Source of the DNA: an uncultured Eubacteriales bacterium
GTDB lineage: Bacteria; Bacillota; Clostridia; Oscillospirales; Ruminococcaceae
Direction: 5' to 3'
Assembly (NCBI GenBank): GCA_900319075.1
Contig: ONMZ01000001.1
Location: 307,126 to 371,125, forward strand
Length of the DNA stretch: 64,000 nt
Part shown: in pieces, positions 1 to 64,000 of the stretch
How positions within the stretch are numbered: position 1 is the stretch's first letter
Layout of the letters: every line of letters begins with the position of its first letter
Notes under the pieces: generated by a model
What the model was told of the DNA's origin: nothing
Database searches by the model: none
The model's input: only the letters and a program-made list of their open reading frames with translations
Position numbers and translations under genes: made by a program

Positions 1-13
1 TCTCCTATATATA

Positions 14-931
14 TTATTTCAAATACTGTATTGCCAAAGCAATCAATGACAAGCAACGATTAAAGAAATAATCATAATACCTATTATCAGTAATATTGAT
101 TTTATCAGTCTCGTGATGCCGTATGCGGTATTGATTTCCAATATCAGTTAACGCTTTAAATTCATCATCAAACAGTTTTTTATAATTAGGATTATTAATT
201 GACATTTCACTCACTATTTTTTCTATAGAATGCTTCTTATCTAGTGAGGTGTAGTATGTTTTTAACCTTTCAAAAGCATCCCATATCTTTTCTGCTGCAT
301 CTCTTGGGGCTTCCGGGTAATGACTTCTATGAAGATCAATTGCTTCACAAAGCAGTTTTTTTGTTTCATTTTCTTGAATAGTATTTATTGAGTTTTCTAC
401 TTCTTTAGTAATAGGACTATTCTGTATAATACGTTCAACCTGCTTTTTGTCAGTTAGTATATATAGAATCCCCATTAATTCAAAAATGTCATTTATTTCT
501 TTTTTAAAACTTAAAAATGCAGTGTTTAAGTTATTAAACACCAAATATGAGTGTTCGCATTCATTATCGTAATACTTTTCATAATTATTACAATATAATG
601 CAATAAATTCAATCAAGTCCAAAAGAGAATACTGATCGTAAGAATCATATTTTGTCTTTCTATCAAATACATTGTAACGTCTTGAAGGTGCTACTACACA
701 TCCTTCTTTTCTAAACAAGTTAGGTATTTCGTTTTCTAACGCTATATCAAAGATTTTTCTATCAAGAGACAAATTAGAATGACAATAGTTACAAGTATCA
801 GGGTATTTCCAAGCTAAATTATCATAGTACTTCTCACAGCAATTTAAAATCATGGCATACGCGTCCATTGAAATCTCATATGTAGTTTCTTTAGGGCCTC
901 TCATACCATGTCTCTGACTATATAATTCCAT
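14..931 (-). CDS. AbiJ/HEPN-type putative abortive-infection protein
   Basis: This 305-residue protein opens with YSQRHGMRGPKE, which resembles the start of the AbiJ N-terminal domain family (usual form FSERxGLxPxK). It ends in a HEPN-like helical region with RIRHHETD and a final YDYFFNRCLSLIALAIQYL helix. HEPN domains are typically RNases with an R-x(4-6)-H motif, so the RxxxH cluster here is the likely active or pseudo-active site. A CxxC pair (CNYCHS) near residue 47 may bind metal. The ATG is 3 bp from the hsdS stop, so the gene is the fourth of the restriction operon and its product probably acts as a second, abortive defence layer. The family assignment rests on motif resemblance only; the toxin role is inferred. 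Confidence 0.55.
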   Translation of the reverse strand: MELYSQRHGMRGPKETTYEISMDAYAMILNCCEKYYDNLAWKYPDTCNYCHSNLSLDRKIFDIALENEIPNLFRKEGCVVAPSRRYNVFDRKTKYDSYDQYSLLDLIEFIALYCNNYEKYYDNECEHSYLVFNNLNTAFLSFKKEINDIFELMGILYILTDKKQVERIIQNSPITKEVENSINTIQENETKKLLCEAIDLHRSHYPEAPRDAAEKIWDAFERLKTYYTSLDKKHSIEKIVSEMSINNPNYKKLFDDEFKALTDIGNQYRIRHHETDKINITDNRYYDYFFNRCLSLIALAIQYLK

Positions 932-933
932 TA

Positions 934-2055
934 TTATTTACCTTTCTCCACAGCCCCCTTAACAAGAATAGGGCAAAGGTCTTTTATCTGGGCTTTCAGG
1001 CGTTCATTGATGCTACGTCGGAGAGTATAAGCATAATAAATATCGACAATTGCTTTCTGCTCTGTTTTTGTAGGTACAGGCATTTCAATTTCATAAAATC
1101 TTGGCAAATCGAGGTTTGAACGAATACTTGAATCGCTCATAAACCAACCGAGCCTATCCATTTCCGAGCGTGAAAACCACATCTGAATAAATTCAGGAAC
1201 TATATCAACACTTTTGACCTGCAAAACAGAATAAGCTGGCGAAACAATCACAGGCTCATCTTTATCAAGTAAAGCGATTCTGATACATTCATCTCTGCCT
1301 GTCTGCATACCGCTATAAACAAACTGATTTTTACTAACAATCTTATAGTTATGAAGATCGGTACTGCTTGCAACAGACGGCATAAACTGCTTTGCTATAT
1401 TAACGCCTGATACCTCGGTGAATGTATTATCACTGTTACGAACATCAACTTCTTCGAGCAACTCGCCAACAGACCGTTTTGGTGACGAATGCTTGAATTT
1501 ATCAAGCAACGCATCAAATGAGAGCTTCAAATCCTCCAACCCACGCTCATAGCACCGCTGATTAGCGAGCATAGAGTTATAAATATCCACATACTTCTGC
1601 TGAACGGAGAGAGGTGGGAGAGTCATGTCAACGTCGCATATATCTTCCCAGTTATAGAATTCTGTTGAACTGCCCCAAGAGTTGGTAATTACAAATCTGT
1701 CAAACTCAAGACGGCTAAAGTACATATATAACCATTCTGGAACAATGAACTTTCTGCCGTAATCACTTATTCTGAATACGACATAATCTTCTGTGCATAT
1801 AATAGGTTTTCCAGTATCATTAAATGCAATACTAAATTTACTGCCATTTCGAGAGGTTCTATGATTGAATACAAATTCTTCCGGAGATACTATTTGAAAT
1901 TTGCTTAAATCGCGGGTAGTTAAATCAGCTTTGGTAGGCATCATCTGTTTAGAAGTATTTACACCACGAACATCATTGATGCCATATTTCAGGTCGCTAT
2001 TCCGGACATCTCTTAACTCAATAAAACTGCCAAGTTTGCTTTTAGTCAATGCCAT
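934..2055 (-). CDS. hsdS: Type I restriction-modification specificity subunit HsdS
   Basis: Sequence-recognition subunit of a type I restriction-modification complex, about 373 residues. It has two target-recognition halves. Each opens with a near-identical block (RDVRNSD...GVNTSKQMMP near residue 13 and VDVRNSD...GVNIAKQFMP near residue 210), followed by a helical spacer containing LPPLSVQQKYVDIY in the first half and VPTKTEQKAIVDIY in the second. This internal repeat is the family hallmark. The ATG at 2055 is chosen because AGGGGG lies 7 nt upstream and it overlaps the hsdM stop by 14 bp; a longer frame to 2121 would run inside hsdM. The two halves share their opening block but diverge after it, so the two half-sites recognised probably differ. 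The recognition sequence cannot be read from the protein. Confidence 0.9.
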   Translation of the reverse strand: MALTKSKLGSFIELRDVRNSDLKYGINDVRGVNTSKQMMPTKADLTTRDLSKFQIVSPEEFVFNHRTSRNGSKFSIAFNDTGKPIICTEDYVVFRISDYGRKFIVPEWLYMYFSRLEFDRFVITNSWGSSTEFYNWEDICDVDMTLPPLSVQQKYVDIYNSMLANQRCYERGLEDLKLSFDALLDKFKHSSPKRSVGELLEEVDVRNSDNTFTEVSGVNIAKQFMPSVASSTDLHNYKIVSKNQFVYSGMQTGRDECIRIALLDKDEPVIVSPAYSVLQVKSVDIVPEFIQMWFSRSEMDRLGWFMSDSSIRSNLDLPRFYEIEMPVPTKTEQKAIVDIYYAYTLRRSINERLKAQIKDLCPILVKGAVEKGK

Positions 2056-3685
2056 AACCAATCCCCCTGAAAGCATTTTGGAGCATTGTCTGCGACTGTT
2101 TCTCCATCGAGATAATGTCACGCATCTCAGCCTGAATACGAGCCATTTCGGTTTCGTAGTCTATCTCTAAGTCATGGTCTATGAACTCAATGTACTTACT
2201 CGGTGCGAGAGAATAGCCTTTCGATTCGATAGTAGGAACTTTAGCCTGCCTTTCTTCTTCTGTAAGGTCACTATCATAGAGCTTTACCGAACGGCAGAAC
2301 TCAGGCACATCGGAATACAGACTTGTATCAGTACTCTGCCAATTGCTGTAAACTTCCTTTATCTTTGCTATCTGTGCATCATCGAAAACAGTCTTTTTCT
2401 TTCTTTTTCCTTTATCTATAACAATTTCTTCGATATTTTCGTCCCAACGGCGCAAGTCCATAAACATCACTTCATGAGTACGGTCACGAAGCTGCCTGCC
2501 GTTCACCGTTCCTGCCTTCTTATTCATATTCACTATCCACAACGTTACTGAAATATCAGTCGAATAGAACATATTTCGAGGCAAAACAATGATTGCTTCA
2601 ACACGGTCACGCTCCAATATCTCCTTACGGAGCGTACCCTCGGCATCACCTGCATTCAAAGCACCATTGGCAAGCAAGAAGCCTGCAACACCGTGATTGA
2701 CATCGAGTTTAGAAAGCATATGAAGTATCCACGCAAAGTTAGCATTAGCCACAGGCGGCATAACAGAATAACCGGCTCTCATAAAACGAGGATCGTCTGT
2801 CAAAGCATCTTCTGCCCTCCAGCCTTTGAGGTTAAAAGGCGGATTCGCCATTATGTAGTCAACAGTCTTGTCCTTGTGCAGGTCATTTGTGAATGTTGAA
2901 GCGTTAGTATCACCGAGGTTATGGGCGATTCCACGAATAGCGAGATTCATTTTACACAACCGCCATGTATCAGGATTGCTTTCCTGACCGATGATGGATA
3001 CTTTCTGCCTATTACCCTTATGACGGTCTACAAATTTTAGCGACTGAACAAACATACCTCCCGAACCACAGCAAGGGTCATATACCACACCGCTGTACGG
3101 TTCTATCATCTCGGCTATCAGCTTTACCACACAGGCAGGTGTATAGAATTCACCGTCCTCCTTAGTACCCGAAGCAGCGTACACTTGCAGGAAGTATTCA
3201 TAAACTCTGCCGATAAGGTCTTCTTCCTGAAAGCGCTCCTCGCTTATCTGATTAACATTGTCTATAAGGTCTTTTATCTTTGACTTATCTGCACCGAGCG
3301 TAGCAAAGAGGTTCAACGGCAGCGCTCCTTTTAGCGGCGGGTTGCTGTCCTCAATGTCAGCCATAGCCTGATCTATGATAACTGCAATATCGTTAGCCGA
3401 AGCGTTCTTGACGATATAAGACCAACGGGCAGTTTCCTTCAGATAAAACACATTCACCGCATTGTAGAACGATACTTTTTCAAGAAATGCAGGTATATCA
3501 CCGTACTGCTCGATAAGCTCAGCACGGCGCTTTTCAAACTTATCTCCTGCAAATTTCAGAAATACCAAACCGATAACAGCATCTCTGTTCTTCTCCGTAC
3601 TGCCTATGCCACGCAGAGCGACACGGCAGTTCCACAGTACAGTTTCAAGGGAAACCTGAGCTTCTTTTTTCGCAGCTTTTGCCAT
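2042..3685 (-). CDS. hsdM: Type I restriction-modification DNA methyltransferase HsdM
   Basis: Adenine-N6 methyltransferase subunit of a type I system, 547 residues, the usual size. The N-terminal helical domain (LWNCRVALRGIGSTEKNRDAV) comes first. The AdoMet-binding motif DPCCGSGGMF follows near residue 205, and the catalytic motif ANPPFNLKGW near residue 280 (the NPPF class of m6A enzymes). AAGGA lies 9 nt before the ATG. The gene sits 24 bp after the upstream 480-residue gene and overlaps hsdS, so the three are almost certainly co-transcribed. No HsdR motor/nuclease gene is seen in the window; it may lie beyond position 1. Confidence 0.95.
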   Translation of the reverse strand: MAKAAKKEAQVSLETVLWNCRVALRGIGSTEKNRDAVIGLVFLKFAGDKFEKRRAELIEQYGDIPAFLEKVSFYNAVNVFYLKETARWSYIVKNASANDIAVIIDQAMADIEDSNPPLKGALPLNLFATLGADKSKIKDLIDNVNQISEERFQEEDLIGRVYEYFLQVYAASGTKEDGEFYTPACVVKLIAEMIEPYSGVVYDPCCGSGGMFVQSLKFVDRHKGNRQKVSIIGQESNPDTWRLCKMNLAIRGIAHNLGDTNASTFTNDLHKDKTVDYIMANPPFNLKGWRAEDALTDDPRFMRAGYSVMPPVANANFAWILHMLSKLDVNHGVAGFLLANGALNAGDAEGTLRKEILERDRVEAIIVLPRNMFYSTDISVTLWIVNMNKKAGTVNGRQLRDRTHEVMFMDLRRWDENIEEIVIDKGKRKKKTVFDDAQIAKIKEVYSNWQSTDTSLYSDVPEFCRSVKLYDSDLTEEERQAKVPTIESKGYSLAPSKYIEFIDHDLEIDYETEMARIQAEMRDIISMEKQSQTMLQNAFRGIGYGID

Positions 3686-3709
3686 TTAATAAATCCTTCT
3701 TTCAGTTAA

Positions 3710-5143
3710 TTAATCATCAGCAGTGCTATTAGATTCATCCTGTCCTTGAATCTTTTCAAACTCTTTATAAATACCATATTCTCGAATATATTCATTACGT
3801 TTAATACCATGTTTGCGAAACAACAGTGATAGATCTCTACCCTTATTTGAGTGTGAAATCTCTAATTGGATTTTATCCTCAATTATTTCATTAAACTTCA
3901 TTTTGTTATTCTTAAACAGATACAATAGTTCTTCAAGCTCATCAATTGAAACTAACCAATAGTAGCCATCGTTTTCAATGTATATTTCTTTATTAAATAG
4001 TTCATCCAAAATCTCAGGGTTAAAATAATCATCATACGAAAGTATTATTTTTATTGGATGATTTAAACCATATGCCATCTCTGTAGAATGAAGCTGTTCT
4101 ATCGCTTCTCTCCAGCATTTAAACATCTGCTTTTTTATTGCTAATACATCTGTCTCATTCTGTTTTATGCTTATCATTGGAAGAGTAGATTTTTGCTCAA
4201 TGATCAGCACATACACGCCAAGCGTTATTTTCCAGTCGGCACGTTTTTCTGTGTTTTCATCTATTCTTTCTATAACTTCTTTTTCCAAAGTATTATTAAA
4301 TACCTCTTCAGCATATAGCTCAAAATACTTTCCGAACGCATTAATAAATCTTTGACTACCACTAGCACAATACTTATCCCTAATCACCCAGTAATTCGAA
4401 TCAATTAGTTTGTTCAAAAGCAAGAATGGGTTTGATAAATAGTATGTATTCTCTATATTAATAATTGGTTTTGTATAGAATATCTGTCTTTTTAGATTGC
4501 TATCAATTATATCCTTGAAACTACAAGAAATCCTATTCATAACGCTCAAAACCATTTCATTTGGCACCGAAAGATAAGCTGCTATTTCATTTAAAATGCT
4601 ATAAGTGATTGTATTAGATGGCGTTGTATAATAGCATAAAAACATACTTAGTATTTTGGAATAGGTCGTTGTATCCATACCGGTTTCTTCATAGAACTCT
4701 TTGCAAAAATCAATTCCGTCATCTATTCTTGCAGATACATTCTCCAAGATGTACTTTTCTCTCGAAAACTTACCCTTAACATCAGATTCTTGAAACATTA
4801 TTTGCTCGCCTAAACTACCAAAGATATGTAATGCTATAGTTTTTTTATCATGTGACAATCTACATTGATAGTTATGAAACAACCGTAATAATTCTAAGAA
4901 TTCTCCGTAATTAATTCTAACTTTACTTGAACCAGAATACTTAACCACAGCATATAATAAATCTATCAACATTGTTTGTGGAATTAACAAGCTATGATAA
5001 TTATTAATCATCACATCTGTAAAAAAACGATTAGTATTACCACGAAATATTTTAATTGCAAGCTTGCTTATTCTATCAATGATTGATTCAGTTGAATAAC
5101 GTTTGGAAAGAACAATATAATCTTCCGGTTTTTTTGCTTTCAT
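3710..5143 (-). CDS. PD-(D/E)XK-like protein of the restriction operon, unknown
   Basis: First gene of the defence operon, about 477 residues, not recognised as a named family. The C-terminal half has YFELYAEEVF near residue 270, then RADWKITLGVYVLIIEQKS near 300-320. The order Glu ... Asp-x(n)-Glu-x-Lys flanked by hydrophobic strands is what a PD-(D/E)XK nuclease core looks like, so a DNA-cutting role is plausible but unproven. The N-terminal half is helical and shows no motif. No helicase motifs are present, so this is not HsdR. The ATG at 5143 is preferred: GGAG lies 8 nt upstream, whereas a GTG at 5152 overlaps that site. It is served by the promoter at 5215-5243. Confidence 0.5.
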   Translation of the reverse strand: MKAKKPEDYIVLSKRYSTESIIDRISKLAIKIFRGNTNRFFTDVMINNYHSLLIPQTMLIDLLYAVVKYSGSSKVRINYGEFLELLRLFHNYQCRLSHDKKTIALHIFGSLGEQIMFQESDVKGKFSREKYILENVSARIDDGIDFCKEFYEETGMDTTTYSKILSMFLCYYTTPSNTITYSILNEIAAYLSVPNEMVLSVMNRISCSFKDIIDSNLKRQIFYTKPIINIENTYYLSNPFLLLNKLIDSNYWVIRDKYCASGSQRFINAFGKYFELYAEEVFNNTLEKEVIERIDENTEKRADWKITLGVYVLIIEQKSTLPMISIKQNETDVLAIKKQMFKCWREAIEQLHSTEMAYGLNHPIKIILSYDDYFNPEILDELFNKEIYIENDGYYWLVSIDELEELLYLFKNNKMKFNEIIEDKIQLEISHSNKGRDLSLLFRKHGIKRNEYIREYGIYKEFEKIQGQDESNSTADD

Positions 5144-5214
5144 TTCAAACACTCCACATTATTCCAACGGATTAGCTTGATATCTATTATTATAACCAGT
5201 TCTATTTAGTTATT

Positions 5215-5243
5215 ATTATACCACACATTTACGGATAAATCAA
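5215..5243 (-). promoter_or_regulatory. Sigma-A-type promoter of the restriction operon
   Basis: Read on the minus strand: -35 TTGATT (5243-5238), exactly 17 bp, then an extended -10 TGGTATAAT with TATAAT at 5220-5215. It lies about 70 bp upstream of the first gene of the defence operon and faces it. Confidence 0.85.
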
Positions 5244-5632
5244 CATATTTTGTGCAAAATTGCCTAAATCTGTACTAGTCCATAATGCATTATACCATAA
5301 TTGTTATTGATTGTGGGGAAATAATTTGGACAGTTAAAAAATTAACGGTATTGCTGAACGTGAAATTAAATTCAATATCCTTTCAGCTTGTATTATTATA
5401 TTCAATTTACACATTTCACAAGAAAAAAAGGAAATCATCCATCAGATAATTTCCTTTTATTTGATATATATTATTTATTTATAATTTTGATACAATTATA
5501 TAATCAAGTCTTCCTTAGTGTTTTTTAGTTTTCAAAATAAAGTTCATCATTTTGAATAAACTATTAAAATTGGATTTTTAGTTTACCTCTTGATAAAGTT
5601 CATTTTTAGAAGAAATTCTTCAAAAAAATTTT
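5244..5632. other. AT-rich intergenic stretch, no gene seen
   Basis: Between the recD2 stop and the restriction operon promoter. It holds the terminator at 5423-5458. Short open frames on the plus strand (for example around 5340-5510) have no start signals or recognisable motifs and are taken as noise or decayed sequence. Confidence 0.6.
5423..5458 (-). terminator. Intrinsic terminator downstream of recD2
   Basis: A 10-bp stem (AAAAGGAAAT at 5426-5435 with ATTTCCTTTT at 5449-5458) with a 13-nt loop. On the minus strand it is followed by a run of seven T's. It lies about 175 bp past the recD2 stop and insulates the defence operon from the upstream unit. The stem is A/T-rich, so efficiency may be modest. 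Confidence 0.6.
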
Positions 5633-7891
5633 TTACTTACACGACGTTCCAAAGTCATCATCCTCCGCCACGTTTTCCATGAGCATATTTTTAAGTGCGG
5701 TATAACGCAGGTTTCTCCTGTCGTTAGCTATCATATAATCCACACGTTTGCTTGAACCTACGATTATCATTAGTTTTTTTGCTCTTGTGACTGCTGTATA
5801 CAGAAGGTTGCGATAATAAAGCCGGTCATAGCCTCCGAAAACTGTCATTACCACCGCTTCAAACTCACTTCCCTGACTTTTATGCACCGTTATAGCATAG
5901 GCAAGTTCCAGATTATCAAGCATCGGCAGATTATACACCGCAACTCTGCCTTCAAAATCTATAACGGCAGTTTTCAGTATGCTGTTAACGCTTTGTATGA
6001 TACCTATATCCCCGTTAAAGATGCCTGCTCCTTTTTCAAAATTCTCATCGTCGATTTGTTTTTTCCAGGGTATTTCGTAGTCGTTTTTGGTCTGCATTAC
6101 CTTATCTCCCGCACGATATGTATATACGGGAGTTTTTATTTCACTTTTTCCTGCCGTTTTCGGGTTAAGCTCACGCTGCAGTATCTTGTTGAGTTCAACA
6201 GTCCCCGAAGGACCCTGGCGGGTGGGAGAAATGACCTGTATATCAGTCATTGGCGAGAGCCCGTAGGCATCCGGCAGTCTTTTTTTACAAAGGGACACCA
6301 CAAGTTCCTGCAAGGCGGGATATTCAAGCCTTTGAAAGAAGAAAAAATCTTTGTCCTTAACGGTATAGTCCACAGGCTGACCGTTGACGATCCTATGGGC
6401 ATTCATTACTATATCGGAGCTGCGGGACTGGCGGAATATCTCTTTAAGCTTTACAACGGAAAGGGCTCCGCTGTCGATAATATCCTTCAGAACGTTGCCT
6501 GCACCGACGGACGGAAGCTGGTCGCTGTCGCCTACCAGAACCAGCTTGCAGGTAACGCTAACAGCACGCAGCACAGCCTCAAACAACAGAGAATCTACCA
6601 TAGACATTTCGTCGATTATCAAAGCATCACAGTCAAGAAGGTCATTTTCGTCGTGTTTGAAACGCAGGGTATCACCTGAGGTATACTCAACCTCCAGCAG
6701 TCTGTGGATAGTTTTTGCCTCATACCCCGTAAGGTCAGAGATACGCTTGGCGGCTCTGCCGGTGGGGGCACAGATCATAACGTTCAATCCTTGCTGCTGA
6801 TAAAGGGATATTATTGCATTAAGCGTGGTGGTCTTTCCGGTGCCTGGGCCTCCTGTAAGCACAAGAAATCCTTTTGAAAGGGCAAGATTTATCGCTTTGC
6901 GCTGTATCGACTCGTATTTGATATTGTTATTTTCCTCCTCAAGGTCTATAACTGCGGAGAAATCAATTTTATTATCATATGTAAGCTGACGCATAACGCA
7001 CAGTCTTCTGGCGATGTAGTCCTCTGCTTTATAGTACTCACGGAGCATTATAAAGGGACGGTCTTTTTTATAATACTTAAAGAGATTCTCATCATCAAGC
7101 TCCTGCTCAAGCACATCACTGAACTGTTGTTCGGTCACTCCCAAAAATCCTACGGCAAGCTTAGTGAGCCTGTCAAGGGGCAGACAGGTATGCCCGGAGG
7201 CTGCGTTTTCCCCAAGGACAAACTCTATCCCTGCTTTTATCCTGTATCTGCTGTCATGGGGCATCTGCATTTCGGCTGCCATTTCATCAGCCTTGGCAAA
7301 GGGCAGATCCACCCCGTATGAGCACAGAAGGTAGAGGTTTTTCTTTATCATATCAAGCACAGGGTCTCCCCAGCGTTTCCACGCCTTCACGCCATAGGAA
7401 ACCGCAACGCCCATACGGCTCAGATAGCTCATAAGAGAGCGCACCGCAAAGGTCGAGCGAAAATCATCGGATATTTTTTTAGCTTTACGCTTAGTTATGC
7501 CGTCAATGACAGTAAGCTTTTCAGGCTCATTCTCAATAACCTCTAAGGTATTTTCTCCGAACTCTTTAACAAGCTTTTTGGCTATAACGGGTCCTATCCC
7601 AGATATAGCTCCGCTGGAAAGATATTTAAGTATGGAATCGGAGCTTTTGGGCAGGGTCCGTTCAAACATTACGGTTTTGAACTGTTCGCCGTATTTTGCA
7701 TGGTCGGTAAACTCACCTGTCAGAGTAAGCTCCTCCCCCTCTTCAACGTCCCCCAGCTCGCCCACCACGGTGACAAGGTCGTTGCCGCTGTTGAGCATGA
7801 AAACGCAAAAGCCCGTTTCTTCGCTTTTAAACACTATGCTGTCTACTTCGCCTGTTATGGTTTCATAATCATGCTGTTTCTCACGAGCCAT
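5633..7891 (-). CDS. recD2: RecD2-type ATP-dependent DNA helicase (superfamily 1)
   Basis: A 752-residue helicase matching the RecD2 (RecD-like, RecBC-independent) layout. An N-terminal OB-like/HhH region (SGAISGIGPVIAKKLVKEFG near residues 92-112) leads into two RecA-like folds. Walker A is GGPGTGKTTT near residue 347, Walker B IIDEMSMVD near 423, and the C-terminal motif VHKSQGSEFEAVVMTVF near 670, with TAVTRAKKLMIIVG close to the end. RecD2 enzymes are 5'-3' helicases that act in mismatch and double-strand break repair. The gene is the last of a minus-strand series after pnp and the small membrane protein. No RecB or RecC is nearby, which agrees with the stand-alone RecD2 class. Confidence 0.93.
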   Translation of the reverse strand: MAREKQHDYETITGEVDSIVFKSEETGFCVFMLNSGNDLVTVVGELGDVEEGEELTLTGEFTDHAKYGEQFKTVMFERTLPKSSDSILKYLSSGAISGIGPVIAKKLVKEFGENTLEVIENEPEKLTVIDGITKRKAKKISDDFRSTFAVRSLMSYLSRMGVAVSYGVKAWKRWGDPVLDMIKKNLYLLCSYGVDLPFAKADEMAAEMQMPHDSRYRIKAGIEFVLGENAASGHTCLPLDRLTKLAVGFLGVTEQQFSDVLEQELDDENLFKYYKKDRPFIMLREYYKAEDYIARRLCVMRQLTYDNKIDFSAVIDLEEENNNIKYESIQRKAINLALSKGFLVLTGGPGTGKTTTLNAIISLYQQQGLNVMICAPTGRAAKRISDLTGYEAKTIHRLLEVEYTSGDTLRFKHDENDLLDCDALIIDEMSMVDSLLFEAVLRAVSVTCKLVLVGDSDQLPSVGAGNVLKDIIDSGALSVVKLKEIFRQSRSSDIVMNAHRIVNGQPVDYTVKDKDFFFFQRLEYPALQELVVSLCKKRLPDAYGLSPMTDIQVISPTRQGPSGTVELNKILQRELNPKTAGKSEIKTPVYTYRAGDKVMQTKNDYEIPWKKQIDDENFEKGAGIFNGDIGIIQSVNSILKTAVIDFEGRVAVYNLPMLDNLELAYAITVHKSQGSEFEAVVMTVFGGYDRLYYRNLLYTAVTRAKKLMIIVGSSKRVDYMIANDRRNLRYTALKNMLMENVAEDDDFGTSCK

Positions 7892-7911
7892 AGCCTCTCA
7901 CGCTCCTTTCC

Positions 7912-8238
7912 TTACTTTTTCAGATATTCCTCTAATTGTTCAAAATACACGCAATGTACAATGCTGTACTTTTCAGCCAGCTGCACAGCAGTTATTTCTT
8001 CCGGACTTCCTTTGCGGGTAAGTATAATTATGTCCCTTGCTCTGTCAGAGCTTGAAAAGACTTCCTCCCAATAGGCGCTTTTCACCGTCATTTCCAGTCC
8101 CTCGGTCTGCTCAGTGCAGGGTACAAGGATAAAGCTTTTTGTCTTTCCTCTGCGCTTATCGACCCTTAATGCTTTCATACAAAATGAAATGATTATTACC
8201 GATGCAATGCCGACTGTAATTATAACGCTAAAGATCAT
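7912..8238 (-). CDS. Small single-pass membrane protein, unknown
   Basis: About 108 residues. An N-terminal membrane segment (FSVIITVGIASVIIISFCMKAL) is followed by a basic stretch (RVDKRRGKTK) and a soluble alpha/beta-looking domain with SFILVPCTEQTEGLEMTVKS. The basic residues after the segment suggest that the domain is cytoplasmic. I do not recognise the family. The ATG at 8238 is chosen because GGGGTGG precedes it by 5 nt, and because longer frames to 8331 would start inside the pnp terminator hairpin. It lies 20 bp before recD2 and may share its transcript. Confidence 0.6.
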   Translation of the reverse strand: MIFSVIITVGIASVIIISFCMKALRVDKRRGKTKSFILVPCTEQTEGLEMTVKSAYWEEVFSSSDRARDIIILTRKGSPEEITAVQLAEKYSIVHCVYFEQLEEYLKK

Positions 8239-8318
8239 GTACCCACCCCGTTTTCGGCAAACAGACAAAGGTCTGTTTTTTTCATAATATGCTGCCGGAT
8301 CACTAAGGGTGAACAAAC

Positions 8319-8342
8319 AAGCGGACAGCATAAACTGTCCGC
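8319..8342 (-). terminator. Hairpin downstream of pnp
   Basis: An 8-bp G/C-rich perfect stem (GCGGACAG at 8321-8328 with CTGTCCGC at 8335-8342) with a 6-nt loop. On the minus strand it is followed by TTGTTTGTT. It starts 20 nt after the pnp stop, so it is a likely terminator or 3'-end stabiliser, though the T-tract is interrupted. Confidence 0.65.
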
Positions 8343-8361
8343 CTTTGGTTCTATTTAAAGA

Positions 8362-10476
8362 TCACTCTGCGTTTTTCTTTGCCTCGATATCTGCAAGGGC
8401 GTCTTTTCTGGAAAGATTGATCCTGCCCTGGTCGTCTATCTCCATAACTTTGACCACGACCTCGTCGCCAACGGAAACTACATCTTCAACCTTGCCGACT
8501 CTCTGCTTGTCCAGTTTGGATATATGGACAAGTCCCTCTTTACCCGGTGCGATCTCAACAAAAGCGCCGAAGTTCATCAGTCTGGTTACTTTACCTCTGT
8601 ATATAGCTCCTATCTCGGGATCATTGCCTATTGTATTGATGATGGAGATAGCCTGTTCAGCCTTTGCAAGGTCAAGACCGGAAACAAATACATTTCCGTC
8701 CTCGCTGATATCGATCTTGACATCACACTCGGCGCTGATCTTCTGGATGACCTTTCCGCCCGAACCGATGACCTCTCTGATCTTATCAACAGGGACCTTA
8801 GTTGTAAGCATCTTAGGAGCCCACTTGCTGACTGTAGGTCTTACCTCTGGGATAGCCTTGAGCATTATCTCATCAAGAATATAATTTCTTGCTTTATGTG
8901 TCTTTTCAAATGCGCTTGCGATTATATCATAGGTAAGTCCGTCTACCTTGATATCCACCTGGATAGCGGTAATACCGTTCTTTGTACCGCCTACCTTAAA
9001 GTCCATATCGCCATAGAAGTCCTCAAGACCCTGGATATCCACCATAGTCATCCAGCTGCCATCCTCTTTGGTAATAAGTCCACAGGAGATACCTGCAACA
9101 GGAGCCTTGATAGGAACACCTGCGTCCATAAGTGCAAGTGTTGAACCGCAGATAGATCCCTGTGATGTTGAGCCGTTAGAAGAAAGAACTTCTGATACGC
9201 AGCGTATAGCGTAAGGGAAATCCTCAACGGATGGGATAACAGGGACAAGCGCTCTCTCAGCGAGTGCTCCGTGTCCGATCTCACGTCTTCCGGGTCCTCT
9301 TGACGGCTTTGTTTCGCCAACAGAATAAGATGGGAAGTTATACTGGTGCATATATCTCTTGCTGGTCTCCTCGTCAAGACCGTCAAGCTTCTGGGCATCT
9401 GAAACAGGACCGAGTGTGGCAATTGTCATGACCTGTGTCTGACCTCTGGTAAAGATACCGGAGCCGTGAACTCTCGGAAGTACTCCGACCTCGGCAGCAA
9501 GAGGTCTGATCTCGTCGATACCTCTGCCGTCAACACGCTTACCGTTGTACAGCCACTCTCTTACGATGGTCTTTTGTGCTTTATACATTACCTCACCGAT
9601 AATATCAGGCAGGTTCTCATACTCCTCAGAGTACTTTTCAACTATCTCGTCCTGGATAGGGAGAAGTCTTGCATCTCTTACGTTTTTATCGTCTGTATCA
9701 AGTGCCTCTTTAAGCTTATCTCCGAACTGATCCATGATCTTATCCATCATATCGTGGTCAAGCTCCATAGACTCAAACTCAAACTTAGGCTTGCCGATCT
9801 GCTTTTGGATATCGGAAATAAATGCCACCATATTCTTTATCTCGGCATGACCGAACTTGATAGCTTCAAGCATAAGGTCATCGGGGATCTCGTTAGCGCC
9901 TGCCTCGATCATAACCACCTTTTCAGCTGAGCCTGCAACGGTAAGGTTAAGGTCGTTGTGTGCTCTTTGCTCCAAAGTAGGATTGAGCACCAGCTGTCCG
10001 TCAACGTAGCCCACGTTGATAGATGCAACAGGTCCGTTCCACGGAATATCTGAAATAGAGATAGCGATGGAAGCAGCTATCATTCCTGCGATCTCGGGAG
10101 AGTTATCAGGATCAACAGAAAGGACAGTGATAACAACGGTCACGTCGTTTCTCATATCCTTTGGGAAAAGAGGTCTGATAGGTCTGTCCACACATCTCGA
10201 CGCAAGTATTGCCTTATCGGAAGCCTTGCCCTCTCTTTTTGTGAAAGAGCCCGGGATCTTACCCACAGCGTACATCTTCTCTTCAAAGTCAACGGAAAGT
10301 GGGAAAAAGTCAACGCCCTCCCTTGGCTTTGCAGATGCGGTAACGTTTGCCATAACAACTGTTTCGCCGTATCTAACCCAGCACGAGCCGTTTGCAAGTC
10401 CGCAGGTCTTGCCTGTTTCCACCTTTACAGGTCTGCCTGCATAGGTGGTTTCAAAAGTTCTGAAATTCTCAAACAT
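8362..10476 (-). CDS. pnp: Polyribonucleotide nucleotidyltransferase (PNPase)
   Basis: A 704-residue phosphorolytic 3'-5' exoribonuclease of mRNA decay. Two RNase PH-like cores are seen (first from residue 1; second around residues 310-545, with GRGIDEIRPL and the GSTSQGSICGSTLALMDAG region). A KH domain follows with GSGGKVIQKI near 572, then an S1 domain from about 620 (YRGKVTRLMNFGAFVEI). The length is normal for the family. GGAGG sits 9 nt before the ATG. It follows rpsO by 180 bp, the conserved rpsO-pnp order. The intervening leader carries two hairpins, as expected for a gene that in other bacteria controls its own mRNA. Confidence 0.97.
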   Translation of the reverse strand: MFENFRTFETTYAGRPVKVETGKTCGLANGSCWVRYGETVVMANVTASAKPREGVDFFPLSVDFEEKMYAVGKIPGSFTKREGKASDKAILASRCVDRPIRPLFPKDMRNDVTVVITVLSVDPDNSPEIAGMIAASIAISISDIPWNGPVASINVGYVDGQLVLNPTLEQRAHNDLNLTVAGSAEKVVMIEAGANEIPDDLMLEAIKFGHAEIKNMVAFISDIQKQIGKPKFEFESMELDHDMMDKIMDQFGDKLKEALDTDDKNVRDARLLPIQDEIVEKYSEEYENLPDIIGEVMYKAQKTIVREWLYNGKRVDGRGIDEIRPLAAEVGVLPRVHGSGIFTRGQTQVMTIATLGPVSDAQKLDGLDEETSKRYMHQYNFPSYSVGETKPSRGPGRREIGHGALAERALVPVIPSVEDFPYAIRCVSEVLSSNGSTSQGSICGSTLALMDAGVPIKAPVAGISCGLITKEDGSWMTMVDIQGLEDFYGDMDFKVGGTKNGITAIQVDIKVDGLTYDIIASAFEKTHKARNYILDEIMLKAIPEVRPTVSKWAPKMLTTKVPVDKIREVIGSGGKVIQKISAECDVKIDISEDGNVFVSGLDLAKAEQAISIINTIGNDPEIGAIYRGKVTRLMNFGAFVEIAPGKEGLVHISKLDKQRVGKVEDVVSVGDEVVVKVMEIDDQGRINLSRKDALADIEAKKNAE

Positions 10477-10513
10477 TTTTCTTCCTCCAAATTATTTTTT
10501 ATCTGGTGAAAGC

Positions 10514-10564
10514 ATTAGCAATAAACACAGCTCACGCCATGCATAAACTCTGTTTAATGCTAAT
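10514..10564 (-). promoter_or_regulatory. Long stem-loop in the pnp leader
   Basis: ATTAGCA (10514-10520) pairs perfectly with TGCTAAT (10558-10564), and inside it AAACACAG partly pairs with CTCTGTTT. It lies in the untranslated leader 40-90 nt before pnp. PNPase autoregulation through leader cleavage is known in E. coli; a similar role here is inferred from position only. Confidence 0.4.
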
Positions 10565-10608
10565 ACGCCTGCACCAAATTATGTTCGTTTTTGTGTATGA
10601 TACACCAA

Positions 10609-10638
10609 AAGGCAGTGGCAATAAATTGCCTCTGCCTT
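10609..10638 (-). terminator. Hairpin between rpsO and pnp
   Basis: Stem AAGGCAG/CTGCCTT plus GGCAA/TTGCC with a single T-T mismatch and a 4-nt loop, starting 18 nt past the rpsO stop. On the minus strand it ends in TTTTGG, so the T-tract is weak. It probably acts as a partial terminator or processing site, letting some transcripts continue into pnp. Confidence 0.65.
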
Positions 10639-10656
10639 AATGGATGATCACATAAA

Positions 10657-10923
10657 TTACTTACGGATACCCAGCTTCTCGATGGTTGCTCTGTATCTGT
10701 TGATGTCCTTTTTCTTCAGGTAGTTGAGAAGATTTCTTCTCTTACCGATCATCTTGAACAGACCGCTTCTGGAGTGGTTGTCCTTCTTATGTGTTTTCAG
10801 ATGCTCGGTCAAATCGGAGATCCTTCTTGTAAGGATAGCGATCTGTACCTCAGGAGATCCTGTGTCGTTATCATGAGTCTTGTTTGCCTCGATAACGGCT
10901 GTCTTTTCGTCTTTTCTCAGCAT
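10657..10923 (-). CDS. rpsO: 30S ribosomal protein S15
   Basis: An 88-residue primary 16S rRNA-binding protein of the small subunit. The family core is visible: [18 protein letters not shown] near residue 21, [14 protein letters not shown] near 40, and the C-terminal [12 protein letters not shown] block. The ATG at 10923 gives MLRKDEKT..., the usual start and length, with AGAGGT 8 nt upstream; six extra codons to 10941 would cover that site. It has its own promoter at 11041-11069 and precedes pnp. Confidence 0.97.
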
Positions 10924-11040
10924 TTTTTGTACCTCTTTCAAATATTATTTCCGATGTCGAAGGATATGGCAGGTAGCTTTCCCCATTGGGGCTTTACCCA
11001 TATTCTGCGGCAGGGATATGCTGTCAACACAGCACTGTTA

Positions 11041-11069
11041 ATTATACATTATAAGCCAGGTTTTGTAAA
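11041..11069 (-). promoter_or_regulatory. Promoter of rpsO-pnp
   Basis: On the minus strand, -35 TTTACA (11069-11064), 17 bp, -10 TATAAT (11046-11041), about 118 bp before the rpsO start. A second TTATAAT overlaps the spacer and could serve as an alternative -10. Confidence 0.75.
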
Positions 11070-11108
11070 GGGCATTCACAAAAAGTTTACACTTAGTGAC
11101 CCGGTGCT

Positions 11109-11963
11109 TTACTTGATCCCGTGATGCTCTTTACCGGCGGTAAGGGTATTTTTCATAAGCATTGCGATAGTCATAGGTCCAACGCCGCCGGGAACGGGAG
11201 TTATATAGCTTGCCTTGTCCTTTACGTTTTCAAAGTCAACATCTCCGCAAAGTTTTCCGTTTTCGTCCCTGTTCATTCCAACGTCGATAACAACTGCGCC
11301 ATCTTTAACATAGTCCGCTGTTATCATTTTGGCTCTGCCGACTGCGGCAACGAGGATATCCGCTCTGCTTGCCACAGCCTTGAGATCCTTTGTCTTTGAG
11401 TGGCAGATTGTTACTGTGCCGCTCTGATGGAGCAATAGCATAGCCTGCGGCTTGCCCACGATATTGCTTCTTCCGATGACAACGCACTCTTTGCCGGCTA
11501 TCTCGGTACCTGTGGATTTTATAAGCTCCATAACGCCTGCGGGGGTGCATGGCAGGAAGCTGTAATCCCCTATCATTATCTTGCCCACGTTTACAGGGTG
11601 GAAAGCGTCAACGTCCTTATCGGGGCGGATATTGTTGATAATTATCTTATCGTCAAGATGCTTTGGCAGGGGCAGCTGAACAAGTATACCGTCGACCTTG
11701 TCATCGTTATTGAGCTTATCCACAAGTGCGAGCAGCTCCTCCTCGGTAGTTTCCTCGGGCAGAGCATACTTGAAGGAATTAAAGCCCACGGTTTCGCAAG
11801 CCTTTTCCTTATTTCTGACATACACCTGGGAAGCAGGATCGTTTCCCACGATGACCACTGCAAGACCTATCTCTACGCCCTGTGCTTTGAGTTTTTCGGT
11901 CTCGATCCTTATTTCCTCCTTGACCTTTGCGGAAACAGCCTTTCCGTCGATTATCTGTGACAT
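11109..11963 (-). CDS. folD: Methylenetetrahydrofolate dehydrogenase/cyclohydrolase FolD
   Basis: Bifunctional enzyme that interconverts 5,10-methylene-THF and 10-formyl-THF, about 284 residues, the usual size. Signature blocks are visible: [19 protein letters not shown] with the catalytic Tyr and Lys near residue 50, [15 protein letters not shown] near 95, and [15 protein letters not shown] in the NADP-binding fold near 165, ending with the [18 protein letters not shown] block. The ATG at 11963 has AGGAG 8 nt upstream; an in-frame GTG three codons earlier overlaps that site and is less likely. It lies 27 bp after lgt on the same strand, so the two are probably co-transcribed. Confidence 0.97.
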
Positions 11964-11990
11964 TTCAAACACTCCTTATACATAATTATT

Positions 11991-13988
11991 TCAGCGTTTT
12001 TTCCTGTTGCGGTTTCTTGAACGATTATTCTTGCGCTTAGCGTTCTTATTGTTGGGATCAGATACTTTCTGAGAAGGTTCACCATTTTCCGTGCTGTTGT
12101 TTTTCTCATTTACCTGTGAGATGATATCCTCGACTTTAACATCGCTGTCAGAGGGCAGCTCCTCAGACTTTTCGCTTGCCTCTGCGATTATCTCCTGGAT
12201 CTGCTTATCCTTTTCAGCCTTTTCCTCTTTCATCTTCTGAGTTACCTCAGCCACGATATCCTCAGCTTTTATTTCCTCATCGGCTTTGCTCCGGGGTGCT
12301 TCGGCTTCGGTTTTCTCTTCTGCTGCCGGAGCTTGCTCCTGCATTTCTTCGGGCTTATTGTCCGGTGCTTGTTCCGACTCCTGCTGCTGGGGCTGATTTT
12401 CGTCCTTACTTACCTCGGCAGGCTCTTTCTCGGTTTCCTGCTCCTTTTCCTCTGCCTTTTCCTCAGTTTCCTGCTTTTGCGTCTGAACAGGTTTTTTCTT
12501 CTTTTTCTTTTTCTTCGGCTTAGGCTGGGTTTCTTCCTGTGCCGCAGGGACAGTTTCCTTCGGGGTCTGTTCAGTTTCCGGGGCTTTATCGCTCGGCTTA
12601 TCCGCCTTTTCGTCCTTGATTATGGGAACTACATCGTCCTCGGCTGTTTCGGCAGGAGCCTGCTCTTTATCATCTGTCTGAGCCTTGGTATCCTCCTGTT
12701 CATTTTCGCCTTCGGTTTCACTTGTCTGAGAGGCAGCTTCAGCGTTTTCCTCGCTTTGCTCATCGCCGCTCTTTTCCTCTTCCTCAACAGTTTCGCTGTT
12801 TTCCTCGGCTAAAAGCTTTGCCCTGGCAGCCAGCTTATCTTCACGAGCCTTTTTATCTGCCTTTTCGGCTTCATCGATCGCTTCACGGAGCTTATGACGT
12901 GCCTGTGGTCCGTACTTCTCCTCAAGCTCGGCTTTCATAGCCTCTGTATTTTCGCCCTTATCCTCACTTTCGGATATTTTTTTCTCAAGCTCTTTCTTTT
13001 TCTTTTCAAAATCTTTTATATTGTCATAATATGCGATCTGAGCTTTTGAAAGCTGAGTATCCTTAAAGAAAACATAATCCTTGAATTTGGTGATACGCAC
13101 TCTTACAATGATAAGTACAACAAGGCTCACGATCACACAGGCTGCAGCAAGAAGCTGTGAAACTCTTATTGAGCCAAGATAAAGCGAGTCGGTCCTGAGC
13201 CCTTCGATAAAGAATCTTCCAAGTCCGTACCATATTGTATAACAAAGGAAGACCTCGCCGTCAAATTTTCTATGTTTAAAATATATGTGCAAAAGCACAA
13301 ATCCCAGCAGACACCACAGCGATTCATAGAGAAAGCACGGGTGTATCGGCTGCAGGGGCTCTACGCTTCCGTCGGTAATGTGGCTGCTGACATAATTTGC
13401 AGTTGTATTGCTCATCATGCCCCAGGGAAGAGTTGTATTCGTTCCGAAGGCTTCCTGGTTGAAAAAGTTGCCCCAGCGTCCGATCGCCTGACCGATAAAA
13501 AAGCAGGGTGCCACAATATCAAGCATTGCCGTCAGCCGCAGTTTCCTGAGTTTTACGATGATACCGCCTACGACTATGGCGCCTATAAGTCCGCCGTAAA
13601 TGGCAAGTCCGCCGTCACGGAAATCAAAGAACTTGCTTAAAGGTGTATCAGAGAAAATGATATAATAAAGTCTTGCTCCGATGATCGCACCGAAAAATCC
13701 GCCGATGACTGCATCTGTTGCTCTGTCAGGGTCGATACCTGCTTTTTTCATTTTTTTGAAACCGTAGATCATCGCAAGGATTATTCCCACAGCGATCAGA
13801 AATCCATACCAATATATCTGAAAATTCGTTCCCGGTATTTTGAACATCACCCTGTCAATGTCGATCCCCGTTTTGAGTACATTATCTCCGCTGCCGAAAT
13901 TGGGGAAATATACCCTGTTGGGGTGATCTCCGAGTTTTTCCCACATTGTTTCATACTGCTCTGCGAGCAGCTGCACTGCCTGTAACAT
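11991..13988 (-). CDS. lgt: Prolipoprotein diacylglyceryl transferase with long charged C-terminal tail
   Basis: Lgt adds diacylglycerol to the lipobox cysteine of prelipoproteins in the membrane. Residues 50-300 hold the family core: membrane segments from IYWYGFLIAVGIILAMIYGF, the arginine-bearing GARLYYIIF region, the FFIGQAIGRWGNFFNQEAFG motif near 165, HPCFLYESLW near 215 and GLGRFFIEGLRTDSL near 255. The protein is 665 residues while Lgt is usually near 270-330. The extra 350 or so residues after the last membrane span are cytoplasmic-type low complexity, rich in Glu, Lys and Gln, with a KKKKKKKK run and a basic end (NRSRNRNRKKR). The N-terminus is also about 47 residues long before the first span; AAGGAA lies 10 nt before the ATG chosen. 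Confidence 0.93.
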   Translation of the reverse strand: MLQAVQLLAEQYETMWEKLGDHPNRVYFPNFGSGDNVLKTGIDIDRVMFKIPGTNFQIYWYGFLIAVGIILAMIYGFKKMKKAGIDPDRATDAVIGGFFGAIIGARLYYIIFSDTPLSKFFDFRDGGLAIYGGLIGAIVVGGIIVKLRKLRLTAMLDIVAPCFFIGQAIGRWGNFFNQEAFGTNTTLPWGMMSNTTANYVSSHITDGSVEPLQPIHPCFLYESLWCLLGFVLLHIYFKHRKFDGEVFLCYTIWYGLGRFFIEGLRTDSLYLGSIRVSQLLAAACVIVSLVVLIIVRVRITKFKDYVFFKDTQLSKAQIAYYDNIKDFEKKKKELEKKISESEDKGENTEAMKAELEEKYGPQARHKLREAIDEAEKADKKAREDKLAARAKLLAEENSETVEEEEKSGDEQSEENAEAASQTSETEGENEQEDTKAQTDDKEQAPAETAEDDVVPIIKDEKADKPSDKAPETEQTPKETVPAAQEETQPKPKKKKKKKKPVQTQKQETEEKAEEKEQETEKEPAEVSKDENQPQQQESEQAPDNKPEEMQEQAPAAEEKTEAEAPRSKADEEIKAEDIVAEVTQKMKEEKAEKDKQIQEIIAEASEKSEELPSDSDVKVEDIISQVNEKNNSTENGEPSQKVSDPNNKNAKRKNNRSRNRNRKKR

Positions 13989-14024
13989 TTTTGATCCATT
14001 CCTTTCTGTAAAAAAGCACTTTCC

Positions 14025-15320
14025 TTAATAATCATTTTTATCCGTCACGATGCTGATACTGCTTTTATCAATATCAAACAGTTCCGGCAAAGCCTGCTGA
14101 CATTCCTGCGCTGTCAGGGAGGCTATCATATCTACATCTTCAAAAAGAGTCACATCGTCACAGTCCATATGGTAATAAAGCATAGCATCCGCACAAGCTT
14201 TAACATCGTTTATGCTGCTTATCTTTTCACCGTAGCGCACACGCTTATCTATCTCAAAGCGCTTTTTATCTATTCCCTCTTTTTCAAGGCGTTCGATCTC
14301 CCGGCAGATCCTTTGGTAAACCAGATCGGGATCTTCGGATTCTCCTTCGATAATACAGCAGAAATACCTGTCAGCACTTGTATAGACAAAAGTTGAGGTC
14401 CCCGAGCTTATGAGCCCCTCCTCCAGAAGCTGGTTATAAAGCGGTGAGGTCTGACCCAGGATCTGCTCAAGCAGCATTGCTGCGATAAATGACTTTCTCA
14501 CATACTCCCTGCCCGAAAGAGGCTTTGACTTAAAGCCGATAGCAAAAACTGGCAGACCTACTGCTGCATGGGTACATATCCGCTTTTGGCACACATTATC
14601 CGGTTCATGGGGAAACGAGTTTTCAAGGTGCACATTTGGGCTTGGCTTTAACATTTTGTCGCATATCTCTAAGACCTTATCCTGGCGGATATTTCCGGCA
14701 ATCGAAAGAGTCATATTATGCAGATTATAAAAAGAGTTGTAACACTTATAAAGCAGCCCGGGAGTTATCTGCTGGATAGACTCTACCGTTCCGGCAACAT
14801 CTATTCTTACGGGATTGTTCACATAAAGTCCTCGCAAAAGCTCCTTAAAGCACTTTCTTGTGGGGGAATCGTCACCCATTTTTATTTCCTGGGCAATTAT
14901 CCCTCTTTCCTTTTCTACATTTTCCTCGGTAAAATAAGGTGACTGTACAAAGCCCAGAAGTATCTCAAGCGCCTTTTCATAGTTATCCGTACAGCTAAAA
15001 ACATATGCAGTTATATCAGTTGAGGTAAAGGCGTTTGCTGCGGCACCTGTCTTGGCATACTGTTCAAAGACATTGCTGTTGTCGTCCGACTCAAAGAGCT
15101 TATGTTCAAGATAATGGGCGATACCGTCCGGAACACGTATAAAATCACCTGTTTCATCGGTTTTGAAACAATTGTTGATGGAGCCGTACTTGGTGCCGAA
15201 CAGAGCCTCTACCGTGGAAAAGCCTTCTTTTTCCCACAAAAGTATATCAAGTCCCGAATCGTGGTGGATTATGCTGTACTGCTCATCAAGCTCAGGGCTT
15301 GAAATGATCTGTTTATCCAT
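14025..15320 (-). CDS. M16-family zinc peptidase, active partner (YmfH-like)
   Basis: A 431-residue insulinase/pitrilysin-type protein. The inverted zinc motif HxxEH is present as HYLEH near residue 68, and a conserved Glu follows about 75 residues later (ENVEKERGIIAQEIKMGDD), so it should be the catalytic subunit. It overlaps the 3' end of the next upstream gene, a second M16 protein lacking the zinc motif, by 8 bp. Such active/inactive pairs (YmfH/YmfF in Bacillus) are known to sit together and probably form a heterodimer. The substrate is unknown. It is followed 36 bp later by lgt. Confidence 0.88.
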   Translation of the reverse strand: MDKQIISSPELDEQYSIIHHDSGLDILLWEKEGFSTVEALFGTKYGSINNCFKTDETGDFIRVPDGIAHYLEHKLFESDDNSNVFEQYAKTGAAANAFTSTDITAYVFSCTDNYEKALEILLGFVQSPYFTEENVEKERGIIAQEIKMGDDSPTRKCFKELLRGLYVNNPVRIDVAGTVESIQQITPGLLYKCYNSFYNLHNMTLSIAGNIRQDKVLEICDKMLKPSPNVHLENSFPHEPDNVCQKRICTHAAVGLPVFAIGFKSKPLSGREYVRKSFIAAMLLEQILGQTSPLYNQLLEEGLISSGTSTFVYTSADRYFCCIIEGESEDPDLVYQRICREIERLEKEGIDKKRFEIDKRVRYGEKISSINDVKACADAMLYYHMDCDDVTLFEDVDMIASLTAQECQQALPELFDIDKSSISIVTDKNDY

Positions 15321-16593
15321 CTGCGCTCACCTCTCCCTCGGATTCCATTACATAGAAGGTATCATACACAAAGCTCTTTGCACACTCGATCACCTGCTGC
15401 TTTGTTATGTCCATAAAAATATCGCACACCTGTTCGGGAGAATAAGAAGTTCCCCTTGTATTCTGGGCTGTATAGTATTCTGACATCCGGTAGATAGAAT
15501 CATTATTGGATTTAAAGCCTGTACACAGATATATTTTTGTATGTTCAAGCTCCTGTTGAGTAAACTCTCCGTTCTTTATTGCTTCAAGCTGCATGAGGAT
15601 AGCTTCCCGGGCTTTTTCAATATCCTTTTTTGCCACTCCGCTTGACACTAAAAGAGTGCCCTTGATATCCGAATATGCAGCCGAGCAGTAATAACACAAA
15701 GACATTTTCTCTCTAACGTTTGAAAAAAGCTTTGAAAAAGGTGTTCCTCCCAGCAGAGCTGTAAAAAGCTTAGCTGTATAGATATCCTCATATCCGCTTT
15801 TGAACGCCATTATCATCTTGCTCTGGTTGACATCCTGGGTCTGGCGCTCATAGGCAGTTTCCTTTTTAACAGGCGACAGGGCCTTATAGTTTACGGGAAC
15901 ATAGTCTGTACGTTCAAGCTGTGAAAAGGCTTGTATCATAACAGGTTTTACCCTTTCAAAATCTCTTCCGCACATAACTATCTCTATCTGTGAGGAGCTA
16001 AGAAGCTCATGATACCTGTCTGTAAGCTGCTGTGAAGTTATGGCTCTTGCATTTTCCACAGTTCCCAGCAGTGAGATGCAGGCAGGTTCGCCCTTATATA
16101 TTATTTCCTTTGCCATTCGCATAGAGTAGCCGAACTTATCGTTAAACTCTGCGTTGATGTTGTCCTCAAGTTCCTTTTTACGCATACTTACATATCGTTC
16201 GCTGAACCTTCCGTTTTCAAAAAGCGGTCTGAAGATACAATCGAGCAGCAGTTGGGATGCCTTTGTGGAGATGATCTCACGGCCGATCGTATAATCATCA
16301 CAAATATACTCAATGCACAAGCCGTTTTCCTGGCAGTCACCTATACGTCTTGACTTAGTGGACAAGGTGGCACCATAAAGATATGCAAGCTCCCCTGTTA
16401 GCTCTGCAAGGGTCTTATTTTTATCGTTTGACGATGCAAGAAGCTCCATAACAAGGGTGTTCAGCGGTGCATTCTTTACATCCGTCGGGGTAACAAAGGA
16501 TACACTTATAAGATTTGATTTGAACTTTGGGTCGGTTATCTCCGTAAGGGCTATCCCCTCGCCCACAGCACTTCGTTTATATGAAATAGGCAT
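15313..16593 (-). CDS. M16-family peptidase-like protein, inactive partner (YmfF-like)
   Basis: A 426-residue M16-fold protein. The position of the zinc motif reads VMELLASSNDKNKTL near residue 50, with no HxxEH, so catalysis is not expected. The later M16 blocks remain: GYSMRMAKEIIYKGEPA, FTALLGGTPFSKLFSNVREK near 275 and the SLCYYCSAAYSD region. It is thus the likely structural partner of the downstream YmfH-like peptidase, as in other M16B pairs. GGAGGAA is 5-6 nt before the ATG. The 100-bp leader contains CCGGTA/TACCGG arms that could fold ahead of the gene. Confidence 0.85.
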   Translation of the reverse strand: MPISYKRSAVGEGIALTEITDPKFKSNLISVSFVTPTDVKNAPLNTLVMELLASSNDKNKTLAELTGELAYLYGATLSTKSRRIGDCQENGLCIEYICDDYTIGREIISTKASQLLLDCIFRPLFENGRFSERYVSMRKKELEDNINAEFNDKFGYSMRMAKEIIYKGEPACISLLGTVENARAITSQQLTDRYHELLSSSQIEIVMCGRDFERVKPVMIQAFSQLERTDYVPVNYKALSPVKKETAYERQTQDVNQSKMIMAFKSGYEDIYTAKLFTALLGGTPFSKLFSNVREKMSLCYYCSAAYSDIKGTLLVSSGVAKKDIEKAREAILMQLEAIKNGEFTQQELEHTKIYLCTGFKSNNDSIYRMSEYYTAQNTRGTSYSPEQVCDIFMDITKQQVIECAKSFVYDTFYVMESEGEVSADG

Positions 16594-16693
16594 TTCATTC
16601 CTCCTATCCGGTAATTTTCAGATACCGAAATACCGGTCGTGTTAATATTTTACCACATTCGCCCGTGTATTTCCACAGTTTTGCGTATATTTT

Positions 16694-19600
16694 TTATTTA
16701 CGCTGCATAAAGGCAACATTTTCCTCTCCCAGCAAATGGGAAAGCTTTTCAACAAGCTTCTTATCCATGCGGACTGTTGGGGTATCTTTCAGTTTAATTT
16801 TTCTGCCAATATCGGACAGATACAGTATGAGGCTGCTGTCATTTGCGCTGCCCTTAAAGTCCCTTACAATATTTTTTATCTCATCCTGTTTTTCCTTATC
16901 CGCCGAGTTCAGACGAAGGCAAAGGTCACGGTGAAGGCAGCTTTTCTCAAAGTTTTCTGCGCTGATTATATTTTCGGCAAGTATTTTGGGGTCCTCGTCC
17001 TCTCTGCCGGATATTTTTCCGCTGACATAAACTATCATACCCTTTTGAAGAAGTCCTGAAGATGCGGCAAAAAGTTCGGGAAAAACCACAAGCTCAACAG
17101 ATGAGAACTTGTCCTCCAGCTGTACAAAGCACATCATATCCCCTTTTCTTGTTTTGAGTTCTTTTTTTGATACGACCATTCCCACAAGCTTTACCGGCTG
17201 TGCCTCATCGGCGCCGTCGGTTTGTTTGTGGTGAGAGATCATTTCAAGGGTAGTAACGCACTTGTCCGCCCTTGCAAAGGCGGCATAATCGTCACAGGGA
17301 TGTCCCGAAAGGTACATTCCAAGTGCCTCGTGCTCATATTCAAGAAGCTGTGCACGGGGAAATTCCTCCAAATGGGGTATCGTCATTTCAAATCCCGGCG
17401 AACCGTTTTGATCGGCCATGCCGAAAAAGTCCAGCTGACCTTCAAGATTTGTCTCACGGCTATGTGCCGCCTCGGTCATCATATCCCCGCAGAAATCAAG
17501 CATCTCACGGCGAGTGTTCCCAAAGCAGTCAAATGCACCGCTTTTTATAAGCGCCTCAACAGTGCGTGTGTTTATATCTTTTGCGCTTACACGGCTGCAA
17601 AAGTCCCACAAAGACCGGAACTCGCCGTTTTTTTCACGCTCTGATACGATGCCGGCTATGGCGTTTTCACCCAGGCTTTTTACTGCAAGCAGCGCAAAAC
17701 GTATGCCTTCCGGCTGTGCCACAAAGCCTCTTTCGCTTTTATTTATATCAATATCAAGCACTTTGACTCCGTTTCTGCTCACACTTGTAATATAACCAAA
17801 AAGCTTTTCGGTAGAATCAAGCAGGGCGTTTGTCATCAGTGCTGCCATATATTCTTTGTATAAATGACATTTCAGATATGCTGTCTGATATGAGATCGTG
17901 GCATATGCCGCAGCATGAGACTTATTGAAGGCATAGCTGGCAAAGGAGGTCATTTCGTCAAATATCTCGTTTGCAGTTTTTTCATCTACCCCGTTTGCCA
18001 CGGCGCCGACGCACTGCCCTTTCTCGCCGTATACAAAAGCTTTTCTTTCCGCCTCGAGCACGTCGGCTTTTTTCTTTGCCATAGCTCTGCGGACAATATC
18101 TGCCCTGCCGTAGGAATATCCTGCAAGCACACGGAATATCTGCATTACCTGCTCCTGATATACTATACAGCCGTAGGTCACATCAAGAATATTCTTTAAA
18201 AGCGGATGTTTATATCTCACAAGCTCCGGGTCGTGGCGGTTGCGTATATATGTGGGAATAGAATCCATCGGACCCGGTCGGTAAAGTGAGATCACCGCAA
18301 TAAGGTCTTCTATCCCCGTGGGACGAAGCTTAGTTATCGTGGCAGTCATTCCCGGGCTTTCAAACTGAAAGACGCCCTCGGTCCTGCCCCGGGAAAGCAT
18401 TTCGTACACTTCCTTGTCATCAAGGGGAATATTGTTGATATCAAAATCAGGTATCTGCTTTTTTACCTGCTGTACACAATGGTTTATTATAGTCAGGTTG
18501 CGAAGACCCAAAAAGTCTATTTTTAAAAGCCCCAGACGCTCCAGGATAGTCATGGTGTACTGTGTGGAGACCTGACCGTCACGGGCATAGACAGGAACAT
18601 AGCAGTCCACCGGATCTTTTGTGATAACAACACCTGCCGCATGGGTAGAAACGTTCCTTGGCATACCCTCTACTCTGACTGCTGTGTCAATAAGCTCTTT
18701 TATTTTGGGATCGTTGTTATACATTTTTGAAAGCTCCGGCACCCTTTTCACAGATTCCGAAAGAGGCATCCCTCTGGGCACGGCTTTTGAGACCATATCT
18801 CCCGTCTGGTATGAAAGTCCCATTACCCTCGCCACATCCCTGACCGCCTGCTTTGCAGCAAGGGTACCAAAGGTAGCTATCTGTGCAACATGATCCTCAC
18901 CGTATTTGTTTATAACGTAATCTATTACCCTTTGTCTGCCCTCCATGCAAAAGTCCACATCAAAGTCCGGCATGGATACTCTTTCGGGGTTAAGGAACCT
19001 TTCAAACAAAAGATTATATCTCAAAGGATCAATACCTGTGATACCTATACAATAAGCGCACAGGCTGCCTGCTCCCGAGCCTCTTCCGCAGCCTACGGGT
19101 ATACCGTGGGTCTTGGCATAGTTTATAAAATCCCAGACTATGAGGTAATAGTCGGTGTAGCCCATTTTGGTGATTATGTCAAGTTCATACTCCAGCCGCT
19201 CACGAGCCTCCGCTGTGGGGTTCTCGTAACGCTTTTCAAGCCCCTTGCGGCACATTTCACGCAAAAACTTCTCGTTATCTTCCACACCGTCGATATGGAA
19301 ATACGGAAGCTTGGTATTTCCAAACTCAAATTCCACGTTGCACATCTGTGCGATCTTAACGGTATTTTCTATCGCCTGAGGATAATTGGCAAAAAGCCTG
19401 GACATTTCATCTCCGCTTTTAACGTAAAACTCCTGGGTGGGGAACTCAAGCTTATTGGGATCGTCAAGGGTTGTGCCGGTGGAGATACAAAGCAGCACCC
19501 TTTGTGCTTTTGCGTCTTCTCTTTTAAGATAGTGACAGTCGTTGGTGGCTGCAAGGGGGATCCCTGTTTCCCGGGAAATCCTTGCAAGAAGGGGAATGAT

Positions 19601-20155
19601 CCTTTTCTGGTCATCTATATCATGATCCTGAAGTTCAAGGTAATAGTTGCCCTGTCCGAATATCTTGTTATATCTCAAAGCAGTTTGCTTTGCTCCCTCA
19701 TAATCTCCGCTGAGCAGCTTTCTTGGTATTTCTCCTGCAAGGCAGGCAGAAAGGCAGACAAGTCCCCCGCTATACTTTTCAAGCAGCTGTTCATCGACCC
19801 TTGGCTTATTGTAAAAGCCCTCGGTATACGAAAGGGAAACAAGCTTTATAAGGTTGCGGTAGCCCTGCTGGTCTTTGCACAAAAGCACCAGATGATAGGG
19901 CGAGGAATCCACCCTGTTCACCTTATCAAAGCGTGTACGGGGCGCAACATACATTTCGCAGCCTATTATCGGTTTTATTCCCTTTGCCTTGCAGGCGTTG
20001 TAAAATTCCACCGCTGCAAACATATTGCCGTGGTCTGTGACCGCACAGCTGGTCTGTCCCAGTTGTTTAACTGTGTCAACGAGCTCTCCCAGACGGCAGG
20101 CACCGTCAAGTAGCGAATACTCACTGTGCAGGTGCAAATGAACGAAATCAGTCAC
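16694..20155 (-). CDS. dnaE: DNA polymerase III alpha subunit (DnaE)
   Basis: Replicative-type C-family polymerase, 1153 residues, normal for DnaE. The N-terminal PHP domain begins HLHLHSEYSLLDGACR with its metal-binding histidines. The palm contains CGRGSGAGSLCAYCIGIT near residue 355 and the catalytic aspartates in PDFDVDFC near 398. The FNKSHAAAYA fingers block comes near 750. The C-terminus holds an OB-fold region (VKLVGMVVSKKELKTRKGD near 985). The start overlaps the whiA stop by 4 bp (ATGA), so translation is probably coupled. In Firmicutes DnaE usually works beside PolC; which polymerase is the main one here cannot be told from this window. Confidence 0.97.
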   Translation of the reverse strand: MTDFVHLHLHSEYSLLDGACRLGELVDTVKQLGQTSCAVTDHGNMFAAVEFYNACKAKGIKPIIGCEMYVAPRTRFDKVNRVDSSPYHLVLLCKDQQGYRNLIKLVSLSYTEGFYNKPRVDEQLLEKYSGGLVCLSACLAGEIPRKLLSGDYEGAKQTALRYNKIFGQGNYYLELQDHDIDDQKRIIPLLARISRETGIPLAATNDCHYLKREDAKAQRVLLCISTGTTLDDPNKLEFPTQEFYVKSGDEMSRLFANYPQAIENTVKIAQMCNVEFEFGNTKLPYFHIDGVEDNEKFLREMCRKGLEKRYENPTAEARERLEYELDIITKMGYTDYYLIVWDFINYAKTHGIPVGCGRGSGAGSLCAYCIGITGIDPLRYNLLFERFLNPERVSMPDFDVDFCMEGRQRVIDYVINKYGEDHVAQIATFGTLAAKQAVRDVARVMGLSYQTGDMVSKAVPRGMPLSESVKRVPELSKMYNNDPKIKELIDTAVRVEGMPRNVSTHAAGVVITKDPVDCYVPVYARDGQVSTQYTMTILERLGLLKIDFLGLRNLTIINHCVQQVKKQIPDFDINNIPLDDKEVYEMLSRGRTEGVFQFESPGMTATITKLRPTGIEDLIAVISLYRPGPMDSIPTYIRNRHDPELVRYKHPLLKNILDVTYGCIVYQEQVMQIFRVLAGYSYGRADIVRRAMAKKKADVLEAERKAFVYGEKGQCVGAVANGVDEKTANEIFDEMTSFASYAFNKSHAAAYATISYQTAYLKCHLYKEYMAALMTNALLDSTEKLFGYITSVSRNGVKVLDIDINKSERGFVAQPEGIRFALLAVKSLGENAIAGIVSEREKNGEFRSLWDFCSRVSAKDINTRTVEALIKSGAFDCFGNTRREMLDFCGDMMTEAAHSRETNLEGQLDFFGMADQNGSPGFEMTIPHLEEFPRAQLLEYEHEALGMYLSGHPCDDYAAFARADKCVTTLEMISHHKQTDGADEAQPVKLVGMVVSKKELKTRKGDMMCFVQLEDKFSSVELVVFPELFAASSGLLQKGMIVYVSGKISGREDEDPKILAENIISAENFEKSCLHRDLCLRLNSADKEKQDEIKNIVRDFKGSANDSSLILYLSDIGRKIKLKDTPTVRMDKKLVEKLSHLLGEENVAFMQRK

Positions 20156-21081
20156 CTTTTTGCTTTTTCCTTTCGTATATTTTCAGCTATCTCAGCTATT
20201 TTCTGCATTCGGTGGTTCGCCCCCGAACGTGATATGGGCGGCTCCATAGCAGCCCCAAGCTCCTTTAGCGTAAAATCTATATTTTCATATCTTATCCTTG
20301 CAATATCTCTCAGGGTATCGGGCAGACTGTCAAGTCCCATTGTGGAGTCGATAAGTTCAATATCGCTGATCTGTCTTTCCGCCGCACCAAGAGCCTTGTC
20401 GATATTGGCGTTGTCGCAGTTCATTGAACGATTTATTTTATTCTTCACATCTTTCATCATTTTCACATTCATGATCTCCAGCGAAGCCATTTGTGCTCCC
20501 ATCATAGTAAGGATGTCGATGATGTTTTCCGAGTCTTTGATGTAGACTATCTGATAATGCTTTCTTTCAACGTGTTTGGGAACGATCCCGTAGTTGTCTA
20601 TAAGCAGCAGCCCAAGAGAGTTGCAAAGCTCCAGACTTGGCATAACAAATTCCATATGATACTTCTTTTCCGGGTTATTCACACTTCCGCAGGCAAGGAA
20701 TATCCCCCCCACAACATAAGGGTAATACTTTGCCTTCGGCAGATCATCTCTGCTCATACCCCTGCTCTGGTCAAGCTGAAAATAGTCAAGGATAAAAAGC
20801 CTGTCCTGAGATCTGGGTATACAAAGGTCATACAGCACTGCTGAATGCTTGCGCTGTATCTCGTTTATCTCCACCCCGTCGTCACAGTCAAGTATACGGT
20901 TGACGTTAAGCACAAAAAAATCCCTGAGCAGCTTATTCTCCGTAAGGACCGTTATTTCCCTGTCATTGAGGGAATTGGCGCACAAAAGCACACCCATAAG
21001 ACAAGCATCCGCCTTGTCCCGTGAGTTGATGCGCTGTATTATTTCATTTTTCGCTCTGTATGAAAAGGAATGCTCTTCCAA
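20152..21081 (-). CDS. whiA: WhiA-family DNA-binding regulator
   Basis: A 309-residue WhiA protein, related to sporulation/cell-division regulators. The N-terminal homing-endonuclease-like fold is seen (SFSYRAKNEIIQRI, then KADACLMGVLLCANS). The C-terminal HTH follows (LPDTLRDIARIRYENIDFTLKELGAAMEPPISRSGANHR region near 250-295). In Bacillus WhiA binds the chromosome and affects Z-ring formation and segregation. The order murB-rapZ-whiA is typical, but the yvcK/gluconeogenesis-factor gene normally between rapZ and whiA is absent here. It lies 12 bp after rapZ and overlaps dnaE by 4 bp. Confidence 0.94.
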   Translation of the reverse strand: MEEHSFSYRAKNEIIQRINSRDKADACLMGVLLCANSLNDREITVLTENKLLRDFFVLNVNRILDCDDGVEINEIQRKHSAVLYDLCIPRSQDRLFILDYFQLDQSRGMSRDDLPKAKYYPYVVGGIFLACGSVNNPEKKYHMEFVMPSLELCNSLGLLLIDNYGIVPKHVERKHYQIVYIKDSENIIDILTMMGAQMASLEIMNVKMMKDVKNKINRSMNCDNANIDKALGAAERQISDIELIDSTMGLDSLPDTLRDIARIRYENIDFTLKELGAAMEPPISRSGANHRMQKIAEIAENIRKEKAKR

Positions 21082-21093
21082 ACTATCTCAATC

Positions 21094-21951
21094 CTATCGT
21101 TTATCTATATCTCTGTGCTGGATCCTTATTCTCATATTCTTATCACGCAGATGCTGCGCCAGTGCCTCTGCCATGGCAACACTTCTGTGCTTGCCCCCTG
21201 TACAGCCAAATGCTATTACCAGCTGAGACTTACCCTCTTTTTCATACAAAGGGATAAGAAAATCTATAAGGTTGCACAGCTTATCCAGAAGTCTTTTGGA
21301 CTGGTCAAACTTCATAACGTAGGTATAGACCTCCGGGTTAAGGCCTGTAAGACCTTTAAGTTCCGGGATATAAAACGGGTTAGGCAGACACCTTACATCA
21401 AACACCAGATCCGCCTCGGGCATATGTCCGAACTTAAATCCGAAAGAGCGCACATCAATGTGCATATAATCGTTGTTTTCGTCGAAAAAGCCCCTCATTC
21501 TCTCACGAAATTCTCCGGCGGAGGTATTGGTGGTATCTATGTAGTAATCCGCCATTGCCTTAATTGGCACAAGCACCTCACGTTCGGTTTCGATAGCCTT
21601 GCGGATATTACCAAAGGAGACCTCGTCCAAAGGATGCTTTCTTCTTGTTTCCTTGTACCTTCTTATTATCACGTCGTCTGAGCAGTCAAGAAAAACTATC
21701 TTCAGACTAACGTCCTCTTCCTTCAGAAGTGTAAGGGTATCCTTGAGCTTTAAAAACAGCTCGCCGCTTCTTATGTCGATAACGAAAGCGACCTTGTCGA
21801 TCTTTCCGTCGGACTGGTTGCAGATATCAACAAACTTTCCGATAAGCTCCGGGGGCATATTGTCTATACAGTAATACCCCATATCCTCCAGCACATCCAC
21901 ACAGCTTGATTTTCCCGAACCGGACATACCTGTTATGATAACAAATTGCAT
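21094..21951 (-). CDS. rapZ: RapZ/YvcJ-family nucleotide-binding protein
   Basis: A 285-residue P-loop protein. Walker A is GMSGSGKSSCVDVLEDMGYY at residue 8, followed by CIDNMPPEL. The C-terminal RapZ domain holds VDVRSFGFKFGHMPEADLVFD and the phosphate-binding IAFGCTGGKHRSVAMAE block near 250. In E. coli RapZ controls amino-sugar synthesis by guiding small RNAs to RNase E; in Bacillus YvcJ is a GTPase/ATPase of less clear function. It lies 16 bp after murB in an evident operon murB-rapZ-whiA-dnaE. Confidence 0.96.
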   Translation of the reverse strand: MQFVIITGMSGSGKSSCVDVLEDMGYYCIDNMPPELIGKFVDICNQSDGKIDKVAFVIDIRSGELFLKLKDTLTLLKEEDVSLKIVFLDCSDDVIIRRYKETRRKHPLDEVSFGNIRKAIETEREVLVPIKAMADYYIDTTNTSAGEFRERMRGFFDENNDYMHIDVRSFGFKFGHMPEADLVFDVRCLPNPFYIPELKGLTGLNPEVYTYVMKFDQSKRLLDKLCNLIDFLIPLYEKEGKSQLVIAFGCTGGKHRSVAMAEALAQHLRDKNMRIRIQHRDIDKR

Positions 21952-21967
21952 TTTTTTACCTCTTTCC

Positions 21968-22891
21968 TTACTTGTACGGGATTATCCTTACCTCACATTC
22001 AAGGAACTGCCCCGTCTCTTTCTGTACAATATTTTGTACTTGTTTTATAAGGGAAACAACATCAGCTGACGTTGCATTGTTTTTATTTATAACAAATCCG
22101 CAGTGTTTCTCCGAAACCATTGCCCCTCCCACTGCAAAGCCTCTCAGACCGCAGTCCTGGATAAGCTTACCGGCAAAAAATCCTTCGGGGCGCTTGAAGG
22201 TCGATCCTGCATTGGGATAATCAAGAGGCTGTTTGTCCTTTCGTCTTCCCATAAGATCGTTCATCTTTGTTTCGATTAGATCCCTGTCCCCCTTTTGGAG
22301 CTCAAAGACCGCCTCACAGACCACATCTCCGCTTTCCATCAGAGCACTGTGTCTGTAAGAAAGCTCAAGCTGAGAGGCATCAAGTTCTTTTATCTCTCCT
22401 TTGCCGGTGACAACAGTACAGCTTTTCAGCACGTCCTTGATCTCCCCGCCGTATGCACCTGCATTCATAAAAACACCGCCGCCTACCGTGCCCGGGATTC
22501 CATAGGCAAATTCCAGTCCGGTAAGAGAGTTTTCAAGGGCAAATCTGCACAGTTTCATCATGCTGCACCCTGCCTGCACTCTGACGGTATTGTCTCCCAC
22601 AAGCCGGATCCTATCAAATCCGCTGCCTATATGCAGGATAACTCCGTCAAAGCCTTTATCGTCAAAAAGCACATTGGAACCCTTCCCAAGAACATAATAC
22701 CGCAGTGAGTATTCTCTTGCAATGTCCATTAGCTTTTTAAGGCTCTGTGCAGAATTTATATTTATCATAGCCTTGCAGCAGCCGCCGATCTTAAAGGTCG
22801 TGTGTGCGCTCAGCGGTTCGTTCAGAACGTAATCGCATCCACACTCTTTTGCAGCGTTCAGCAAAGCTTCCATGTTGTTGGAACTGTCCAT
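21968..22891 (-). CDS. murB: UDP-N-acetylenolpyruvoylglucosamine reductase MurB
   Basis: FAD-dependent enzyme forming UDP-MurNAc in cytoplasmic peptidoglycan synthesis, 307 residues (type II MurB size). Visible signatures: TTFKIGGCCKAMININS near residue 30, VLGKGSNVLFDDKGFDG for FAD binding near 68, GLEFAYGIPGTVGGGVFMNAGAYGG-type block near 125, and the catalytic region SYRHSALMES near 197 and PNAGSTFKRP with its serine near 230. The conserved end CGFVINKNNATSADV is present. GGAGAG lies about 10 nt before the ATG. It starts 20 bp after the PHP gene. Confidence 0.96.
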   Translation of the reverse strand: MDSSNNMEALLNAAKECGCDYVLNEPLSAHTTFKIGGCCKAMININSAQSLKKLMDIAREYSLRYYVLGKGSNVLFDDKGFDGVILHIGSGFDRIRLVGDNTVRVQAGCSMMKLCRFALENSLTGLEFAYGIPGTVGGGVFMNAGAYGGEIKDVLKSCTVVTGKGEIKELDASQLELSYRHSALMESGDVVCEAVFELQKGDRDLIETKMNDLMGRRKDKQPLDYPNAGSTFKRPEGFFAGKLIQDCGLRGFAVGGAMVSEKHCGFVINKNNATSADVVSLIKQVQNIVQKETGQFLECEVRIIPYK

Positions 22892-22910
22892 TTTTTAGGA
22901 CTCTCCTTTC

Positions 22911-23636
22911 TCAAAATATACCTGAGTCCGGGTGACGGCGGCATATGTGATCTTTAAGCCGGTCGAAGTCCGCATTTATCACAAGCTCCTGTGGGAAGCC
23001 GACCTCGTTTACAATTTCCAGAGCGTTTGTCACAACGCCGATAAGCTCACAGAAATGCCCGTCAGAATCCAGTACCACAGGCACCTCATACTTTTTGCAC
23101 AATCTCAGCACTTCATAAGTATTTTTCCTGGAGCCTTTTTTATAAAGAATGGAGCTTTCATTTATTTCCACAAGTTTGTCATACTCTTTGAATGCCTTTA
23201 TACATTTTTCGTAATCAATCGGGAAAAAGTCGGTGGTGCAATGCCCGATAACGTCCACCTTAGGATCTTTTGCGGTGTTGATATAAGCCCTTGTATGGTT
23301 TTCGGGTGTGGTCGGCTTATACACCTGTCTGTGCATTGAAGCCACTACCCACTCCAGACTTTCAAGGGTCTTTCTCGGCATATCAAGCTCGCCCCCATCG
23401 TTTATTATATTCGCCTCAACGCCCTTCAATACCGTAACGCCGCATATTGTCCGTGGGAGTATCTTCAAATTTTCAAAGTGCCACAAATGAGGAGAGTCGG
23501 GCATATCACCATAATGGTCGGTCATAGCCACTATTCTGATCCCCTTTTCCGCTGCGCTGCGGCAGTTTTCGGTTATGGTGGAATATGCATGAGTTGAGGC
23601 AAGCGTATGGGTATGCATATCAGCGATTATGTTCAA
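22911..23636 (-). CDS. PHP-domain phosphoesterase (YcdX-like)
   Basis: About 241 residues of the PHP fold (a metal-dependent phosphoesterase). It opens with IADMHTHTLASTHAYSTI, with the first metal histidines, then ILPRTICGVTVLKGVEANII near 60, VASMHRQ near 100 and a C-terminal VVLDSDGH. The order fits the YcdX group. The substrate is unknown. The TTG at 23636 is preferred as start: GGAG is 8 nt upstream, whereas an ATG at 23645 lies directly on that GGAG. It precedes murB by 20 bp and follows a large inverted repeat after hprK. Confidence 0.82.
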   Translation of the reverse strand: MNIIADMHTHTLASTHAYSTITENCRSAAEKGIRIVAMTDHYGDMPDSPHLWHFENLKILPRTICGVTVLKGVEANIINDGGELDMPRKTLESLEWVVASMHRQVYKPTTPENHTRAYINTAKDPKVDVIGHCTTDFFPIDYEKCIKAFKEYDKLVEINESSILYKKGSRKNTYEVLRLCKKYEVPVVLDSDGHFCELIGVVTNALEIVNEVGFPQELVINADFDRLKDHICRRHPDSGIF

Positions 23637-23656
23637 AAGTTTCATCTCCAATTGTA

Positions 23657-23696
23657 CAATAAAATGTACTTTATATGATTTAAGTACATTTTATTG
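23657..23696. repeat. Perfect 15-bp inverted repeat between hprK and the PHP gene
   Basis: CAATAAAATGTACTT (23657-23671) and AAGTACATTTTATTG (23682-23696) are exact reverse complements around a 10-nt spacer. A smaller palindrome ATTGTACAAT (23651-23660) overlaps its edge. It starts 5 nt after the hprK stop. It could act as a weak AT-rich terminator on the minus strand, or as an operator for the PHP-murB unit. Confidence 0.7.
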
Positions 23697-23701
23697 GACT
23701 A

Positions 23702-24661
23702 TTAAAAGTTATCCCAGCTTTTTATTTTATCCTTCTTATCCATTTGCAAACCGAGATTTTCAAGAAGCTCGGCAGCAGCGTTATAGCCCATTTTCTTTTG
23801 TCTGTTATTCATAGCTGCGACTTCAAGTATTACCGCAAGGTTACGTCCCGGTTTTATAGGTATTGTCAGGCTTGGCACCTTGACCCCAAGGATGGCTGTG
23901 TACTCGTTGTCAACACCCATCCGGTCGTAGATCTTTGTGCTGTCCCAGGGTTCAAGTTCAACTATAAGGTCGATCTTCTCGCTAACCTTTATAGCACCCA
24001 TACCAAACAACCTTCTGGTATTGATTATTCCTATACCACGCAGCTCAAGAAAGTGTCTTATGTTATCCGGAGATGTTCCCACCAGCGTTTTGCTGGAGGT
24101 TTTTCTTATCTCCACCGCATCGTCAGCCACAAGTCTGTGACCACGCTTAACAAGCTCGATAGCTGTTTCGCTTTTACCTACGCCGCTTTCACCAACTATA
24201 AGCAGACCCTCGCCGTAAACCTCTATAAGCACGCCGTGACGTGTTATTCTCGGGGCAAGCTCAACGTTCAGGTATCCGATAAGAGCGGCGATGAACGCAG
24301 TTGTGCTGTCAGGTGTCCTTGCGATAGGTACCTGATATTTCTTTGCTATCGCGATCATTTCCGGATAAAGCTCATGTCCTCTCGCCACAACGAAAAGAGG
24401 TATCTTTGTGGCAAAAAGAGCATCTATACGCTGGTATCTTGTAAGTTCATCAAGAGATGCAAGGTAAGCAAACTCCATATTTCCGCAGATCTGCACACGC
24501 TCAGCATTGAAATACTCGTAAAATCCCATAAGCTGCAAGCCGGGTCTGTTACAGTCGTTCTCCGTAACGGTAATATCGTCCAGATTATCCGGGGAATAAA
24601 GCATTTCACAGTTGAGCTGATCAACAATATCCTTTACCTTTACGCTGAATAATTCTGCCAT
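23702..24661 (-). CDS. hprK: HPr kinase/phosphorylase
   Basis: Bifunctional enzyme that phosphorylates and dephosphorylates Ser46 of HPr, the central switch of carbon catabolite control in Firmicutes. About 319 residues. The N-terminal domain is followed by Walker A GESGVGKSETAIELVKRG near residue 153 and by LVADDAVEI. The HprK signature LELRGIGIINTRRLFGMGAI follows near 205. The ATG at 24661 (MAELFSVK...) has AAAGGA 9 nt upstream, while the ATG three codons earlier abuts that site directly. It is preceded 14-23 bp upstream by the PLP-enzyme gene. HPr itself is not in this window. Confidence 0.96.
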   Translation of the reverse strand: MAELFSVKVKDIVDQLNCEMLYSPDNLDDITVTENDCNRPGLQLMGFYEYFNAERVQICGNMEFAYLASLDELTRYQRIDALFATKIPLFVVARGHELYPEMIAIAKKYQVPIARTPDSTTAFIAALIGYLNVELAPRITRHGVLIEVYGEGLLIVGESGVGKSETAIELVKRGHRLVADDAVEIRKTSSKTLVGTSPDNIRHFLELRGIGIINTRRLFGMGAIKVSEKIDLIVELEPWDSTKIYDRMGVDNEYTAILGVKVPSLTIPIKPGRNLAVILEVAAMNNRQKKMGYNAAAELLENLGLQMDKKDKIKSWDNF

Positions 24662-24683
24662 AGTTTTCATTCCTTTCGGTATA

Positions 24684-25955
24684 TTAAAGTCTTAAAAGTC
24701 CTTTTTTACACATCTCGTTTGCGGCAACAAGTATCCCCATTCTGCCGCTTGGGTAGGTTATTCCGCCCTGAAGCCACGCAGCGAACGGCTCTCTTATCGG
24801 TGCGTCTGCAGAAAGCTCGATAGATGCGCCCATTGTGAACGCTCCTGCCGCCATTATTACCTTGCTTTCGTAGCCCGGCATATCCCACGCTTCGGGGGTT
24901 ACAAAGCTGTCCACAGGCGAGCCTTTCTGTATACCCTGACAAAAGGCAGTCAGGTTGTTTTCATTTTCAAGAAGTATCGAAGCGATTATATCCGTTCTTG
25001 TTTCGCTGCTTTCGGGGAGAGTTTTAAAGCCAAGCTTTTCAAAAAGCTTGCAGGCAAAGACAGATGTCTTTACTGCACTTGCGACAGTTTGCGGCGAAAG
25101 GAAAAATCCAAGGAGCATTTCTCTGTTCTGCGAGAGGGTACAGCCCACTGCCTTTCCCATTCCCACGCAGGTAAGCCTGTCTGCACACTTTTCAACCAGG
25201 TCTGCCCTGCCGCAGATGTATCCGCCTGTGCTTGCGATGCCGCCGCCGGGGTTTTTGATAAGCGAGCCGATGATAAGGTCTGCTCCCACCGACAGCGGCT
25301 CTCGCTTTTCGACGAACTCGCCGTAGCAGTTATCCACCATTACGATTATATCGGGGTTTGCTGACTTTGCAGCCTGTGCGATCTTCCCTATTATCTCAAC
25401 GCTGAGTGACGGACGCAAAGAGTATCCTCTTGAACGCTGGATATAAGCGACCTTTGCAGTTTTTGCCTTTTGCGCTATCGCATCAAGGTCGGGAGCATGT
25501 TCGTTTACAAGGTCGACCTGTTCGTACTTAATGCCGAAATCTATAAGCGAGCCCGAGCCCTTTTCGCCTGTAAGTCCGATAACCCCCTCAAGGGTATCGT
25601 ACGGTCTGCCCACGCAGGAAAGCAGCGTATCGCCCATTCGCAATGCGCCGAACAGCGCAGTTGAAAGTGCGTGAGTTCCGTTTACAAAGGTGTGGCGAAC
25701 GATAGCGTCCTCGCCTCCGAATGCCTGCGCAAAGACCTTATCAAGGGTATCTCTGCCGCAGTCGCCGTAGCCGTAGCCCGTGGTACCTTTAAAGCAGCTT
25801 TCACTCACACGGTTGTCAATAAAGGCTTTGAGCACCTTTTCTCCGTTGAAGCGGGCTATCTCGTACGTCTGTGCGAACATCTGCTCACACTCTTTTTCAG
25901 CCTCGTGCGCAAGTGCGAGGATACGTTCATCTATTCCAAATAAGTTTTCTGTCAT
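24684..25955 (-). CDS. PLP-dependent methionine gamma-lyase family protein (YnbB-like)
   Basis: A 423-residue fold-type I pyridoxal-phosphate protein of the family often labelled aluminium-resistance or methionine gamma-lyase family. Seen are FVNGTHALSTALFGALRMGD near residue 88 for cofactor binding, MVDNCYGEF near 207, and the likely Schiff-base lysine in GSLIKNPGGGIASTGGYICG near 233. A YRxPCF-like C-terminal region is replaced by the SGRMGILVAANEM end. The real substrate is not established. AAAGGA is about 10 nt before the ATG. It lies upstream of hprK on the same strand. Confidence 0.85.
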   Translation of the reverse strand: MTENLFGIDERILALAHEAEKECEQMFAQTYEIARFNGEKVLKAFIDNRVSESCFKGTTGYGYGDCGRDTLDKVFAQAFGGEDAIVRHTFVNGTHALSTALFGALRMGDTLLSCVGRPYDTLEGVIGLTGEKGSGSLIDFGIKYEQVDLVNEHAPDLDAIAQKAKTAKVAYIQRSRGYSLRPSLSVEIIGKIAQAAKSANPDIIVMVDNCYGEFVEKREPLSVGADLIIGSLIKNPGGGIASTGGYICGRADLVEKCADRLTCVGMGKAVGCTLSQNREMLLGFFLSPQTVASAVKTSVFACKLFEKLGFKTLPESSETRTDIIASILLENENNLTAFCQGIQKGSPVDSFVTPEAWDMPGYESKVIMAAGAFTMGASIELSADAPIREPFAAWLQGGITYPSGRMGILVAANEMCKKGLLRL

Positions 25956-26057
25956 TATTTATTAAGTCCTTTCAGGGTTTTGCAAAATCATTTATTTCAG
26001 CGCTTATAAAAATAAAAACGATGACTGCCCATAGATAAAACAGATCTCCCGATCATG

Positions 26058-26837
26058 CTAAAAATCTTTATCTTTTCTTTCTAATACTATATCAAGCCCG
26101 CACTTTTTAAAGCCTATCTCCTCGTAGTAGCTGACCCGATGCGGTCTTGCAAACAGCCTTACATCAAAGCCGTCAGCAGTAAGCTTCTCCCCTATCCAGT
26201 AAAGGAGCTTACGGGCATAATGCTGTCCTCTGTATTCGGGCAGCGTACCCACATGGCCTATAAGCGCCACCCTGTCGATTATGTACTGCACGGTGGCTGT
26301 GGTGCAGCCCTCAAGGACAAAGCTCTGTGCAAGACCTCTGCGAACTCTGTGAGAGGTATCTGTGAGCCACAGCCCGTGGTTGTTCTTTATTGCGGGGAAA
26401 CAGTCTGCAAGGATATTGAAAACGTCATCAAGGCGAGGCAGCTCCTGAACATCAAGCTCGGGCAGTTCGCCCTGTGCGGAAAATGCAAACTCCGTGCGCT
26501 TATCTCCCATATATTCAATGCTGCACATTCTTTCAAGGTCACGGGCATATTCCACCGGGAACTCCACCGAAAGAGGTTTGTTTATCACCGCAAAGGATGC
26601 TATCTCTGAAAGGATCTCCCGGCTGAAGGGTGTATCTTCAAAGCAGCTGACTATCATTGATGAGTTGAACATACATATTATCCCGCAGTGTTTATCGTAA
26701 TCGTCCACGGCAAAAAAGCGGCAGAACTCATACTTTGTGGAATAAGCAAGAAAATGGGATTTTATCCGTCTTGTATAATTGTTTGAAGACAGCTTTTCCA
26801 GCGTATGAAGGTCAAGCTGTGTAAGCTGGTAAATCAT
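26058..26837 (-). CDS. GNAT-family N-acetyltransferase
   Basis: A 259-residue protein with the acetyl-CoA-binding motif near residue 205 (GTLPEYRGQHYARKLLYWIG), preceded by a beta strand VALIGHV and followed by RLFARPHRVSYYEEIGFKKCG, the usual GNAT C-terminal strand with Tyr and Phe. The N-terminal 120 residues form a second, degenerate domain. The substrate is unknown. Its ATG overlaps the stop of the upstream M42 peptidase by 4 bp, so the two are translationally coupled. Confidence 0.85.
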   Translation of the reverse strand: MIYQLTQLDLHTLEKLSSNNYTRRIKSHFLAYSTKYEFCRFFAVDDYDKHCGIICMFNSSMIVSCFEDTPFSREILSEIASFAVINKPLSVEFPVEYARDLERMCSIEYMGDKRTEFAFSAQGELPELDVQELPRLDDVFNILADCFPAIKNNHGLWLTDTSHRVRRGLAQSFVLEGCTTATVQYIIDRVALIGHVGTLPEYRGQHYARKLLYWIGEKLTADGFDVRLFARPHRVSYYEEIGFKKCGLDIVLERKDKDF

Positions 26838-27862
26838 CTGTTGTAAGTCCTGTCCAAAATTAGTTTTGTGAGCTCGTATGCATATTGCAGGTCAGTCAGT
26901 TTTATCACGCAGCTTGGAGAATGAAGATATCTGCAGGGCAAGGATATTGCCGTTGTCCTGACTCCGTTACGTGAAAGGTGTATTGCACCTGCATCATTTC
27001 CTCCTGCGATCATTGTTTTGGTCTGACAGGGTATATGATTTTCCTTTGCCGTTTCAAAAGCAAGGTCAAACATCTCTTTATCGTAAATGGTATGTCTGTC
27101 CATAAAGCTCACCACCGGTCCTTCTCCGACGCAGCAGACCTTTTTATCATCGTGGGCAGACGGAATATCCGCAGCTGTTGTTGCTTCAAGCACAAAGGCG
27201 TAGTCGGCGTCAACGGTATAGCTTGCGGTGGTCGCACCTCTCAGGCCCACCTCTTCCTGGACCACAAAGGTGAAGTAGGTATCGTACCGGGGTATGTCCT
27301 GTATAAGCTTTATCATGATCGCACAGCCTGCCCTGTCGTCAATAGCCTTTGATTTTACAAAATCGTCTCCAAAGGTCAGAAACTGTGAATCAAAACAAAC
27401 GCTGTCCCCGAGTTTGACCAGCTTACAGGCCTGTTCTCTGCTTTGACAGCCTATATCCACCGTAAGCTTATCAAAGCCGGGTGTTTTTCCCTTTTCTTCT
27501 TTGCTCAGATTGTGCACTGCCGTTGTGGCGATAACGCCCGGCACCTTATTTTTGCCCACCTTAACTCTCTTAGCGTACACCACAGCAGGATCTACTCCGC
27601 CTACGCACTGGACTTTAAGTGTTCCGTCGCCGTTTATATAAGTAACGATCATTCCAACTTCATCCATGTGGGCGGACACAAGCACCTTATTTTTCGCTGG
27701 TTTTTCCCCCTTACAGAAAGCTATCACGTTTCCCAGAGGATCTACCGAGATCTGTGCCCGATCCTTTATCTGTGAGATAATAAACTCTCTCACCGCACCC
27801 TCATCGCCTGATATCCCGTCAAGCAGGCAAAGGTTTTCAAGTAGTTTCTTCACAGCCCTCAC
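26834..27862 (-). CDS. M42-family metallo-aminopeptidase
   Basis: A 342-residue co-catalytic zinc aminopeptidase. Metal ligands are seen in order: SAHMDEVGMIV (His-x-Asp, near residue 66), KAIDDRAGCAIM (bridging Asp near 167), FVVQEEVGLRGA (catalytic Glu-Glu near 200), VLEATTAAD (Asp ligand region near 222) and a final SLPCRYLHSP with the last His near 310. The family trims peptides in the cytoplasm. The GTG at 27862 overlaps the previous gene's TGA by 4 bp; a second in-frame GTG at 27853, better spaced from AAAGGTGA, is equally possible. It is the second of two tandem paralogues. Confidence 0.92.
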   Translation of the reverse strand: MRAVKKLLENLCLLDGISGDEGAVREFIISQIKDRAQISVDPLGNVIAFCKGEKPAKNKVLVSAHMDEVGMIVTYINGDGTLKVQCVGGVDPAVVYAKRVKVGKNKVPGVIATTAVHNLSKEEKGKTPGFDKLTVDIGCQSREQACKLVKLGDSVCFDSQFLTFGDDFVKSKAIDDRAGCAIMIKLIQDIPRYDTYFTFVVQEEVGLRGATTASYTVDADYAFVLEATTAADIPSAHDDKKVCCVGEGPVVSFMDRHTIYDKEMFDLAFETAKENHIPCQTKTMIAGGNDAGAIHLSRNGVRTTAISLPCRYLHSPSCVIKLTDLQYAYELTKLILDRTYNR

Positions 27863-28872
27863 CTTTCCTGTGCAAATTCGGCAATAAGCTTTGCCGTGTT
27901 CTCAATATCCCCAAGGTCCACCACCTCAACGGGAGTATGCATATACTTCAGCGGTATAGATAAAATTACCGTCCTGACTCCGCCTGCCGATATGCTTATT
28001 TTGTCAGCGTCGGTCCCGGTCGTACCGCTCATGACCTCCAGCTGATATGGCAAATTACATCTTTCTGCGGTCCTGACAAGCTCCTGTGAAAGATCACCGG
28101 ACAGCACGGGAGCAATGCCGATCATAGCACCCTCTCCCATTTTTGCACAGTCCTGTTCACTTTCAAAGTGGGTCTTTGCAAAGCTTACATCCACCGCTAT
28201 GGCAAGATCCGGCGCAAGTCTGTAGGTTCCTGTTTTTGCACCTCTCTCACCTGTTTCCTCCTGTGCGGCGAAAAGCACACATATATCATAAGCCGTCTTT
28301 TTCCCCTTCAGCATATCAAGAGCCAGAAGCACCGCAGCCACGCCGCTTCTGTCGTCAAGTGCCTTTGAGGTAACAATGCCCTCTCCAAGGCTTACAAGCT
28401 CGTTTTCAACAAGCACCCTGTCTCCGGGAGATACAAGCTTTTCAGCCTGCTGCCTGTTTAAGCCTATATCCACAAACACATCGTTTATACTATATGAATT
28501 GTCCTTCTCCGACAGGTGCGGCGGTATGGAGGTTATCACTCCCTTTATCTTTTCCTTCCCGTATACAGTTACCTGCTGGGCGGCAAGGGCACGTTCATCT
28601 ATCCCTCCGCAGCCGGATATCTTCAAAAAGCCCTCATCGGTAATATAGGTCACTATACAGCCTATCTCGTCTATATGCGCCTCAAGCATAAGCTTCTGTC
28701 TGCCCTGCGTATGCTCGCCCACATAGCCGTATACATTGCCAAAAGTATCCGTCTCGGTCCTTGCAAATTGTGAAAGCAGCTGTTGAGCTGTCTGCTGGGC
28801 ACTTTTTTCTGCTCCGGACACTCCCGGTGCGGCGCAAAGCTCGCTCAAAGCCTGTTTCAAATCAAAACTCAT
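27859..28872 (-). CDS. M42-family metallo-aminopeptidase (paralogue)
   Basis: About 337 residues, same fold and order of zinc ligands as the next gene: LEAHIDEIGCIVTYI near residue 65, KALDDRSGVAAVLLALD near 165, CVLFAAQEETGERGAKTG near 200, VDVSFAKTH and SIPLKYMHTPVEVVD near the end. The ATG at 28872 has GGAG 9 nt upstream; an earlier GTG covers that site. The two tandem copies differ clearly in sequence, so the duplication is old and specificity may differ. It lies 64 bp after murD. Confidence 0.92.
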   Translation of the reverse strand: MSFDLKQALSELCAAPGVSGAEKSAQQTAQQLLSQFARTETDTFGNVYGYVGEHTQGRQKLMLEAHIDEIGCIVTYITDEGFLKISGCGGIDERALAAQQVTVYGKEKIKGVITSIPPHLSEKDNSYSINDVFVDIGLNRQQAEKLVSPGDRVLVENELVSLGEGIVTSKALDDRSGVAAVLLALDMLKGKKTAYDICVLFAAQEETGERGAKTGTYRLAPDLAIAVDVSFAKTHFESEQDCAKMGEGAMIGIAPVLSGDLSQELVRTAERCNLPYQLEVMSGTTGTDADKISISAGGVRTVILSIPLKYMHTPVEVVDLGDIENTAKLIAEFAQER

Positions 28873-28936
28873 TTTCCAAAACTCCGTTTCCCCCACCCGG
28901 ATACCGGAATTACCGGCATTGCGGATCGGGCATTTA

Positions 28937-30328
28937 TCAAAGCTGGTTTACCAGCTGTTTAAAGTGTCTTCCCCTGTCCTCGAACATTCTGTACATATCA
29001 AAGCTTGCACAAGCCGGAGAAAGGGAAACTATATCCCCTTCAACAGCATAATGGTGGGCTATATCCACAGCCTCAGCCATATCTGCAACTCTTACTATAC
29101 GTATATTAGCCGGGTCATATTCAGACGAAGCCTTTACTGCATCCTCAATCTTCTGCGCTGTCTCGCCCATAAGGATAAGCACCTTTACCTTTTTGCAAAG
29201 TGCATCTGCCATTGGCTCAAAGGAGATACCCTTATCGCTTCCGCCCTGTATCATTATCTGCTTCTGGTCAAAGGCATCAAGGCAGGCAAGAACTCTTGTG
29301 GGGCTTGATGCGATAGAGTTGTTGTAATATTTTACGCCGTCAAGCTCACGGACAAACTCAATACGGTGCTCAACGCCCGGAAAAGTCTTTGCCACATTAA
29401 CTACGCTCTGTACGCTCACATCTCCGTAGGTCATTGCGATAGCGGTGAGGTAGTCCTCAACATTATGCATTCCGGGGATCTTGATATCGTTCATATGAAC
29501 ATACTCTGTGACCTTGCCGTGGTCGCTGTAGCAAAGCATACCGTCCTCACGCAGGAAGCTTCCGTTGTCCACCTGCTTATGGCGGCTGAAGTATTTGAGC
29601 TCGCCACGGACATATCCGCTGAGGTTTCGTGTTGTCTCGTCGTCAAAGCTGAGAATGGTTTTTGAGTAAGCATTCTGATGGAGGATAAGATTAAGCTTGG
29701 AATCTATATACTCCTGCATATCCTTATGGACATTGAGGTGGTTGGGTCTGATGTTTGTTATGCCTGCTATGTCCGGTGATTCCCTCATGGAAATAAGCTG
29801 AAAACTTGAAAGCTCGACCACAGCAACATCGGAATCAGATATTGTCTCAACTATGGGCAAAAGCGCCTTTCCGATATTTCCCCCAAGGTGAACACGCCTG
29901 CCCTCAGCCTTTAAGAATTCACTTACAAGGGTGGTGGTAGTGGTCTTTCCGTCAGAACCTGTTATACCGTATGTACGGCAGGGGCAAAGATCAAAGAAGG
30001 TCTCCATCTCGCTGGTAACAACAATGCCCATCTGTCTTGCCTTTTCAAGCTCGGGTCTGTTATAGTAAAAGCCCGGTGTTCTGAACACCACGTCACAATT
30101 ATAGATCTCATCTATATAGTTCTCACCAAGTGAAAAATCAACTCCTCTGGCGTTGAACTCCTCATAAATACCCTCGTCAAATTCATCTTTGCTTTTTTTG
30201 TCACATATCACAACCTTGATTCCCTTTGAGAGAAAAAGCTTTATAAGCTCAAGATGGCTGACACCGACGCCGATAAAAGCCACTCTTTTGGACTTCATTT
30301 CACCAAAATACTTCTGGGATCTTGTCAT
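28937..30328 (-). CDS. murD: UDP-N-acetylmuramoylalanine--D-glutamate ligase MurD
   Basis: ATP-dependent ligase adding D-Glu to UDP-MurNAc-L-Ala, 463 residues. The N-terminal Rossmann part is VAFIGVGVSHLELIKLF near residue 15. The ATP loop GITGSDGKTTTTTLVSEFL lies near 117. The central-domain signature VVELSSFQL follows near 165, ITNIRPNHLNVH near 185, the NxxxHR block GVEHRIEF near 310, and YYNNSIASSPTRVLACL after it. It reads GSDGKTTTT where many MurD proteins read GTNGKTTTT; the active-site lysine is kept. AGGAG is 8 nt before the ATG. Its own promoter lies at 30423-30451. Confidence 0.95.
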   Translation of the reverse strand: MTRSQKYFGEMKSKRVAFIGVGVSHLELIKLFLSKGIKVVICDKKSKDEFDEGIYEEFNARGVDFSLGENYIDEIYNCDVVFRTPGFYYNRPELEKARQMGIVVTSEMETFFDLCPCRTYGITGSDGKTTTTTLVSEFLKAEGRRVHLGGNIGKALLPIVETISDSDVAVVELSSFQLISMRESPDIAGITNIRPNHLNVHKDMQEYIDSKLNLILHQNAYSKTILSFDDETTRNLSGYVRGELKYFSRHKQVDNGSFLREDGMLCYSDHGKVTEYVHMNDIKIPGMHNVEDYLTAIAMTYGDVSVQSVVNVAKTFPGVEHRIEFVRELDGVKYYNNSIASSPTRVLACLDAFDQKQIMIQGGSDKGISFEPMADALCKKVKVLILMGETAQKIEDAVKASSEYDPANIRIVRVADMAEAVDIAHHYAVEGDIVSLSPACASFDMYRMFEDRGRHFKQLVNQL

Positions 30329-30422
30329 AAAAACTACTCCTAACCTATCAAATTCGCAAAAAGGGGTGCATAAGCGCCAAAAACACCTCTGTTCTTAAAA
30401 ATGCACACACCTAATCCATTTT

Positions 30423-30451
30423 ATTATACACCATATGAGCATAAATTGCAA
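30423..30451 (-). promoter_or_regulatory. Promoter of murD
   Basis: On the minus strand: -35 TTGCAA (30451-30446), 17 bp, -10 TATAAT (30428-30423). The transcript leader of about 90 nt contains partly complementary arms (GTGCATAAG and CTTAAAAATGCAC) that could form a hairpin. Confidence 0.8.
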
Positions 30452-30615
30452 GCACTAATAATGAATAATAAACAAACGGCAAAGCCGGGGTAAAACAAAA
30501 AACAATTGCTGAAAAACCAATGACAGCTCTGTTGTGATTTAGATATAAATGGTCCGTTAAGTATCATCTGTTTTTGTGAAAAAGGTTGAAATATCTGAAA
30601 AATTTATAAACGCTA
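30452..30615. other. Divergent intergenic stretch between murD and prs
   Basis: Non-coding sequence between the two divergent promoters. A short CGGC/GCCG hairpin near 30477 is the only structure noticed; no gene is seen. Confidence 0.6.
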
Positions 30616-30644
30616 TTGTAAATTGACGAAAAATGCAGTATAAT
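30616..30644 (+). promoter_or_regulatory. Promoter of the PRPP synthetase gene
   Basis: -35 TTGTAA (30616-30621), 17-bp spacer, -10 TATAAT (30639-30644). The leader to the ATG at 30719 is about 70 nt and contains GGTGG/CCACC arms around a T-rich loop. Confidence 0.75.
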
Positions 30645-30718
30645 TGGTTTGTTAATAATAACCGTGGCGATGGTGGGCTTTTTCTGCATAATCACCACAT
30701 AGATGGAGGATTCTTTAA

Positions 30719-31867
30719 ATGGGTAGCAAGGCTGATAAAATACTTTTTGACAACAATTCAAGAGTTGCGCCGCTGGGACTTCTTGCAATGGAAAATGCAA
30801 AGGATCTTGGCGAAAAGGTTAACTGGTATCTTACAAACTGGGCTAATGAGAACGAGTATGCTGTGGACACATTTCTTGTAGAGGCTGACTGCCCACGTTT
30901 CTCCTCGGGCGACGGAAAGGGTCTTATCAAGCAGACCGTCAGAGGAACAGACCTTTTTATTCTTTGTGACGTGGGAAATTACAATATTAAATATAACCTT
31001 TTCGGACAGCTCAACTGTATGTCTCCCGACGATCATTTCCAGGATCTTAAAAGGCTTATACAGGCTGCAAGCGGAAAGACCCACAGAATAAATGTTATAA
31101 TGCCGACACTTTACGGCGGCAGACAGCACAGAAGAAACTACCGTGAATCTCTTGACTGTGCAGTAGCTCTTCAGGAGCTTCAGTCTATGGGTGTTTCAAA
31201 CATTCTGACTTTCGATGCACATGACCCAAGAGTCCAGAACGCTATCCCCCTCATGGGATTTGACAATATCATCCCTTCCTATCAGGTGCTCAAGGCTATG
31301 TTCAGAAGCATTGATAATTTCAAGCCCAACAAGGATCACTACATGATAGTATCTCCTGACGAGGGTGCTATCAACAGAAATATGTATTATGCTTCCATTC
31401 TTGGTGTAGACCTGGGAATGTTCTATAAAAGACGTGACTACTCCACCGTTGTAAACGGAAGAAACCCCATAGTTGCACACGAATATATGGGCAACGACGT
31501 TTCAGGCAAGGATATTTTCGTCGCCGATGATATTATCTCTTCCGGCGAGAGTATGCTTGACATCGCTATCGAGCTTAAAAAGCGCAAGGCAGGAAGAATA
31601 TTCTGCTATGCAACATATCCAATATTCACAAACGGCCTTGAGCAATTCAACAAGGCTTATGCAGACGGCATAATCGACGGAGTTTTCGGCACAAACCTTA
31701 CTTACAGAACACCGGAGCTGCAGGCAAGCCCCTGGTTCCACGAAGTGGATTGTGCTAAGTATATCGCTTACTATATTGCATCGCTCAACCACGATCTTTC
31801 CATCTCAAATGTTATTGATCCTCATTCGAAGATCCAGGCGCTGCTCAAAAAGTACGAAATAAAGTAA
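30719..31867 (+). CDS. prs: Ribose-phosphate pyrophosphokinase (divergent long class)
   Basis: A 382-residue PRPP synthetase-like protein of a longer class seen in Clostridia. It has the N-terminal synthetase domain (DLFILCDVGN, then PDDHFQDLKRLIQAA) and the RQHRRNYRESLDCAVAL region near residue 140, with FDAHDPRVQN near 165, matching the family's FDxHxxxxQ. The PRPP-binding loop reads FVADDIISSGESMLDIA near 270 instead of the common VDDIIDTGGT form, and the ATP flap is not the standard one. Canonical enzymes are about 315 residues, so this may be a second, specialised copy. GGAGG is 7-8 nt before the ATG. Single-gene unit with its own promoter and terminator. Confidence 0.82.
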   Translation: MGSKADKILFDNNSRVAPLGLLAMENAKDLGEKVNWYLTNWANENEYAVDTFLVEADCPRFSSGDGKGLIKQTVRGTDLFILCDVGNYNIKYNLFGQLNCMSPDDHFQDLKRLIQAASGKTHRINVIMPTLYGGRQHRRNYRESLDCAVALQELQSMGVSNILTFDAHDPRVQNAIPLMGFDNIIPSYQVLKAMFRSIDNFKPNKDHYMIVSPDEGAINRNMYYASILGVDLGMFYKRRDYSTVVNGRNPIVAHEYMGNDVSGKDIFVADDIISSGESMLDIAIELKKRKAGRIFCYATYPIFTNGLEQFNKAYADGIIDGVFGTNLTYRTPELQASPWFHEVDCAKYIAYYIASLNHDLSISNVIDPHSKIQALLKKYEIK

Positions 31868-31876
31868 GACAGTCAG

Positions 31877-31909
31877 GCGCTCCTCGCAATGCGGGGGGCG
31901 TTGTTTGTT
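31877..31909 (+). terminator. Terminator of prs
   Basis: GCGCTCCTCGC (31877-31887) pairs with GCGGGGGGCGT (31891-31901) using several G-U pairs around a 3-nt loop, followed by TGTTTGTT. It starts 10 nt after the prs stop. Confidence 0.65.
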
Positions 31910-31934
31910 CAGAAAAAGAAGCGGTGAAACACGT

Positions 31935-32252
31935 ATGCTGCGAGAACTTGATAAACAAAAGTATATTCAGACTATGCAAAGCGGTATGAAGAACATTACC
32001 GAAACAGCCCGGCATATTACAGATATATGGGACTATGCTCGTGAGCTGGCGGAGAATGGACTTATATCGGAATACGGTTACCGCAGACATCTTATAGAAG
32101 CAGTTTATGTCAATAACGAAAACACCTATCAGCATATACTGCTTTTCACGGATACTGAAAACTGCTATATGGTCATCGTTATCGATGTGATACGCAAAAC
32201 AATAGAAGGTCATTGTCTTCTTGATCTGAACAAAGAATACGGCATTAACTGA
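31935..32252 (+). CDS. Small hypothetical protein upstream of the cytidylyltransferase
   Basis: About 105 residues, not recognised. It starts MLRELDKQKYIQTMQSGMKN and has a helical first half and a strand-rich second half (YQHILLFTDTENCYMVIVID, then KTIEGHCLLDLNKEY). No membrane segment, signal peptide or metal motif is visible, so it is probably a small cytoplasmic protein. The ATG at 31935 is favoured over a start at 31905, which lies in the terminator of the gene before. A weak GCGGTG site is about 10 nt upstream. It is 35 bp before the next gene and may be translated from the same message. Confidence 0.5.
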   Translation: MLRELDKQKYIQTMQSGMKNITETARHITDIWDYARELAENGLISEYGYRRHLIEAVYVNNENTYQHILLFTDTENCYMVIVIDVIRKTIEGHCLLDLNKEYGIN

Positions 32253-32287
32253 CGATGTAAAAACGAACGGTAAAAAAGGAGAAAAAA

Positions 32288-32992
32288 ATGATTTTTGCGG
32301 GAATAGTTGCAGGCGGCAGCGGAACGAGAATGAAAAATGCCGCAATGCCCAAACAGTTTATCAGGGTTCTTGACAAACCGATAATTATTTACACAATTGA
32401 AAAATTTGCCGAGCAAAGGCACATAGATGAGATCTACATCGGAATTAAACCGGACTGGCACGCTGTAATGGATCAGCTGCTGGAGGAGTACGGGATCGAC
32501 CGGAGCCGTGTCAAGGTCATTGACGGCGGCAGCGACAGGAACCGCACCGTAATGAACATTGTAGATGCCATCAAAGCAGCACATGAGATAAAAAAAGGAG
32601 ATATAATCATCACCCACGATGCAGTACGCCCCTTTCTTACCGATACAATGATCGAAGAAAACATCATCGGTGCGCTGAAATATTCTGCCTGCGGAACTTA
32701 TCTTAAATGTGTGGACACGGTGGTAAGCTCGCAAAACGGAGAGACCATCGACAGCTCACTTGACAGAAGTACATTATACAGGGCGCAAACGCCCCAGAGC
32801 TTTGACATAACACTGCTGGATAAGTACTACAACGAGCTTGATGAAACAAAAAAAGCCCGGCTTACAGACACTTGCAGCATTTTCACCGAGTCAGGTCATA
32901 AGATACATATCGTTGAGGGTGATACAGTGAATATTAAAATTACCACCGACAGCGATCTTATTATTGCAAAGCTTCTTGCCACAAGAGTATAA
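32288..32992 (+). CDS. IspD/TarI-family cytidylyltransferase
   Basis: A 234-residue CTP-dependent nucleotidyltransferase. The nucleotide loop is VAGGSGTRMKNAAMPKQFI at residue 7. Later blocks are ITHDAVRPFLT near 114, YRAQTPQSF near 163 and LTDTCSIF near 185. IspD (isoprenoid MEP pathway) usually reads HDAARPCV, whereas TarI (CDP-ribitol for teichoic acid) reads HDAVRPFLT and MPKQFL, so the detailed motifs lean toward TarI. The two families are often confused and the reaction cannot be settled here. AAAAAAGGAG is about 8 nt before the ATG. No TarJ reductase is adjacent. It ends at a shared bidirectional terminator with tRNA-Lys. Confidence 0.85.
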   Translation: MIFAGIVAGGSGTRMKNAAMPKQFIRVLDKPIIIYTIEKFAEQRHIDEIYIGIKPDWHAVMDQLLEEYGIDRSRVKVIDGGSDRNRTVMNIVDAIKAAHEIKKGDIIITHDAVRPFLTDTMIEENIIGALKYSACGTYLKCVDTVVSSQNGETIDSSLDRSTLYRAQTPQSFDITLLDKYYNELDETKKARLTDTCSIFTESGHKIHIVEGDTVNIKITTDSDLIIAKLLATRV

Positions 32993-32999
32993 AAAAAGA

Positions 33000-33038
33000 A
33001 ACGCTCGTATACGCCATAAGCGTAAACAAGCGTTTTTT
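33000..33038. terminator. Bidirectional terminator between the cytidylyltransferase and tRNA-Lys
   Basis: AACGCT/AGCGTT outer and TACGC/GCGTA inner pairs with an internal loop. The plus strand ends in TTTTTT and the minus strand in TTCTTTTTTT, so it can end transcripts from both sides. Confidence 0.8.
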
Positions 33039-33044
33039 AATTAT

Positions 33045-33116
33045 GAGCTATTGGGGATTCGAACCCCAGACCCTTTGATTAAAAGTCAAATGCTCTGCCA
33101 ACTGAGCTAATAGCTC
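33045..33116 (-). tRNA. tRNA-Lys (anticodon TTT)
   Basis: A 72-nt cloverleaf on the minus strand. Acceptor GAGCTAT pairs with ATAGCTC. The D arm is GCTC...GAGC, the anticodon stem TTTGA/TCAAA holds loop CTTTTAA with anticodon TTT, and the T arm TGGGG/CCCCA holds loop TTCGAAT. The 3' CCA is not encoded. It stands alone, with its own consensus promoter. Confidence 0.97.
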
Positions 33117-33178
33117 ATCACACTCAGAAAGACTATAATAAAGGGGTTTTGACCCACCGCCTTTACAAGTGCTTATAT

Positions 33179-33207
33179 ATTATACCAAAAGAAACTGTAA
33201 TTGTCAA
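33179..33207 (-). promoter_or_regulatory. Consensus promoter of tRNA-Lys
   Basis: On the minus strand, -35 TTGACA (33207-33202), 17 bp, -10 TATAAT (33184-33179): a full consensus match, about 60 nt before the tRNA 5' end, as expected for a highly expressed stable RNA. Confidence 0.92.
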
Positions 33208-33236
33208 GCCTTTTTTATAAATTAGTTTTACAAGCC

Positions 33237-33265
33237 TTGACCAATGGAAATAATTGTGATACAAT
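33237..33265 (+). promoter_or_regulatory. Promoter of the ABC exporter unit
   Basis: -35 TTGACC (33237-33242), 17 bp, -10 TACAAT (33260-33265), 20 bp before the ATG of the first gene, leaving a very short leader of about 14 nt with the GGGGGG ribosome site. Confidence 0.8.
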
Positions 33266-33285
33266 CAAATTCACAGGGGGGATAA

Positions 33286-34029
33286 ATGGTGTTAAAACTG
33301 CTCAAAAAAATAAATCTGGGGGTTCTGATCGCTGTTGTGCTTGTTATTGCAACCATGTGCTATATAGGTATCAACAGCCTTATGTTTGAAGCGAGCAAGG
33401 ATGATATCCAAAAGTTCGTAAAGGACTTTATAAGCGAAAGCGTAAGCACCAACAAAGGCACTTTCGAGGATATACTTGCAGCTCAGAACGATCTGAGCGA
33501 TAAGTATTTTGCCGCCGAGCCTGCCGCAGCAGGAAACAGTATGCGCTATTCAAACTACATCAACGCTTCAAATTTTAAAAGCAACTTTGAATTGCTGCAT
33601 AACAATATGACAAACAGCAAAACAAACAGCGGCTCTGTTTACTGGGGCACCATCAGAAGCTGTCAGGCTGTGGTTTTATCAACGCAGATCAAAAAGCTCG
33701 GACTGAACAGTGCTGCGGTACTTGTAAATTACAGTATTTCCATGCAGGACAGCGGCGGCAGCGTTATATATTCAGCAGCCGGCTCCCCTCAGTACCGGGA
33801 CGGCAAAACAGACAGCTTCAGCGAAAACACCACTGATATGCCATATTATTGCTATATCTTTTTAAGCAAGTACGCAGGGAGCTGGAAGATCGACCACCTT
33901 ACTCCCTCATACAGAGGCTCGCAGGATCTCTTCAGATCATACGGCGAAAAAGGGTATCAGATCTCTCTTGCCGGACTTTTGTCTGAGTTTGCCGATCCTA
34001 TGTTCAAAAGAACGGAGGTGCTTGGGTAA
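33286..34029 (+). CDS. Membrane-anchored extracellular protein linked to an ABC exporter
   Basis: A 247-residue protein, family not recognised. One N-terminal membrane segment (NLGVLIAVVLVIATMCYIGI) is followed by an outside domain with no cysteines or lipobox, so it is an uncleaved anchor. The domain has MSLxF-like helices first (DDIQKFVKDFISESVS), then strand-rich sequence ending with WKIDHLTPSYRGSQDLFRSYG, reminiscent of NTF2-like folds, though this is only an impression. Its TAA overlaps the ATG of the ABC ATPase (TAATG), so they are tightly coupled. It is likely an accessory or substrate-sensing subunit. Confidence 0.6.
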   Translation: MVLKLLKKINLGVLIAVVLVIATMCYIGINSLMFEASKDDIQKFVKDFISESVSTNKGTFEDILAAQNDLSDKYFAAEPAAAGNSMRYSNYINASNFKSNFELLHNNMTNSKTNSGSVYWGTIRSCQAVVLSTQIKKLGLNSAAVLVNYSISMQDSGGSVIYSAAGSPQYRDGKTDSFSENTTDMPYYCYIFLSKYAGSWKIDHLTPSYRGSQDLFRSYGEKGYQISLAGLLSEFADPMFKRTEVLG

Positions 34030-34988
34030 TGGAAAAGGAAGTAATTCTTGACATCAAGTACCTTGACAAATCCTATGGCAGCACAACGGTGCTTAAAAAC
34101 ATAAATATGCAGTGCTATGCAGGTGAGGTTTTCGGTTTTCTCGGACCAAACGGAGCAGGTAAAACCACAACAATAAAGATAGTTGCAGGGCTTATCAAAA
34201 AAGACTGCGGAGTTGTCACCGTGTGCGGAAAAGACCTGAAACAGGACTTTGAGGGAGCTTTGAGCTGCATCGGTGCGATAGTTGAGAACCCTGAAATGTA
34301 CAAGTATCTTTCCGGACTTGATAATATGAAGCAGTACGCCCGCATGAGGGGGATAGATGACCCACGCAGACTGGACGAGGTCATAAGTATGGTGGGTATG
34401 AGCAACAGGATAAAAGAAAAGGTCAGCCGGTATTCACTTGGTATGAGGCAAAGGCTTGGTGTGGCACAGGCACTTTTGCATCAGCCAAAGCTGCTTATAC
34501 TTGACGAACCTATGAACGGACTTGACCCTGAGGGCATATATGAGCTGAGGATGATACTAAAAAGGCTCGCTCACGAAAACGGAATATGCGTTGTGGTGTC
34601 GTCCCATATAATGAGCGAAATGGAACAGCTTTGCGACAGAGTCGGTATAATCTCCGGCGGCAGGATGATAGGCACATACACCGTTGAGGAGCTTATCGAC
34701 CAAGGCAAGGATACATTTTGTGTATATGAGTTCAAGGTAAGCGACGCCGGCAAGGCAGCGCAGCTTTGCGGACTCGATGAAAAACACTATGACGTAAATG
34801 CAGAAAACGACATTCTTTTATGCAGCATAAAAAGCGACACCGAGGCAGATACATTGGCTGACATAAACCGCAGGATATGTGCAGGCGGAGTAAAGCTTTA
34901 CACTGTAACGCCAAAGAGCACAAAGAGCCTTGAAGATGTGTTCATATCCCTGACACACGATTCACAGGGAGGTGGACAGATTGCATAA
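34029..34988 (+). CDS. ABC transporter ATP-binding protein (ABC-2 type exporter)
   Basis: A 319-residue ATPase. Walker A is GPNGAGKTTTIKIVAGL near residue 37, the Q-loop follows (CIGAIVENPEMYKYLSG), the signature SLGMRQRLGVAQALL near 137, Walker B LLILDEPMNGLDPEG near 157, and the H-loop VVVSSHIMSEME near 193. The DrrA/CcmA-like class with a C-terminal extension of about 100 residues is typical of peptide-resistance or lantibiotic-immunity exporters. The substrate is not known. It overlaps the permease gene by 8 bp. Confidence 0.92.
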   Translation: MEKEVILDIKYLDKSYGSTTVLKNINMQCYAGEVFGFLGPNGAGKTTTIKIVAGLIKKDCGVVTVCGKDLKQDFEGALSCIGAIVENPEMYKYLSGLDNMKQYARMRGIDDPRRLDEVISMVGMSNRIKEKVSRYSLGMRQRLGVAQALLHQPKLLILDEPMNGLDPEGIYELRMILKRLAHENGICVVVSSHIMSEMEQLCDRVGIISGGRMIGTYTVEELIDQGKDTFCVYEFKVSDAGKAAQLCGLDEKHYDVNAENDILLCSIKSDTEADTLADINRRICAGGVKLYTVTPKSTKSLEDVFISLTHDSQGGGQIA

Positions 34989-36312
34989 GTTTATGGCTCT
35001 TATGAAAAACGAGTATATAAAGATATTAAAAAAGACCAGCAGTAAAGTTTTTCTGGTACTTATGTTCCTGAGCGTGATTTTTATAGCCCTGCAAACTTTG
35101 CCCTCACGGCCATATGATATCTCACGTGCCAAAAAAAATACAAATACAACAGTCGACCGCCATATTGATCTGCGCCATAAGCTTGAAGACGAAAAGCCAC
35201 CGTATTATCAGGAGAAGATAGACCTTTTAAAGGAAATTACACTTTATAATCTTTATTCAGGATCCTGGCAGGAACAGGCTATACTAAGTATCGTCAACAC
35301 AGACCTGAGTTCAGAGGATGAGTTCCCTGTGGAGACGGTGAAAAAGATAAAAGAATATATCACCACCGACGATTGGCAGGGCTATTTCGAGCTTGCACTC
35401 AAAGAGCAAAAGCTCAGCGCCGGAACAAAGTGGAAATACAAGTTCTGTATTGAAAAAAACGCAGCACCCGATGATAGCTCCTGGCGTGCAGAGCTTATAA
35501 ACGACGTACAGAAGACCCTTGACTCGTCAGAAAAAAATAACGATCTGTCAAAGGTGCAGAAAGACGAACTTGCTCTGTGGACCTATCAGCTTGAAAATGA
35601 TATTGCAATAAACCTGTCTGACTACCACTCGGACAACTTTATTGTCTCCCTTTTCCGTGGCAATAAGTGGTCTATGTGGATGGGATACAGTTTTCTTATC
35701 CACGCAGTCACCATACTTCTTATAATATTTGCATCAGGCAGCGTGGCAAACGAATATTCTCACGGGACCATAAAATTTCTTCTGGTAAACCCGGTAAAGC
35801 GCTGGAAGATACTTCTTTCAAAATACTGTACCATAATATCCATGGGCATTATCCTTACGGCGATAGTATTTATCATCTGTGGGATCATCGCTTCCATAAG
35901 CGACTTTGACAATTCGCTTAAAGCTGCCAGCCTTACAGTTAAAGATGCACAGGTTCACCGGTCATCAGCCTTCTTTGTTGTTTTCAAGACCTGGGCATTA
36001 AACAGCCTTACAATGCTTGTGGTGGTCACATTTACTTTCTCTGTTTCTTCATTTACCCGTAAAAGCGCCGCTGCAATTACCCTTTCGCTGGTATTCCTCC
36101 TTCTGGGAGCAACACTATCCTCATTTCTTTCGGCAACGGACTCAGATTGGGGAAGATTTCTTCTCTTTTCAAATCTGGACATTCAGAATATTGCCGACGG
36201 GAATCCGCTTTTCTACGGTCAGACCGTGGAATTTGCCGTCTTTGTAATTATAGAGCACATGGCGGTATTTCTCATCACGGCTTTTGATGCTTTCAACAAA
36301 AAGGATATCTGA
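34981..36312 (+). CDS. ABC-2 type permease
   Basis: About 443 residues. One membrane span lies near residue 20-40 (KVFLVLMFLSVIFIALQTL), then a large outside loop of some 180 residues rich in charge, and a bundle of five further spans from about residue 235 (SFLIHAVTILLIIFASGSVA, then GIILTAIVFIICGIIASI and others). VANEYSHGTIKFLLVNPVKR is the typical ABC-2 coupling segment. The TTG at 34981 is chosen as start because GGAGG lies 8 nt upstream; a GTG at 34972 overlaps that site. It forms the export channel with the ATPase before it. Confidence 0.87.
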   Translation: MHKFMALMKNEYIKILKKTSSKVFLVLMFLSVIFIALQTLPSRPYDISRAKKNTNTTVDRHIDLRHKLEDEKPPYYQEKIDLLKEITLYNLYSGSWQEQAILSIVNTDLSSEDEFPVETVKKIKEYITTDDWQGYFELALKEQKLSAGTKWKYKFCIEKNAAPDDSSWRAELINDVQKTLDSSEKNNDLSKVQKDELALWTYQLENDIAINLSDYHSDNFIVSLFRGNKWSMWMGYSFLIHAVTILLIIFASGSVANEYSHGTIKFLLVNPVKRWKILLSKYCTIISMGIILTAIVFIICGIIASISDFDNSLKAASLTVKDAQVHRSSAFFVVFKTWALNSLTMLVVVTFTFSVSSFTRKSAAAITLSLVFLLLGATLSSFLSATDSDWGRFLLFSNLDIQNIADGNPLFYGQTVEFAVFVIIEHMAVFLITAFDAFNKKDI

Positions 36313-36320
36313 ATACACAA

Positions 36321-36361
36321 ACAGCCCTTGTGCGCTATTATGCACAAAGGCTGTATTTTTA
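36321..36361 (+). terminator. Terminator of the ABC exporter unit
   Basis: ACAGCC/GGCTGT plus TTGTGC/GCACAA with one mismatch and an 8-nt loop, followed by ATTTTT. The T-tract overlaps the stop of the convergent SGNH gene. Confidence 0.8.
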
Positions 36362-37465
36362 TTTGCAGATAATAAAGGACATTACCATAAACGGCTCATT
36401 TCCCGCTTCTTTAGTGATATCAAGTGAAACGCTGTGGGTCTCACATTTGTCATATTCCGCCACAAGACTCACACAGCTGAGGTCTCCCCAATCCTCCTCA
36501 AACGCCGCATCAAGCACCGCAGGCTCATCATACTTGCCGTCAATGATGACCTGTGCACAGGGGGCAGGTCTGCGTGGTGTCCTTCGCCACTGGACAAGCA
36601 GTTTTCTGAAACACGCTTCAAAGGCTATACTATCACCCGTTTTAAAACCTGTCCAGCCGTTTTTAAAAGGATCATGAAAAGGATGATCGCTGCTCAGATC
36701 AGCAGCAAAGCCTGATAACTCAGGGGCAAGACGTTTATTGTCAAGCATTTCACAGTTTTCATATCCGCACTCTGTCAGGGGCATGGGTACAGACGGCTTT
36801 TCAAAGCTTGCCCCGGCGCTGTTTTTAAAGCGCTGCAAGGCTTGATCTAAAAGCTCTTCCAGCATTTGCGCTATCATGCTGTGTCCTATATCCGTAGGGT
36901 GAAGATAGTCGGTAGAAAGCTCAAGGGGCTGGTATCTCCCCTGTTCAATAAGAGGCAAAAATACCTTTGCACAGTCAACTATGGAAAGTGAATAATGGGC
37001 AGCTATTTTCTGATGTTCTGCCGCTGCGCCGACCCTGCGGTCAAAAAAAGTGTTGTTGAGGGTTATTACCCACATAACGTCACTATCCGACAGCAAAACC
37101 CTGATCAGACTTTCATAGGTGCTTTTAAACACCTCGTCGCTGCTGTCGTTCACCGAAAAGTCCACAACCACAAGCTGCGGCTTATGTGAAAGGACCTGTG
37201 ATCTTACCCTTGCACAGCCAAATTGTGAGGTCGTTGCTCCGATTCCTGCGTTGATCATATTTATTTTTACTCCCGGAAACTTTTTCTCAAGGCAAGCGGT
37301 AAAAAGATTCACATATCTTCTGTCCTCTGCGGAAGCGTGGCACCCCTGGGTTATGGAGCCGCCAAGACAAACTGCCGTCAGTTCGCCATGTGATTTTATA
37401 TACTCAAATAATCTTCCCGGATATCTTTCATCACCTAAACTAACTATGGATCTTTCTATACACAT
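36359..37465 (-). CDS. SGNH/GDSL-family hydrolase
   Basis: A 368-residue esterase-fold protein. The nucleophile block is VCLGGSITQGCHAS near residue 32 (Ser in GGS, a variant of GDS). NAGIGATTSQFG (Gly block) follows near 72, VVDFSVNDSSDEVFK (Asn block) near 103, and the catalytic Asp-His pair sits in TDYLHPTDIGHSMIAQML near 185. A C-terminal domain of about 150 residues looks strand-rich and may bind carbohydrate. No signal peptide is seen, so it may act inside the cell or on an imported substrate. Relatives often deacetylate sugars. Single gene with its own promoter. Confidence 0.82.
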   Translation of the reverse strand: MCIERSIVSLGDERYPGRLFEYIKSHGELTAVCLGGSITQGCHASAEDRRYVNLFTACLEKKFPGVKINMINAGIGATTSQFGCARVRSQVLSHKPQLVVVDFSVNDSSDEVFKSTYESLIRVLLSDSDVMWVITLNNTFFDRRVGAAAEHQKIAAHYSLSIVDCAKVFLPLIEQGRYQPLELSTDYLHPTDIGHSMIAQMLEELLDQALQRFKNSAGASFEKPSVPMPLTECGYENCEMLDNKRLAPELSGFAADLSSDHPFHDPFKNGWTGFKTGDSIAFEACFRKLLVQWRRTPRRPAPCAQVIIDGKYDEPAVLDAAFEEDWGDLSCVSLVAEYDKCETHSVSLDITKEAGNEPFMVMSFIICK

Positions 37466-37490
37466 TTTCCGTCACCGCCTTTGTAACTTT

Positions 37491-37519
37491 ATTTTATCAC
37501 ATAACCAATGATTTGTAAA
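37491..37519 (-). promoter_or_regulatory. Promoter of the SGNH hydrolase gene
   Basis: On the minus strand, -35 TTTACA (37519-37514), 17 bp, -10 TAAAAT (37496-37491), 26 bp before the ATG. Confidence 0.7.
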
Positions 37520-37579
37520 TAATAAAGTCCAAACAACCTCCGCCGGTGAGAGCTCGCTCCACGTTTTATTAAAGAGTGT

Positions 37580-37605
37580 AAATTCTTTGTAACAAAGGAG
37601 AATTT
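37580..37605. repeat. Inverted repeat upstream of the ATPase promoter
   Basis: AAATTCT (37580-37586) and AGAATTT (37599-37605) flank a 12-nt spacer with TTTG/CAAA inside. It ends 12 bp before the -35 box at 37618, a typical place for an operator. Confidence 0.5.
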
Positions 37606-37617
37606 GCAGCTTTACGG

Positions 37618-37646
37618 TTGACGAAAGAGCAAAAAAGTTATATAAT
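37618..37646 (+). promoter_or_regulatory. Promoter of the ATPase-GNAT pair
   Basis: -35 TTGACG (37618-37623), 17 bp, -10 TATAAT (37641-37646). The leader holds a perfect 10-bp inverted repeat just before the ribosome site. Confidence 0.85.
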
Positions 37647-37664
37647 AATGTTGATACTAATGGA

Positions 37665-37696
37665 TTTTGCAGGAACAGTCATTAGCTCCTGCAAAA
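37665..37696 (+). promoter_or_regulatory. Leader hairpin next to the ribosome-binding site
   Basis: TTTTGCAGGA (37665-37674) and TCCTGCAAAA (37687-37696) form a perfect 10-bp stem with a 12-nt loop. The 3' arm runs straight into AAGGAG, so folding could mask or position the ribosome site of the ATPase gene. Confidence 0.6.
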
Positions 37697-37708
37697 AGGA
37701 GAAAAAAT

Positions 37709-38908
37709 ATGGACAACCTTGATAGACTGATCTTACGTTCAAAGACCCTTGTACTCTTTAAGGGGCTTCATAATAACAATGTGTTCAAAAGCTTTTTATG
37801 TGCAGCTGATTGCTGCATCAACGGAGAAAAACAACAGGCTGTGGAAAAATACTGCGAATTTATAAGTCTTCTTTATCAGCACACAGATGACCTTACCCAG
37901 CTTATTCTGAAGCTTGTGCTTGAGGACGAAAACCTGTTTATACTGAAAAAAGGGGAAAACCTGCCCACAGCAGGTGTGCTTGAAGAATGTCTTGCAAACG
38001 AGCTTCAGACTCTTCAGGAGCTCTCTCAGATACCCTGCACCGAGCTGACCGCAAGACTTGATACGGACATTTTTCTTCCCGAATATAAAACACACAAGGT
38101 GGATTTTTCACAGGTCTACGCAGACAGAGTTCACCACATCGGCGAAGTCGGTTATGGTATTTATTCACGCTACAATGTTTTTGTCATGGCAGACGGAAAG
38201 ATCAAGCCTGTGGAATATCCGGACCCGATAAGGCTTTCACAGCTTTCAAATTACCAGTCCGAGCGGGAAGAGGTAATTAAGAACACACTCGCACTGCTCA
38301 GCGGCAAACCTGCAAACAACGTGCTTTTGTACGGCGACTGCGGCACGGGAAAATCATCTACTGTCAAGGCTATTGCAAACGAGTATGCCTGCAAAGGTCT
38401 TAGGCTTATCGAACTTAAAAAGAAACAGCTCCACGAGATACCGTCAATAGTTGAGACTGTAAGCAAAAATCCGCTGAAATTCATTATTTTTATTGATGAT
38501 CTGTCATTTACCGAGGACGATAACGACTTTGCCGCTCTTAAAGCGATTCTCGAAGGCAGCGTTTCTTCAACGGCCTCAAATCTTGCGATCTATGCAACTT
38601 CAAACCGCAGACACCTTGTAAGGGAAACATTTTCCGCAAGACAGGGCGACGAAATCCATTTTAAAGACACCGTTCAGGAGCTGTTATCCCTTTCGGACCG
38701 CTTTGGTCTGACGGTTATTTTCCAGCGTCCCGACAAAAAAACATTTTTGAACGTAGTAAGCGATATTGCAAAGCAGTATGAGCTTGATGTGCCACAGGAG
38801 GAGCTTTTCAGGCAGGCGGAGGCTTATGCCCTTTCAAGAGGCGGACGTTCACCAAGAGTTGCAAAGCAATTCGTTGAGTATATGAAAGGATGTGGAGATA
38901 ATGCTTGA
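37709..38908 (+). CDS. DUF815-type AAA ATPase
   Basis: About 399 residues. The P-loop is YGDCGTGKSSTVKAIANEY near residue 205, followed by Walker B IIFIDDLSFTEDDNDF near 255 and ATSNRRHLVRETF (sensor region) near 293, with a C-terminal helical lid. The arrangement fits the DUF815 family, of unknown function. The first 190 residues are helical and lack motifs. The ATG at 37709 has AAGGAG 7 nt before it; an earlier in-frame start lies in the leader hairpin and is rejected. It overlaps the GNAT gene by 8 bp. Confidence 0.85.
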   Translation: MDNLDRLILRSKTLVLFKGLHNNNVFKSFLCAADCCINGEKQQAVEKYCEFISLLYQHTDDLTQLILKLVLEDENLFILKKGENLPTAGVLEECLANELQTLQELSQIPCTELTARLDTDIFLPEYKTHKVDFSQVYADRVHHIGEVGYGIYSRYNVFVMADGKIKPVEYPDPIRLSQLSNYQSEREEVIKNTLALLSGKPANNVLLYGDCGTGKSSTVKAIANEYACKGLRLIELKKKQLHEIPSIVETVSKNPLKFIIFIDDLSFTEDDNDFAALKAILEGSVSSTASNLAIYATSNRRHLVRETFSARQGDEIHFKDTVQELLSLSDRFGLTVIFQRPDKKTFLNVVSDIAKQYELDVPQEELFRQAEAYALSRGGRSPRVAKQFVEYMKGCGDNA

Positions 38909-39398
38909 GTTTGTAAAATGCGAGACCGACCATAAGCTGCGCCGTACTGCTGAAATGGCTAACGACATATGGCATGAGTGTTTTGAAGGGATCATCTCCG
39001 ACGAACAGATCGACTACATGGTGGACAATTTCCAATCATTTTCCGCAATTAAAAAGCAGATCGCAACACAGGGGTATGAATATTATAACTTTGTGCTTGA
39101 CGGCACAAGGATAGGCTATTTTGCCATTGCGCCCCAGGAGGATAATACGCTATTTTTATCAAAGCTTTATATGTACAAGGAATACCGAGGCAACGGTTAT
39201 GCTTCGGCGGCGTTTGAGTTTATTAAGGGCATTGCCCGTGACAGAGGGCTGAAAAGCGTCTGGCTCACTGTGAACAGGTACAACAGCAGCGCCATAAAAG
39301 TTTACCGTGCGTTCGGTATGAAGGTCATAAAAGATCAGCTTACAGACATAGGCAACGGCTTTGTAATGGACGATCACGTTTTCAGCATAGATGTATAA
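38901..39398 (+). CDS. GNAT-family N-acetyltransferase
   Basis: About 165 residues. The acetyl-CoA motif is YMYKEYRGNGYASAAFEFI near residue 91. The strand LKSVWLTVNRYNSSAIKVYR with its conserved Asn and Tyr follows near 118, and the VKxxFxFVMDDH-type end is seen. This is a compact GNAT close to those that act on small amines or on protein N-termini; the substrate is unknown. Its ATG overlaps the end of the DUF815 gene, so both come from one message. Confidence 0.88.
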   Translation: MLEFVKCETDHKLRRTAEMANDIWHECFEGIISDEQIDYMVDNFQSFSAIKKQIATQGYEYYNFVLDGTRIGYFAIAPQEDNTLFLSKLYMYKEYRGNGYASAAFEFIKGIARDRGLKSVWLTVNRYNSSAIKVYRAFGMKVIKDQLTDIGNGFVMDDHVFSIDV

Positions 39399-39422
39399 CT
39401 GTACAAGAAATATATTTTTTGC

Positions 39423-39468
39423 AAAAAAGCCGCAGGGGCAAATGAAATACCTCTGCGGCTCGTATTTT
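39423..39468. terminator. Strong bidirectional terminator
   Basis: GCCGCAGGGG (39429-39438) pairs with CCTCTGCGGC (39450-39459), one mismatch, 11-nt loop. T-tracts lie on both strands (plus TATTTTTA, minus TTTTTT). It separates the convergent GNAT and signal-peptidase locus genes. Confidence 0.88.
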
Positions 39469-39695
39469 TATTTGATAAGATCAAGCTTTTTCTGGGTGTT
39501 TATCATATGTTTTCTCACAGCATCGATCTCACCTGTGTACTTGTTGAACCACTCAACGTCTGCTTCCGAAGGTTCCTCCTGAAGGAGGATAGCCTGTACC
39601 AATGCCGACTGTGAACGTGAACGCTTACGCTCTATCTCCTCTATGGTCTTACGGCATTTAAGAATCTCTTTTTTATATTTTCTTTTTTCACTCAT
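39468..39695 (-). CDS. Small coiled-coil protein
   Basis: A 75-residue, highly charged helical protein (ILKCRKTIEEIERKRSRSQS, then EWFNKYTGEIDAVRKH) with no signal or membrane segment; family not recognised. GGAGGAAAAGT precedes the ATG. It is the last gene of the SipW/AAA locus, 13 bp after the previous stop, and runs into a strong terminator. A scaffold or regulatory role beside the coiled-coil ATPase partner is a guess from composition. Confidence 0.65.
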   Translation of the reverse strand: MSEKRKYKKEILKCRKTIEEIERKRSRSQSALVQAILLQEEPSEADVEWFNKYTGEIDAVRKHMINTQKKLDLIK

Positions 39696-39708
39696 CGTAC
39701 TTTTCCTC

Positions 39709-40143
39709 CTATTCGCCTTTTTTCTCTATGGAATCCACAACTTCTCTTATCTCGTCATAGCCCTTATCAAGGTTATCAACAATATCTTTAAGTCCCTGGT
39801 TTACAGCTTCCAGCCTTGTCTTCATCTGTTTTGGATATTTAACAAAGCAGTAATGAAGCTCATTTATAGCCTTTTGCCTTTCCGAATAATCATCTATCAG
39901 AAATACGAAAGACCTTGCGGATCCCAGATCTGATATGACCATATTATAGTGCAGATCGTAATCGATTTTCCTGCTGAAATAGGTGTCAAGCTCCTCGGTA
40001 GCATCTGCCAGGCTTTGCTTGTATTTTTCTCTGTAAGTCTTCTGAGCCTCTGCGGATTTATCCACATAAAGCCCGATAAAGACCAGCAAAGCAATAAGCA
40101 GGATGATCGCCCAGATTATTGCTGAGATCATCTTACGCTTCAT
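39709..40143 (-). CDS. Single-pass membrane protein with helical outside domain
   Basis: About 144 residues. An N-terminal anchor (ISAIIWAIILLIALLVFIGLYV) is followed by a helical domain with many Lys, Glu and Asp and heptad-like spacing (KQSLADATEELDTYFSRK, later LEAVNQGLKDIVDNLDKG). The family is not recognised. The ATG at 40143 overlaps the end of the signal peptidase gene by 11 bp and has AGGAAA upstream; a longer frame to 40197 would start deep inside that gene. It has the size and shape of a small accessory membrane subunit. Confidence 0.65.
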   Translation of the reverse strand: MKRKMISAIIWAIILLIALLVFIGLYVDKSAEAQKTYREKYKQSLADATEELDTYFSRKIDYDLHYNMVISDLGSARSFVFLIDDYSERQKAINELHYCFVKYPKQMKTRLEAVNQGLKDIVDNLDKGYDEIREVVDSIEKKGE

Positions 40144-40870
40144 TATCTTTTCCTGATTCACTATCCACCACTTCACTTTCGTTAAGCTTATCGGCATCAG
40201 CCTGTCGAAGCTTTTCTTTTTCTTTTTCGATAGCCTCTCTTATAAGCCTTTCTTTTTTCTCCTGTGCTGTTTGTTTATCTGATTTTTTCTCCTCCCGGGT
40301 GATCTGAGTCTGTTCATCATCACCCTCCTCGTCGGTACCTCTGACGATCTTTATCAGCGACCTTGCTTCGTATATACATATACCCACCGTAGGAAGTATA
40401 AACAGTATCATCAGCAGCTTCCTGCTTGACGCAAAAGACCCGATAAAGCGAAACAGCCATATCTTCCCCGAATATTTGCCCACCACCCTGTCCGGCTTTA
40501 CGGTATATTCGTCCGCTTTGGGGTTGGCATCGCCTTTTACGGTAAAGCTGCCGTCGGGGTTAATGGCGATAATCCTGTGAGAATTGGGCATATCCTTTAT
40601 CTGCGGATCGTCAGAGTAAAATGTTATAACATCTCCGACTTTAAGTGTATCTGTATCGACCTCTTTCACCAGCACATAGTCGCCAACATGAATAGATGGT
40701 TCCATACTTCCGGTTATTACCTTCATTACGCTGTATCCGCCGATCTTTGCCACCTTGCCTCGGATATTGCAAACAAAAACATACACCACGATACAGAACA
40801 TAGCTGCGATCAATGCGATAAGAAAGATCTTTACCGCAAGTTTCAGCCTACTTTTTATCATCTGTTTCAT
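40133..40870 (-). CDS. SipW/ER-type signal peptidase I (S26B)
   Basis: A 245-residue membrane peptidase. After an N-terminal span (VKIFLIALIAAMFCIVVYVF) come the catalytic serine in ITGSMEPSIHVGDYVLV near residue 55 and NSHRIIAI with His in place of the usual lysine near 97. That Ser/His pair defines the archaeal/ER-type group to which SipW belongs. VKGDANPKADEYTV and VVGKYSGKIWLF follow, then a second span near 150 and a cytoplasmic tail rich in Lys and Glu. SipW cleaves a small set of exported fibre proteins such as TasA. It overlaps the DUF2357-like gene before it by 23 bp. Confidence 0.88.
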   Translation of the reverse strand: MKQMIKSRLKLAVKIFLIALIAAMFCIVVYVFVCNIRGKVAKIGGYSVMKVITGSMEPSIHVGDYVLVKEVDTDTLKVGDVITFYSDDPQIKDMPNSHRIIAINPDGSFTVKGDANPKADEYTVKPDRVVGKYSGKIWLFRFIGSFASSRKLLMILFILPTVGICIYEARSLIKIVRGTDEEGDDEQTQITREEKKSDKQTAQEKKERLIREAIEKEKEKLRQADADKLNESEVVDSESGKDNEA

Positions 40871-42995
40871 TGACCCTTTCGTTCTTTAGTTTCCTGTTTT
40901 CACGCCAATGCTTGAATAGTCGTTTTATCTTGGTGAAAATGCTCACATGATACTCCTTGAACAAAGCCTTGATCCTTGCATTCTCTTCCTTTTCCTCCTG
41001 AGGAGTCATTACAACAAGCGACTTTCTGATCTTTTCCTTCTGAGCATCGGTAAGGGGCTTTTTCTTTTTCATCTTCCACTTTAAGTTCTTGACAGCCCTC
41101 TTCAGGTCATAGGGGAACATTGTCGCATACTTGTTGTAGTATATCTTCATCTGCATACGCTCATCCCGTTCTGCAGCGGTCTCCATAGGTCTTTCAAACC
41201 ACCGTTTCTTGGGATATTCCGCACGGTAATACTTAGGATCCACATCAGGAACATAAGGCCTGCGGAATATTACGCTGAACAATGTGATGAAGAATCGTCT
41301 TATCACGCACCACGGGCTTTTTGAATACTCCAGGTAAATTGTGCGGAAATCTCTGCTGCGGTAGATCTCTCTTTCCGCACGCAGACGCTCTGCACGGGCT
41401 TTCTCTCGTTTTTCCTTGGCAGCCTTCTCTGCCTTGATACGTTCTCTCTCGGCGATCTCCTCCGGGGTGAGGTTTGCCTCCTCCTCGGCGAGCCTTCTTG
41501 CTTCTTCCTCGGCAGCAAGTCTTTCCTGCTCGATTCTTTCAGCTGTAAGCTGTGCTCTTCGGAAGTTATCATATTCACGCTGCCGTCTTTCCTCTGCCTC
41601 CTGACGTTCTCTCTCGGCACGCTCGGCAGCCTCTTTTGCGAGTCTTTCTCTCTCCTCGGCTTCGGCTTTTTGTCTTTCTTCCCATTCACGCTTGAGACGC
41701 TCTGTCTCCTCACGCTGGATCCTTTCTCTCTCGGCACGTTCTTCCTCGGCTTTTTTGATAGCCTCACGCCGCAAAGCTTCCAGCCTGCGTTCTTCCGCCT
41801 CTGCCTTTTTCTTTTCTGCCTTTTCTCTCTCAATACGAGCGACCTCGGTACGTATCTGTTCAACACGTATATATTCCTTTTCAAGGGCAAAAACCTGGTC
41901 TATCTCGTTAAGAAGGGCGATATTCAGCTCTCCTGCCTCACCCTGATGGTCATAAATGCTCTCCCCCAGAGATTGCGGCTGAGCCATAACGTCATACTTG
42001 GACATATCGTCCTTATTGAACCTTTTGAGAAACTTAGGCAGAAACGCTTTAGGCTTCGCCGTTTTAAGATCATTCTTCTTATCGGCAGGTTTATGGGTAT
42101 ATGTACGGAACAGCAGGAAATTAAGTGCGATAAGGTTATAAAAATCCATCATATAATCCTCATCGAGCTTTTGTGCTGTATCCACCACATTTATCTCATA
42201 ACCGACCTTATCATATCCTTCGATAAACTGCCACAATGTAAGGCAGGCTTTAAGGTCAACGTTCTTCATAATTGCGTTGGTACGCATTACAGGGGGTCTT
42301 ATATAGACCGTACCCATCGTCTGGCAGAAAGTTGAGCCTTTGTAGCCCTCAATAGCTTTCTTTATATGCTCTACCCTTTCCCAGACTGTAAGACCGCTTT
42401 CGTTCACGGTCTCAAGGCTGTCGGTAGTCTCCAGCTTCAGGCTGACGCTCATCTGCTTACCGTTTTTATCGTCAAGGTCTGTATTATAGGAAAGGGAGAA
42501 CACCTCCTCATCCTTTGCGACTTCCTGGAGTTTTTCGTAACGCTTTATTATAAACACATAAAGCCTGTCCACAAGGGTATTGATGAACTTATTTTCATAA
42601 GTCATCATACTTTCCTCTTTATGGACATTAAGCACCTTGGAAGGTGTGATGGTATTTGTCACAGGGTCATAATCCTGTATAAGGTCGGTATGCTGAGCAA
42701 GGTGCTTTACCGACTCAACAGTTATTTTTCTTGAAAGGGCGATAGGAACGACCTCACCCACGTCTTCAATGGTGACTCTCGGGTTTCTCAGCACCGTATC
42801 AAGGTGCTTCATTCCCTGTTCTATTGCATCCACCCAGGAAACGTCCACAGATTTTTCCATTATTTTGCGGTTGACTGCAAAGGTATTTCTGCTGGACATT
42901 ATAAGGGAATGCATTGACTCAAAAAGGCTGTCATCTTCAAGTTCGCCCATTGTAGCGGTAAAGCTCTTATACCACTTATCGTAAAAATCGCTCAC
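40848..42995 (-). CDS. DUF2357-like coiled-coil protein, partner of the AAA ATPase
   Basis: A 715-residue protein. Residues 1-330 look like the DUF2357 domain that accompanies McrB-like ATPases: IPxxLSRKITVESVKHLAQH near 105 and TYENKFINTLVDRLYVFIIK near 150, the conserved ENxFI motif. Residues 385-560 are a long charged coiled coil, almost all Glu, Arg, Lys and Ala. The last 150 residues are basic with FFITLFSVIF and FxxYDLKRAVKNLKWKMKKK. The PD-(D/E)XK nuclease domain that often follows DUF2357 is not evident. A GTG start is used, with GGAGGGG about 5 nt upstream. The DUF2357 call is by motif resemblance. Confidence 0.6.
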   Translation of the reverse strand: MSDFYDKWYKSFTATMGELEDDSLFESMHSLIMSSRNTFAVNRKIMEKSVDVSWVDAIEQGMKHLDTVLRNPRVTIEDVGEVVPIALSRKITVESVKHLAQHTDLIQDYDPVTNTITPSKVLNVHKEESMMTYENKFINTLVDRLYVFIIKRYEKLQEVAKDEEVFSLSYNTDLDDKNGKQMSVSLKLETTDSLETVNESGLTVWERVEHIKKAIEGYKGSTFCQTMGTVYIRPPVMRTNAIMKNVDLKACLTLWQFIEGYDKVGYEINVVDTAQKLDEDYMMDFYNLIALNFLLFRTYTHKPADKKNDLKTAKPKAFLPKFLKRFNKDDMSKYDVMAQPQSLGESIYDHQGEAGELNIALLNEIDQVFALEKEYIRVEQIRTEVARIEREKAEKKKAEAEERRLEALRREAIKKAEEERAERERIQREETERLKREWEERQKAEAEERERLAKEAAERAERERQEAEERRQREYDNFRRAQLTAERIEQERLAAEEEARRLAEEEANLTPEEIAERERIKAEKAAKEKREKARAERLRAEREIYRSRDFRTIYLEYSKSPWCVIRRFFITLFSVIFRRPYVPDVDPKYYRAEYPKKRWFERPMETAAERDERMQMKIYYNKYATMFPYDLKRAVKNLKWKMKKKKPLTDAQKEKIRKSLVVMTPQEEKEENARIKALFKEYHVSIFTKIKRLFKHWRENRKLKNERVNETDDKK

Positions 42996-43022
42996 ACATT
43001 CCCCTCCTTTTTATTGGATTTT

Positions 43023-43064
43023 AAAAATGACCTGACTTACCGTTGAAGCTAAGCAGGTCATTTT
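43023..43064 (-). terminator. Hairpin between the AAA ATPase and its partner gene
   Basis: An 11-bp stem AAAATGACCTG/CAGGTCATTTT with a bulge and an inner CTTA/TAAG pair. On the minus strand it is followed by TTTTTAAAA. It sits in the middle of the locus, so it probably lowers the downstream genes' expression rather than ending the operon. Confidence 0.75.
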
Positions 43065-43084
43065 GTTGCAGCAATATCAGCACA

Positions 43085-44659
43085 TCAATACAGCTTCTGC
43101 AAACGCTCAAGGTATGCAATAGATTCCTTCATACTATTGCTGCCAAAGGTTTTTCTCAGATATGTACAAAGATCTCTCAGCTCGTCACGCAGCATTGAAA
43201 GGTTCAGGGATTCAAACTTTCTGAATATCTTTGTAGCCATTACATAATCTATACCGTCGAGCTCATCTCCGCCGCAGGCAACATATACCGGAACAAACAG
43301 ACCCATCTGCTTGATAATACGGTTACCGAAAGCAACTCTGAGCTTTTCGATTACCCACAGATCAAGATGCTGTATCTTCTTCAGGTTCTCCTCACTTATA
43401 GGATATTTCTTGAAAGCTTCCTCGAAAAGCTCGTTAAGGTGTTCATATCCCAGTGTAAGAGGCGGTGTATCCGGTGCATCAAAAGCAATACCCTTTGCAT
43501 CAAGGTTGATAGGCTGAGCACGGTCATAAACCTTATCGGAAATAGCAAATGTAGAGTCGTCGTTATTTGCCGTACCGATATACCACACATTCTGCGGTAT
43601 CTTTATCATACCCTTATCCAGATTCTCCGGGTCGGTGCTCCAGACATTAGGAACAAGGTCCAGCTTCCACTCGTCTGCGTTAGGCATTTCCAGAATGGAC
43701 AGCATTTCTGCGAAGTAATACTCCACACGGGCTATGTTCATCTCATCCAGCAGGATAAGGTTAACGTCATTGTTAAAGCTGGATGAATATATCCTTTTGA
43801 GCACTTCTGTCTCGTTGAAGTTCTTAGTAAATTCGTTAAAGAATCCGAAAAGCTCTGTTCTGTCACGCCATGAAGGCTGTACAGAGGCGATAGTAGTATC
43901 AACGCCCAGGAACTTACCGAATGAGTACGGCAAAGATGTTTTACCTGTACCGGAAATACCCTGGAGGATGATAAGCTTGGTTGAAGCCATACCTGCTATA
44001 AACAGCCGTATAGTCTTAATGTCGTAGAAAAGGTGCATTCTGGAGCAGGCGAAGTTTCTGTAATCCTCACAGATCTGCTCAAGGGAAACGGTGTTATCAT
44101 ACTCCGGCGGAGTATATGTCTTGTAGAAATTATCCACCTCAAGCAATTTGGAGAAACGCTTGACAGTTGTGATGACCACGCCGTCCTGTGTCTGCTCCTC
44201 GCCCTGAGCCTCTCCCTCCTGACCATCACCAAGAGAGAGCGTACCGCCTGCTGTGCCGCCCCCAAGTGCCAGTGAGCCGCCGCCCATCTGAGCCACTTTC
44301 ATAGCCATGATCTCGTCTTTTTCCTTGGTCATTTTAAGTACCTGGCGCTGAAGCACGCCTATTTCCTCAAGCAGATCCTCATCGCTTACAAGGGAATGTC
44401 TGAATCGGATATACTTTCTGACAGCAAGGATTATCATAAATATAATAAGTGCAAAGATAGCAACAACAAGGATTATGGACAAGATAGCAAGTATCCACTC
44501 CAGAACGCCGAAGCTTTCGGAGTGAGCCTTGAATATGGTGATATAATTCTTGATATTGAATATCTGCTTTATTCCTTCCCAAAATCCTTTAAAAATACTT
44601 GCGAAACCTTTAAGAATTTCAGAAATAAAAACAAAGAACCATTCCAAAAAGTTACTCAT
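43085..44659 (-). CDS. Membrane-anchored McrB-like AAA+ ATPase
   Basis: A 524-residue protein. A hydrophobic span near residues 55-85 (WILAILSIILVVAIFALIIF) is followed by a linker and a C-terminal AAA+ module. Walker A is LQGISGTGKTSLPYSFGKFL near residue 235. Walker B is LILLDEMNIARVEYYFAEML near 300. The sensor/arginine region has VWYIGTANNDDSTFAISDKV near 365, typical of McrB, whose GTPase/AAA motif reads similar blocks. McrB normally has a DNA-binding head; here a membrane anchor stands in its place, so it may act at the membrane. Its partner is the DUF2357-like protein after the hairpin. Function unknown. Confidence 0.8.
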   Translation of the reverse strand: MSNFLEWFFVFISEILKGFASIFKGFWEGIKQIFNIKNYITIFKAHSESFGVLEWILAILSIILVVAIFALIIFMIILAVRKYIRFRHSLVSDEDLLEEIGVLQRQVLKMTKEKDEIMAMKVAQMGGGSLALGGGTAGGTLSLGDGQEGEAQGEEQTQDGVVITTVKRFSKLLEVDNFYKTYTPPEYDNTVSLEQICEDYRNFACSRMHLFYDIKTIRLFIAGMASTKLIILQGISGTGKTSLPYSFGKFLGVDTTIASVQPSWRDRTELFGFFNEFTKNFNETEVLKRIYSSSFNNDVNLILLDEMNIARVEYYFAEMLSILEMPNADEWKLDLVPNVWSTDPENLDKGMIKIPQNVWYIGTANNDDSTFAISDKVYDRAQPINLDAKGIAFDAPDTPPLTLGYEHLNELFEEAFKKYPISEENLKKIQHLDLWVIEKLRVAFGNRIIKQMGLFVPVYVACGGDELDGIDYVMATKIFRKFESLNLSMLRDELRDLCTYLRKTFGSNSMKESIAYLERLQKLY

Positions 44660-44700
44660 GTTTTCCTTGTTTTCCTTTCTATAAGATTTGGACAGCCTTA

Positions 44701-45459
44701 TTACTCAGCGCTCTTTTCCTTTTCCGCATCAGTTTCTGCTGTCTGCTGCTGTGCCTGCTCGGAGCTTTCCTCGCTGCCGGACTGTACAGCTTCAGTCTTC
44801 TGCTGTTTTTCACCGGCACTTTCCTGCTGAGCTTTTTTCTGCTCTGCAAGATACTCCTCGATGGCTCTTTTCTTGATCTCTTCCTCGTCAAGCTCAGGTG
44901 TCTTATCTCCCTGACGCATCTGTATAACTACCATTATAAGCTTAAACAGTTCAAACAGGAAGAATATCGCCATAGGTATAAGGATACATACCAAAAATCC
45001 TGTCTTGGTTTTAAGGAATTTCATAAGCCGTCCCAGCACAGGCATCCTGCTGCCTGTCCATTTTCCGATTATCTTGCTGGGATACACGATATATGTATCG
45101 TTCTGATCGTTATTATCACCCTTAGTGATAAAGCCTTTGGTGCCGTTATCGTCCTTTATCTCCACAATTCGGTGGGTATTGATAACGTTCTGTCCCTCAA
45201 CTATCTCGTTGGTCCAAAAGGAAATAACGTCATCCACTTTAAGCTCGTTTATGTCGTCTATCTCCTTGGCGATGATAAGGTCGCCTTTTTTGAAGGTAGG
45301 CTCCATTGAGTCCGACTCAACAGTCATCGGCATACGTCCGAAAAGGCTCGGAACACCGTTGTTCTTGTCTGAAGTGAATACCATTACGGTAATGAGCAGA
45401 GCAAAGATCAGAAGTATCCATGCCAGAACGCTCAGAACGATTTTAATTGTCTTTTTCAT
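44701..45459 (-). CDS. SipW/ER-type signal peptidase I (S26B)
   Basis: A 252-residue second signal peptidase of the His type. The N-terminal span is KIVLSVLAWILLIFALLITV. The serine sits in VESDSMEPTFKKGDLIIAKE near residue 51, NTHRIVEIKDDNGTKGFITK supplies His near 96, and GDNNDQNDTYIVYPSKIIGK follows. A second span is near 150 and a Glu/Gln-rich tail (residues 200-252) is likely cytoplasmic. It lies 22 bp after the TasA-like membrane protein gene, its likely substrate or partner. Confidence 0.88.
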   Translation of the reverse strand: MKKTIKIVLSVLAWILLIFALLITVMVFTSDKNNGVPSLFGRMPMTVESDSMEPTFKKGDLIIAKEIDDINELKVDDVISFWTNEIVEGQNVINTHRIVEIKDDNGTKGFITKGDNNDQNDTYIVYPSKIIGKWTGSRMPVLGRLMKFLKTKTGFLVCILIPMAIFFLFELFKLIMVVIQMRQGDKTPELDEEEIKKRAIEEYLAEQKKAQQESAGEKQQKTEAVQSGSEESSEQAQQQTAETDAEKEKSAE

Positions 45460-45481
45460 GATAAATCTTACCCCTTATAAC

Positions 45482-46306
45482 TTATGTATTCTCCACGATC
45501 CTGAAATCCATCTGCATTTTGATAACTCCCCCGATTATATCATCAATACAATCAGGATCGTTTCCCTCAAGCCAGATAACAACAGTGTATTTATTAGTAG
45601 CACCGGGCTCAAAATCCGAGACCTTTGTGTGCATTACCTGTGCAGAGGTAAGAAATTCCTTATCGCAATCGCTTTCTTTGCCGTTTCCGGTGGATTTGGT
45701 CTTTCCGTAGACCTCTTTTTCACCGTTGGTGTAAAGTGCCACACGGATCGCCTCATCGACATTTTTCGTGACATTTTGTATTGTAAGGTCGCCCTCGTAG
45801 GTTATGGTGTCCTTACCGGAATTATGTACATAAAATGTATAAGCGATATAGTTGCGCCCGTTATGGTTGCCGTTGACCTTATCAATATTGTCCGGAAGAT
45901 CGTTTCCGCTGATGTTTGTCATATCGTAGACAATATCTGCGGTAAGGACCGAGACGGTCTTGTCAAATTCAGGCGTCTCCGACAGGGAAAGTCCCTGATT
46001 GACCATGTCGTACTTGTTGACCTTTATGGTAAAGCTTCCGTACTTATTATAAAAATAAGATATTGCATAGCCTATGGCGATAAAGCCGATAAGCGCAACG
46101 GTTATAAGTCCGGTGACCCGCATCAGAACGGTATACTTTTTGACTTCTTTTGCTGTACGTCTTATGTGCAAAGCATCACGAAGAGCGGTTTCTTTATCTT
46201 TATCCTTTGCCTTTGCGCTTTCCTTTACGGCAGCTTCCGTAGATTCGTCAAGCTCTTTGTTTTCAGCCTCTGTCTGAGCTGCCTTTTGTTTATCCTTTTT
46301 GCTCAT
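45482..46306 (-). CDS. TasA/camelysin-like membrane-anchored protein
   Basis: About 274 residues. A charged cytoplasmic part of some 60 residues is followed by a membrane span near residue 68-88 (VTGLITVALIGFIAIGYAISY). The rest is a strand-rich outside domain with NISGNDLP and NGRNYIAYTFYVHNSGKD, then GATNKYTVVIWLEGNDPDCI and the end IKMQMDFRIVENT. The last block (VVIWLEGNDP) is common in SipW-linked camelysin/TasA-type proteins. It lacks a cleavable signal and probably stays anchored. The ATG at 46306 or a TTG at 46312 could start; AAAGGAGGT precedes both. It heads the SipW-AAA gene series. Confidence 0.68.
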   Translation of the reverse strand: MSKKDKQKAAQTEAENKELDESTEAAVKESAKAKDKDKETALRDALHIRRTAKEVKKYTVLMRVTGLITVALIGFIAIGYAISYFYNKYGSFTIKVNKYDMVNQGLSLSETPEFDKTVSVLTADIVYDMTNISGNDLPDNIDKVNGNHNGRNYIAYTFYVHNSGKDTITYEGDLTIQNVTKNVDEAIRVALYTNGEKEVYGKTKSTGNGKESDCDKEFLTSAQVMHTKVSDFEPGATNKYTVVIWLEGNDPDCIDDIIGGVIKMQMDFRIVENT

Positions 46307-46389
46307 AAGCAAGTATACCTCCTTTCAGCATTATTGGTATTTATTTTAGGATCAGATACTATATATAATGCAAGCTGACCGTGCAGACG

Positions 46390-47169
46390 TCAGGTGGACT
46401 CCTGAACGGACTGCTCATATGTTCTTGGTCTGATGTACTTTCGCTGCATCCAGTCCCCCGTGTAGTTCCCCACACACAGATTGCAGCCGAGAGAAGCGAT
46501 CTTATCTCCCTGGTCGGCGTTTTGCACCTCGGTAGCTATTGGTATGCAGTCAATGGAAATAATATAATCAATAGACGAGCGCACCCATTTTTCGTGGTTA
46601 TCGCCCCCCATTGCCTCGTTAGTATATATTCCGCTCATCATAACGAAATCCACCGGATAGTCCGAAAGGAGCATAGCCGGGCTGTCATCGCCGCCAAAGG
46701 AATTGAGCATAAACCTGTAGCCCTCTCTTTGGAGCAGGGTCATCGTTTTTACGGCAGTTCCGTCCTTTTCGCCGTACAAAGCCGAATTAAGCTCAAAGCA
46801 CACATGATCCGGGTGGATATGAAATGCGCTTGATAGCTCCTGCAATCCCTTTACGCAGTCGTCACGCTTTAAAAAGCTGACCGGGATAGGGATAGAGATA
46901 AAGCGGTAATCTATATCTCTTTTTTTAAAATTTTCAATAGTGTCGCTAAGATGATAAAACTCCAGCGGCAAAAACTCAGCGGCACGGTCGGGATAAGCTT
47001 CAAGCACCGGCAGATATTCGCCGGGGAAGATCACACCTTTTGAGGGGCTGTTCATACGGAAGGTGGACTGGTAAGCCAGGAACTCTCCCGAAAGGGCGTT
47101 GCCGATAGGGCGGAAATACTGTTCAAGCGCACGAAGACCGCCCACAGTCGCAGTATTTTTTACCTTCAA
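46390..47169 (-). CDS. Degenerate EAL-domain protein (likely inactive)
   Basis: About 260 residues of the EAL fold of c-di-GMP phosphodiesterases, with the catalytic set worn away. The EAL position reads YQST, ELTE is replaced by FELNSAL, DDFGxGYSS by LNSFGGDDSPAMLL, and KID by MMSGIY. So it should be an inactive c-di-GMP binder or a protein scaffold. The TTG at 47169 is used as start: the promoter at 47231-47259 puts transcription from about 47224, so longer frames to 47271 would start before the promoter. GGGGTG is 6 nt before it. It is divergent from the TasA-like gene. Confidence 0.7.
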   Translation of the reverse strand: MKVKNTATVGGLRALEQYFRPIGNALSGEFLAYQSTFRMNSPSKGVIFPGEYLPVLEAYPDRAAEFLPLEFYHLSDTIENFKKRDIDYRFISIPIPVSFLKRDDCVKGLQELSSAFHIHPDHVCFELNSALYGEKDGTAVKTMTLLQREGYRFMLNSFGGDDSPAMLLSDYPVDFVMMSGIYTNEAMGGDNHEKWVRSSIDYIISIDCIPIATEVQNADQGDKIASLGCNLCVGNYTGDWMQRKYIRPRTYEQSVQEST

Positions 47170-47230
47170 GCCACTCACCCCGCTTATTATAAATGTGCAT
47201 AAGTTAAAAAAGTATAATTTATTCGTAAAT

Positions 47231-47259
47231 ATTATACTTGATTTTGTGCTATTTGTCAA
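47231..47259 (-). promoter_or_regulatory. Consensus promoter of the EAL-like gene
   Basis: On the minus strand, -35 TTGACA (47259-47254), 17 bp, -10 TATAAT (47236-47231): a full consensus match. It defines the start of the EAL-like protein by ruling out upstream codons. Confidence 0.9.
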
Positions 47260-47447
47260 GCAAAATGGCATTATTTATCATCAAAAAGCATGGTTTTTAA
47301 AAATAATAAGACAAGTTTTTTAAACAAATCAAACATATGCAACAATGACCGAAATCGTTTTATATACGTTTTGCACAAAACGAGGGAAATGCTGGGGATA
47401 TATTTTACAAATTTGTTTTCTGAAAGAAACAAAATACCAAAATTCTA
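47260..47447. other. Divergent intergenic stretch, no gene seen
   Basis: AT-rich sequence between the promoters of the EAL-like and TasA-like genes. A GTTTT/AAAAC pair near 47375-47405 is the only structure noticed. Confidence 0.6.
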
Positions 47448-47476
47448 TTGACAAAACCTCACAAAGAATGTATACT
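47448..47476 (+). promoter_or_regulatory. Strong promoter of the TasA-like gene
   Basis: -35 TTGACA (47448-47453), 17 bp, -10 TATACT (47471-47476). It is followed by a structured leader of about 115 nt before the ATG at 47598. Confidence 0.88.
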
Positions 47477-47482
47477 TTAAGA

Positions 47483-47570
47483 CAAGGAAACGGAAATAAC
47501 TATTCACATTAGGGTTTCCTGAAAGAAGTTAACCGGTACCTCGCTCGGCTATGGCGGAAGGTACAAAAAC
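47483..47570 (+). promoter_or_regulatory. Structured leader RNA of unknown class
   Basis: Two stems can be read: AGGAAAC (47485-47491) with GTTTCCT (47514-47520), and GTACCT (47536-47541) with AGGTAC (47559-47564) enclosing CGC/GCG. No T-tract follows, so it is not an attenuator. It does not match the c-di-GMP, TPP, SAM, cobalamin or purine riboswitch consensus that I know. Confidence 0.5.
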
Positions 47571-47597
47571 AAAATTCTTTTGAAAGGGGAATTTATT

Positions 47598-48413
47598 ATG
47601 ACAAATACAAAGAAGAAAAACGGCAATAAGAGAAAACTGTTAGGCGCAGTTGGAATGCTCACAGTTTCCGCAGCAATGCTTGTTTCGTCAACATTCGCTT
47701 GGTTCTCGATGAACAAGAAGGTTACAGCTCAGACAATGACTATTTCAGCTAAGTCGGATAGCACATTCCTTTTGATCAGCAAAACAAACACAGCCGCAGC
47801 AGACATTCAGGCCGAAAAGAAAACATTAGTTAATGATTTGGCTGATACTGCTGACAAAACTACTTTGATACCCTCTACTCCGGCAGTATCAGATGATTTG
47901 ACAACTTATGCTACTCCGTTGACCGGTGCTTCTGCTATAACAAATCAAGCAACAGCAGCTGTACAGTCAAACTGGTGGACTGCAAACAGCAGCGATCCTG
48001 CAAACGCAACAACCAATACTATTAACGTAACTAAGCTTACAGCTGATAATTTCAGCGAATATGTAATCAAGAAGACTGTTTACCTGACAGTTGCTAAGGG
48101 TGCAAATAATGCAACTAACCTCTCAGTTACACCTACATTCACCAAGAAGGAAGGTACTGCAACAGATTACAGTGGTGTTAAAGTTCTTGTAGCTACAAGT
48201 GATGGCGGATTTGCAACACTCACCAAGGATAGCACAAAGACCGATATCAAGGGCTCTAATACAGCATTGACAGACACAACAGTTCTTACTGTTGACCTCT
48301 ACATCTACTATGATGGTAAGGACAGCACAGTTTATTCTAACAACTATGATAAGCTTGCAGGTGCAGATGTAACCTTCGATTTTGAAGTTGAGCCGATAGT
48401 TCCTACAACCTAA
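47598..48413 (+). CDS. TasA-like exported protein with SipW-type signal peptide
   Basis: About 271 residues. The N-terminus (KRKLLGAVGMLTVSAAMLVS, then STFAWFSMNKKVTAQTM) matches the SipW-cognate signal: a hydrophobic core ending in an AW-F junction like TasA's, followed by a V-A-T stretch. The mature part is rich in Thr, Ala, Ser and Asp with few charged or aromatic residues, strand-like, without cysteine, and ends YDKLAGADVTFDFEVEPIVP. This suits a secreted fibre subunit cleaved by one of the two His-type signal peptidases encoded 2-7 kb away. AAAGGGG is 8 nt before the ATG; a start six codons earlier lies on that site. A strong promoter and terminator suggest high expression. Confidence 0.8.
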   Translation: MTNTKKKNGNKRKLLGAVGMLTVSAAMLVSSTFAWFSMNKKVTAQTMTISAKSDSTFLLISKTNTAAADIQAEKKTLVNDLADTADKTTLIPSTPAVSDDLTTYATPLTGASAITNQATAAVQSNWWTANSSDPANATTNTINVTKLTADNFSEYVIKKTVYLTVAKGANNATNLSVTPTFTKKEGTATDYSGVKVLVATSDGGFATLTKDSTKTDIKGSNTALTDTTVLTVDLYIYYDGKDSTVYSNNYDKLAGADVTFDFEVEPIVPTT

Positions 48414-48464
48414 TTTAATCAATCGCTTGAAACGCTAATTCAGCGAAACCTAATATAGCCGAAG

Positions 48465-48498
48465 CTCACCCGGTACTTTGTACCGGGTGAGTCATTTT
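48465..48498 (+). terminator. Strong terminator of the TasA-like gene
   Basis: A perfect 12-bp stem CTCACCCGGTAC (48465-48476) with GTACCGGGTGAG (48480-48491) and a 3-nt loop, then TCATTTTTA. Confidence 0.92.
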
Positions 48499-48540
48499 TA
48501 TGCCCTTTTCCCCGTCGGTGCTCCCCTTTGTCCCCTGCCC

Positions 48541-48570
48541 TTGACATATTAAGGCGCTTTAATGTATAAT
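48541..48570 (+). promoter_or_regulatory. Promoter of the folate operon
   Basis: -35 TTGACA (48541-48546), 18 bp, -10 TATAAT (48565-48570), 31 bp before the folC ATG. The short leader leaves no room for a riboswitch. Confidence 0.85.
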
Positions 48571-48601
48571 TACTATATAATCTATTCACAGGAGCAGGAA
48601 T

Positions 48602-49918
48602 ATGAATTACAGCCAGACTCTCAAATACCTGTCCGATGCTGAAAAATTCGGCATTATCCCCGGCCTTGACAGCATAAAAAGGCTTTGTGCAAAGCTGGGC
48701 GATCCCCAAAAAAGGCTAAATATTATCCATATCGCCGGTACAAACGGAAAAGGCTCGGTGGGCTGCTTTTTGGAAAGTGTCCTGCGCTGTGCTGGCTATA
48801 AGACCGGGCGGTTTGTTTCTCCGGGGGTAATGGACGAACTTGAAATAATACAGCTTTGCGGAGAAAATATCTCACAAAGTGACTTTTCACAAATTATTAC
48901 CCTTGTCCGCTCCGCCGCAGATGAGATCGTTAAAAGCGGTTTTCCTCACCCGACCCTGTTTGAACTGCAAACCGCCGCAGCTTTCTGCTTTTTTGCACAA
49001 AAAAACTGTGAGATCGCCCTTGTTGAGGTGGGTATGGGGGGCAAGGAGGATTCCACCAACGTTATCGACTCTTCCCTGCTGTCGGTGATAACGCCCATCA
49101 GCCTTGAACATACAAAATTTCTCGGCAGCACCATTGAACAGATCGCCTCCCACAAGGGCGGCATAATCAAAAAAAACGGCTGTGTTGTGAGTGCTTTGCA
49201 AACCGCCGGCGCAATGAAGGTGCTCAAAGATATCTGCCTGCGGCAGTCTGCCCGGCTTACCGTAAGCGATCCACAGCTAATCTCAAAGCGGGAATATTCC
49301 CCTACATCACAAAGTTTTTCCTATAAGGGACTTGAAAATATAAAGCTCTCCCTTCTTGGCACATTCCAAATGGAAAACGCCGCCCTGGCGATCGATGCCT
49401 GTATGATACTGCGTGATAAAGGATATAAGATCACAAACGGAGATATTTTAAAGGGGCTTGCCGGTGCAAGGTGGCAGGGGCGCTTTGAGGTCATCAGGGG
49501 ATCATCGCCTACCTTTATTATCGACGGCGCACACAACCCAAGCGGCGCACAAAAGCTTATGGAAACTCTTGACAAGACTTTTGCTCATCGGCGTATCACC
49601 TATATATTCGGCACTTTCAAGGATAAAGACTATGAAAGCATAGCTGAGCTTACCGCAAAACGTGCGGAAATGATCTATACCATACCCACAAAGGGCAAGC
49701 GTGGGCTGAGCGCACAGGAGCTTGCAAAGACTGCGGCAAAATATAACCCCAACGTCAAAGCTATGCCCTCGCCGCAGCAGGCAGTTAAACAATGCCTGAA
49801 CAGCAGCTGCGACCTTGTGCTGGCATTCGGCTCGCTGTCTTTTCTGAAAGAGATCAAAGATACAATAAACGGGGAGTATAATAATGGAACTGAGATACCA
49901 CAAGATCTTAAAGCATAA
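48602..49918 (+). CDS. folC: Folylpolyglutamate synthase/dihydrofolate synthase FolC
   Basis: A 438-residue Mur-ligase-fold enzyme adding glutamate to dihydropteroate and folates. It starts NYSQTLKYLSDAEKFGIIPG. The ATP loop HIAGTNGKGSVGCFLESVL is near residue 45, FVSPGVMDELEIIQLCGENI follows near 75, and ALVEVGMGGKEDSTNVID near 140. The typical SPISLEHTKFLG block reads TPISLEHTKFLGSTIEQIAS. The C-terminal domain has FIIDGAHNPSGAQKLM near 305. GGAGCAGG is upstream of the ATG. It heads folC-HD-folP-folBK-folA, in which all junctions overlap or are under 15 bp. Confidence 0.95.
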   Translation: MNYSQTLKYLSDAEKFGIIPGLDSIKRLCAKLGDPQKRLNIIHIAGTNGKGSVGCFLESVLRCAGYKTGRFVSPGVMDELEIIQLCGENISQSDFSQIITLVRSAADEIVKSGFPHPTLFELQTAAAFCFFAQKNCEIALVEVGMGGKEDSTNVIDSSLLSVITPISLEHTKFLGSTIEQIASHKGGIIKKNGCVVSALQTAGAMKVLKDICLRQSARLTVSDPQLISKREYSPTSQSFSYKGLENIKLSLLGTFQMENAALAIDACMILRDKGYKITNGDILKGLAGARWQGRFEVIRGSSPTFIIDGAHNPSGAQKLMETLDKTFAHRRITYIFGTFKDKDYESIAELTAKRAEMIYTIPTKGKRGLSAQELAKTAAKYNPNVKAMPSPQQAVKQCLNSSCDLVLAFGSLSFLKEIKDTINGEYNNGTEIPQDLKA

Positions 49919-50372
49919 GCTTTTTATAGATTCGGTAAGAGATATTGAAAAAAAAGAATCCAGCCGTATTTTCTGCCGTCACGGCATGGAACACCTTTTT
50001 GATGTTGCAAGAATAGCCTATATTATGGCGCTTGAAGAAGGGTGCAGCATTAGTAAAGATATTATCTACGCCACCTGCCTTCTTCACGACATCGGCAGAG
50101 GTGATGAGTATGAAATGGGTGTATCCCATAACCTGGCAGGGGCAAAAAAAGCTGCGGTGATACTTAAAGACTGTGACTACGACGAAAAAGAGATAGCTGA
50201 AATGACCAAAGCCATAAAGACCCACGGTCACGACGGATATCCATCGGACGCAACCGATCTTCAAAGACTTTTGTGCACTGCCGATAAACTTTCAAGGCTC
50301 TGTTTCAACTGCGCTGCGTATGATGAATGCAACTGGGCGGCGGAAAAAAGAAACGAGAAGCTTGAATACTAA
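49884..50372 (+). CDS. HD-domain phosphohydrolase in the folate operon
   Basis: A 162-residue HD-fold metal hydrolase. The metal ligands are seen as RHGMEHLFDVARIAYIMAL near residue 33, CLLHDIGRGDEYEMG near 70 with the His-Asp pair, SHNLAGA and a final KTHGHDGYP region near 112. The start overlaps folC by 35 bp and the stop is 13 bp before folP. HD proteins act on phosphate esters of nucleotides or pterins. Its place in the folate operon hints at a pterin step, such as removal of phosphate from dihydroneopterin triphosphate, but this is inference. Confidence 0.75.
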   Translation: MELRYHKILKHKLFIDSVRDIEKKESSRIFCRHGMEHLFDVARIAYIMALEEGCSISKDIIYATCLLHDIGRGDEYEMGVSHNLAGAKKAAVILKDCDYDEKEIAEMTKAIKTHGHDGYPSDATDLQRLLCTADKLSRLCFNCAAYDECNWAAEKRNEKLEY

Positions 50373-50384
50373 GGAGACTGGTAA

Positions 50385-51191
50385 ATGATAATCGCAAACA
50401 AAGACTTTAAAGACCATACATATATTATGGGTATACTTAATGTCACACCGGATTCATTCTCCGACGGCGGGAAGTTTTCCGATCTGGACAGCGCCTTGAA
50501 ACGCACCGAGGAAATGATCCGGCAAGGCGCAGATGTAATCGACATCGGCGGTGAATCTACCCGACCCGGCTACACCCACATCTCCACCGACGAGGAGATA
50601 CAGCGTGTGTGCCCTGTTATCGAAAAGATAAAGGAGAATTTTGACCTGCCGGTCTCAATAGACACCTACCACCACGATACTGCACAGGCTGCCATAAAAA
50701 GCGGTGCAGACATGATAAACGACATCTGGGGGCTGCGGTACGACAGCGGCGAAATGGCTGCCACGGCGGCAAAGTACGGTGTTCCTGTCTGCCTTACCCA
50801 CAACAAAAGAGAGCCGGTCTATACGGATTTTCTGAAAGATGTTCCAACCGACCTCTCCGAGAGCATAGATATCGCTGTAAAAGCAGGGATAAGCAGAGAT
50901 AAACTTATGATAGACCCGGGAATAGGGTTTGCAAAAAGCTATGAACAAAACCTTATCCTGACAGGTAATCTTCAGGTGCTGGATAAATTGCAGATACCTG
51001 TTGTACTTGGCACATCAAGAAAATCAATGATCGGTCTTGCTCTGGATCTGCCATCGGACCAGCGCATCGAAGGAACTATCGTGACCACGGTAATTGCCGT
51101 GCAAAGAGGCTGTTTGTTTGTAAGGGTACATGATATTTTACAAAACAAGCGTGCAATAACAATGACAGAAAAACTAATGGGGAAGGCTTAA
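50385..51191 (+). CDS. folP: Dihydropteroate synthase FolP
   Basis: A 268-residue TIM-barrel enzyme joining the pterin pyrophosphate to p-aminobenzoate; the sulfonamide target. Two signatures are clear: YIMGILNVTPDSFSDGGKF near residue 13 and GADVIDIGGESTRPGYTHIS near 50. SIDTYHHDTAQAAIKSGADM follows near 88, LMIDPGIGFAKSYEQNL near 175 and VVLGTSRKSMIGLAL near 208. GGAGA is about 8 nt before the ATG. It lies between the HD gene and folBK. Confidence 0.97.
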   Translation: MIIANKDFKDHTYIMGILNVTPDSFSDGGKFSDLDSALKRTEEMIRQGADVIDIGGESTRPGYTHISTDEEIQRVCPVIEKIKENFDLPVSIDTYHHDTAQAAIKSGADMINDIWGLRYDSGEMAATAAKYGVPVCLTHNKREPVYTDFLKDVPTDLSESIDIAVKAGISRDKLMIDPGIGFAKSYEQNLILTGNLQVLDKLQIPVVLGTSRKSMIGLALDLPSDQRIEGTIVTTVIAVQRGCLFVRVHDILQNKRAITMTEKLMGKA

Positions 51192-51192
51192 T

Positions 51193-52008
51193 ATGGACGT
51201 TATAAAAATTAAGGATCTTGAGATATTTTCTAATCACGGAGTGCTGAAGGAGGAAAATGTCCTTGGGCAGAAATTCCTTATCTCCGCCGATATCTATCTT
51301 GATACACGAAAGGCAGGCTCTACCGACGATATATCCGACTCGGTAGATTATTCACAGATATGCCACCTTATAAAAAAGATCATGGAAAGCAATACCTTCA
51401 AGCTTATTGAGACAGCTGCGGAAAAGCTTTCCCACGATATACTCTCCCATTACAGCCGAATAAACAGAGTTGTTCTTGAGGTCAAAAAACCATGGGCGCC
51501 TATACTGCTGCCCCTGGAATATGTCAGCGTTACCGTGGACAGAAAATGGAGCAAGGTATACCTTTCTCTCGGGTCAAACATGGGCGACAAAGAAAAATAC
51601 ATCAAAGACGCAATAGACCTTATCCGTGCGGATAAGAACTGCCGTGGAGTCACAAGCTCATCGCTTATTCAAACAGAGCCCTACGGGAAAACGGACCAGG
51701 ATAAATTTCTTAACTGCTGTGTGGAGCTTGAAACTTTGTACACTCCCCACCAGCTTCACAAGCTCACCTCACAAGCTGAGGAAAATGCCGGAAGAGAGCG
51801 CACCGTACACTGGGGACCCCGTACACTTGACGTGGATATAATCTTGTTTGATGATATAATTCTTCACGACGAAACTCTCACAATCCCCCATATAGACATG
51901 GCAAACAGAGAGTTCGTCCTTGCTCCCCTTTGCGAGCTTGATCCATATGCATTTGACCCTGCCACAGGCAAAACAGCGGCAGCCATGCTTGCCGAACTTA
52001 AAAGATGA
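51193..52008 (+). CDS. Fused dihydroneopterin aldolase and HPPK (FolB-FolK)
   Basis: A 271-residue two-domain enzyme. Residues 1-117 are the aldolase (IKIKDLEIFSNHGVLKEENV, then DSVDYSQICHLIKKIM and LIETAAEKLSHDILSHY). Residues 118-271 are hydroxymethyl-dihydropterin pyrophosphokinase (VYLSLGSNMGDKEKYIKDAI near 120, QTEPYGKTDQDKFLNC near 155, RTVHWGPRTLDVDIILFDD near 200 with the signature, then PHIDMANREFVLAPLCE). The fused order is well known in Firmicutes. It performs two consecutive steps before FolP. The gene starts 1 bp after the folP stop and overlaps folA by 4 bp. Confidence 0.95.
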   Translation: MDVIKIKDLEIFSNHGVLKEENVLGQKFLISADIYLDTRKAGSTDDISDSVDYSQICHLIKKIMESNTFKLIETAAEKLSHDILSHYSRINRVVLEVKKPWAPILLPLEYVSVTVDRKWSKVYLSLGSNMGDKEKYIKDAIDLIRADKNCRGVTSSSLIQTEPYGKTDQDKFLNCCVELETLYTPHQLHKLTSQAEENAGRERTVHWGPRTLDVDIILFDDIILHDETLTIPHIDMANREFVLAPLCELDPYAFDPATGKTAAAMLAELKR

Positions 52009-52517
52009 TGACTATTATAGCCTGTGTGGACAGGAACTGGGGCATAGGGTATGACGGGAAGCTGCTTTTTGATATACCACAGGACATGGAACATTTCAAA
52101 AAGGTCACCGCAGGGAAAACTGTGATCATGGGACGCAAGACCTTTGATTCACTCAGGGTGAAACCGTTGCCTGACAGACGAAATATCGTGCTGACCAAAA
52201 AACGTGATTTTTCCTTTGAAGGAGTTGAAGCTGCACACAGCATCGACGAGCTTTTAAAGCTTACAGCAGATGCAAAAAGCGGCGATGTTGCGGTGATCGG
52301 CGGATCGCAGATCTACCGGCAGCTTTTAGAATACTGCGACACAGCATATATAACAAAAGTCTTTGCCCGAACCCATGCGGACAGCTTTATTGCGGACTTT
52401 GACTCGCTTGAGGACTGGAAAGTCCACGAGATGTCGCAGATAATGGAATATAGCGGGCTAAGATACCGTTTTCTTACCTATAAACGCATACCTAAAAGCA
52501 ATGCAGGCAGCCTATAA
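52005..52517 (+). CDS. folA: Dihydrofolate reductase
   Basis: A 170-residue NADPH-dependent reductase, normal size. It begins IIACVDRNWGIGYDGKLLFD, with the DxxxxIG substrate loop. The DMEHFKKVTAGKTVIMGRKT block is near residue 26, LPDRRNIVLTKKRDF near 60, VAVIGGSQIYRQLLEY near 94 and the HADSFIADFD end near 125. The trimethoprim-target fold is kept. It is the last gene of the folate operon and is closed by a strong hairpin. Thymidylate synthase is not in this window. Confidence 0.96.
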   Translation: MMTIIACVDRNWGIGYDGKLLFDIPQDMEHFKKVTAGKTVIMGRKTFDSLRVKPLPDRRNIVLTKKRDFSFEGVEAAHSIDELLKLTADAKSGDVAVIGGSQIYRQLLEYCDTAYITKVFARTHADSFIADFDSLEDWKVHEMSQIMEYSGLRYRFLTYKRIPKSNAGSL

Positions 52518-52532
52518 AACAGCAAAAAAAGC

Positions 52533-52575
52533 AAAGCACTAAGAGTACATTTTTTTGTACGCTTAGTGCTTTTTT
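52533..52575. terminator. Strong terminator at the end of the folate operon
   Basis: AAAGCACTAAGAGTACA (52533-52549) pairs with TGTACGCTTAGTGCTTT (52556-52572), one mismatch, T-rich loop, and T's on the plus strand with A's before the other arm, so it can serve folA and the convergent BCCT gene. Confidence 0.9.
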
Positions 52576-52590
52576 AGTTACAACAGACGA

Positions 52591-54138
52591 TTACTTGTTA
52601 AAATGCTTTTTCTCATCCAGATATTTTTTTGCATCCTTGTAGAAACTCCAGATCATAATTATCATTATTATTCCGATAGGGAACGCTGAAATAATGCTGA
52701 CAGACTGGATATTATTCATTGAGCTTTCCGAGAAAACAAGTGCTATCGGAAGCACGATAAGAAGTATACACCAAAGAAGTTCGACCGGCTTGCTTGGGTG
52801 TTCGTCCTCGCCAAGTTTTTTATAGCTGTAACAAGCTGCCGTGTATGCGATCGAGTCAAAGGACGTTGCATAAAACAGTATCATTGTTATAAGCACAAGA
52901 ACAAGTATAAACGTTGAAGCAGGCATTGTATCTATGATATTTAGTATAAGTCCGTAAAGGTCGCCGCTTTCATTATACTGTTCAATAAAGTTATGTGCAC
53001 CGGCAGTTTGCAGTCCAAGAGAGTAGTTACCAAGTATCACAAAGCTTACGATGGTGGAACCAACTCCGAAAATATATCCTCCCAGTATGGTCTGACGGAT
53101 AGTTCTGCCCCTTGAAATATTGCCTATGAAAAACGGAGCAGCTATGCACCATACCATCCAATAAGCCCAGTAGTATATTGTCCAGTCCTGCGGGAAGTTG
53201 CTTTTTCTTGTGGGATCAGCGAATGTAGACAGGCCAATAAAATTCTGGACCATTTTGCCAAGGGACTGGAAACCATTTTCAATAATATACCGTCCCTGCC
53301 CGCCGATAAGCAGAACAAGAATAAGCATACCAAAGAAAAGAAAAATACACGCCTTTGCAAGATAACTAATGCCTTTGAAACCGTGCAGGACTGCATATGT
53401 ATAAACAGCACAGGTCACAAGCAGAATAATAATCGTTATGGTCGTACGGCTAAGAGAAACACCGAAAAGCTTACCGATTATACTTGCCATAAGCGGTGTG
53501 GCAACACTAAATGTAGTTGCCGTTCCGGCAAGCAATGCAAACAGTGCAAAAAGGTCGATCACCCTGCCAACAATGCCATCTGAGTGCTTTCCGAGAACAG
53601 GGCGGCAAGCTTCCGAATAGCGCTGGCGGTTTCTTTTTCTGACGTGAAGCATAAATCCGAAGGCAACAGCAAGCACAAGGTAGAAAGCCCATGGGATAAA
53701 GCTCCAATGGAACAGTGGAAATACGCCTGCCCATTCGTCTACCGAACCGAGCTCCTCAATATGAGGGTTTGTGGCATACATTACCCATTCTGAGAAAGAA
53801 TAAAACAAAATGTCTGCCGCAAGTCCGCAGGTGAACATCATACTTCCCCAAGCGAAAAATGAATACTTCGGCTTTTCATCAGGCTCTCCAAGAACTATAT
53901 TTCCGTATTTGGAAAAAGCCAGCAAAACGGATACGATCAATACCCCAAGTCCAATAACAAGGTAGTATATCCCCATTGTGTCCCCAAAGAAAAACCTGAC
54001 TTTTCCTATAACTTTGTTCGAGCCATCCGGAAATACAAAAAGCAATCCCGCAAGCCCCATTATGATTATAAACGGTGCAAGGGTCACCAGCCAGTCGATG
54101 CGCCCTTTGTTTTTTTGTTCTTTTACCTTCTCACTCAT
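52591..54138 (-). CDS. BCCT-family choline/betaine/carnitine transporter
   Basis: A 515-residue transporter with about 12 membrane segments. It opens with WLVTLAPFIIIMGLAGLLFV, and the family's tryptophan-rich region is IYYWAYWMVWCIAAPFFIGN near residue 310, followed by ISRGRTIRQTILGGYIFG. The conserved WSFIPWAFYLVLAVAFGFML lies near 145. BCCT carriers take up quaternary ammonium compounds with Na+ or H+. The gene is 18 bp after the LicC-like cytidylyltransferase in one operon, so choline is the most likely substrate. It ends at the terminator shared with folA. Confidence 0.92.
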   Translation of the reverse strand: MSEKVKEQKNKGRIDWLVTLAPFIIIMGLAGLLFVFPDGSNKVIGKVRFFFGDTMGIYYLVIGLGVLIVSVLLAFSKYGNIVLGEPDEKPKYSFFAWGSMMFTCGLAADILFYSFSEWVMYATNPHIEELGSVDEWAGVFPLFHWSFIPWAFYLVLAVAFGFMLHVRKRNRQRYSEACRPVLGKHSDGIVGRVIDLFALFALLAGTATTFSVATPLMASIIGKLFGVSLSRTTITIIILLVTCAVYTYAVLHGFKGISYLAKACIFLFFGMLILVLLIGGQGRYIIENGFQSLGKMVQNFIGLSTFADPTRKSNFPQDWTIYYWAYWMVWCIAAPFFIGNISRGRTIRQTILGGYIFGVGSTIVSFVILGNYSLGLQTAGAHNFIEQYNESGDLYGLILNIIDTMPASTFILVLVLITMILFYATSFDSIAYTAACYSYKKLGEDEHPSKPVELLWCILLIVLPIALVFSESSMNNIQSVSIISAFPIGIIMIIMIWSFYKDAKKYLDEKKHFNK

Positions 54139-54156
54139 TTTTACTCTTCCTCCATA

Positions 54157-54867
54157 TCAGACTTTATAACTATTATCCAGTTTTTGCAATTCTTCAAAGC
54201 TGTCTACTTCGATAATATCTTCCCTTTTCATTTCAAAGATACCAAGATCAAACTTGTCAGGATAGCAAAACATTGCAACATCATCCCAGTAGATCTGACG
54301 GTTGCCGTTTTCAAATTCGGTCTTTATATATCCTTTCAGTCTGGATCCGTCCTCGGAAGTCCATCGTGAAATGCTGTAAAGCTGCCAACCCTTCTCACCA
54401 CCGGTTCGTGAACAGCTTATGACCTTATTTTCATGAACATCCATCAACCATTCATCCGTATGCTCGTCTGTCCACACAGCGTTATACCCGGACTTTTCAA
54501 AATATGGTGACAAAATTCTGTCGTTATATATTATCTGGTCTGCGTCGAGAATAATACTTTCGCCTAAATAATCCCTTGCGACATATAGTGATGAGATATT
54601 ATTGCAGCTTTCATAATACGGATTATCTATCAGCTTTACGCCGGGATACTCTTTTAAAAGCACTTCAAACTTTTCTTTAAGATACCCGACAACAATGTAT
54701 ATCTCATTTATCCCGTTATTATTCAGCCCACGAATGACGGTATCTATCATTCTTACGCCGTTGACTCTGACAAGGGGTTTGGGAGTATCGGCAGTGAGCG
54801 GAAGCATTCGCTCCCCCTTTCCTGCCGCCATAATTATCGCTCTTTTTACAATATGCATTTTACTCAT
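54157..54867 (-). CDS. LicC-like choline-phosphate cytidylyltransferase
   Basis: About 236 residues of the sugar/choline nucleotidyltransferase fold. The nucleotide loop is RAIIMAAGKGERMLPLTADT near residue 8, with TPKPLVRVNGVRMIDTVI next. The LIDNPYYESCNNISSLYVAR stretch near 70 is typical of LicC (YxxxNNxxSLY). Then comes ILDADQIIYNDRIL near 100, with the metal Asp. LicC converts phosphocholine and CTP to CDP-choline for cell-surface polymers. The ATG at 54867 overlaps the upstream stop by 8 bp and has GGAGG 9 nt before it. Confidence 0.85.
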   Translation of the reverse strand: MSKMHIVKRAIIMAAGKGERMLPLTADTPKPLVRVNGVRMIDTVIRGLNNNGINEIYIVVGYLKEKFEVLLKEYPGVKLIDNPYYESCNNISSLYVARDYLGESIILDADQIIYNDRILSPYFEKSGYNAVWTDEHTDEWLMDVHENKVISCSRTGGEKGWQLYSISRWTSEDGSRLKGYIKTEFENGNRQIYWDDVAMFCYPDKFDLGIFEMKREDIIEVDSFEELQKLDNSYKV

Positions 54868-56635
54868 TTCCACCGACCTCCGCACCTTGCAGCTCGTTCA
54901 TGGCGTAATGATAATAATCCTTGGCAAACCTGTACTGGCGCAGGCTGTATTCCCCGAACTCTACTCCCAGATTTCGTTTGAATTCACACCAGTTCGACCA
55001 GAGCAATCCACACATAGAAATATATGCATATATCTTTGCTCTCGTTTTCTTATCGCACTTATTCTCAAAATAAATATCTATAAGCCTGTCCACCTGGTTT
55101 TTATCATACATACTGTAAATACAAAACATTGCTATATCCACATGGGGATCCTGCATACCCGAATACTCCCAGTCTGTAAGCTGTAGCTTTTCAGTGCTGC
55201 CGTCATTATAAAACAGGAAATTATCAGGCACAGCATCTATATGGGTCAGGCACATTTCTTTTTCTGCGCTGTCGATAAACTTTTTCAAGTTCAGCACATT
55301 AGCCTTTGTTTGTTTGTAGTCCTTATATACTGACGGGTTATCCTTCCAAAGTTTTTCGTAATACTCGATCTGACCCCAGATATCAAAGCTGTGATCCACC
55401 TTGAGTTTCATATTATGAAATTCTCTGAGCTTACTCATTGATCGTTTCAGGTCATTTTCATTGTCAGGGTCACATACTCTTACCCCGTTAAGGTATTTAG
55501 TTATCTTATATCCTGTATGCGGATCTATAAATACCGGGTCATCGCATAGTCCTAAGCCGCTTATTGTTCTGAAAACTTCCGCTTCCTGTGCACGGTTTAT
55601 AAGTTGATCGGTCCCCTCTCCGGGGATCCGCATGATGTACTTGTCTCCGTTAACAGAAAAAAGGAAAGAACGGTTAGTCATACCTTTTTTCAGAACCGTT
55701 ATATCCACAATATCATCAGTCGAAACCTTGAACACATCTCCTATAACATCAAGAGCATCGGACTTTAAGTGGTTGGATTCACCGTCAAGCTCACGCAGCT
55801 GCTCATAAGTGTTTATCTCTACAGCATCTGCAGAATGTACCACCTTGGCTGCAATGGTCATCTTATCCTTTTCATACAGTGCGATCTCCCAGAAATCCTC
55901 ATCATGTTCCCCACTTTCTGAGGCGCTTTTGATCTTCTCACGAATGATCTTAGCATCCTCCTCAAGCAAGTAAGCAATTCCAAGCATCTGATTTCCGCCT
56001 GAGTACTTGCTGACCTTAACAAGTTCCATTTTCCTGTTGACCCTGACATCCGATTCATTATCGACCATATCACTTACCATGTACCAGGAATACATTTCCT
56101 TTTGGTGGAATGGGTTTTTATCACACCATATATCCGATGGCACTATGTACGTATTAGTGATCCGGTCAGCTACAAGTGCAAGGGAACTGAGATTGTTTTT
56201 TGAAGCATAATCCGGATTGACCACAAGTTTTACCCCGTATTCATCGATCAGATAATCAAATTTCTCTTTCATGAATCCCACAACAATTGTTATATCCCTT
56301 ATCCCGGCTTTGTGGAGCTGTTTGATAGTGCGTTCTATCAACGGCTCGCCATTGACCTCAAGCATTGCTTTGGGCGAAGTCAGATTTATGGGTACCATTC
56401 TCATTCCAAAACCTGCTGCAAGTATGATCGCATTTTTAGGAGCTTTCATCTCAAGCTCTCTGATTGCTTTAGATGTAAGACAAACAGTGTCATCAATGTA
56501 GCCCTGATCTTTCAAGGATTTTAAAGAACGATTGACTACACCCAGGCTATGTCCTGATACTTCCGACAATACCCGCTGATTAATGAAAGGTTCTATAAGA
56601 AGTGTTCTTAAAACGTCAAACTCCTGCTTGTTCAT
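54860..56635 (-). CDS. HTH-cytidylyltransferase-choline kinase fusion (LicC/LicA-like)
   Basis: A 591-residue protein with three parts. Residues 1-65 form a winged helix (EFDVLRTLLIEPFINQRVLS, then SLGVVNRSLKSLKDQGYIDD). Residues 70-285 are a LicC-like nucleotidyltransferase (IILAAGFGMRMVPINL, TSPKAMLEVNGEPLIERTI, and NPDYASKNNLSSLALVADRI). Residues 305-591 are a choline/ethanolamine kinase of the LicA/APH fold (GMTNRSFLFSVNGDKYIMRI near 325, the catalytic CLTHIDAVPDNFLFYND near 465 and TDWEYSGMQDPHVDIAMFCI after it). This makes CDP-choline in one polypeptide, with a DNA-binding head that could sense choline. An ATG at 56635 or a TTG at 56641 could start. First gene of the choline operon. Confidence 0.85.
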   Translation of the reverse strand: MNKQEFDVLRTLLIEPFINQRVLSEVSGHSLGVVNRSLKSLKDQGYIDDTVCLTSKAIRELEMKAPKNAIILAAGFGMRMVPINLTSPKAMLEVNGEPLIERTIKQLHKAGIRDITIVVGFMKEKFDYLIDEYGVKLVVNPDYASKNNLSSLALVADRITNTYIVPSDIWCDKNPFHQKEMYSWYMVSDMVDNESDVRVNRKMELVKVSKYSGGNQMLGIAYLLEEDAKIIREKIKSASESGEHDEDFWEIALYEKDKMTIAAKVVHSADAVEINTYEQLRELDGESNHLKSDALDVIGDVFKVSTDDIVDITVLKKGMTNRSFLFSVNGDKYIMRIPGEGTDQLINRAQEAEVFRTISGLGLCDDPVFIDPHTGYKITKYLNGVRVCDPDNENDLKRSMSKLREFHNMKLKVDHSFDIWGQIEYYEKLWKDNPSVYKDYKQTKANVLNLKKFIDSAEKEMCLTHIDAVPDNFLFYNDGSTEKLQLTDWEYSGMQDPHVDIAMFCIYSMYDKNQVDRLIDIYFENKCDKKTRAKIYAYISMCGLLWSNWCEFKRNLGVEFGEYSLRQYRFAKDYYHYAMNELQGAEVGGNE

Positions 56636-56694
56636 GAACAAAACAACTCCTTTTAATATGAACAGTGAAGCCTAAAAAACCCAAATACATACAT

Positions 56695-56723
56695 ATATTA
56701 ACACATATCACTAAAAAAGTCAA
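56695..56723 (-). promoter_or_regulatory. Promoter of the choline operon
   Basis: On the minus strand, -35 TTGACT (56723-56718), 17 bp, -10 TAATAT (56700-56695), about 55 bp before the fusion gene. Confidence 0.75.
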
Positions 56724-56930
56724 TACAATTCAATGCTTTTTTTCAAAAGTATTATTGGGACTTGTAAATTTATCCTTTTACTCATTATAGTATCTAAATA
56801 AAAATCAAATTACAACTTAACGTTTCAGTTTAACAATCTAACTTTTACAACGATTTGCCGCTTGATTTGTTTACTATTAATATAATATTATCCCGTTTTT
56901 TACAAACATCCAGCATATCTTAAATACTTT
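56724..56930. other. AT-rich intergenic stretch, no gene seen
   Basis: Very A/T-rich sequence between the choline operon promoter and the decayed gene tail at 56931. No open frame or hairpin with a convincing signal was seen. Confidence 0.6.
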
Positions 56931-57035
56931 TTATATTTTTCTCAAGGCATTAAGTTCTGCTTTTGATTTGTTTCGGCTGCTTGTTAACGCCAATCCAATT
57001 CTGTAAAAGAACAGCAACAGGGTCTTTATAGTATA
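56931..57035 (-). pseudogene. C-terminal tail fragment fused out of frame to the ATP-grasp fragment
   Basis: An open frame of 34 codons on the minus strand, in a different frame from the ATP-grasp fragment it overlaps. It reads KTLLLFFYRIGLALTSSRNK and ends shortly after with LNALRKI and a stop. It looks like the basic end of a membrane-associated protein such as a glycosyltransferase, but the family cannot be named. It has no start signal, so it is probably the remainder of a deleted gene. Confidence 0.35.
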
Positions 57036-57514
57036 TCCACTTTATAGGCATCAATGCTAGAACTTCCATCCTTAGGTTTGATAAAAGCAGGAAATCCTTG
57101 ATCATACTTCAATATATCATCTATCGCAATTGGATATTTAAGTCCTACCGAGCCAAGGAAACCCCCGGTTAGTCTTTTATCTCTGCAAATTGCAACTTTA
57201 TCAGGGTCACTTACTACCACTTTTGTCTTCCCAAAGTACTCTTTATTTTGTGATAGCAGCAAAAGATCTGTATCAATTGTTGGAACAAGTGCATCTACTG
57301 CATTATCCCTGCAGTATTCCTGAAGAAACGGAATATACTTATCTGTATTTATTCTGGGGACTATAACTGTTTTATCGCAAAACATAAGTGCAGGAGCAGA
57401 ATTTGATATATCCGCCCCTATTATCGTCAAATCAATATTAAGCTTATCAGCTGCTTTTTTAAACGCCTGTATAAGTTCAACACGTCTTCCAACACTGGTA
57501 AAAAGAATTTTCAA
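57026..57514 (-). pseudogene. Truncated ATP-grasp (carbamoyl-phosphate-synthase-like) protein
   Basis: A 162-residue N-terminal piece of an ATP-grasp ligase. The first, Rossmann-like domain is whole (MKILFTSVGRRVELIQAFKK, then DALVPTIDTDLLLLS near 95). The start of the ATP-grasp domain is present (KVAICRDKRLTGGFLGSVGL, then GFPAFIKPKDGSSSID near 142, the phosphate loop). The frame then stops; relatives are near 320 residues, so the metal-binding half is missing. The sequence after the stop belongs to another protein's tail, which points to a deletion joining two genes. It may still be translated but should be inactive. Confidence 0.7.
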
Positions 57515-57533
57515 AACTTAATCCTCCAATATG

Positions 57534-57827
57534 TTACCTACCTTTAGCTTTGCCTACAAAAAATGAGATCAAATTTACCATCCAATACTGCCTGAATTTT
57601 AACGCAACAGCTACTGGTATACGAAACAATTCCAGGTACTTGAGAGTAAATTCATCCTTAAACATCCTGTCTTGAGCCATCATTTTCAAGCAATTCTTTT
57701 TACTCAATGATGAATCCTTAGAAAGACCTCTTACTTTTACTGCTGCAATACATACATCTGCAACATAATTCTTTTTGATAAGATCTTCTGTATCAAGGAG
57801 GCGTTTTTGTCTATTGTGCGGGACAGA
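57534..57827 (-). pseudogene. C-terminal gene fragment, no start codon
   Basis: A 97-codon open frame on the minus strand without a good start. It reads LLDTEDLIKKNYVADVCIAA, VKVRGLSKDSSLSKKNCLKM, and ends EFTLKYLELFRIPVAVALKF then VGKAKGR. The family is not known, though the basic, hydrophobic end resembles glycosyltransferase tails. It ends 19 nt before the ATP-grasp fragment, so both are relics of one former operon, perhaps for a cell-surface polysaccharide. Its front part has been cut away near the hairpin at 57855. Confidence 0.45.
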
Positions 57828-57854
57828 TTATGCTCTTACTAAAGTTTATACATT

Positions 57855-57880
57855 CCACCTGCATAGCAGGTGGTTTTTTT
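57855..57880 (+). terminator. Orphan plus-strand hairpin with T-tract
   Basis: A perfect 8-bp stem CCACCTGC (57855-57862) with GCAGGTGG (57866-57873), a 3-nt loop and seven T's on the plus strand. No plus-strand gene lies before it. It may be the remains of a mobile-element end, such as an IS200/IS605-type subterminal hairpin, which would fit the deletion next to it. Confidence 0.5.
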
Positions 57881-57888
57881 ATCAGCAT

Positions 57889-57917
57889 AAAAAAAGAGCG
57901 GCATTGCTGCCGCCCTT
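57889..57917 (-). terminator. Terminator of the first LRR_5 gene
   Basis: Core stem GCGGCA/TGCCGC with a 4-nt loop, extended by G-C and A-T pairs past a mismatch, then seven T's on the minus strand. It is nearly identical to the terminator of the second LRR_5 gene at 60002-60029. Confidence 0.85.
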
Positions 57918-57924
57918 AATGATA

Positions 57925-59817
57925 TCACGGATTTGTGCAAGCGCCAGAGGCGTTGAACTTGTAGGTCTTGCCGCCGATCTTCCTCGAGGTGTTCGCAAGC
58001 ATTGCGCCGGAACTCTCAAAGAAATACCACTTGCCCCCGAGTTTCTGCCAGCCGGTTACCATAGCTCCGGATGTGTTGAAGTAGTACCATGTGTTGCCGA
58101 GCTTCTGCCAGCCGGTTACCATAGCTCCGGATGTGTTGAAGAAATACCATGTGTTGCCGAGCTTCTGCCAACCAGTGACCATAGCTCCGGATGTGTTGAA
58201 GAAATACCACTTGCCCCCGAGTTTCTGCCAACCGGTGACCATTGCGCCGGATGCGTTGAAGAAATACCATGTGTTGCCAAGCTTCTGCCAGCCGGTGACC
58301 ATCGCTCCGGATGTGTTGAAGAAATACCATGTGTTTGAAAGTTTCTGCCAGCCGGTGACCATAATGCCGGATGTGTTGAAGAAATACCATTTACTCGAAA
58401 TCAATTGCCAGCCGGTAACGGCTCTGCCGTTCTTGTAGTACATCCACTTACCGTTGTTGAGCATGTTCCAACCATCGGGAGCGTTGAGGTTTATGAACAT
58501 AAAACCGTTTTTAGTGGCATAAGTCTCAGCAGCCGAACCGGGAACACCATAAATGGTGAAGCCATCGACCTTCTTATCAGTTCCATCATTTTGATCATAA
58601 TAATATCCAAATGCATTATCTTCAATTCTCGTAACGCTGCCGGGGATGGATATACTTTTAAGGCTTGTGCAGCCTGAAAATGCAGAACTTCCAATGCTCG
58701 TAACGCTGTCGGGGATGGTTACGCTTGTAAGGCTTGTGCAGTCAGAAAATGTATAGCTTTCTATGCTCGTAACGCTACTTGGGATGTTTACGCTTTCAAG
58801 GCTTGGGCAGCCGGAAAATGCCCAGTCTCCAATGCTCGTAACACTGGCCGGAATGGTTATGCTTTTAAGGCTGGAGCAATAAGAAAATGCACCTGCTCCT
58901 ATGCTCGTAACGCTGTCCGGGATGGTTATGCTTGTAAGGCTTGTGCAGTCGGAAAATGCAGATGCTCCTATGCTCGTAACACTGGCCGGAATGGTTATGC
59001 TTGTAAGGCTTGAGCAGTTGGAAAATGCAACATCGCCAATGCTCGTAACACCGGAAGGGATAATAACGTTCCCTGTACAAGTTGCGCCATCGATCACTAT
59101 ACCATTAACAATTACCAGAGGACCATTTTTTCTTTTTCCCTCAAGCCAGGGTGTAGCATTAAATGCAAATTCCCCAAAATACGTAACACTGTCAGGGATT
59201 ATTATACTTTTAAGGCTTGTGCAGCCATCAAATGCGTTATTTCCAATGCTTGTAACGCCTTCGGGAATGGTTATGCTTGTAAGGCTTGTGCAGTCATAAA
59301 ATGTACAGCTTTCTATGCACGTAACACTGTTGGGTATGGTTATGCTTTTTAGGCTGTTGCAGTACATAAATGCATTCCAACCAATGCTCGTAACGCTGTC
59401 AGGGATGGTTATGCTTGTAAGGCTTGTGCAGTCATAAAATGCATTCCAACCAATGCTCGTAACGCTACTTGGGATGTTTACGCTTTCAAGGCTTGAGCAG
59501 TCCTCAAATGCATAATTTCCTATGCTTGTAACACCATTTTTAATGACTACAGATTTAATGTTATCATTCTCATAAAACGGAGAACGCACTTCATCTCCAT
59601 AATCATCATAGTCATACATTTCTCCCGTGCCGCTGATAGTGAGCACACCTTTGCTGTCAAGGGACCAACTTACATTCTCACCGCACTTGCCCGAATTTGC
59701 GGTTTCCGCACTGGCAGTAACAGCTGTGCTATCCACAAAAACATTATTTGGTAACGCAGACGCCGTACCAAATACAAGACAAATACTTAGAGTAAGCGAT
59801 AATATTCTTTTTTTCAA
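57925..59817 (-). CDS. LRR_5 (BspA-type) surface protein with choline-binding-type repeats
   Basis: About 630 residues. A signal peptide ([20 protein letters not shown]) is followed by a small [20 protein letters not shown] domain near residue 55. Then come about 14 LRR_5 repeats of 23 residues ([16 protein letters not shown] type) to about residue 420. From about 446 come nine 20-residue repeats of the form [20 protein letters not shown], the cell-wall (choline) binding type with Trp and Tyr-Phe pairs. The protein ends [20 protein letters not shown]. The TTG at 59817 gives LKKRI..., matching MKKRL of the paralogue; an ATG at 59829 is possible. The promoter at 59849-59877 excludes longer frames. 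It should sit on the cell wall outside and bind host or polymer ligands. Confidence 0.86.
57961..58440 (-). repeat. Tandem 60-bp repeats coding for choline-binding-type modules
   Basis: About eight 60-bp units in register, coding for [20 protein letters not shown]-like modules. Neighbouring units are close to identical at the DNA level, so slippage or gene conversion can change copy number. The block, together with the terminator after it, is closely matched by 60097-60520. Confidence 0.9.
58640..59540 (-). repeat. 69-bp LRR_5 coding repeats
   Basis: Units of about 69 bp coding for 23-residue LRR_5 repeats, with conserved DNA words such as GCTCGTAACGCTGTC and GGGATGGTTATGCTT on the plus strand. 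They are less alike than the 60-bp units. Confidence 0.8.
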
Positions 59818-59848
59818 AACTGACCACATCCTTATACATATTTTGTTC

Positions 59849-59877
59849 ATTATACCATAAAAAGCAATATTTTTCAA
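59849..59877 (-). promoter_or_regulatory. Promoter of the first LRR_5 gene
   Basis: On the minus strand, -35 TTGAAA (59877-59872), 17 bp, extended -10 TGGTATAAT with TATAAT at 59854-59849. Confidence 0.85.
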
Positions 59878-60001
59878 GGTAAATTATTACAAAATTGTTT
59901 GTTAGGTTTTATGCAATACAAACAACCCTATTCCCTTTTGATTTTGGTCCTTATTGGGATCTTACATTTTCAATCATAGGATTGAAAGATCATATCTTAT
60001 G

Positions 60002-60029
60002 AAAAAAGAGCGGCATCGCTGCCGCTCTT
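60002..60029 (-). terminator. Terminator of the second LRR_5 gene
   Basis: A perfect 10-bp stem AAGAGCGGCA/TGCCGCTCTT with a TCGC loop, followed by T's on the minus strand, 8 nt after the stop. Confidence 0.9.
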
Positions 60030-60036
60030 AATGATA

Positions 60037-62880
60037 TCACGGATTTGTGCAAACGCCAGAGGCGTTGAACTTGTATGTCTTGCCGCCGATCTTCCTCGAG
60101 GTGTTCGCAAGCATTGCGCCGGAACTCTCAAAGTAATACCACTTGCCCCCGATCTTCTGCCAGCCGGTGACCATTGCACCGGATGTGTTGAAGAAATACC
60201 ATGTGTTGCCGAGCTTCTGCCAGCCGGTTACCATCGCTCCGGATGTGTTGAAATAGTACCACTTATTGGAGAGTTTCTGCCAGCCGGTGACCATAGCTCC
60301 GGATGTGTTGAAGAAATACCATGTGTTGCCGATTTTCTGCCAGCCGGTGACCATAGCTCCGGATGTGTTGAAGAAATACCATGTGTTGCCGATTTTCTGC
60401 CAGCCGGTGACCATCGCTCCGGATGTGTTGAAGAAATACCATATGTTTGAAAGTTTCTGCCAGCCGGTTACCATCGCACCGGATGTATTGAAGAAATACC
60501 ATTTACTCGAAATCAATTGCCAGCCGGTCTTCAAGACGCCATCAGCGTTGAAGTAATACCGTTTGTTGTCGATCTTCTGCCAACCAGTCTGCATGATGCC
60601 ATCAGCGTCGAAGTAGTACCGTCTGTTATCGATCTTCTGCCAGCCGGTCTGCATGATGCCGTTGGAGTTAAAGAAGTACTGTTCGTTGTCGATCTTCTGC
60701 CAACCGGTCTGCATAATGCCATCAGCGTTGAAGTAATACCGTTTGTTATCGATCTTCTGCCAACTGGTCTGCATGATGCCTTCAGCGTTGAAGTAATACC
60801 GTTTGTTGTCGATCTTCTGCCAACCGGTCTGCATGATGCCCTCGGCGTTGAAGTAATACCGTTTGTTGTCGATCTTCTGCCAGCCGGTCTGCATGATGCC
60901 CTCGGCGTCGAAGTAGTACCGTCTGTTATCGATCTTCTGCCAGCCGGTCTGCATGATGCCCTCGGCGTCGAAGTAGTACCGTTTGTTATCGATCTTCTGC
61001 CAACCAGTCTGCATGATGCCATTGGAGTTAAAGAAGTACTGTTCGTTGTCGATTTTCTGCCAACCGGTCTGCATGATGCCCGAGCCATTGAAGTAATACC
61101 AATTGTTATTTATGAACTGCCAGCCGGTAACGGCGCTGCCGTCCTTGTAGTACATCCACTCGCCGGTGCTGAGCTTGGTCCAGCCATCGGGAGCGTCGAG
61201 TTTTATAAATTTAAAACCGTTTTCCGTAGCATAAGTCTCCGCAGCCGAACCGGGAACGCCATAGATGGTGAAGTCTTTGATCTTATGCCACAAGGGATAA
61301 TCCGTAACATATTCATCATAATATCCAAATGCACGCACTCCAATGCTCGTAACGCTGCCAGGGATGTTTACGTTTTCAAGGCTTGTGCAGTTGGAAAATG
61401 CTTCGCTTCCAATTCTCGTAACACTGTCGGGGATGGTTATGCTTTTAAGGCTGGAACAGCCATAAAATGCATTCCAACCAATGCTCGTAACACTGTCCGG
61501 GATGATTATTCTTGCAAGGCTTGAGCAGTCGGAAAATGCACCTCCCCCAATGCTCGTAACACCATCGGATATAATTACGCTTTCAAGGCTTGTGCAGTAG
61601 GAAAATGCATCTCCGCCTATGCTAGTAACACTGTTAGGGATGGTTATGCTTTCAAGGCTGGAGCAGTTCTCAAATGCCCAATCTCCAATAATCGTAACGC
61701 TATCCGGGATGGTTATGCTTTCAAGGTTTGTGCAGCCATTAAATGCAGAACTTCCAATGCTCGTAACGCTGCCGGGGATGGATATACTTTTAAGGCTTGT
61801 GCATTTCATAAATGCCGTATGACCAATGCTCGTAACGCTGTCGGGTATGGTTATGCTTGTAAGGCTTGTGCATTCATAAAATGCAGATGCCTCAATGCTC
61901 GTAACGCTGTCCGGGATGGTTATGCTTGTAAGGCTTTTGCAGCCAAAAAATGCACATCCTGCTATGCTCGTAACACTGTCAGGGATAGTAATGCTTTCAA
62001 GGCTTGTGCAACGCCAAAATGCCGAATCACCTATGCTCGTAACGCTGTCGGGGATGGTTATGCTTTTAATGTTTGTGCAGTCGTAAAATGCTTCGTTTTC
62101 AATGCTCGTAACACCGGAAGGGATAACAACGTCCCCTGTACAAGTTTCGCCGTCGATCAGGATACCATTAACAATTACCAGAGGATCATTTCTTCTTTGT
62201 TCCTCAAACCAAGGTGTAGCATAAAATGCATTTCTCCTAAAAAAAGTAACACTATCCGGGATGGTTATGCTTGCAAGGCTGGAGCAGTACTGAAATACTC
62301 CATAATCAATGCCAATTACGCTGTCAGGGATTGTTATATTTACAAGGCTTGTGCAGTGGGAAAATGCATATGATCCTATGCTCGTAACGCTGTCCGGGAT
62401 GGATACGCTTTTAAGGCTGGAACAACCAGAAAATGCATCATATCCAATGCTCGTAACGCTATCCGGTATGGTTATGCTTTCAAGGCTTGTGCAGTGGGAA
62501 AATGCATACCCACCAATGCTCGTAACGCTGTCCGAGATGGTTATGCTTTTTAGGTTTTTGCAGCCATAAAAAGCATTTGCTCCAATTCTCATGACACCAT
62601 TTTTTATGACTACAGATTTAATGTTATCATTGTCATAAAACGGAGAACGCAATCCATCGCAATCGGTATAGCTATACATTTCTCCCGTGCCGCTGATAGT
62701 AAGCACACCGTTGCTGTCAAGGGACCAACTTACATTCTCACCACATTTTCCAGATGTTGCGGTTTCCTCTGCACTTGCAGTTATACTTGTACTCTCGCTG
62801 AAAACGCCGTCAGGCAGCATTGCTGCCGAGCCGAAAAGCATTGCTGCTGCCATTACGAAACTTAACAAACGTTTTTTCAT
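60037..62880 (-). CDS. Large LRR_5 (BspA-type) surface protein with 19 choline-binding-type repeats
   Basis: A 947-residue protein. A signal peptide ([20 protein letters not shown]) comes first, then the same [20 protein letters not shown] domain as its paralogue. About 20 LRR_5 repeats run to near residue 540. From about 563 there are about 19 repeats of 20 residues in two classes. Nine middle ones read [20 protein letters not shown]-like, with Arg or Gln where the first aromatic Trp of the module belongs. Seven later ones read [20 protein letters not shown] and match those of the paralogue. It ends with the same [26 protein letters not shown] precedes the ATG at 62880. An exported, cell-wall-bound adhesin is likely; the ligand is unknown. 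Confidence 0.9.
60097..61170 (-). repeat. Long tandem 60-bp repeat array, two classes
   Basis: About 17-18 in-register 60-bp units. Units from about 60540 to 61080 carry plus-strand words such as GTCTGCATGATGCC and TTGTCGATCTTCTGCCA; units from about 60130 to 60540 carry GCTCCGGATGTGTTGAAG like the first gene. The class change at about 60520-60540 is abrupt, as expected after recombination or module exchange. Confidence 0.9.
61320..62600 (-). repeat. 69-bp LRR_5 coding repeats of the second protein
   Basis: About 19 units of roughly 69 bp, each with words like AATGCTCGTAACGCTGTC and GGGATGGTTATGCTTTCAAG on the plus strand, coding for 23-residue LRR_5 repeats. Confidence 0.8.
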
Positions 62881-62945
62881 AGTACCAGCCCCTTCTTATT
62901 ATTGTAATAAAATTAGAATTCTTTCTTTGTGTTTTACTATTGAAT

Positions 62946-62974
62946 ATTGTAACATTTATTTGCATATTTTTCAA
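62946..62974 (-). promoter_or_regulatory. Promoter of the second LRR_5 gene
   Basis: On the minus strand, -35 TTGAAA (62974-62969), 17 bp, -10 TACAAT (62951-62946). It has the same -35 as the paralogue. A 5-bp hairpin ACTGT/ACAGT lies just upstream, between it and the insertion element. Confidence 0.75.
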
Positions 62975-63011
62975 TTACTGTTTTTCACAGTATTTAACTG
63001 AATATAGCGCC

Positions 63012-63092
63012 AAAGTTGAACACCCGCGGCCGGCGAAGTTGAACAGTAGCGTCGCTTAAAATGAACAGTGTCGTCGCAGTAGTTGTACATTG
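63012..63092. repeat. Four spaced terminal repeats of the IS21-type end
   Basis: Copies of the form AGTTGAACA occur at about 63014, 63037, 63059 (AATGAACAG) and 63081 (AGTTGTACA), spaced 22-23 bp. Two copies are followed by AGTAGCGTCGC or AGTGTCGTCGC. Repeats at this spacing fit transposase-binding sites. Confidence 0.75.
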
Positions 63093-63185
63093 ACATCGTA
63101 AAACTTGTATGATAAATAATTATGCTTTACTCACAGGGAGGATAGGTGGCGCTCTATGAGCGACCTGAGTGTCCCGTGAGGTTTC

Positions 63186-63236
63186 CAAGTAATGGGCGAT
63201 GTCAGCGATATGCGGCATCGCCTTTTGCATTACTTG
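63186..63236. repeat. Large hairpin between istB and the element end
   Basis: CAAGTAATG (63186-63194) pairs with CATTACTTG (63228-63236), and GGCGATG (63195-63201) with CATCGCC (63216-63222), with a 5-nt bulge on one side. No T-tract follows, so it is unlikely to be a plain terminator; it may block outside transcripts or protect the end of the istB message. Confidence 0.6.
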
Positions 63237-63309
63237 AAAACAAGAGCGATAAACCTCTGAACGACGCAGTCATTTTGTTTGGTGCAGAGCCCGATGAGCC
63301 GAAGGCTCC

Positions 63310-64000
63310 TTATGCTTCTGACTGTTCTACGCCGAATATCTTTCTCATAGATTCTTCGCATTCAATTACGATGCGATATGAATCATGAACGATACGGTCA
63401 CATATGGCATCTGCAATAATAGGTGAACCGATCTTGTCACGCCAGCCCGGTACATCAAACTGCGAACAAAAAATCATTGATCCCTTTTTGTAACGAGCTT
63501 CAGCTATTTCGAGAAGATCCCTTGCTTCTGATTCTTTGAGCTGATACAGCAGCCATTCGTCAAGTATCAGCAGTGCAGGCTTTTTGTACTGCTCTATGAC
63601 TTTGCTGTATGTTCCTGTTGTTCTGGCTATTGCAAGTTCAGTAAGCAGCTCAGGAAGTCTGACATATCTGACAGGAAGGAACTGCCTTACAGCTGACATT
63701 CCAAGAGCGCAGGCGATATATGTCTTTCCGCTGCCTGTTGCCCCGAGGAGCATGAGGTTATGATGCTCGAAGATGTAATTACAGCCTGCAAGACGGGATA
63801 TCTGAGCTTTGTCAAGCTTTCGTGCTTTGTCATAAGCAATATCCTCTACGCAAGCACCTGTATCTGCAAAATTAGCTTTTTTGATAAGCTTGGTAAGATG
63901 GTTGTTTTTACGGGTTGCCCATTCTTTATCCACAAGAAGTCCGAACCTGTCTTCAAACGATAGTTCCGATATATTCGGATCTGCAAGCTGTTCTTTAAAT
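63310..64000 (-). CDS. istB: IS21 family helper ATPase IstB (partial, start beyond window)
   Basis: At least 229 residues of the DnaC/IstB-like transposition helper. The frame is open to the window edge, and the part before residue VDKEWATRKNNHLTKLIKKA reads ELSFEDRFGLL, the usual IstB block, so the 63933 GTG is internal. Walker A is LLGATGSGKTYIACALGMSA, Walker B LLILDEWLLYQL (DEW where many IstB have DEL/DEF), and SRY-like ends read CSQFDVPGWRDKIGSPIIAD and AICDRIVHDSYRI. IstB helps the transposase IstA choose targets and join ends. No frameshift is seen, so it may be active. Confidence 0.9.
   Translation of the reverse strand, partial: FKEQLADPNISELSFEDRFGLLVDKEWATRKNNHLTKLIKKANFADTGACVEDIAYDKARKLDKAQISRLAGCNYIFEHHNLMLLGATGSGKTYIACALGMSAVRQFLPVRYVRLPELLTELAIARTTGTYSKVIEQYKKPALLILDEWLLYQLKESEARDLLEIAEARYKKGSMIFCSQFDVPGWRDKIGSPIIADAICDRIVHDSYRIVIECEESMRKIFGVEQSEA

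Follow-up and report, generated by a model that had tools for sequence, protein, structure and literature searches.

Organisation and conservation of the locus

The window, a stretch of 64,000 nt on contig ONMZ01000001.1 of an uncultured Eubacteriales bacterium (Ruminococcaceae; assembly GCA_900319075.1), holds at 39468..48413 a locus built around a block of eight genes. These encode, in order, an EAL-domain protein, a TasA-like precursor (tasX), a SipW-type signal peptidase (SipA), an McrB-like AAA+ protein, a DUF2357 protein, a second SipW-type peptidase (SipB) and two small proteins, sm162 and sm75. From the EAL gene to sm75 the listed ORFs are separated by 77, 22, 41, 89, -23, -65 and 13 bases. 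Every gene named in an earlier note on this DNA is present; the EAL gene, although it falls within the region described there, had been overlooked.

The locus is a conserved unit. All eight block genes were co-located in each of the 49 named loci having enough flank, an arrangement that exceeds chance because the same genes recur in all of these relatives. Within the genus of the window, 24 of 28 genomes hold the AAA+ gene, tasX occurs in exactly those 24, and DUF2357 is present in 23 of them. The earlier note had tied the AAA+/DUF2357 pair to SipW-type export genes, a link that would have failed had homologues occurred mostly without them. SipW-type genes adjoin the clade homologues in 80 of 80 named loci and were present at all 23 order- and class-level clade-A loci counted (8 order-level, 15 class-level), giving the link strong support, and were found at none of 20 ordinary McrB-like control loci. 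The association spans 16 family codes of a single class, Clostridia. Chance neighbourhood was ruled out by the 49 eight-gene loci, by joint presence and absence and by the SipW-type gene counts relative to controls.

Two genomes were kept apart from these figures. In G492 a strong AAA+ match is divided across contig ends, and it was left out of every count. G147, left out of the 23 order- and class-level loci, carries the peptidases, AAA+, DUF2357, sm75 and a large EAL gene on two contigs (L125 and L126).

SipW-type signal peptidases

SipA (44701-45459, reverse strand) and SipB (40133-40870, reverse strand) are Ser-His signal peptidases of family S26, scoring 108.3 and 96.5 bits against TIGR02228 (cut-off 51.85 bits). 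The Ser-His active site is intact: S51, H96 and D115 of SipA were kept in 78 of 79 aligned rows, with one gap, and S55, H98 and D114 of SipB in all 66 rows. The presence of two His-type, SipW-like peptidases is thus borne out. Against the narrow Bacillus SipW model NF046067 the two peptidases scored 123.7 and 86.2 bits, below its cut-off of 190. SipA ends in a conserved C-terminal tail motif, which is common to SipA and SipB and appears in the DUF2357 protein at two loci. A letter pattern picked up the SipA motif at no more than 4 of the 15 loci of class level and 2 of the 8 of order level; when the tails were read by eye, variants of it were evident in 7 of the 8 order-level SipA proteins.

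The AAA+ protein and its DUF2357 partner

The AAA+ protein (43085-44659, reverse strand) was characterised by PDB profile search, motif alignment and phylogeny. It has a single hydrophobic span at residues ~57-80, and McrB was its sole match in the PDB profile search (1.4e-5), in keeping with the McrB-like ATPase with a membrane span described earlier. The AAA+ motifs were invariant in 12 of 12 aligned rows, including an NxD motif that reads NNDD in every row and aligns with NTAD of McrB. Median pairwise identity was 78%. The N-terminal part consists of the span and a coil-like stretch; searches at E values up to 1 yielded no DNA-specificity family and no match to the FtsB or DivIC families.

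In the AAA+ tree, a quick reconstruction with long branches, the window protein was placed in clade A, a placement that covers 17 of the 23 order- and class-level loci in addition to the window. A sister clade is characterised by twin membrane AAA+ genes, and none of the six sister-type loci counted has a SipW-type gene. Included in this count is L203 (genome G374), a strong AAA+ match on a long branch, with neither DUF2357 nor SipW.

The DUF2357 (McrC N-terminal type) protein (40848-42995, reverse strand) matched PF09823 above the gathering score over residues 58-164 (9.5e-7), and 16 of 20 scanned relatives matched the same family. Its profile aligned with that of a soluble McrC-like protein over 81 columns (93.6%). 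Residues 380-560 are 78% E/K/R/A/Q with one proline, and a long coiled coil is predicted from this composition and from the alignment. The whole protein matched only coils in the PDB, and the DUF2357 core alone gave two chance matches (E 0.31). The earlier note had seen no nuclease domain at the locus and had held that a PD-(D/E)XK domain found in this partner by profile search would count against its reading; sequence profiles detected no nuclease family in any of 20 DUF2357 proteins, and a nuclease was dropped as a candidate function.

In the window the SipB and DUF2357 genes have 23 bases in common. Elsewhere the two are frequently joined: of 65 loci, 30 encode DUF2357 and SipB in a single reading frame and 35 have them split, R. 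albus 8 being an example of the joined form, with at least seven changes between the fused and split states on the AAA+ tree.

TasA-like proteins and YAWF-type signals

tasX (45482-46312, reverse strand; 76 of 80 named loci) encodes a single-span precursor whose N-terminus is of cytoplasmic type; it carries a SipW-type signal and may be cleaved at an A-x-S/YFY site. The pattern Y-A-x-[SA]-Y-F-Y was kept in 74 of 77 rows, judged on the S/A and YFY columns, and three rows were gapped. Beside the block and on the opposite strand lies tasY (47580-48413, forward strand), a divergent TasA-like protein in whose translation an STFAWF signal can be read; it is a probable substrate. Profile comparison by hhalign relates the tasX and tasY families to one another (96%).

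The description of these proteins as TasA/camelysin-like in the earlier note holds for signal and architecture, but not for membership of the family by profile. Neither tasX nor tasY matched PF12389 or other TasA families at E values up to 1, tasY giving only DUF4307 (0.15), and the whole genome of the window yielded nothing for PF12389 at 1e-10. By hhalign, PF12389 was matched at 2% by tasX and at 70% by tasY. Comparison of A3 with the PDB for a TasA-type solved structure gave one chance match (E 0.21).

YAWF-type signals were roughly ten times denser than in controls, although these counts are rough because the simple pattern gives false matches. One such false match was found in L184, and three control matches were unlike signals of this type. 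TIGR04088, the SipW-cognate signal model, was dropped as a count of substrates, as it had no match in the genome of the window at E values up to 10; in a control search of 14 genomes it matched in 8, above cut-off in 2.

EAL protein, small proteins and c-di-GMP-I riboswitches

The EAL-domain protein (46390-47271, reverse strand; PF00563, 6.7e-23), whose true start is probably within the listed ORF, is a catalytically degenerate form: 67 of 73 rows have glutamine in place of the EAL glutamate, and residues of the metal site are not retained. EAL-like genes were found at only 5 of 15 class-level loci.

The two small proteins reported earlier also recur, with relatives of each in 64 of 80 named loci and in all 49 with enough flank. 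sm162 (39709-40197, reverse strand) has an N-terminal span followed by a putative helical outer part, and its start, too, probably lies within the listed ORF. sm75 (39468-39695, reverse strand) is a charged, highly conserved protein with a median pairwise identity of 77%.

A c-di-GMP-I riboswitch lies ahead of the block in 6 of the 22 order- and class-level genomes scanned, representing four families; riboswitches of this class leading the block are new in this analysis. For the genus of the window, an Rfam scan that covered the window and 11 of the 80 genus loci detected none, and riboswitch model R1 gave nothing convincing in 27 of the 80 (best L063, E 0.036). At one control locus, L214, R1 and a letter pattern both indicated a single riboswitch approximately 7.4 kb from the McrB-like gene.

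Comparison with known systems

Motors of the McrBC type are familiar from restriction. The present system resembles McrBC type IV restriction in its AAA+ core and DUF2357 core, but a membrane span replaces the DNA-reading domain, profiles detect no nuclease family and the neighbours are export genes. The sister loci L122 and L199-L202 likewise combine a related membrane McrB-like AAA+ with DUF2357, but no SipW-type gene is present and giant N-terminal-span proteins come next. The giant protein of L201 has a transglutaminase core.

In sipW-tapA-tasA of B. subtilis a dedicated SipW-type peptidase adjoins fibre-forming proteins, and the same holds for sipW-bsaA of C. perfringens (PMC7395162). The window shares this pairing of a dedicated SipW-type peptidase with fibre-type proteins, although, unlike TasA, its tasX and tasY are not matched by PF12389. 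The portion of PMC7395162 on the sipW-bsaABCRSD operon names no AAA+/DUF2357 pair, whereas the block has one.

The earlier note was aware of no published system of this composition. That statement does not stand, since the class had been named CoCoPALM by Bell et al. 2024 (PMC11090510), in a single paragraph with details deferred. According to that paragraph the class comprises an McrB homologue of the NxD type, fused to an FtsB-like part with an N-terminal span and coil, an McrC-type partner with a coiled coil, and signal peptidase genes. The NxD motif, the association with signal peptidases and, judged by composition and alignment, a coiled coil in the McrC homologue were all found in the clade of the window. 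As regards the FtsB-like part, the AAA+ protein of the window shows a span and a coil-like stretch but, at E values up to 1, no FtsB or DivIC family match. The CoCoPALM paragraph does not include a TasA-like partner, a DUF2357-SipW fusion, an EAL gene, a riboswitch or the small proteins, and the terms TasA, c-di-GMP, riboswitch, biofilm, SipW and EAL are absent from the main text of PMC11090510.

A PADLOC scan of five window proteins matched the AAA+ protein to the anti-phage defence candidate PDC-M26A (1.1e-38), the best stretch being residues 208-325 (the AAA core). Nothing in PADLOC matched tasX, the EAL protein or the DUF2357 protein; for sm162 there were weak matches to ZorA models, with E values of 0.006 and 0.017.

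Proposed function and alternative explanations

The locus probably encodes a surface-protein export or assembly system of the CoCoPALM class in Clostridia, controlled by c-di-GMP, in which a nuclease-free membrane motor derived from McrBC works with SipW-type peptidases. A membrane-anchored McrB-like AAA+ ring would be activated by a nuclease-free McrC-like DUF2357 protein and would cooperate with the two peptidases, of which SipB is frequently joined to DUF2357 in one chain. Its substrates would carry YAWF-type signals, namely tasX in the block and TasA-like neighbours such as tasY; other families would add giant surface proteins with YAWF signals. Control by c-di-GMP would act through the riboswitch that some families have ahead of the block, perhaps also through the EAL proteins encoded with it. 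The block proteins may form one complex that uses NTP hydrolysis to move, extract or release precursors or to set the timing of the peptidases; the product may be fibres, and c-di-GMP may be relevant in the genus of the window as well. A part for the ATPase in forming fibres at the surface, as suggested earlier, is made more plausible by the riboswitch, the DUF2357-SipW fusion and the joint presence and absence of the genes. Counting against this reading are tasX and tasY, which by profile fall outside the TasA family, the catalytically degenerate EAL protein of the genus, the lack of a riboswitch in the genus loci scanned, the EAL-like genes at only a third of class-level loci (5 of 15) and the PADLOC match.

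A bolder form of the proposal is put forward tentatively: the McrC-type activator would couple a restriction-type AAA+ ring mechanically to a signal peptidase, and signal-peptide cleavage, precursor extraction or fibre assembly would be driven or timed by NTP hydrolysis under the control of c-di-GMP. Such an energy-driven signal-peptidase machine could conceivably be of a kind not yet described.

AAA+ machines commonly extract membrane proteins, and the pair might instead be a quality-control device that pulls cleaved signal peptides or misfolded precursors from the membrane after SipW-type cleavage, without driving export or assembly. The shared gene unit and the DUF2357-SipB fusion would fit this explanation. 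It is nevertheless rather unlikely, as the eight-gene block has no protease gene besides the two signal peptidases and a c-di-GMP-I riboswitch is more in line with regulated construction of the surface than with housekeeping. Kinship with McrBC and the PDC-M26A match would favour a role in anti-phage defence, with a membrane variant of McrBC sensing infection and acting via membrane or surface proteins. The near-constant presence of the system in the genus (24 of 28 genomes), the high conservation of the AAA+ protein, the lack of a nuclease family in all 20 partners scanned, the constantly adjoining export genes and the failure of PADLOC to match the DUF2357 protein, tasX or the EAL protein make this improbable. 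Operons can include unrelated genes, and the pair might merely be co-transcribed with the export genes while working on something else; an association kept over 16 family codes of one class, a repeated peptidase fusion and joint absence render this the most improbable explanation.

The block is kept by many gut bacteria of the Ruminococcus group, which suggests that a defence-type motor has been re-used for cell-surface building. If true, the conserved nuclease-free membrane clade, often joined to a signal peptidase and in some families preceded by a c-di-GMP riboswitch, would represent an McrBC-type motor redeployed for that purpose. The function is directly testable because of the DUF2357-SipB fusion and the riboswitch. 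For R. albus and R. flavefaciens of the rumen, the proposal would put a name to a surface system that is widespread, as yet uncharacterised and perhaps relevant to attachment.

Gene organisation

Eight predicted ORFs, whose starts are uncertain, lie in line on the minus strand of the window from 47271 down to 39468. In order, they encode an EAL-domain protein (46390-47271), the TasA-like precursor tasX (45482-46312), the SipW-type peptidase SipA (44701-45459), an AAA+ protein with a single membrane span (43085-44659), a DUF2357 protein containing a long coiled coil (40848-42995), a second peptidase, SipB (40133-40870), and two small proteins, sm162 (39709-40197) and sm75 (39468-39695), which close the line. 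Spacing between successive ORFs is 77, 22, 41, 89, -23, -65 and 13 bases. The EAL gene was not named in the earlier note. The TasA-like gene tasY (47580-48413), with a STFAWF signal, lies divergent from the block. Directly behind the block on the plus strand (37667-39398) are genes for a DUF815 AAA ATPase and a GNAT-type acetyltransferase, relatives of which also adjoin the block in three other loci (L031, L034 and L035).

The earlier note knew of no described system with this make-up. Among the open-licence PMC papers searched, only that of Bell et al. 2024 (PMC11090510), who named the class CoCoPALM, and its preprint (PMC10542128) were found to deal with it; a later account may exist elsewhere.

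Conservation within the genus

A scan of the genome collection yielded 157 relatives, the best 80 of which were kept as named loci; the species counted are related and the counts are not independent. A SipW-type gene was present in all 80, and all eight block genes in each of the 49 with sufficient flank on both sides. The AAA+ gene is present in 24 of 28 further genus genomes, and those same 24 carry tasX; DUF2357 was found in 23 of them, the sole miss being a draft estimated at 76% complete. Neither tasX nor DUF2357 was found in the four genus genomes without AAA+, two of which are 99% complete. Median pairwise identity was highest for AAA+ (78%) and sm75 (77%) and lowest for SipB (42%).

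Wider comparison

At class level, 31 of 393 genomes matched at 1e-20, 21 of them below 1e-100 and 10 weakly. The phylum scan matched 52 of 398 genomes, of which 50, all but the window's genome and G161, were weak, at 2e-36 or worse. Loci of clade A, the AAA+ branch that includes the window's, were fetched from 13 class genomes (15 loci) and, as 8 single-contig loci, from the order. These were compared with 6 other strong, sister-type loci and 20 weak controls, comprising all 10 of the class and 10 of the 50 of the phylum.

SipW-type genes were present in every clade-A locus (class 15/15, order 8/8), in 0/6 other strong loci and in 0/20 controls. EAL-like genes (class 5/15, order 7/8), tasX-like genes (11/15 and 4/8) and sm75 (2/15 and 5/8) were likewise confined to clade A among these loci. 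The peptidases and DUF2357 are therefore constant, and the small proteins and EAL gene variable beyond the genus. One genome of the same family (G033) possesses tasX without a clade-A AAA+ gene; its contig stops 0.2 kb behind SipA and it is therefore neither a clear exception nor support.

In a tree of 35 AAA+ domains, produced by a quick method and containing some long branches, with six McrB-like rows as outgroup, 18 clade-A rows formed one branch (SH-aLRT 98) and ten twin-AAA+ rows its sister branch (SH-aLRT 97). Judged by group codes, 16 families, all of one class, are represented in clade A. In the sister-clade loci L122 and L199-L202, from class and order genomes, twin membrane McrB-like AAA+ genes flank a DUF2357 gene. 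Behind them come giant proteins that carry a span at the N-terminus, one of which, in L201, has a transglutaminase core. No SipW-type gene was found in these loci. Judged by eye, the locus adjoins ribosomal-protein genes in L201 and L202.

AAA+ protein and DUF2357 partner

The AAA+ domain of the block resembles McrB by sequence. Among PDB chains, a profile built from 12 homologues matched only McrB (best 1.4e-5), and comparison with the soluble McrB-like protein encoded in control locus L206 gave 99.6% over 285 columns (hhalign). The Walker A (GISGTGKT), Walker B (LDEMNIAR) and short NxD (NNDD) motifs were invariant in all 12 rows. DUF2357 is the N-terminal domain of McrC according to Bell et al. 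(PMC11090510). PF09823 (DUF2357) was matched in 16 of 20 partner proteins scanned, and sequence profiles detected a nuclease family in none of the 20. The DUF2357 core matched the McrC-like neighbour in L206 at 93.6% over 81 columns. In four distant members the protein stops at 365, 384, 434 and 443 residues, so that little space is left for a nuclease.

Signal peptidases

Work on the C. perfringens sipW-bsaA genes shows that a self-polymerising protein requires a SipW-type peptidase to reach its extracellular location (PMC7395162). Both SipA and SipB passed the TIGR02228 cut-off, and neither reached that of the narrow Bacillus SipW model NF046067. All 66 SipB rows retain the Ser, the His and the following GD aspartate, as do 78 of the 79 SipA rows, the remaining one being gapped.

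SipB lies within the DUF2357 reading frame in 30 of the 65 named loci that allowed both parts to be located. Of these fused ORFs, 28 are 973-1083 aa and the other two (L037 and L100) run to a contig end. Genomes with the fusion include those of R. albus isolates 8, AR67 and KH2T6 and R. flavefaciens isolates Y1, YAD2003, MA2007, MC2020 and YRD2003. The fused or split state changed at least seven times on the AAA+ tree, and an internal start may additionally yield free SipB.

The C-terminal tail of SipA, expected to be cytoplasmic, keeps [DE]EExIKxxAIEEYLxxQ. Its core pattern was matched 110 times across the 80 named loci (SipA 65, SipB 25, DUF2357 19, other 1), many of the 19 being fused SipB tails, and once across the 20 controls. 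The motif also occurs near the end of the DUF2357 protein in L114 and L120; at class level the pattern hits just 4 of 15 SipA, most being missed. We interpret it as a putative docking helix common to SipA, SipB and DUF2357 proteins.

Candidate substrates

YAWF-type signals, defined by a rough pattern of a hydrophobic core followed by A-W/Y/F-F/L/W, occurred per 10 kb at 0.95 in class-level, 0.70 in order-level and 0.65 in genus clade-A loci (the last of at least 9 kb), against 0.10 in sister-type loci and 0.09 in controls. Proteins of 1441-1956 residues with YAWF-type or similar signals precede the block in L114, L119, L120, L121 and L125, as does an ORF of at least 2656 residues, cut by the locus edge, in L115. 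The Y-A-x-[SA]-Y-F-Y kept by tasX would fit a predicted cut after Ser/Ala under the -3,-1 rule of signal cleavage. By hhalign, the tasX profile matched that of tasY (96%) and tasY weakly matched camelysin-family proteins (70%), with no match between tasX and that family (2%). Away from the block, contig C27 of the window's genome (L225) carries adjacent YAWF-signal reading frames (1384-2577 and 2588-3187), which are possible further substrates.

Cyclic di-GMP

In six of 22 genomes (nine order-level and 13 class-level), a c-di-GMP-I riboswitch (Rfam) lies on the block's strand immediately before a block gene. It precedes the first block gene in L118, L187, L114, L120 and L125, and in L198 it lies before tasX, behind two EAL genes. 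These loci represent four families, L114, L120 and L125 being three species of one genus. Rfam detected none in the window, the 11 of 80 genus loci scanned, the 7 of 20 controls scanned or the six sister-type loci. A model made from the six, run over 72 sources (the window, 27 genus loci, 24 order/class loci and 20 controls), added only control locus L214 and a weak match in L063. The L214 element (347-431, plus strand) is c-di-GMP-I-like and lies approximately 7.4 kb from the McrB-like gene. Gut-1 RNA matches were observed in L118 (585-660) and, within the block region, in L120 (8908-8988, 9081-9153 and 11185-11264).

In other families, large EAL proteins behind the block retain the residues of the EAL site in all eight cases, and the one scanned, in L119, also has a GGDEF domain. 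The genus has a short EAL protein from which these residues are lost, with Gln in place of the EAL glutamate in 67 of 73 rows. FimX is a c-di-GMP receptor for pili, and the short protein would resemble it in this Gln and a later Arg. The window's genome has seven matches elsewhere to the large EAL protein, which makes c-di-GMP signalling likely there.

Proposed mechanism

The most likely mechanism that we infer from this anatomy is as follows. An AAA+ ring at the inner membrane face would be activated by DUF2357, which would hold SipB, its active site expected outward, through the coil or by fusion; within the genus, SipA, sm162 and sm75 would make up the rest of the machine. YAWF-signal precursors would cross the membrane, by Sec as we assume. 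After cleavage by SipA or SipB they would form fibres containing tasX or layers of giant adhesins. The NTPase might time cleavage, pull out signal peptides or release anchored subunits, and expression would track c-di-GMP where the riboswitch is present.

Elsewhere in the window, the minus-strand region 52591-62880 encodes two large proteins that combine leucine-rich and choline-binding repeats (57925-59877 and 60037-62880); nearby are genes for a BCCT transporter and for a choline-kinase/nucleotidyltransferase. The organism may make a choline-decorated surface.
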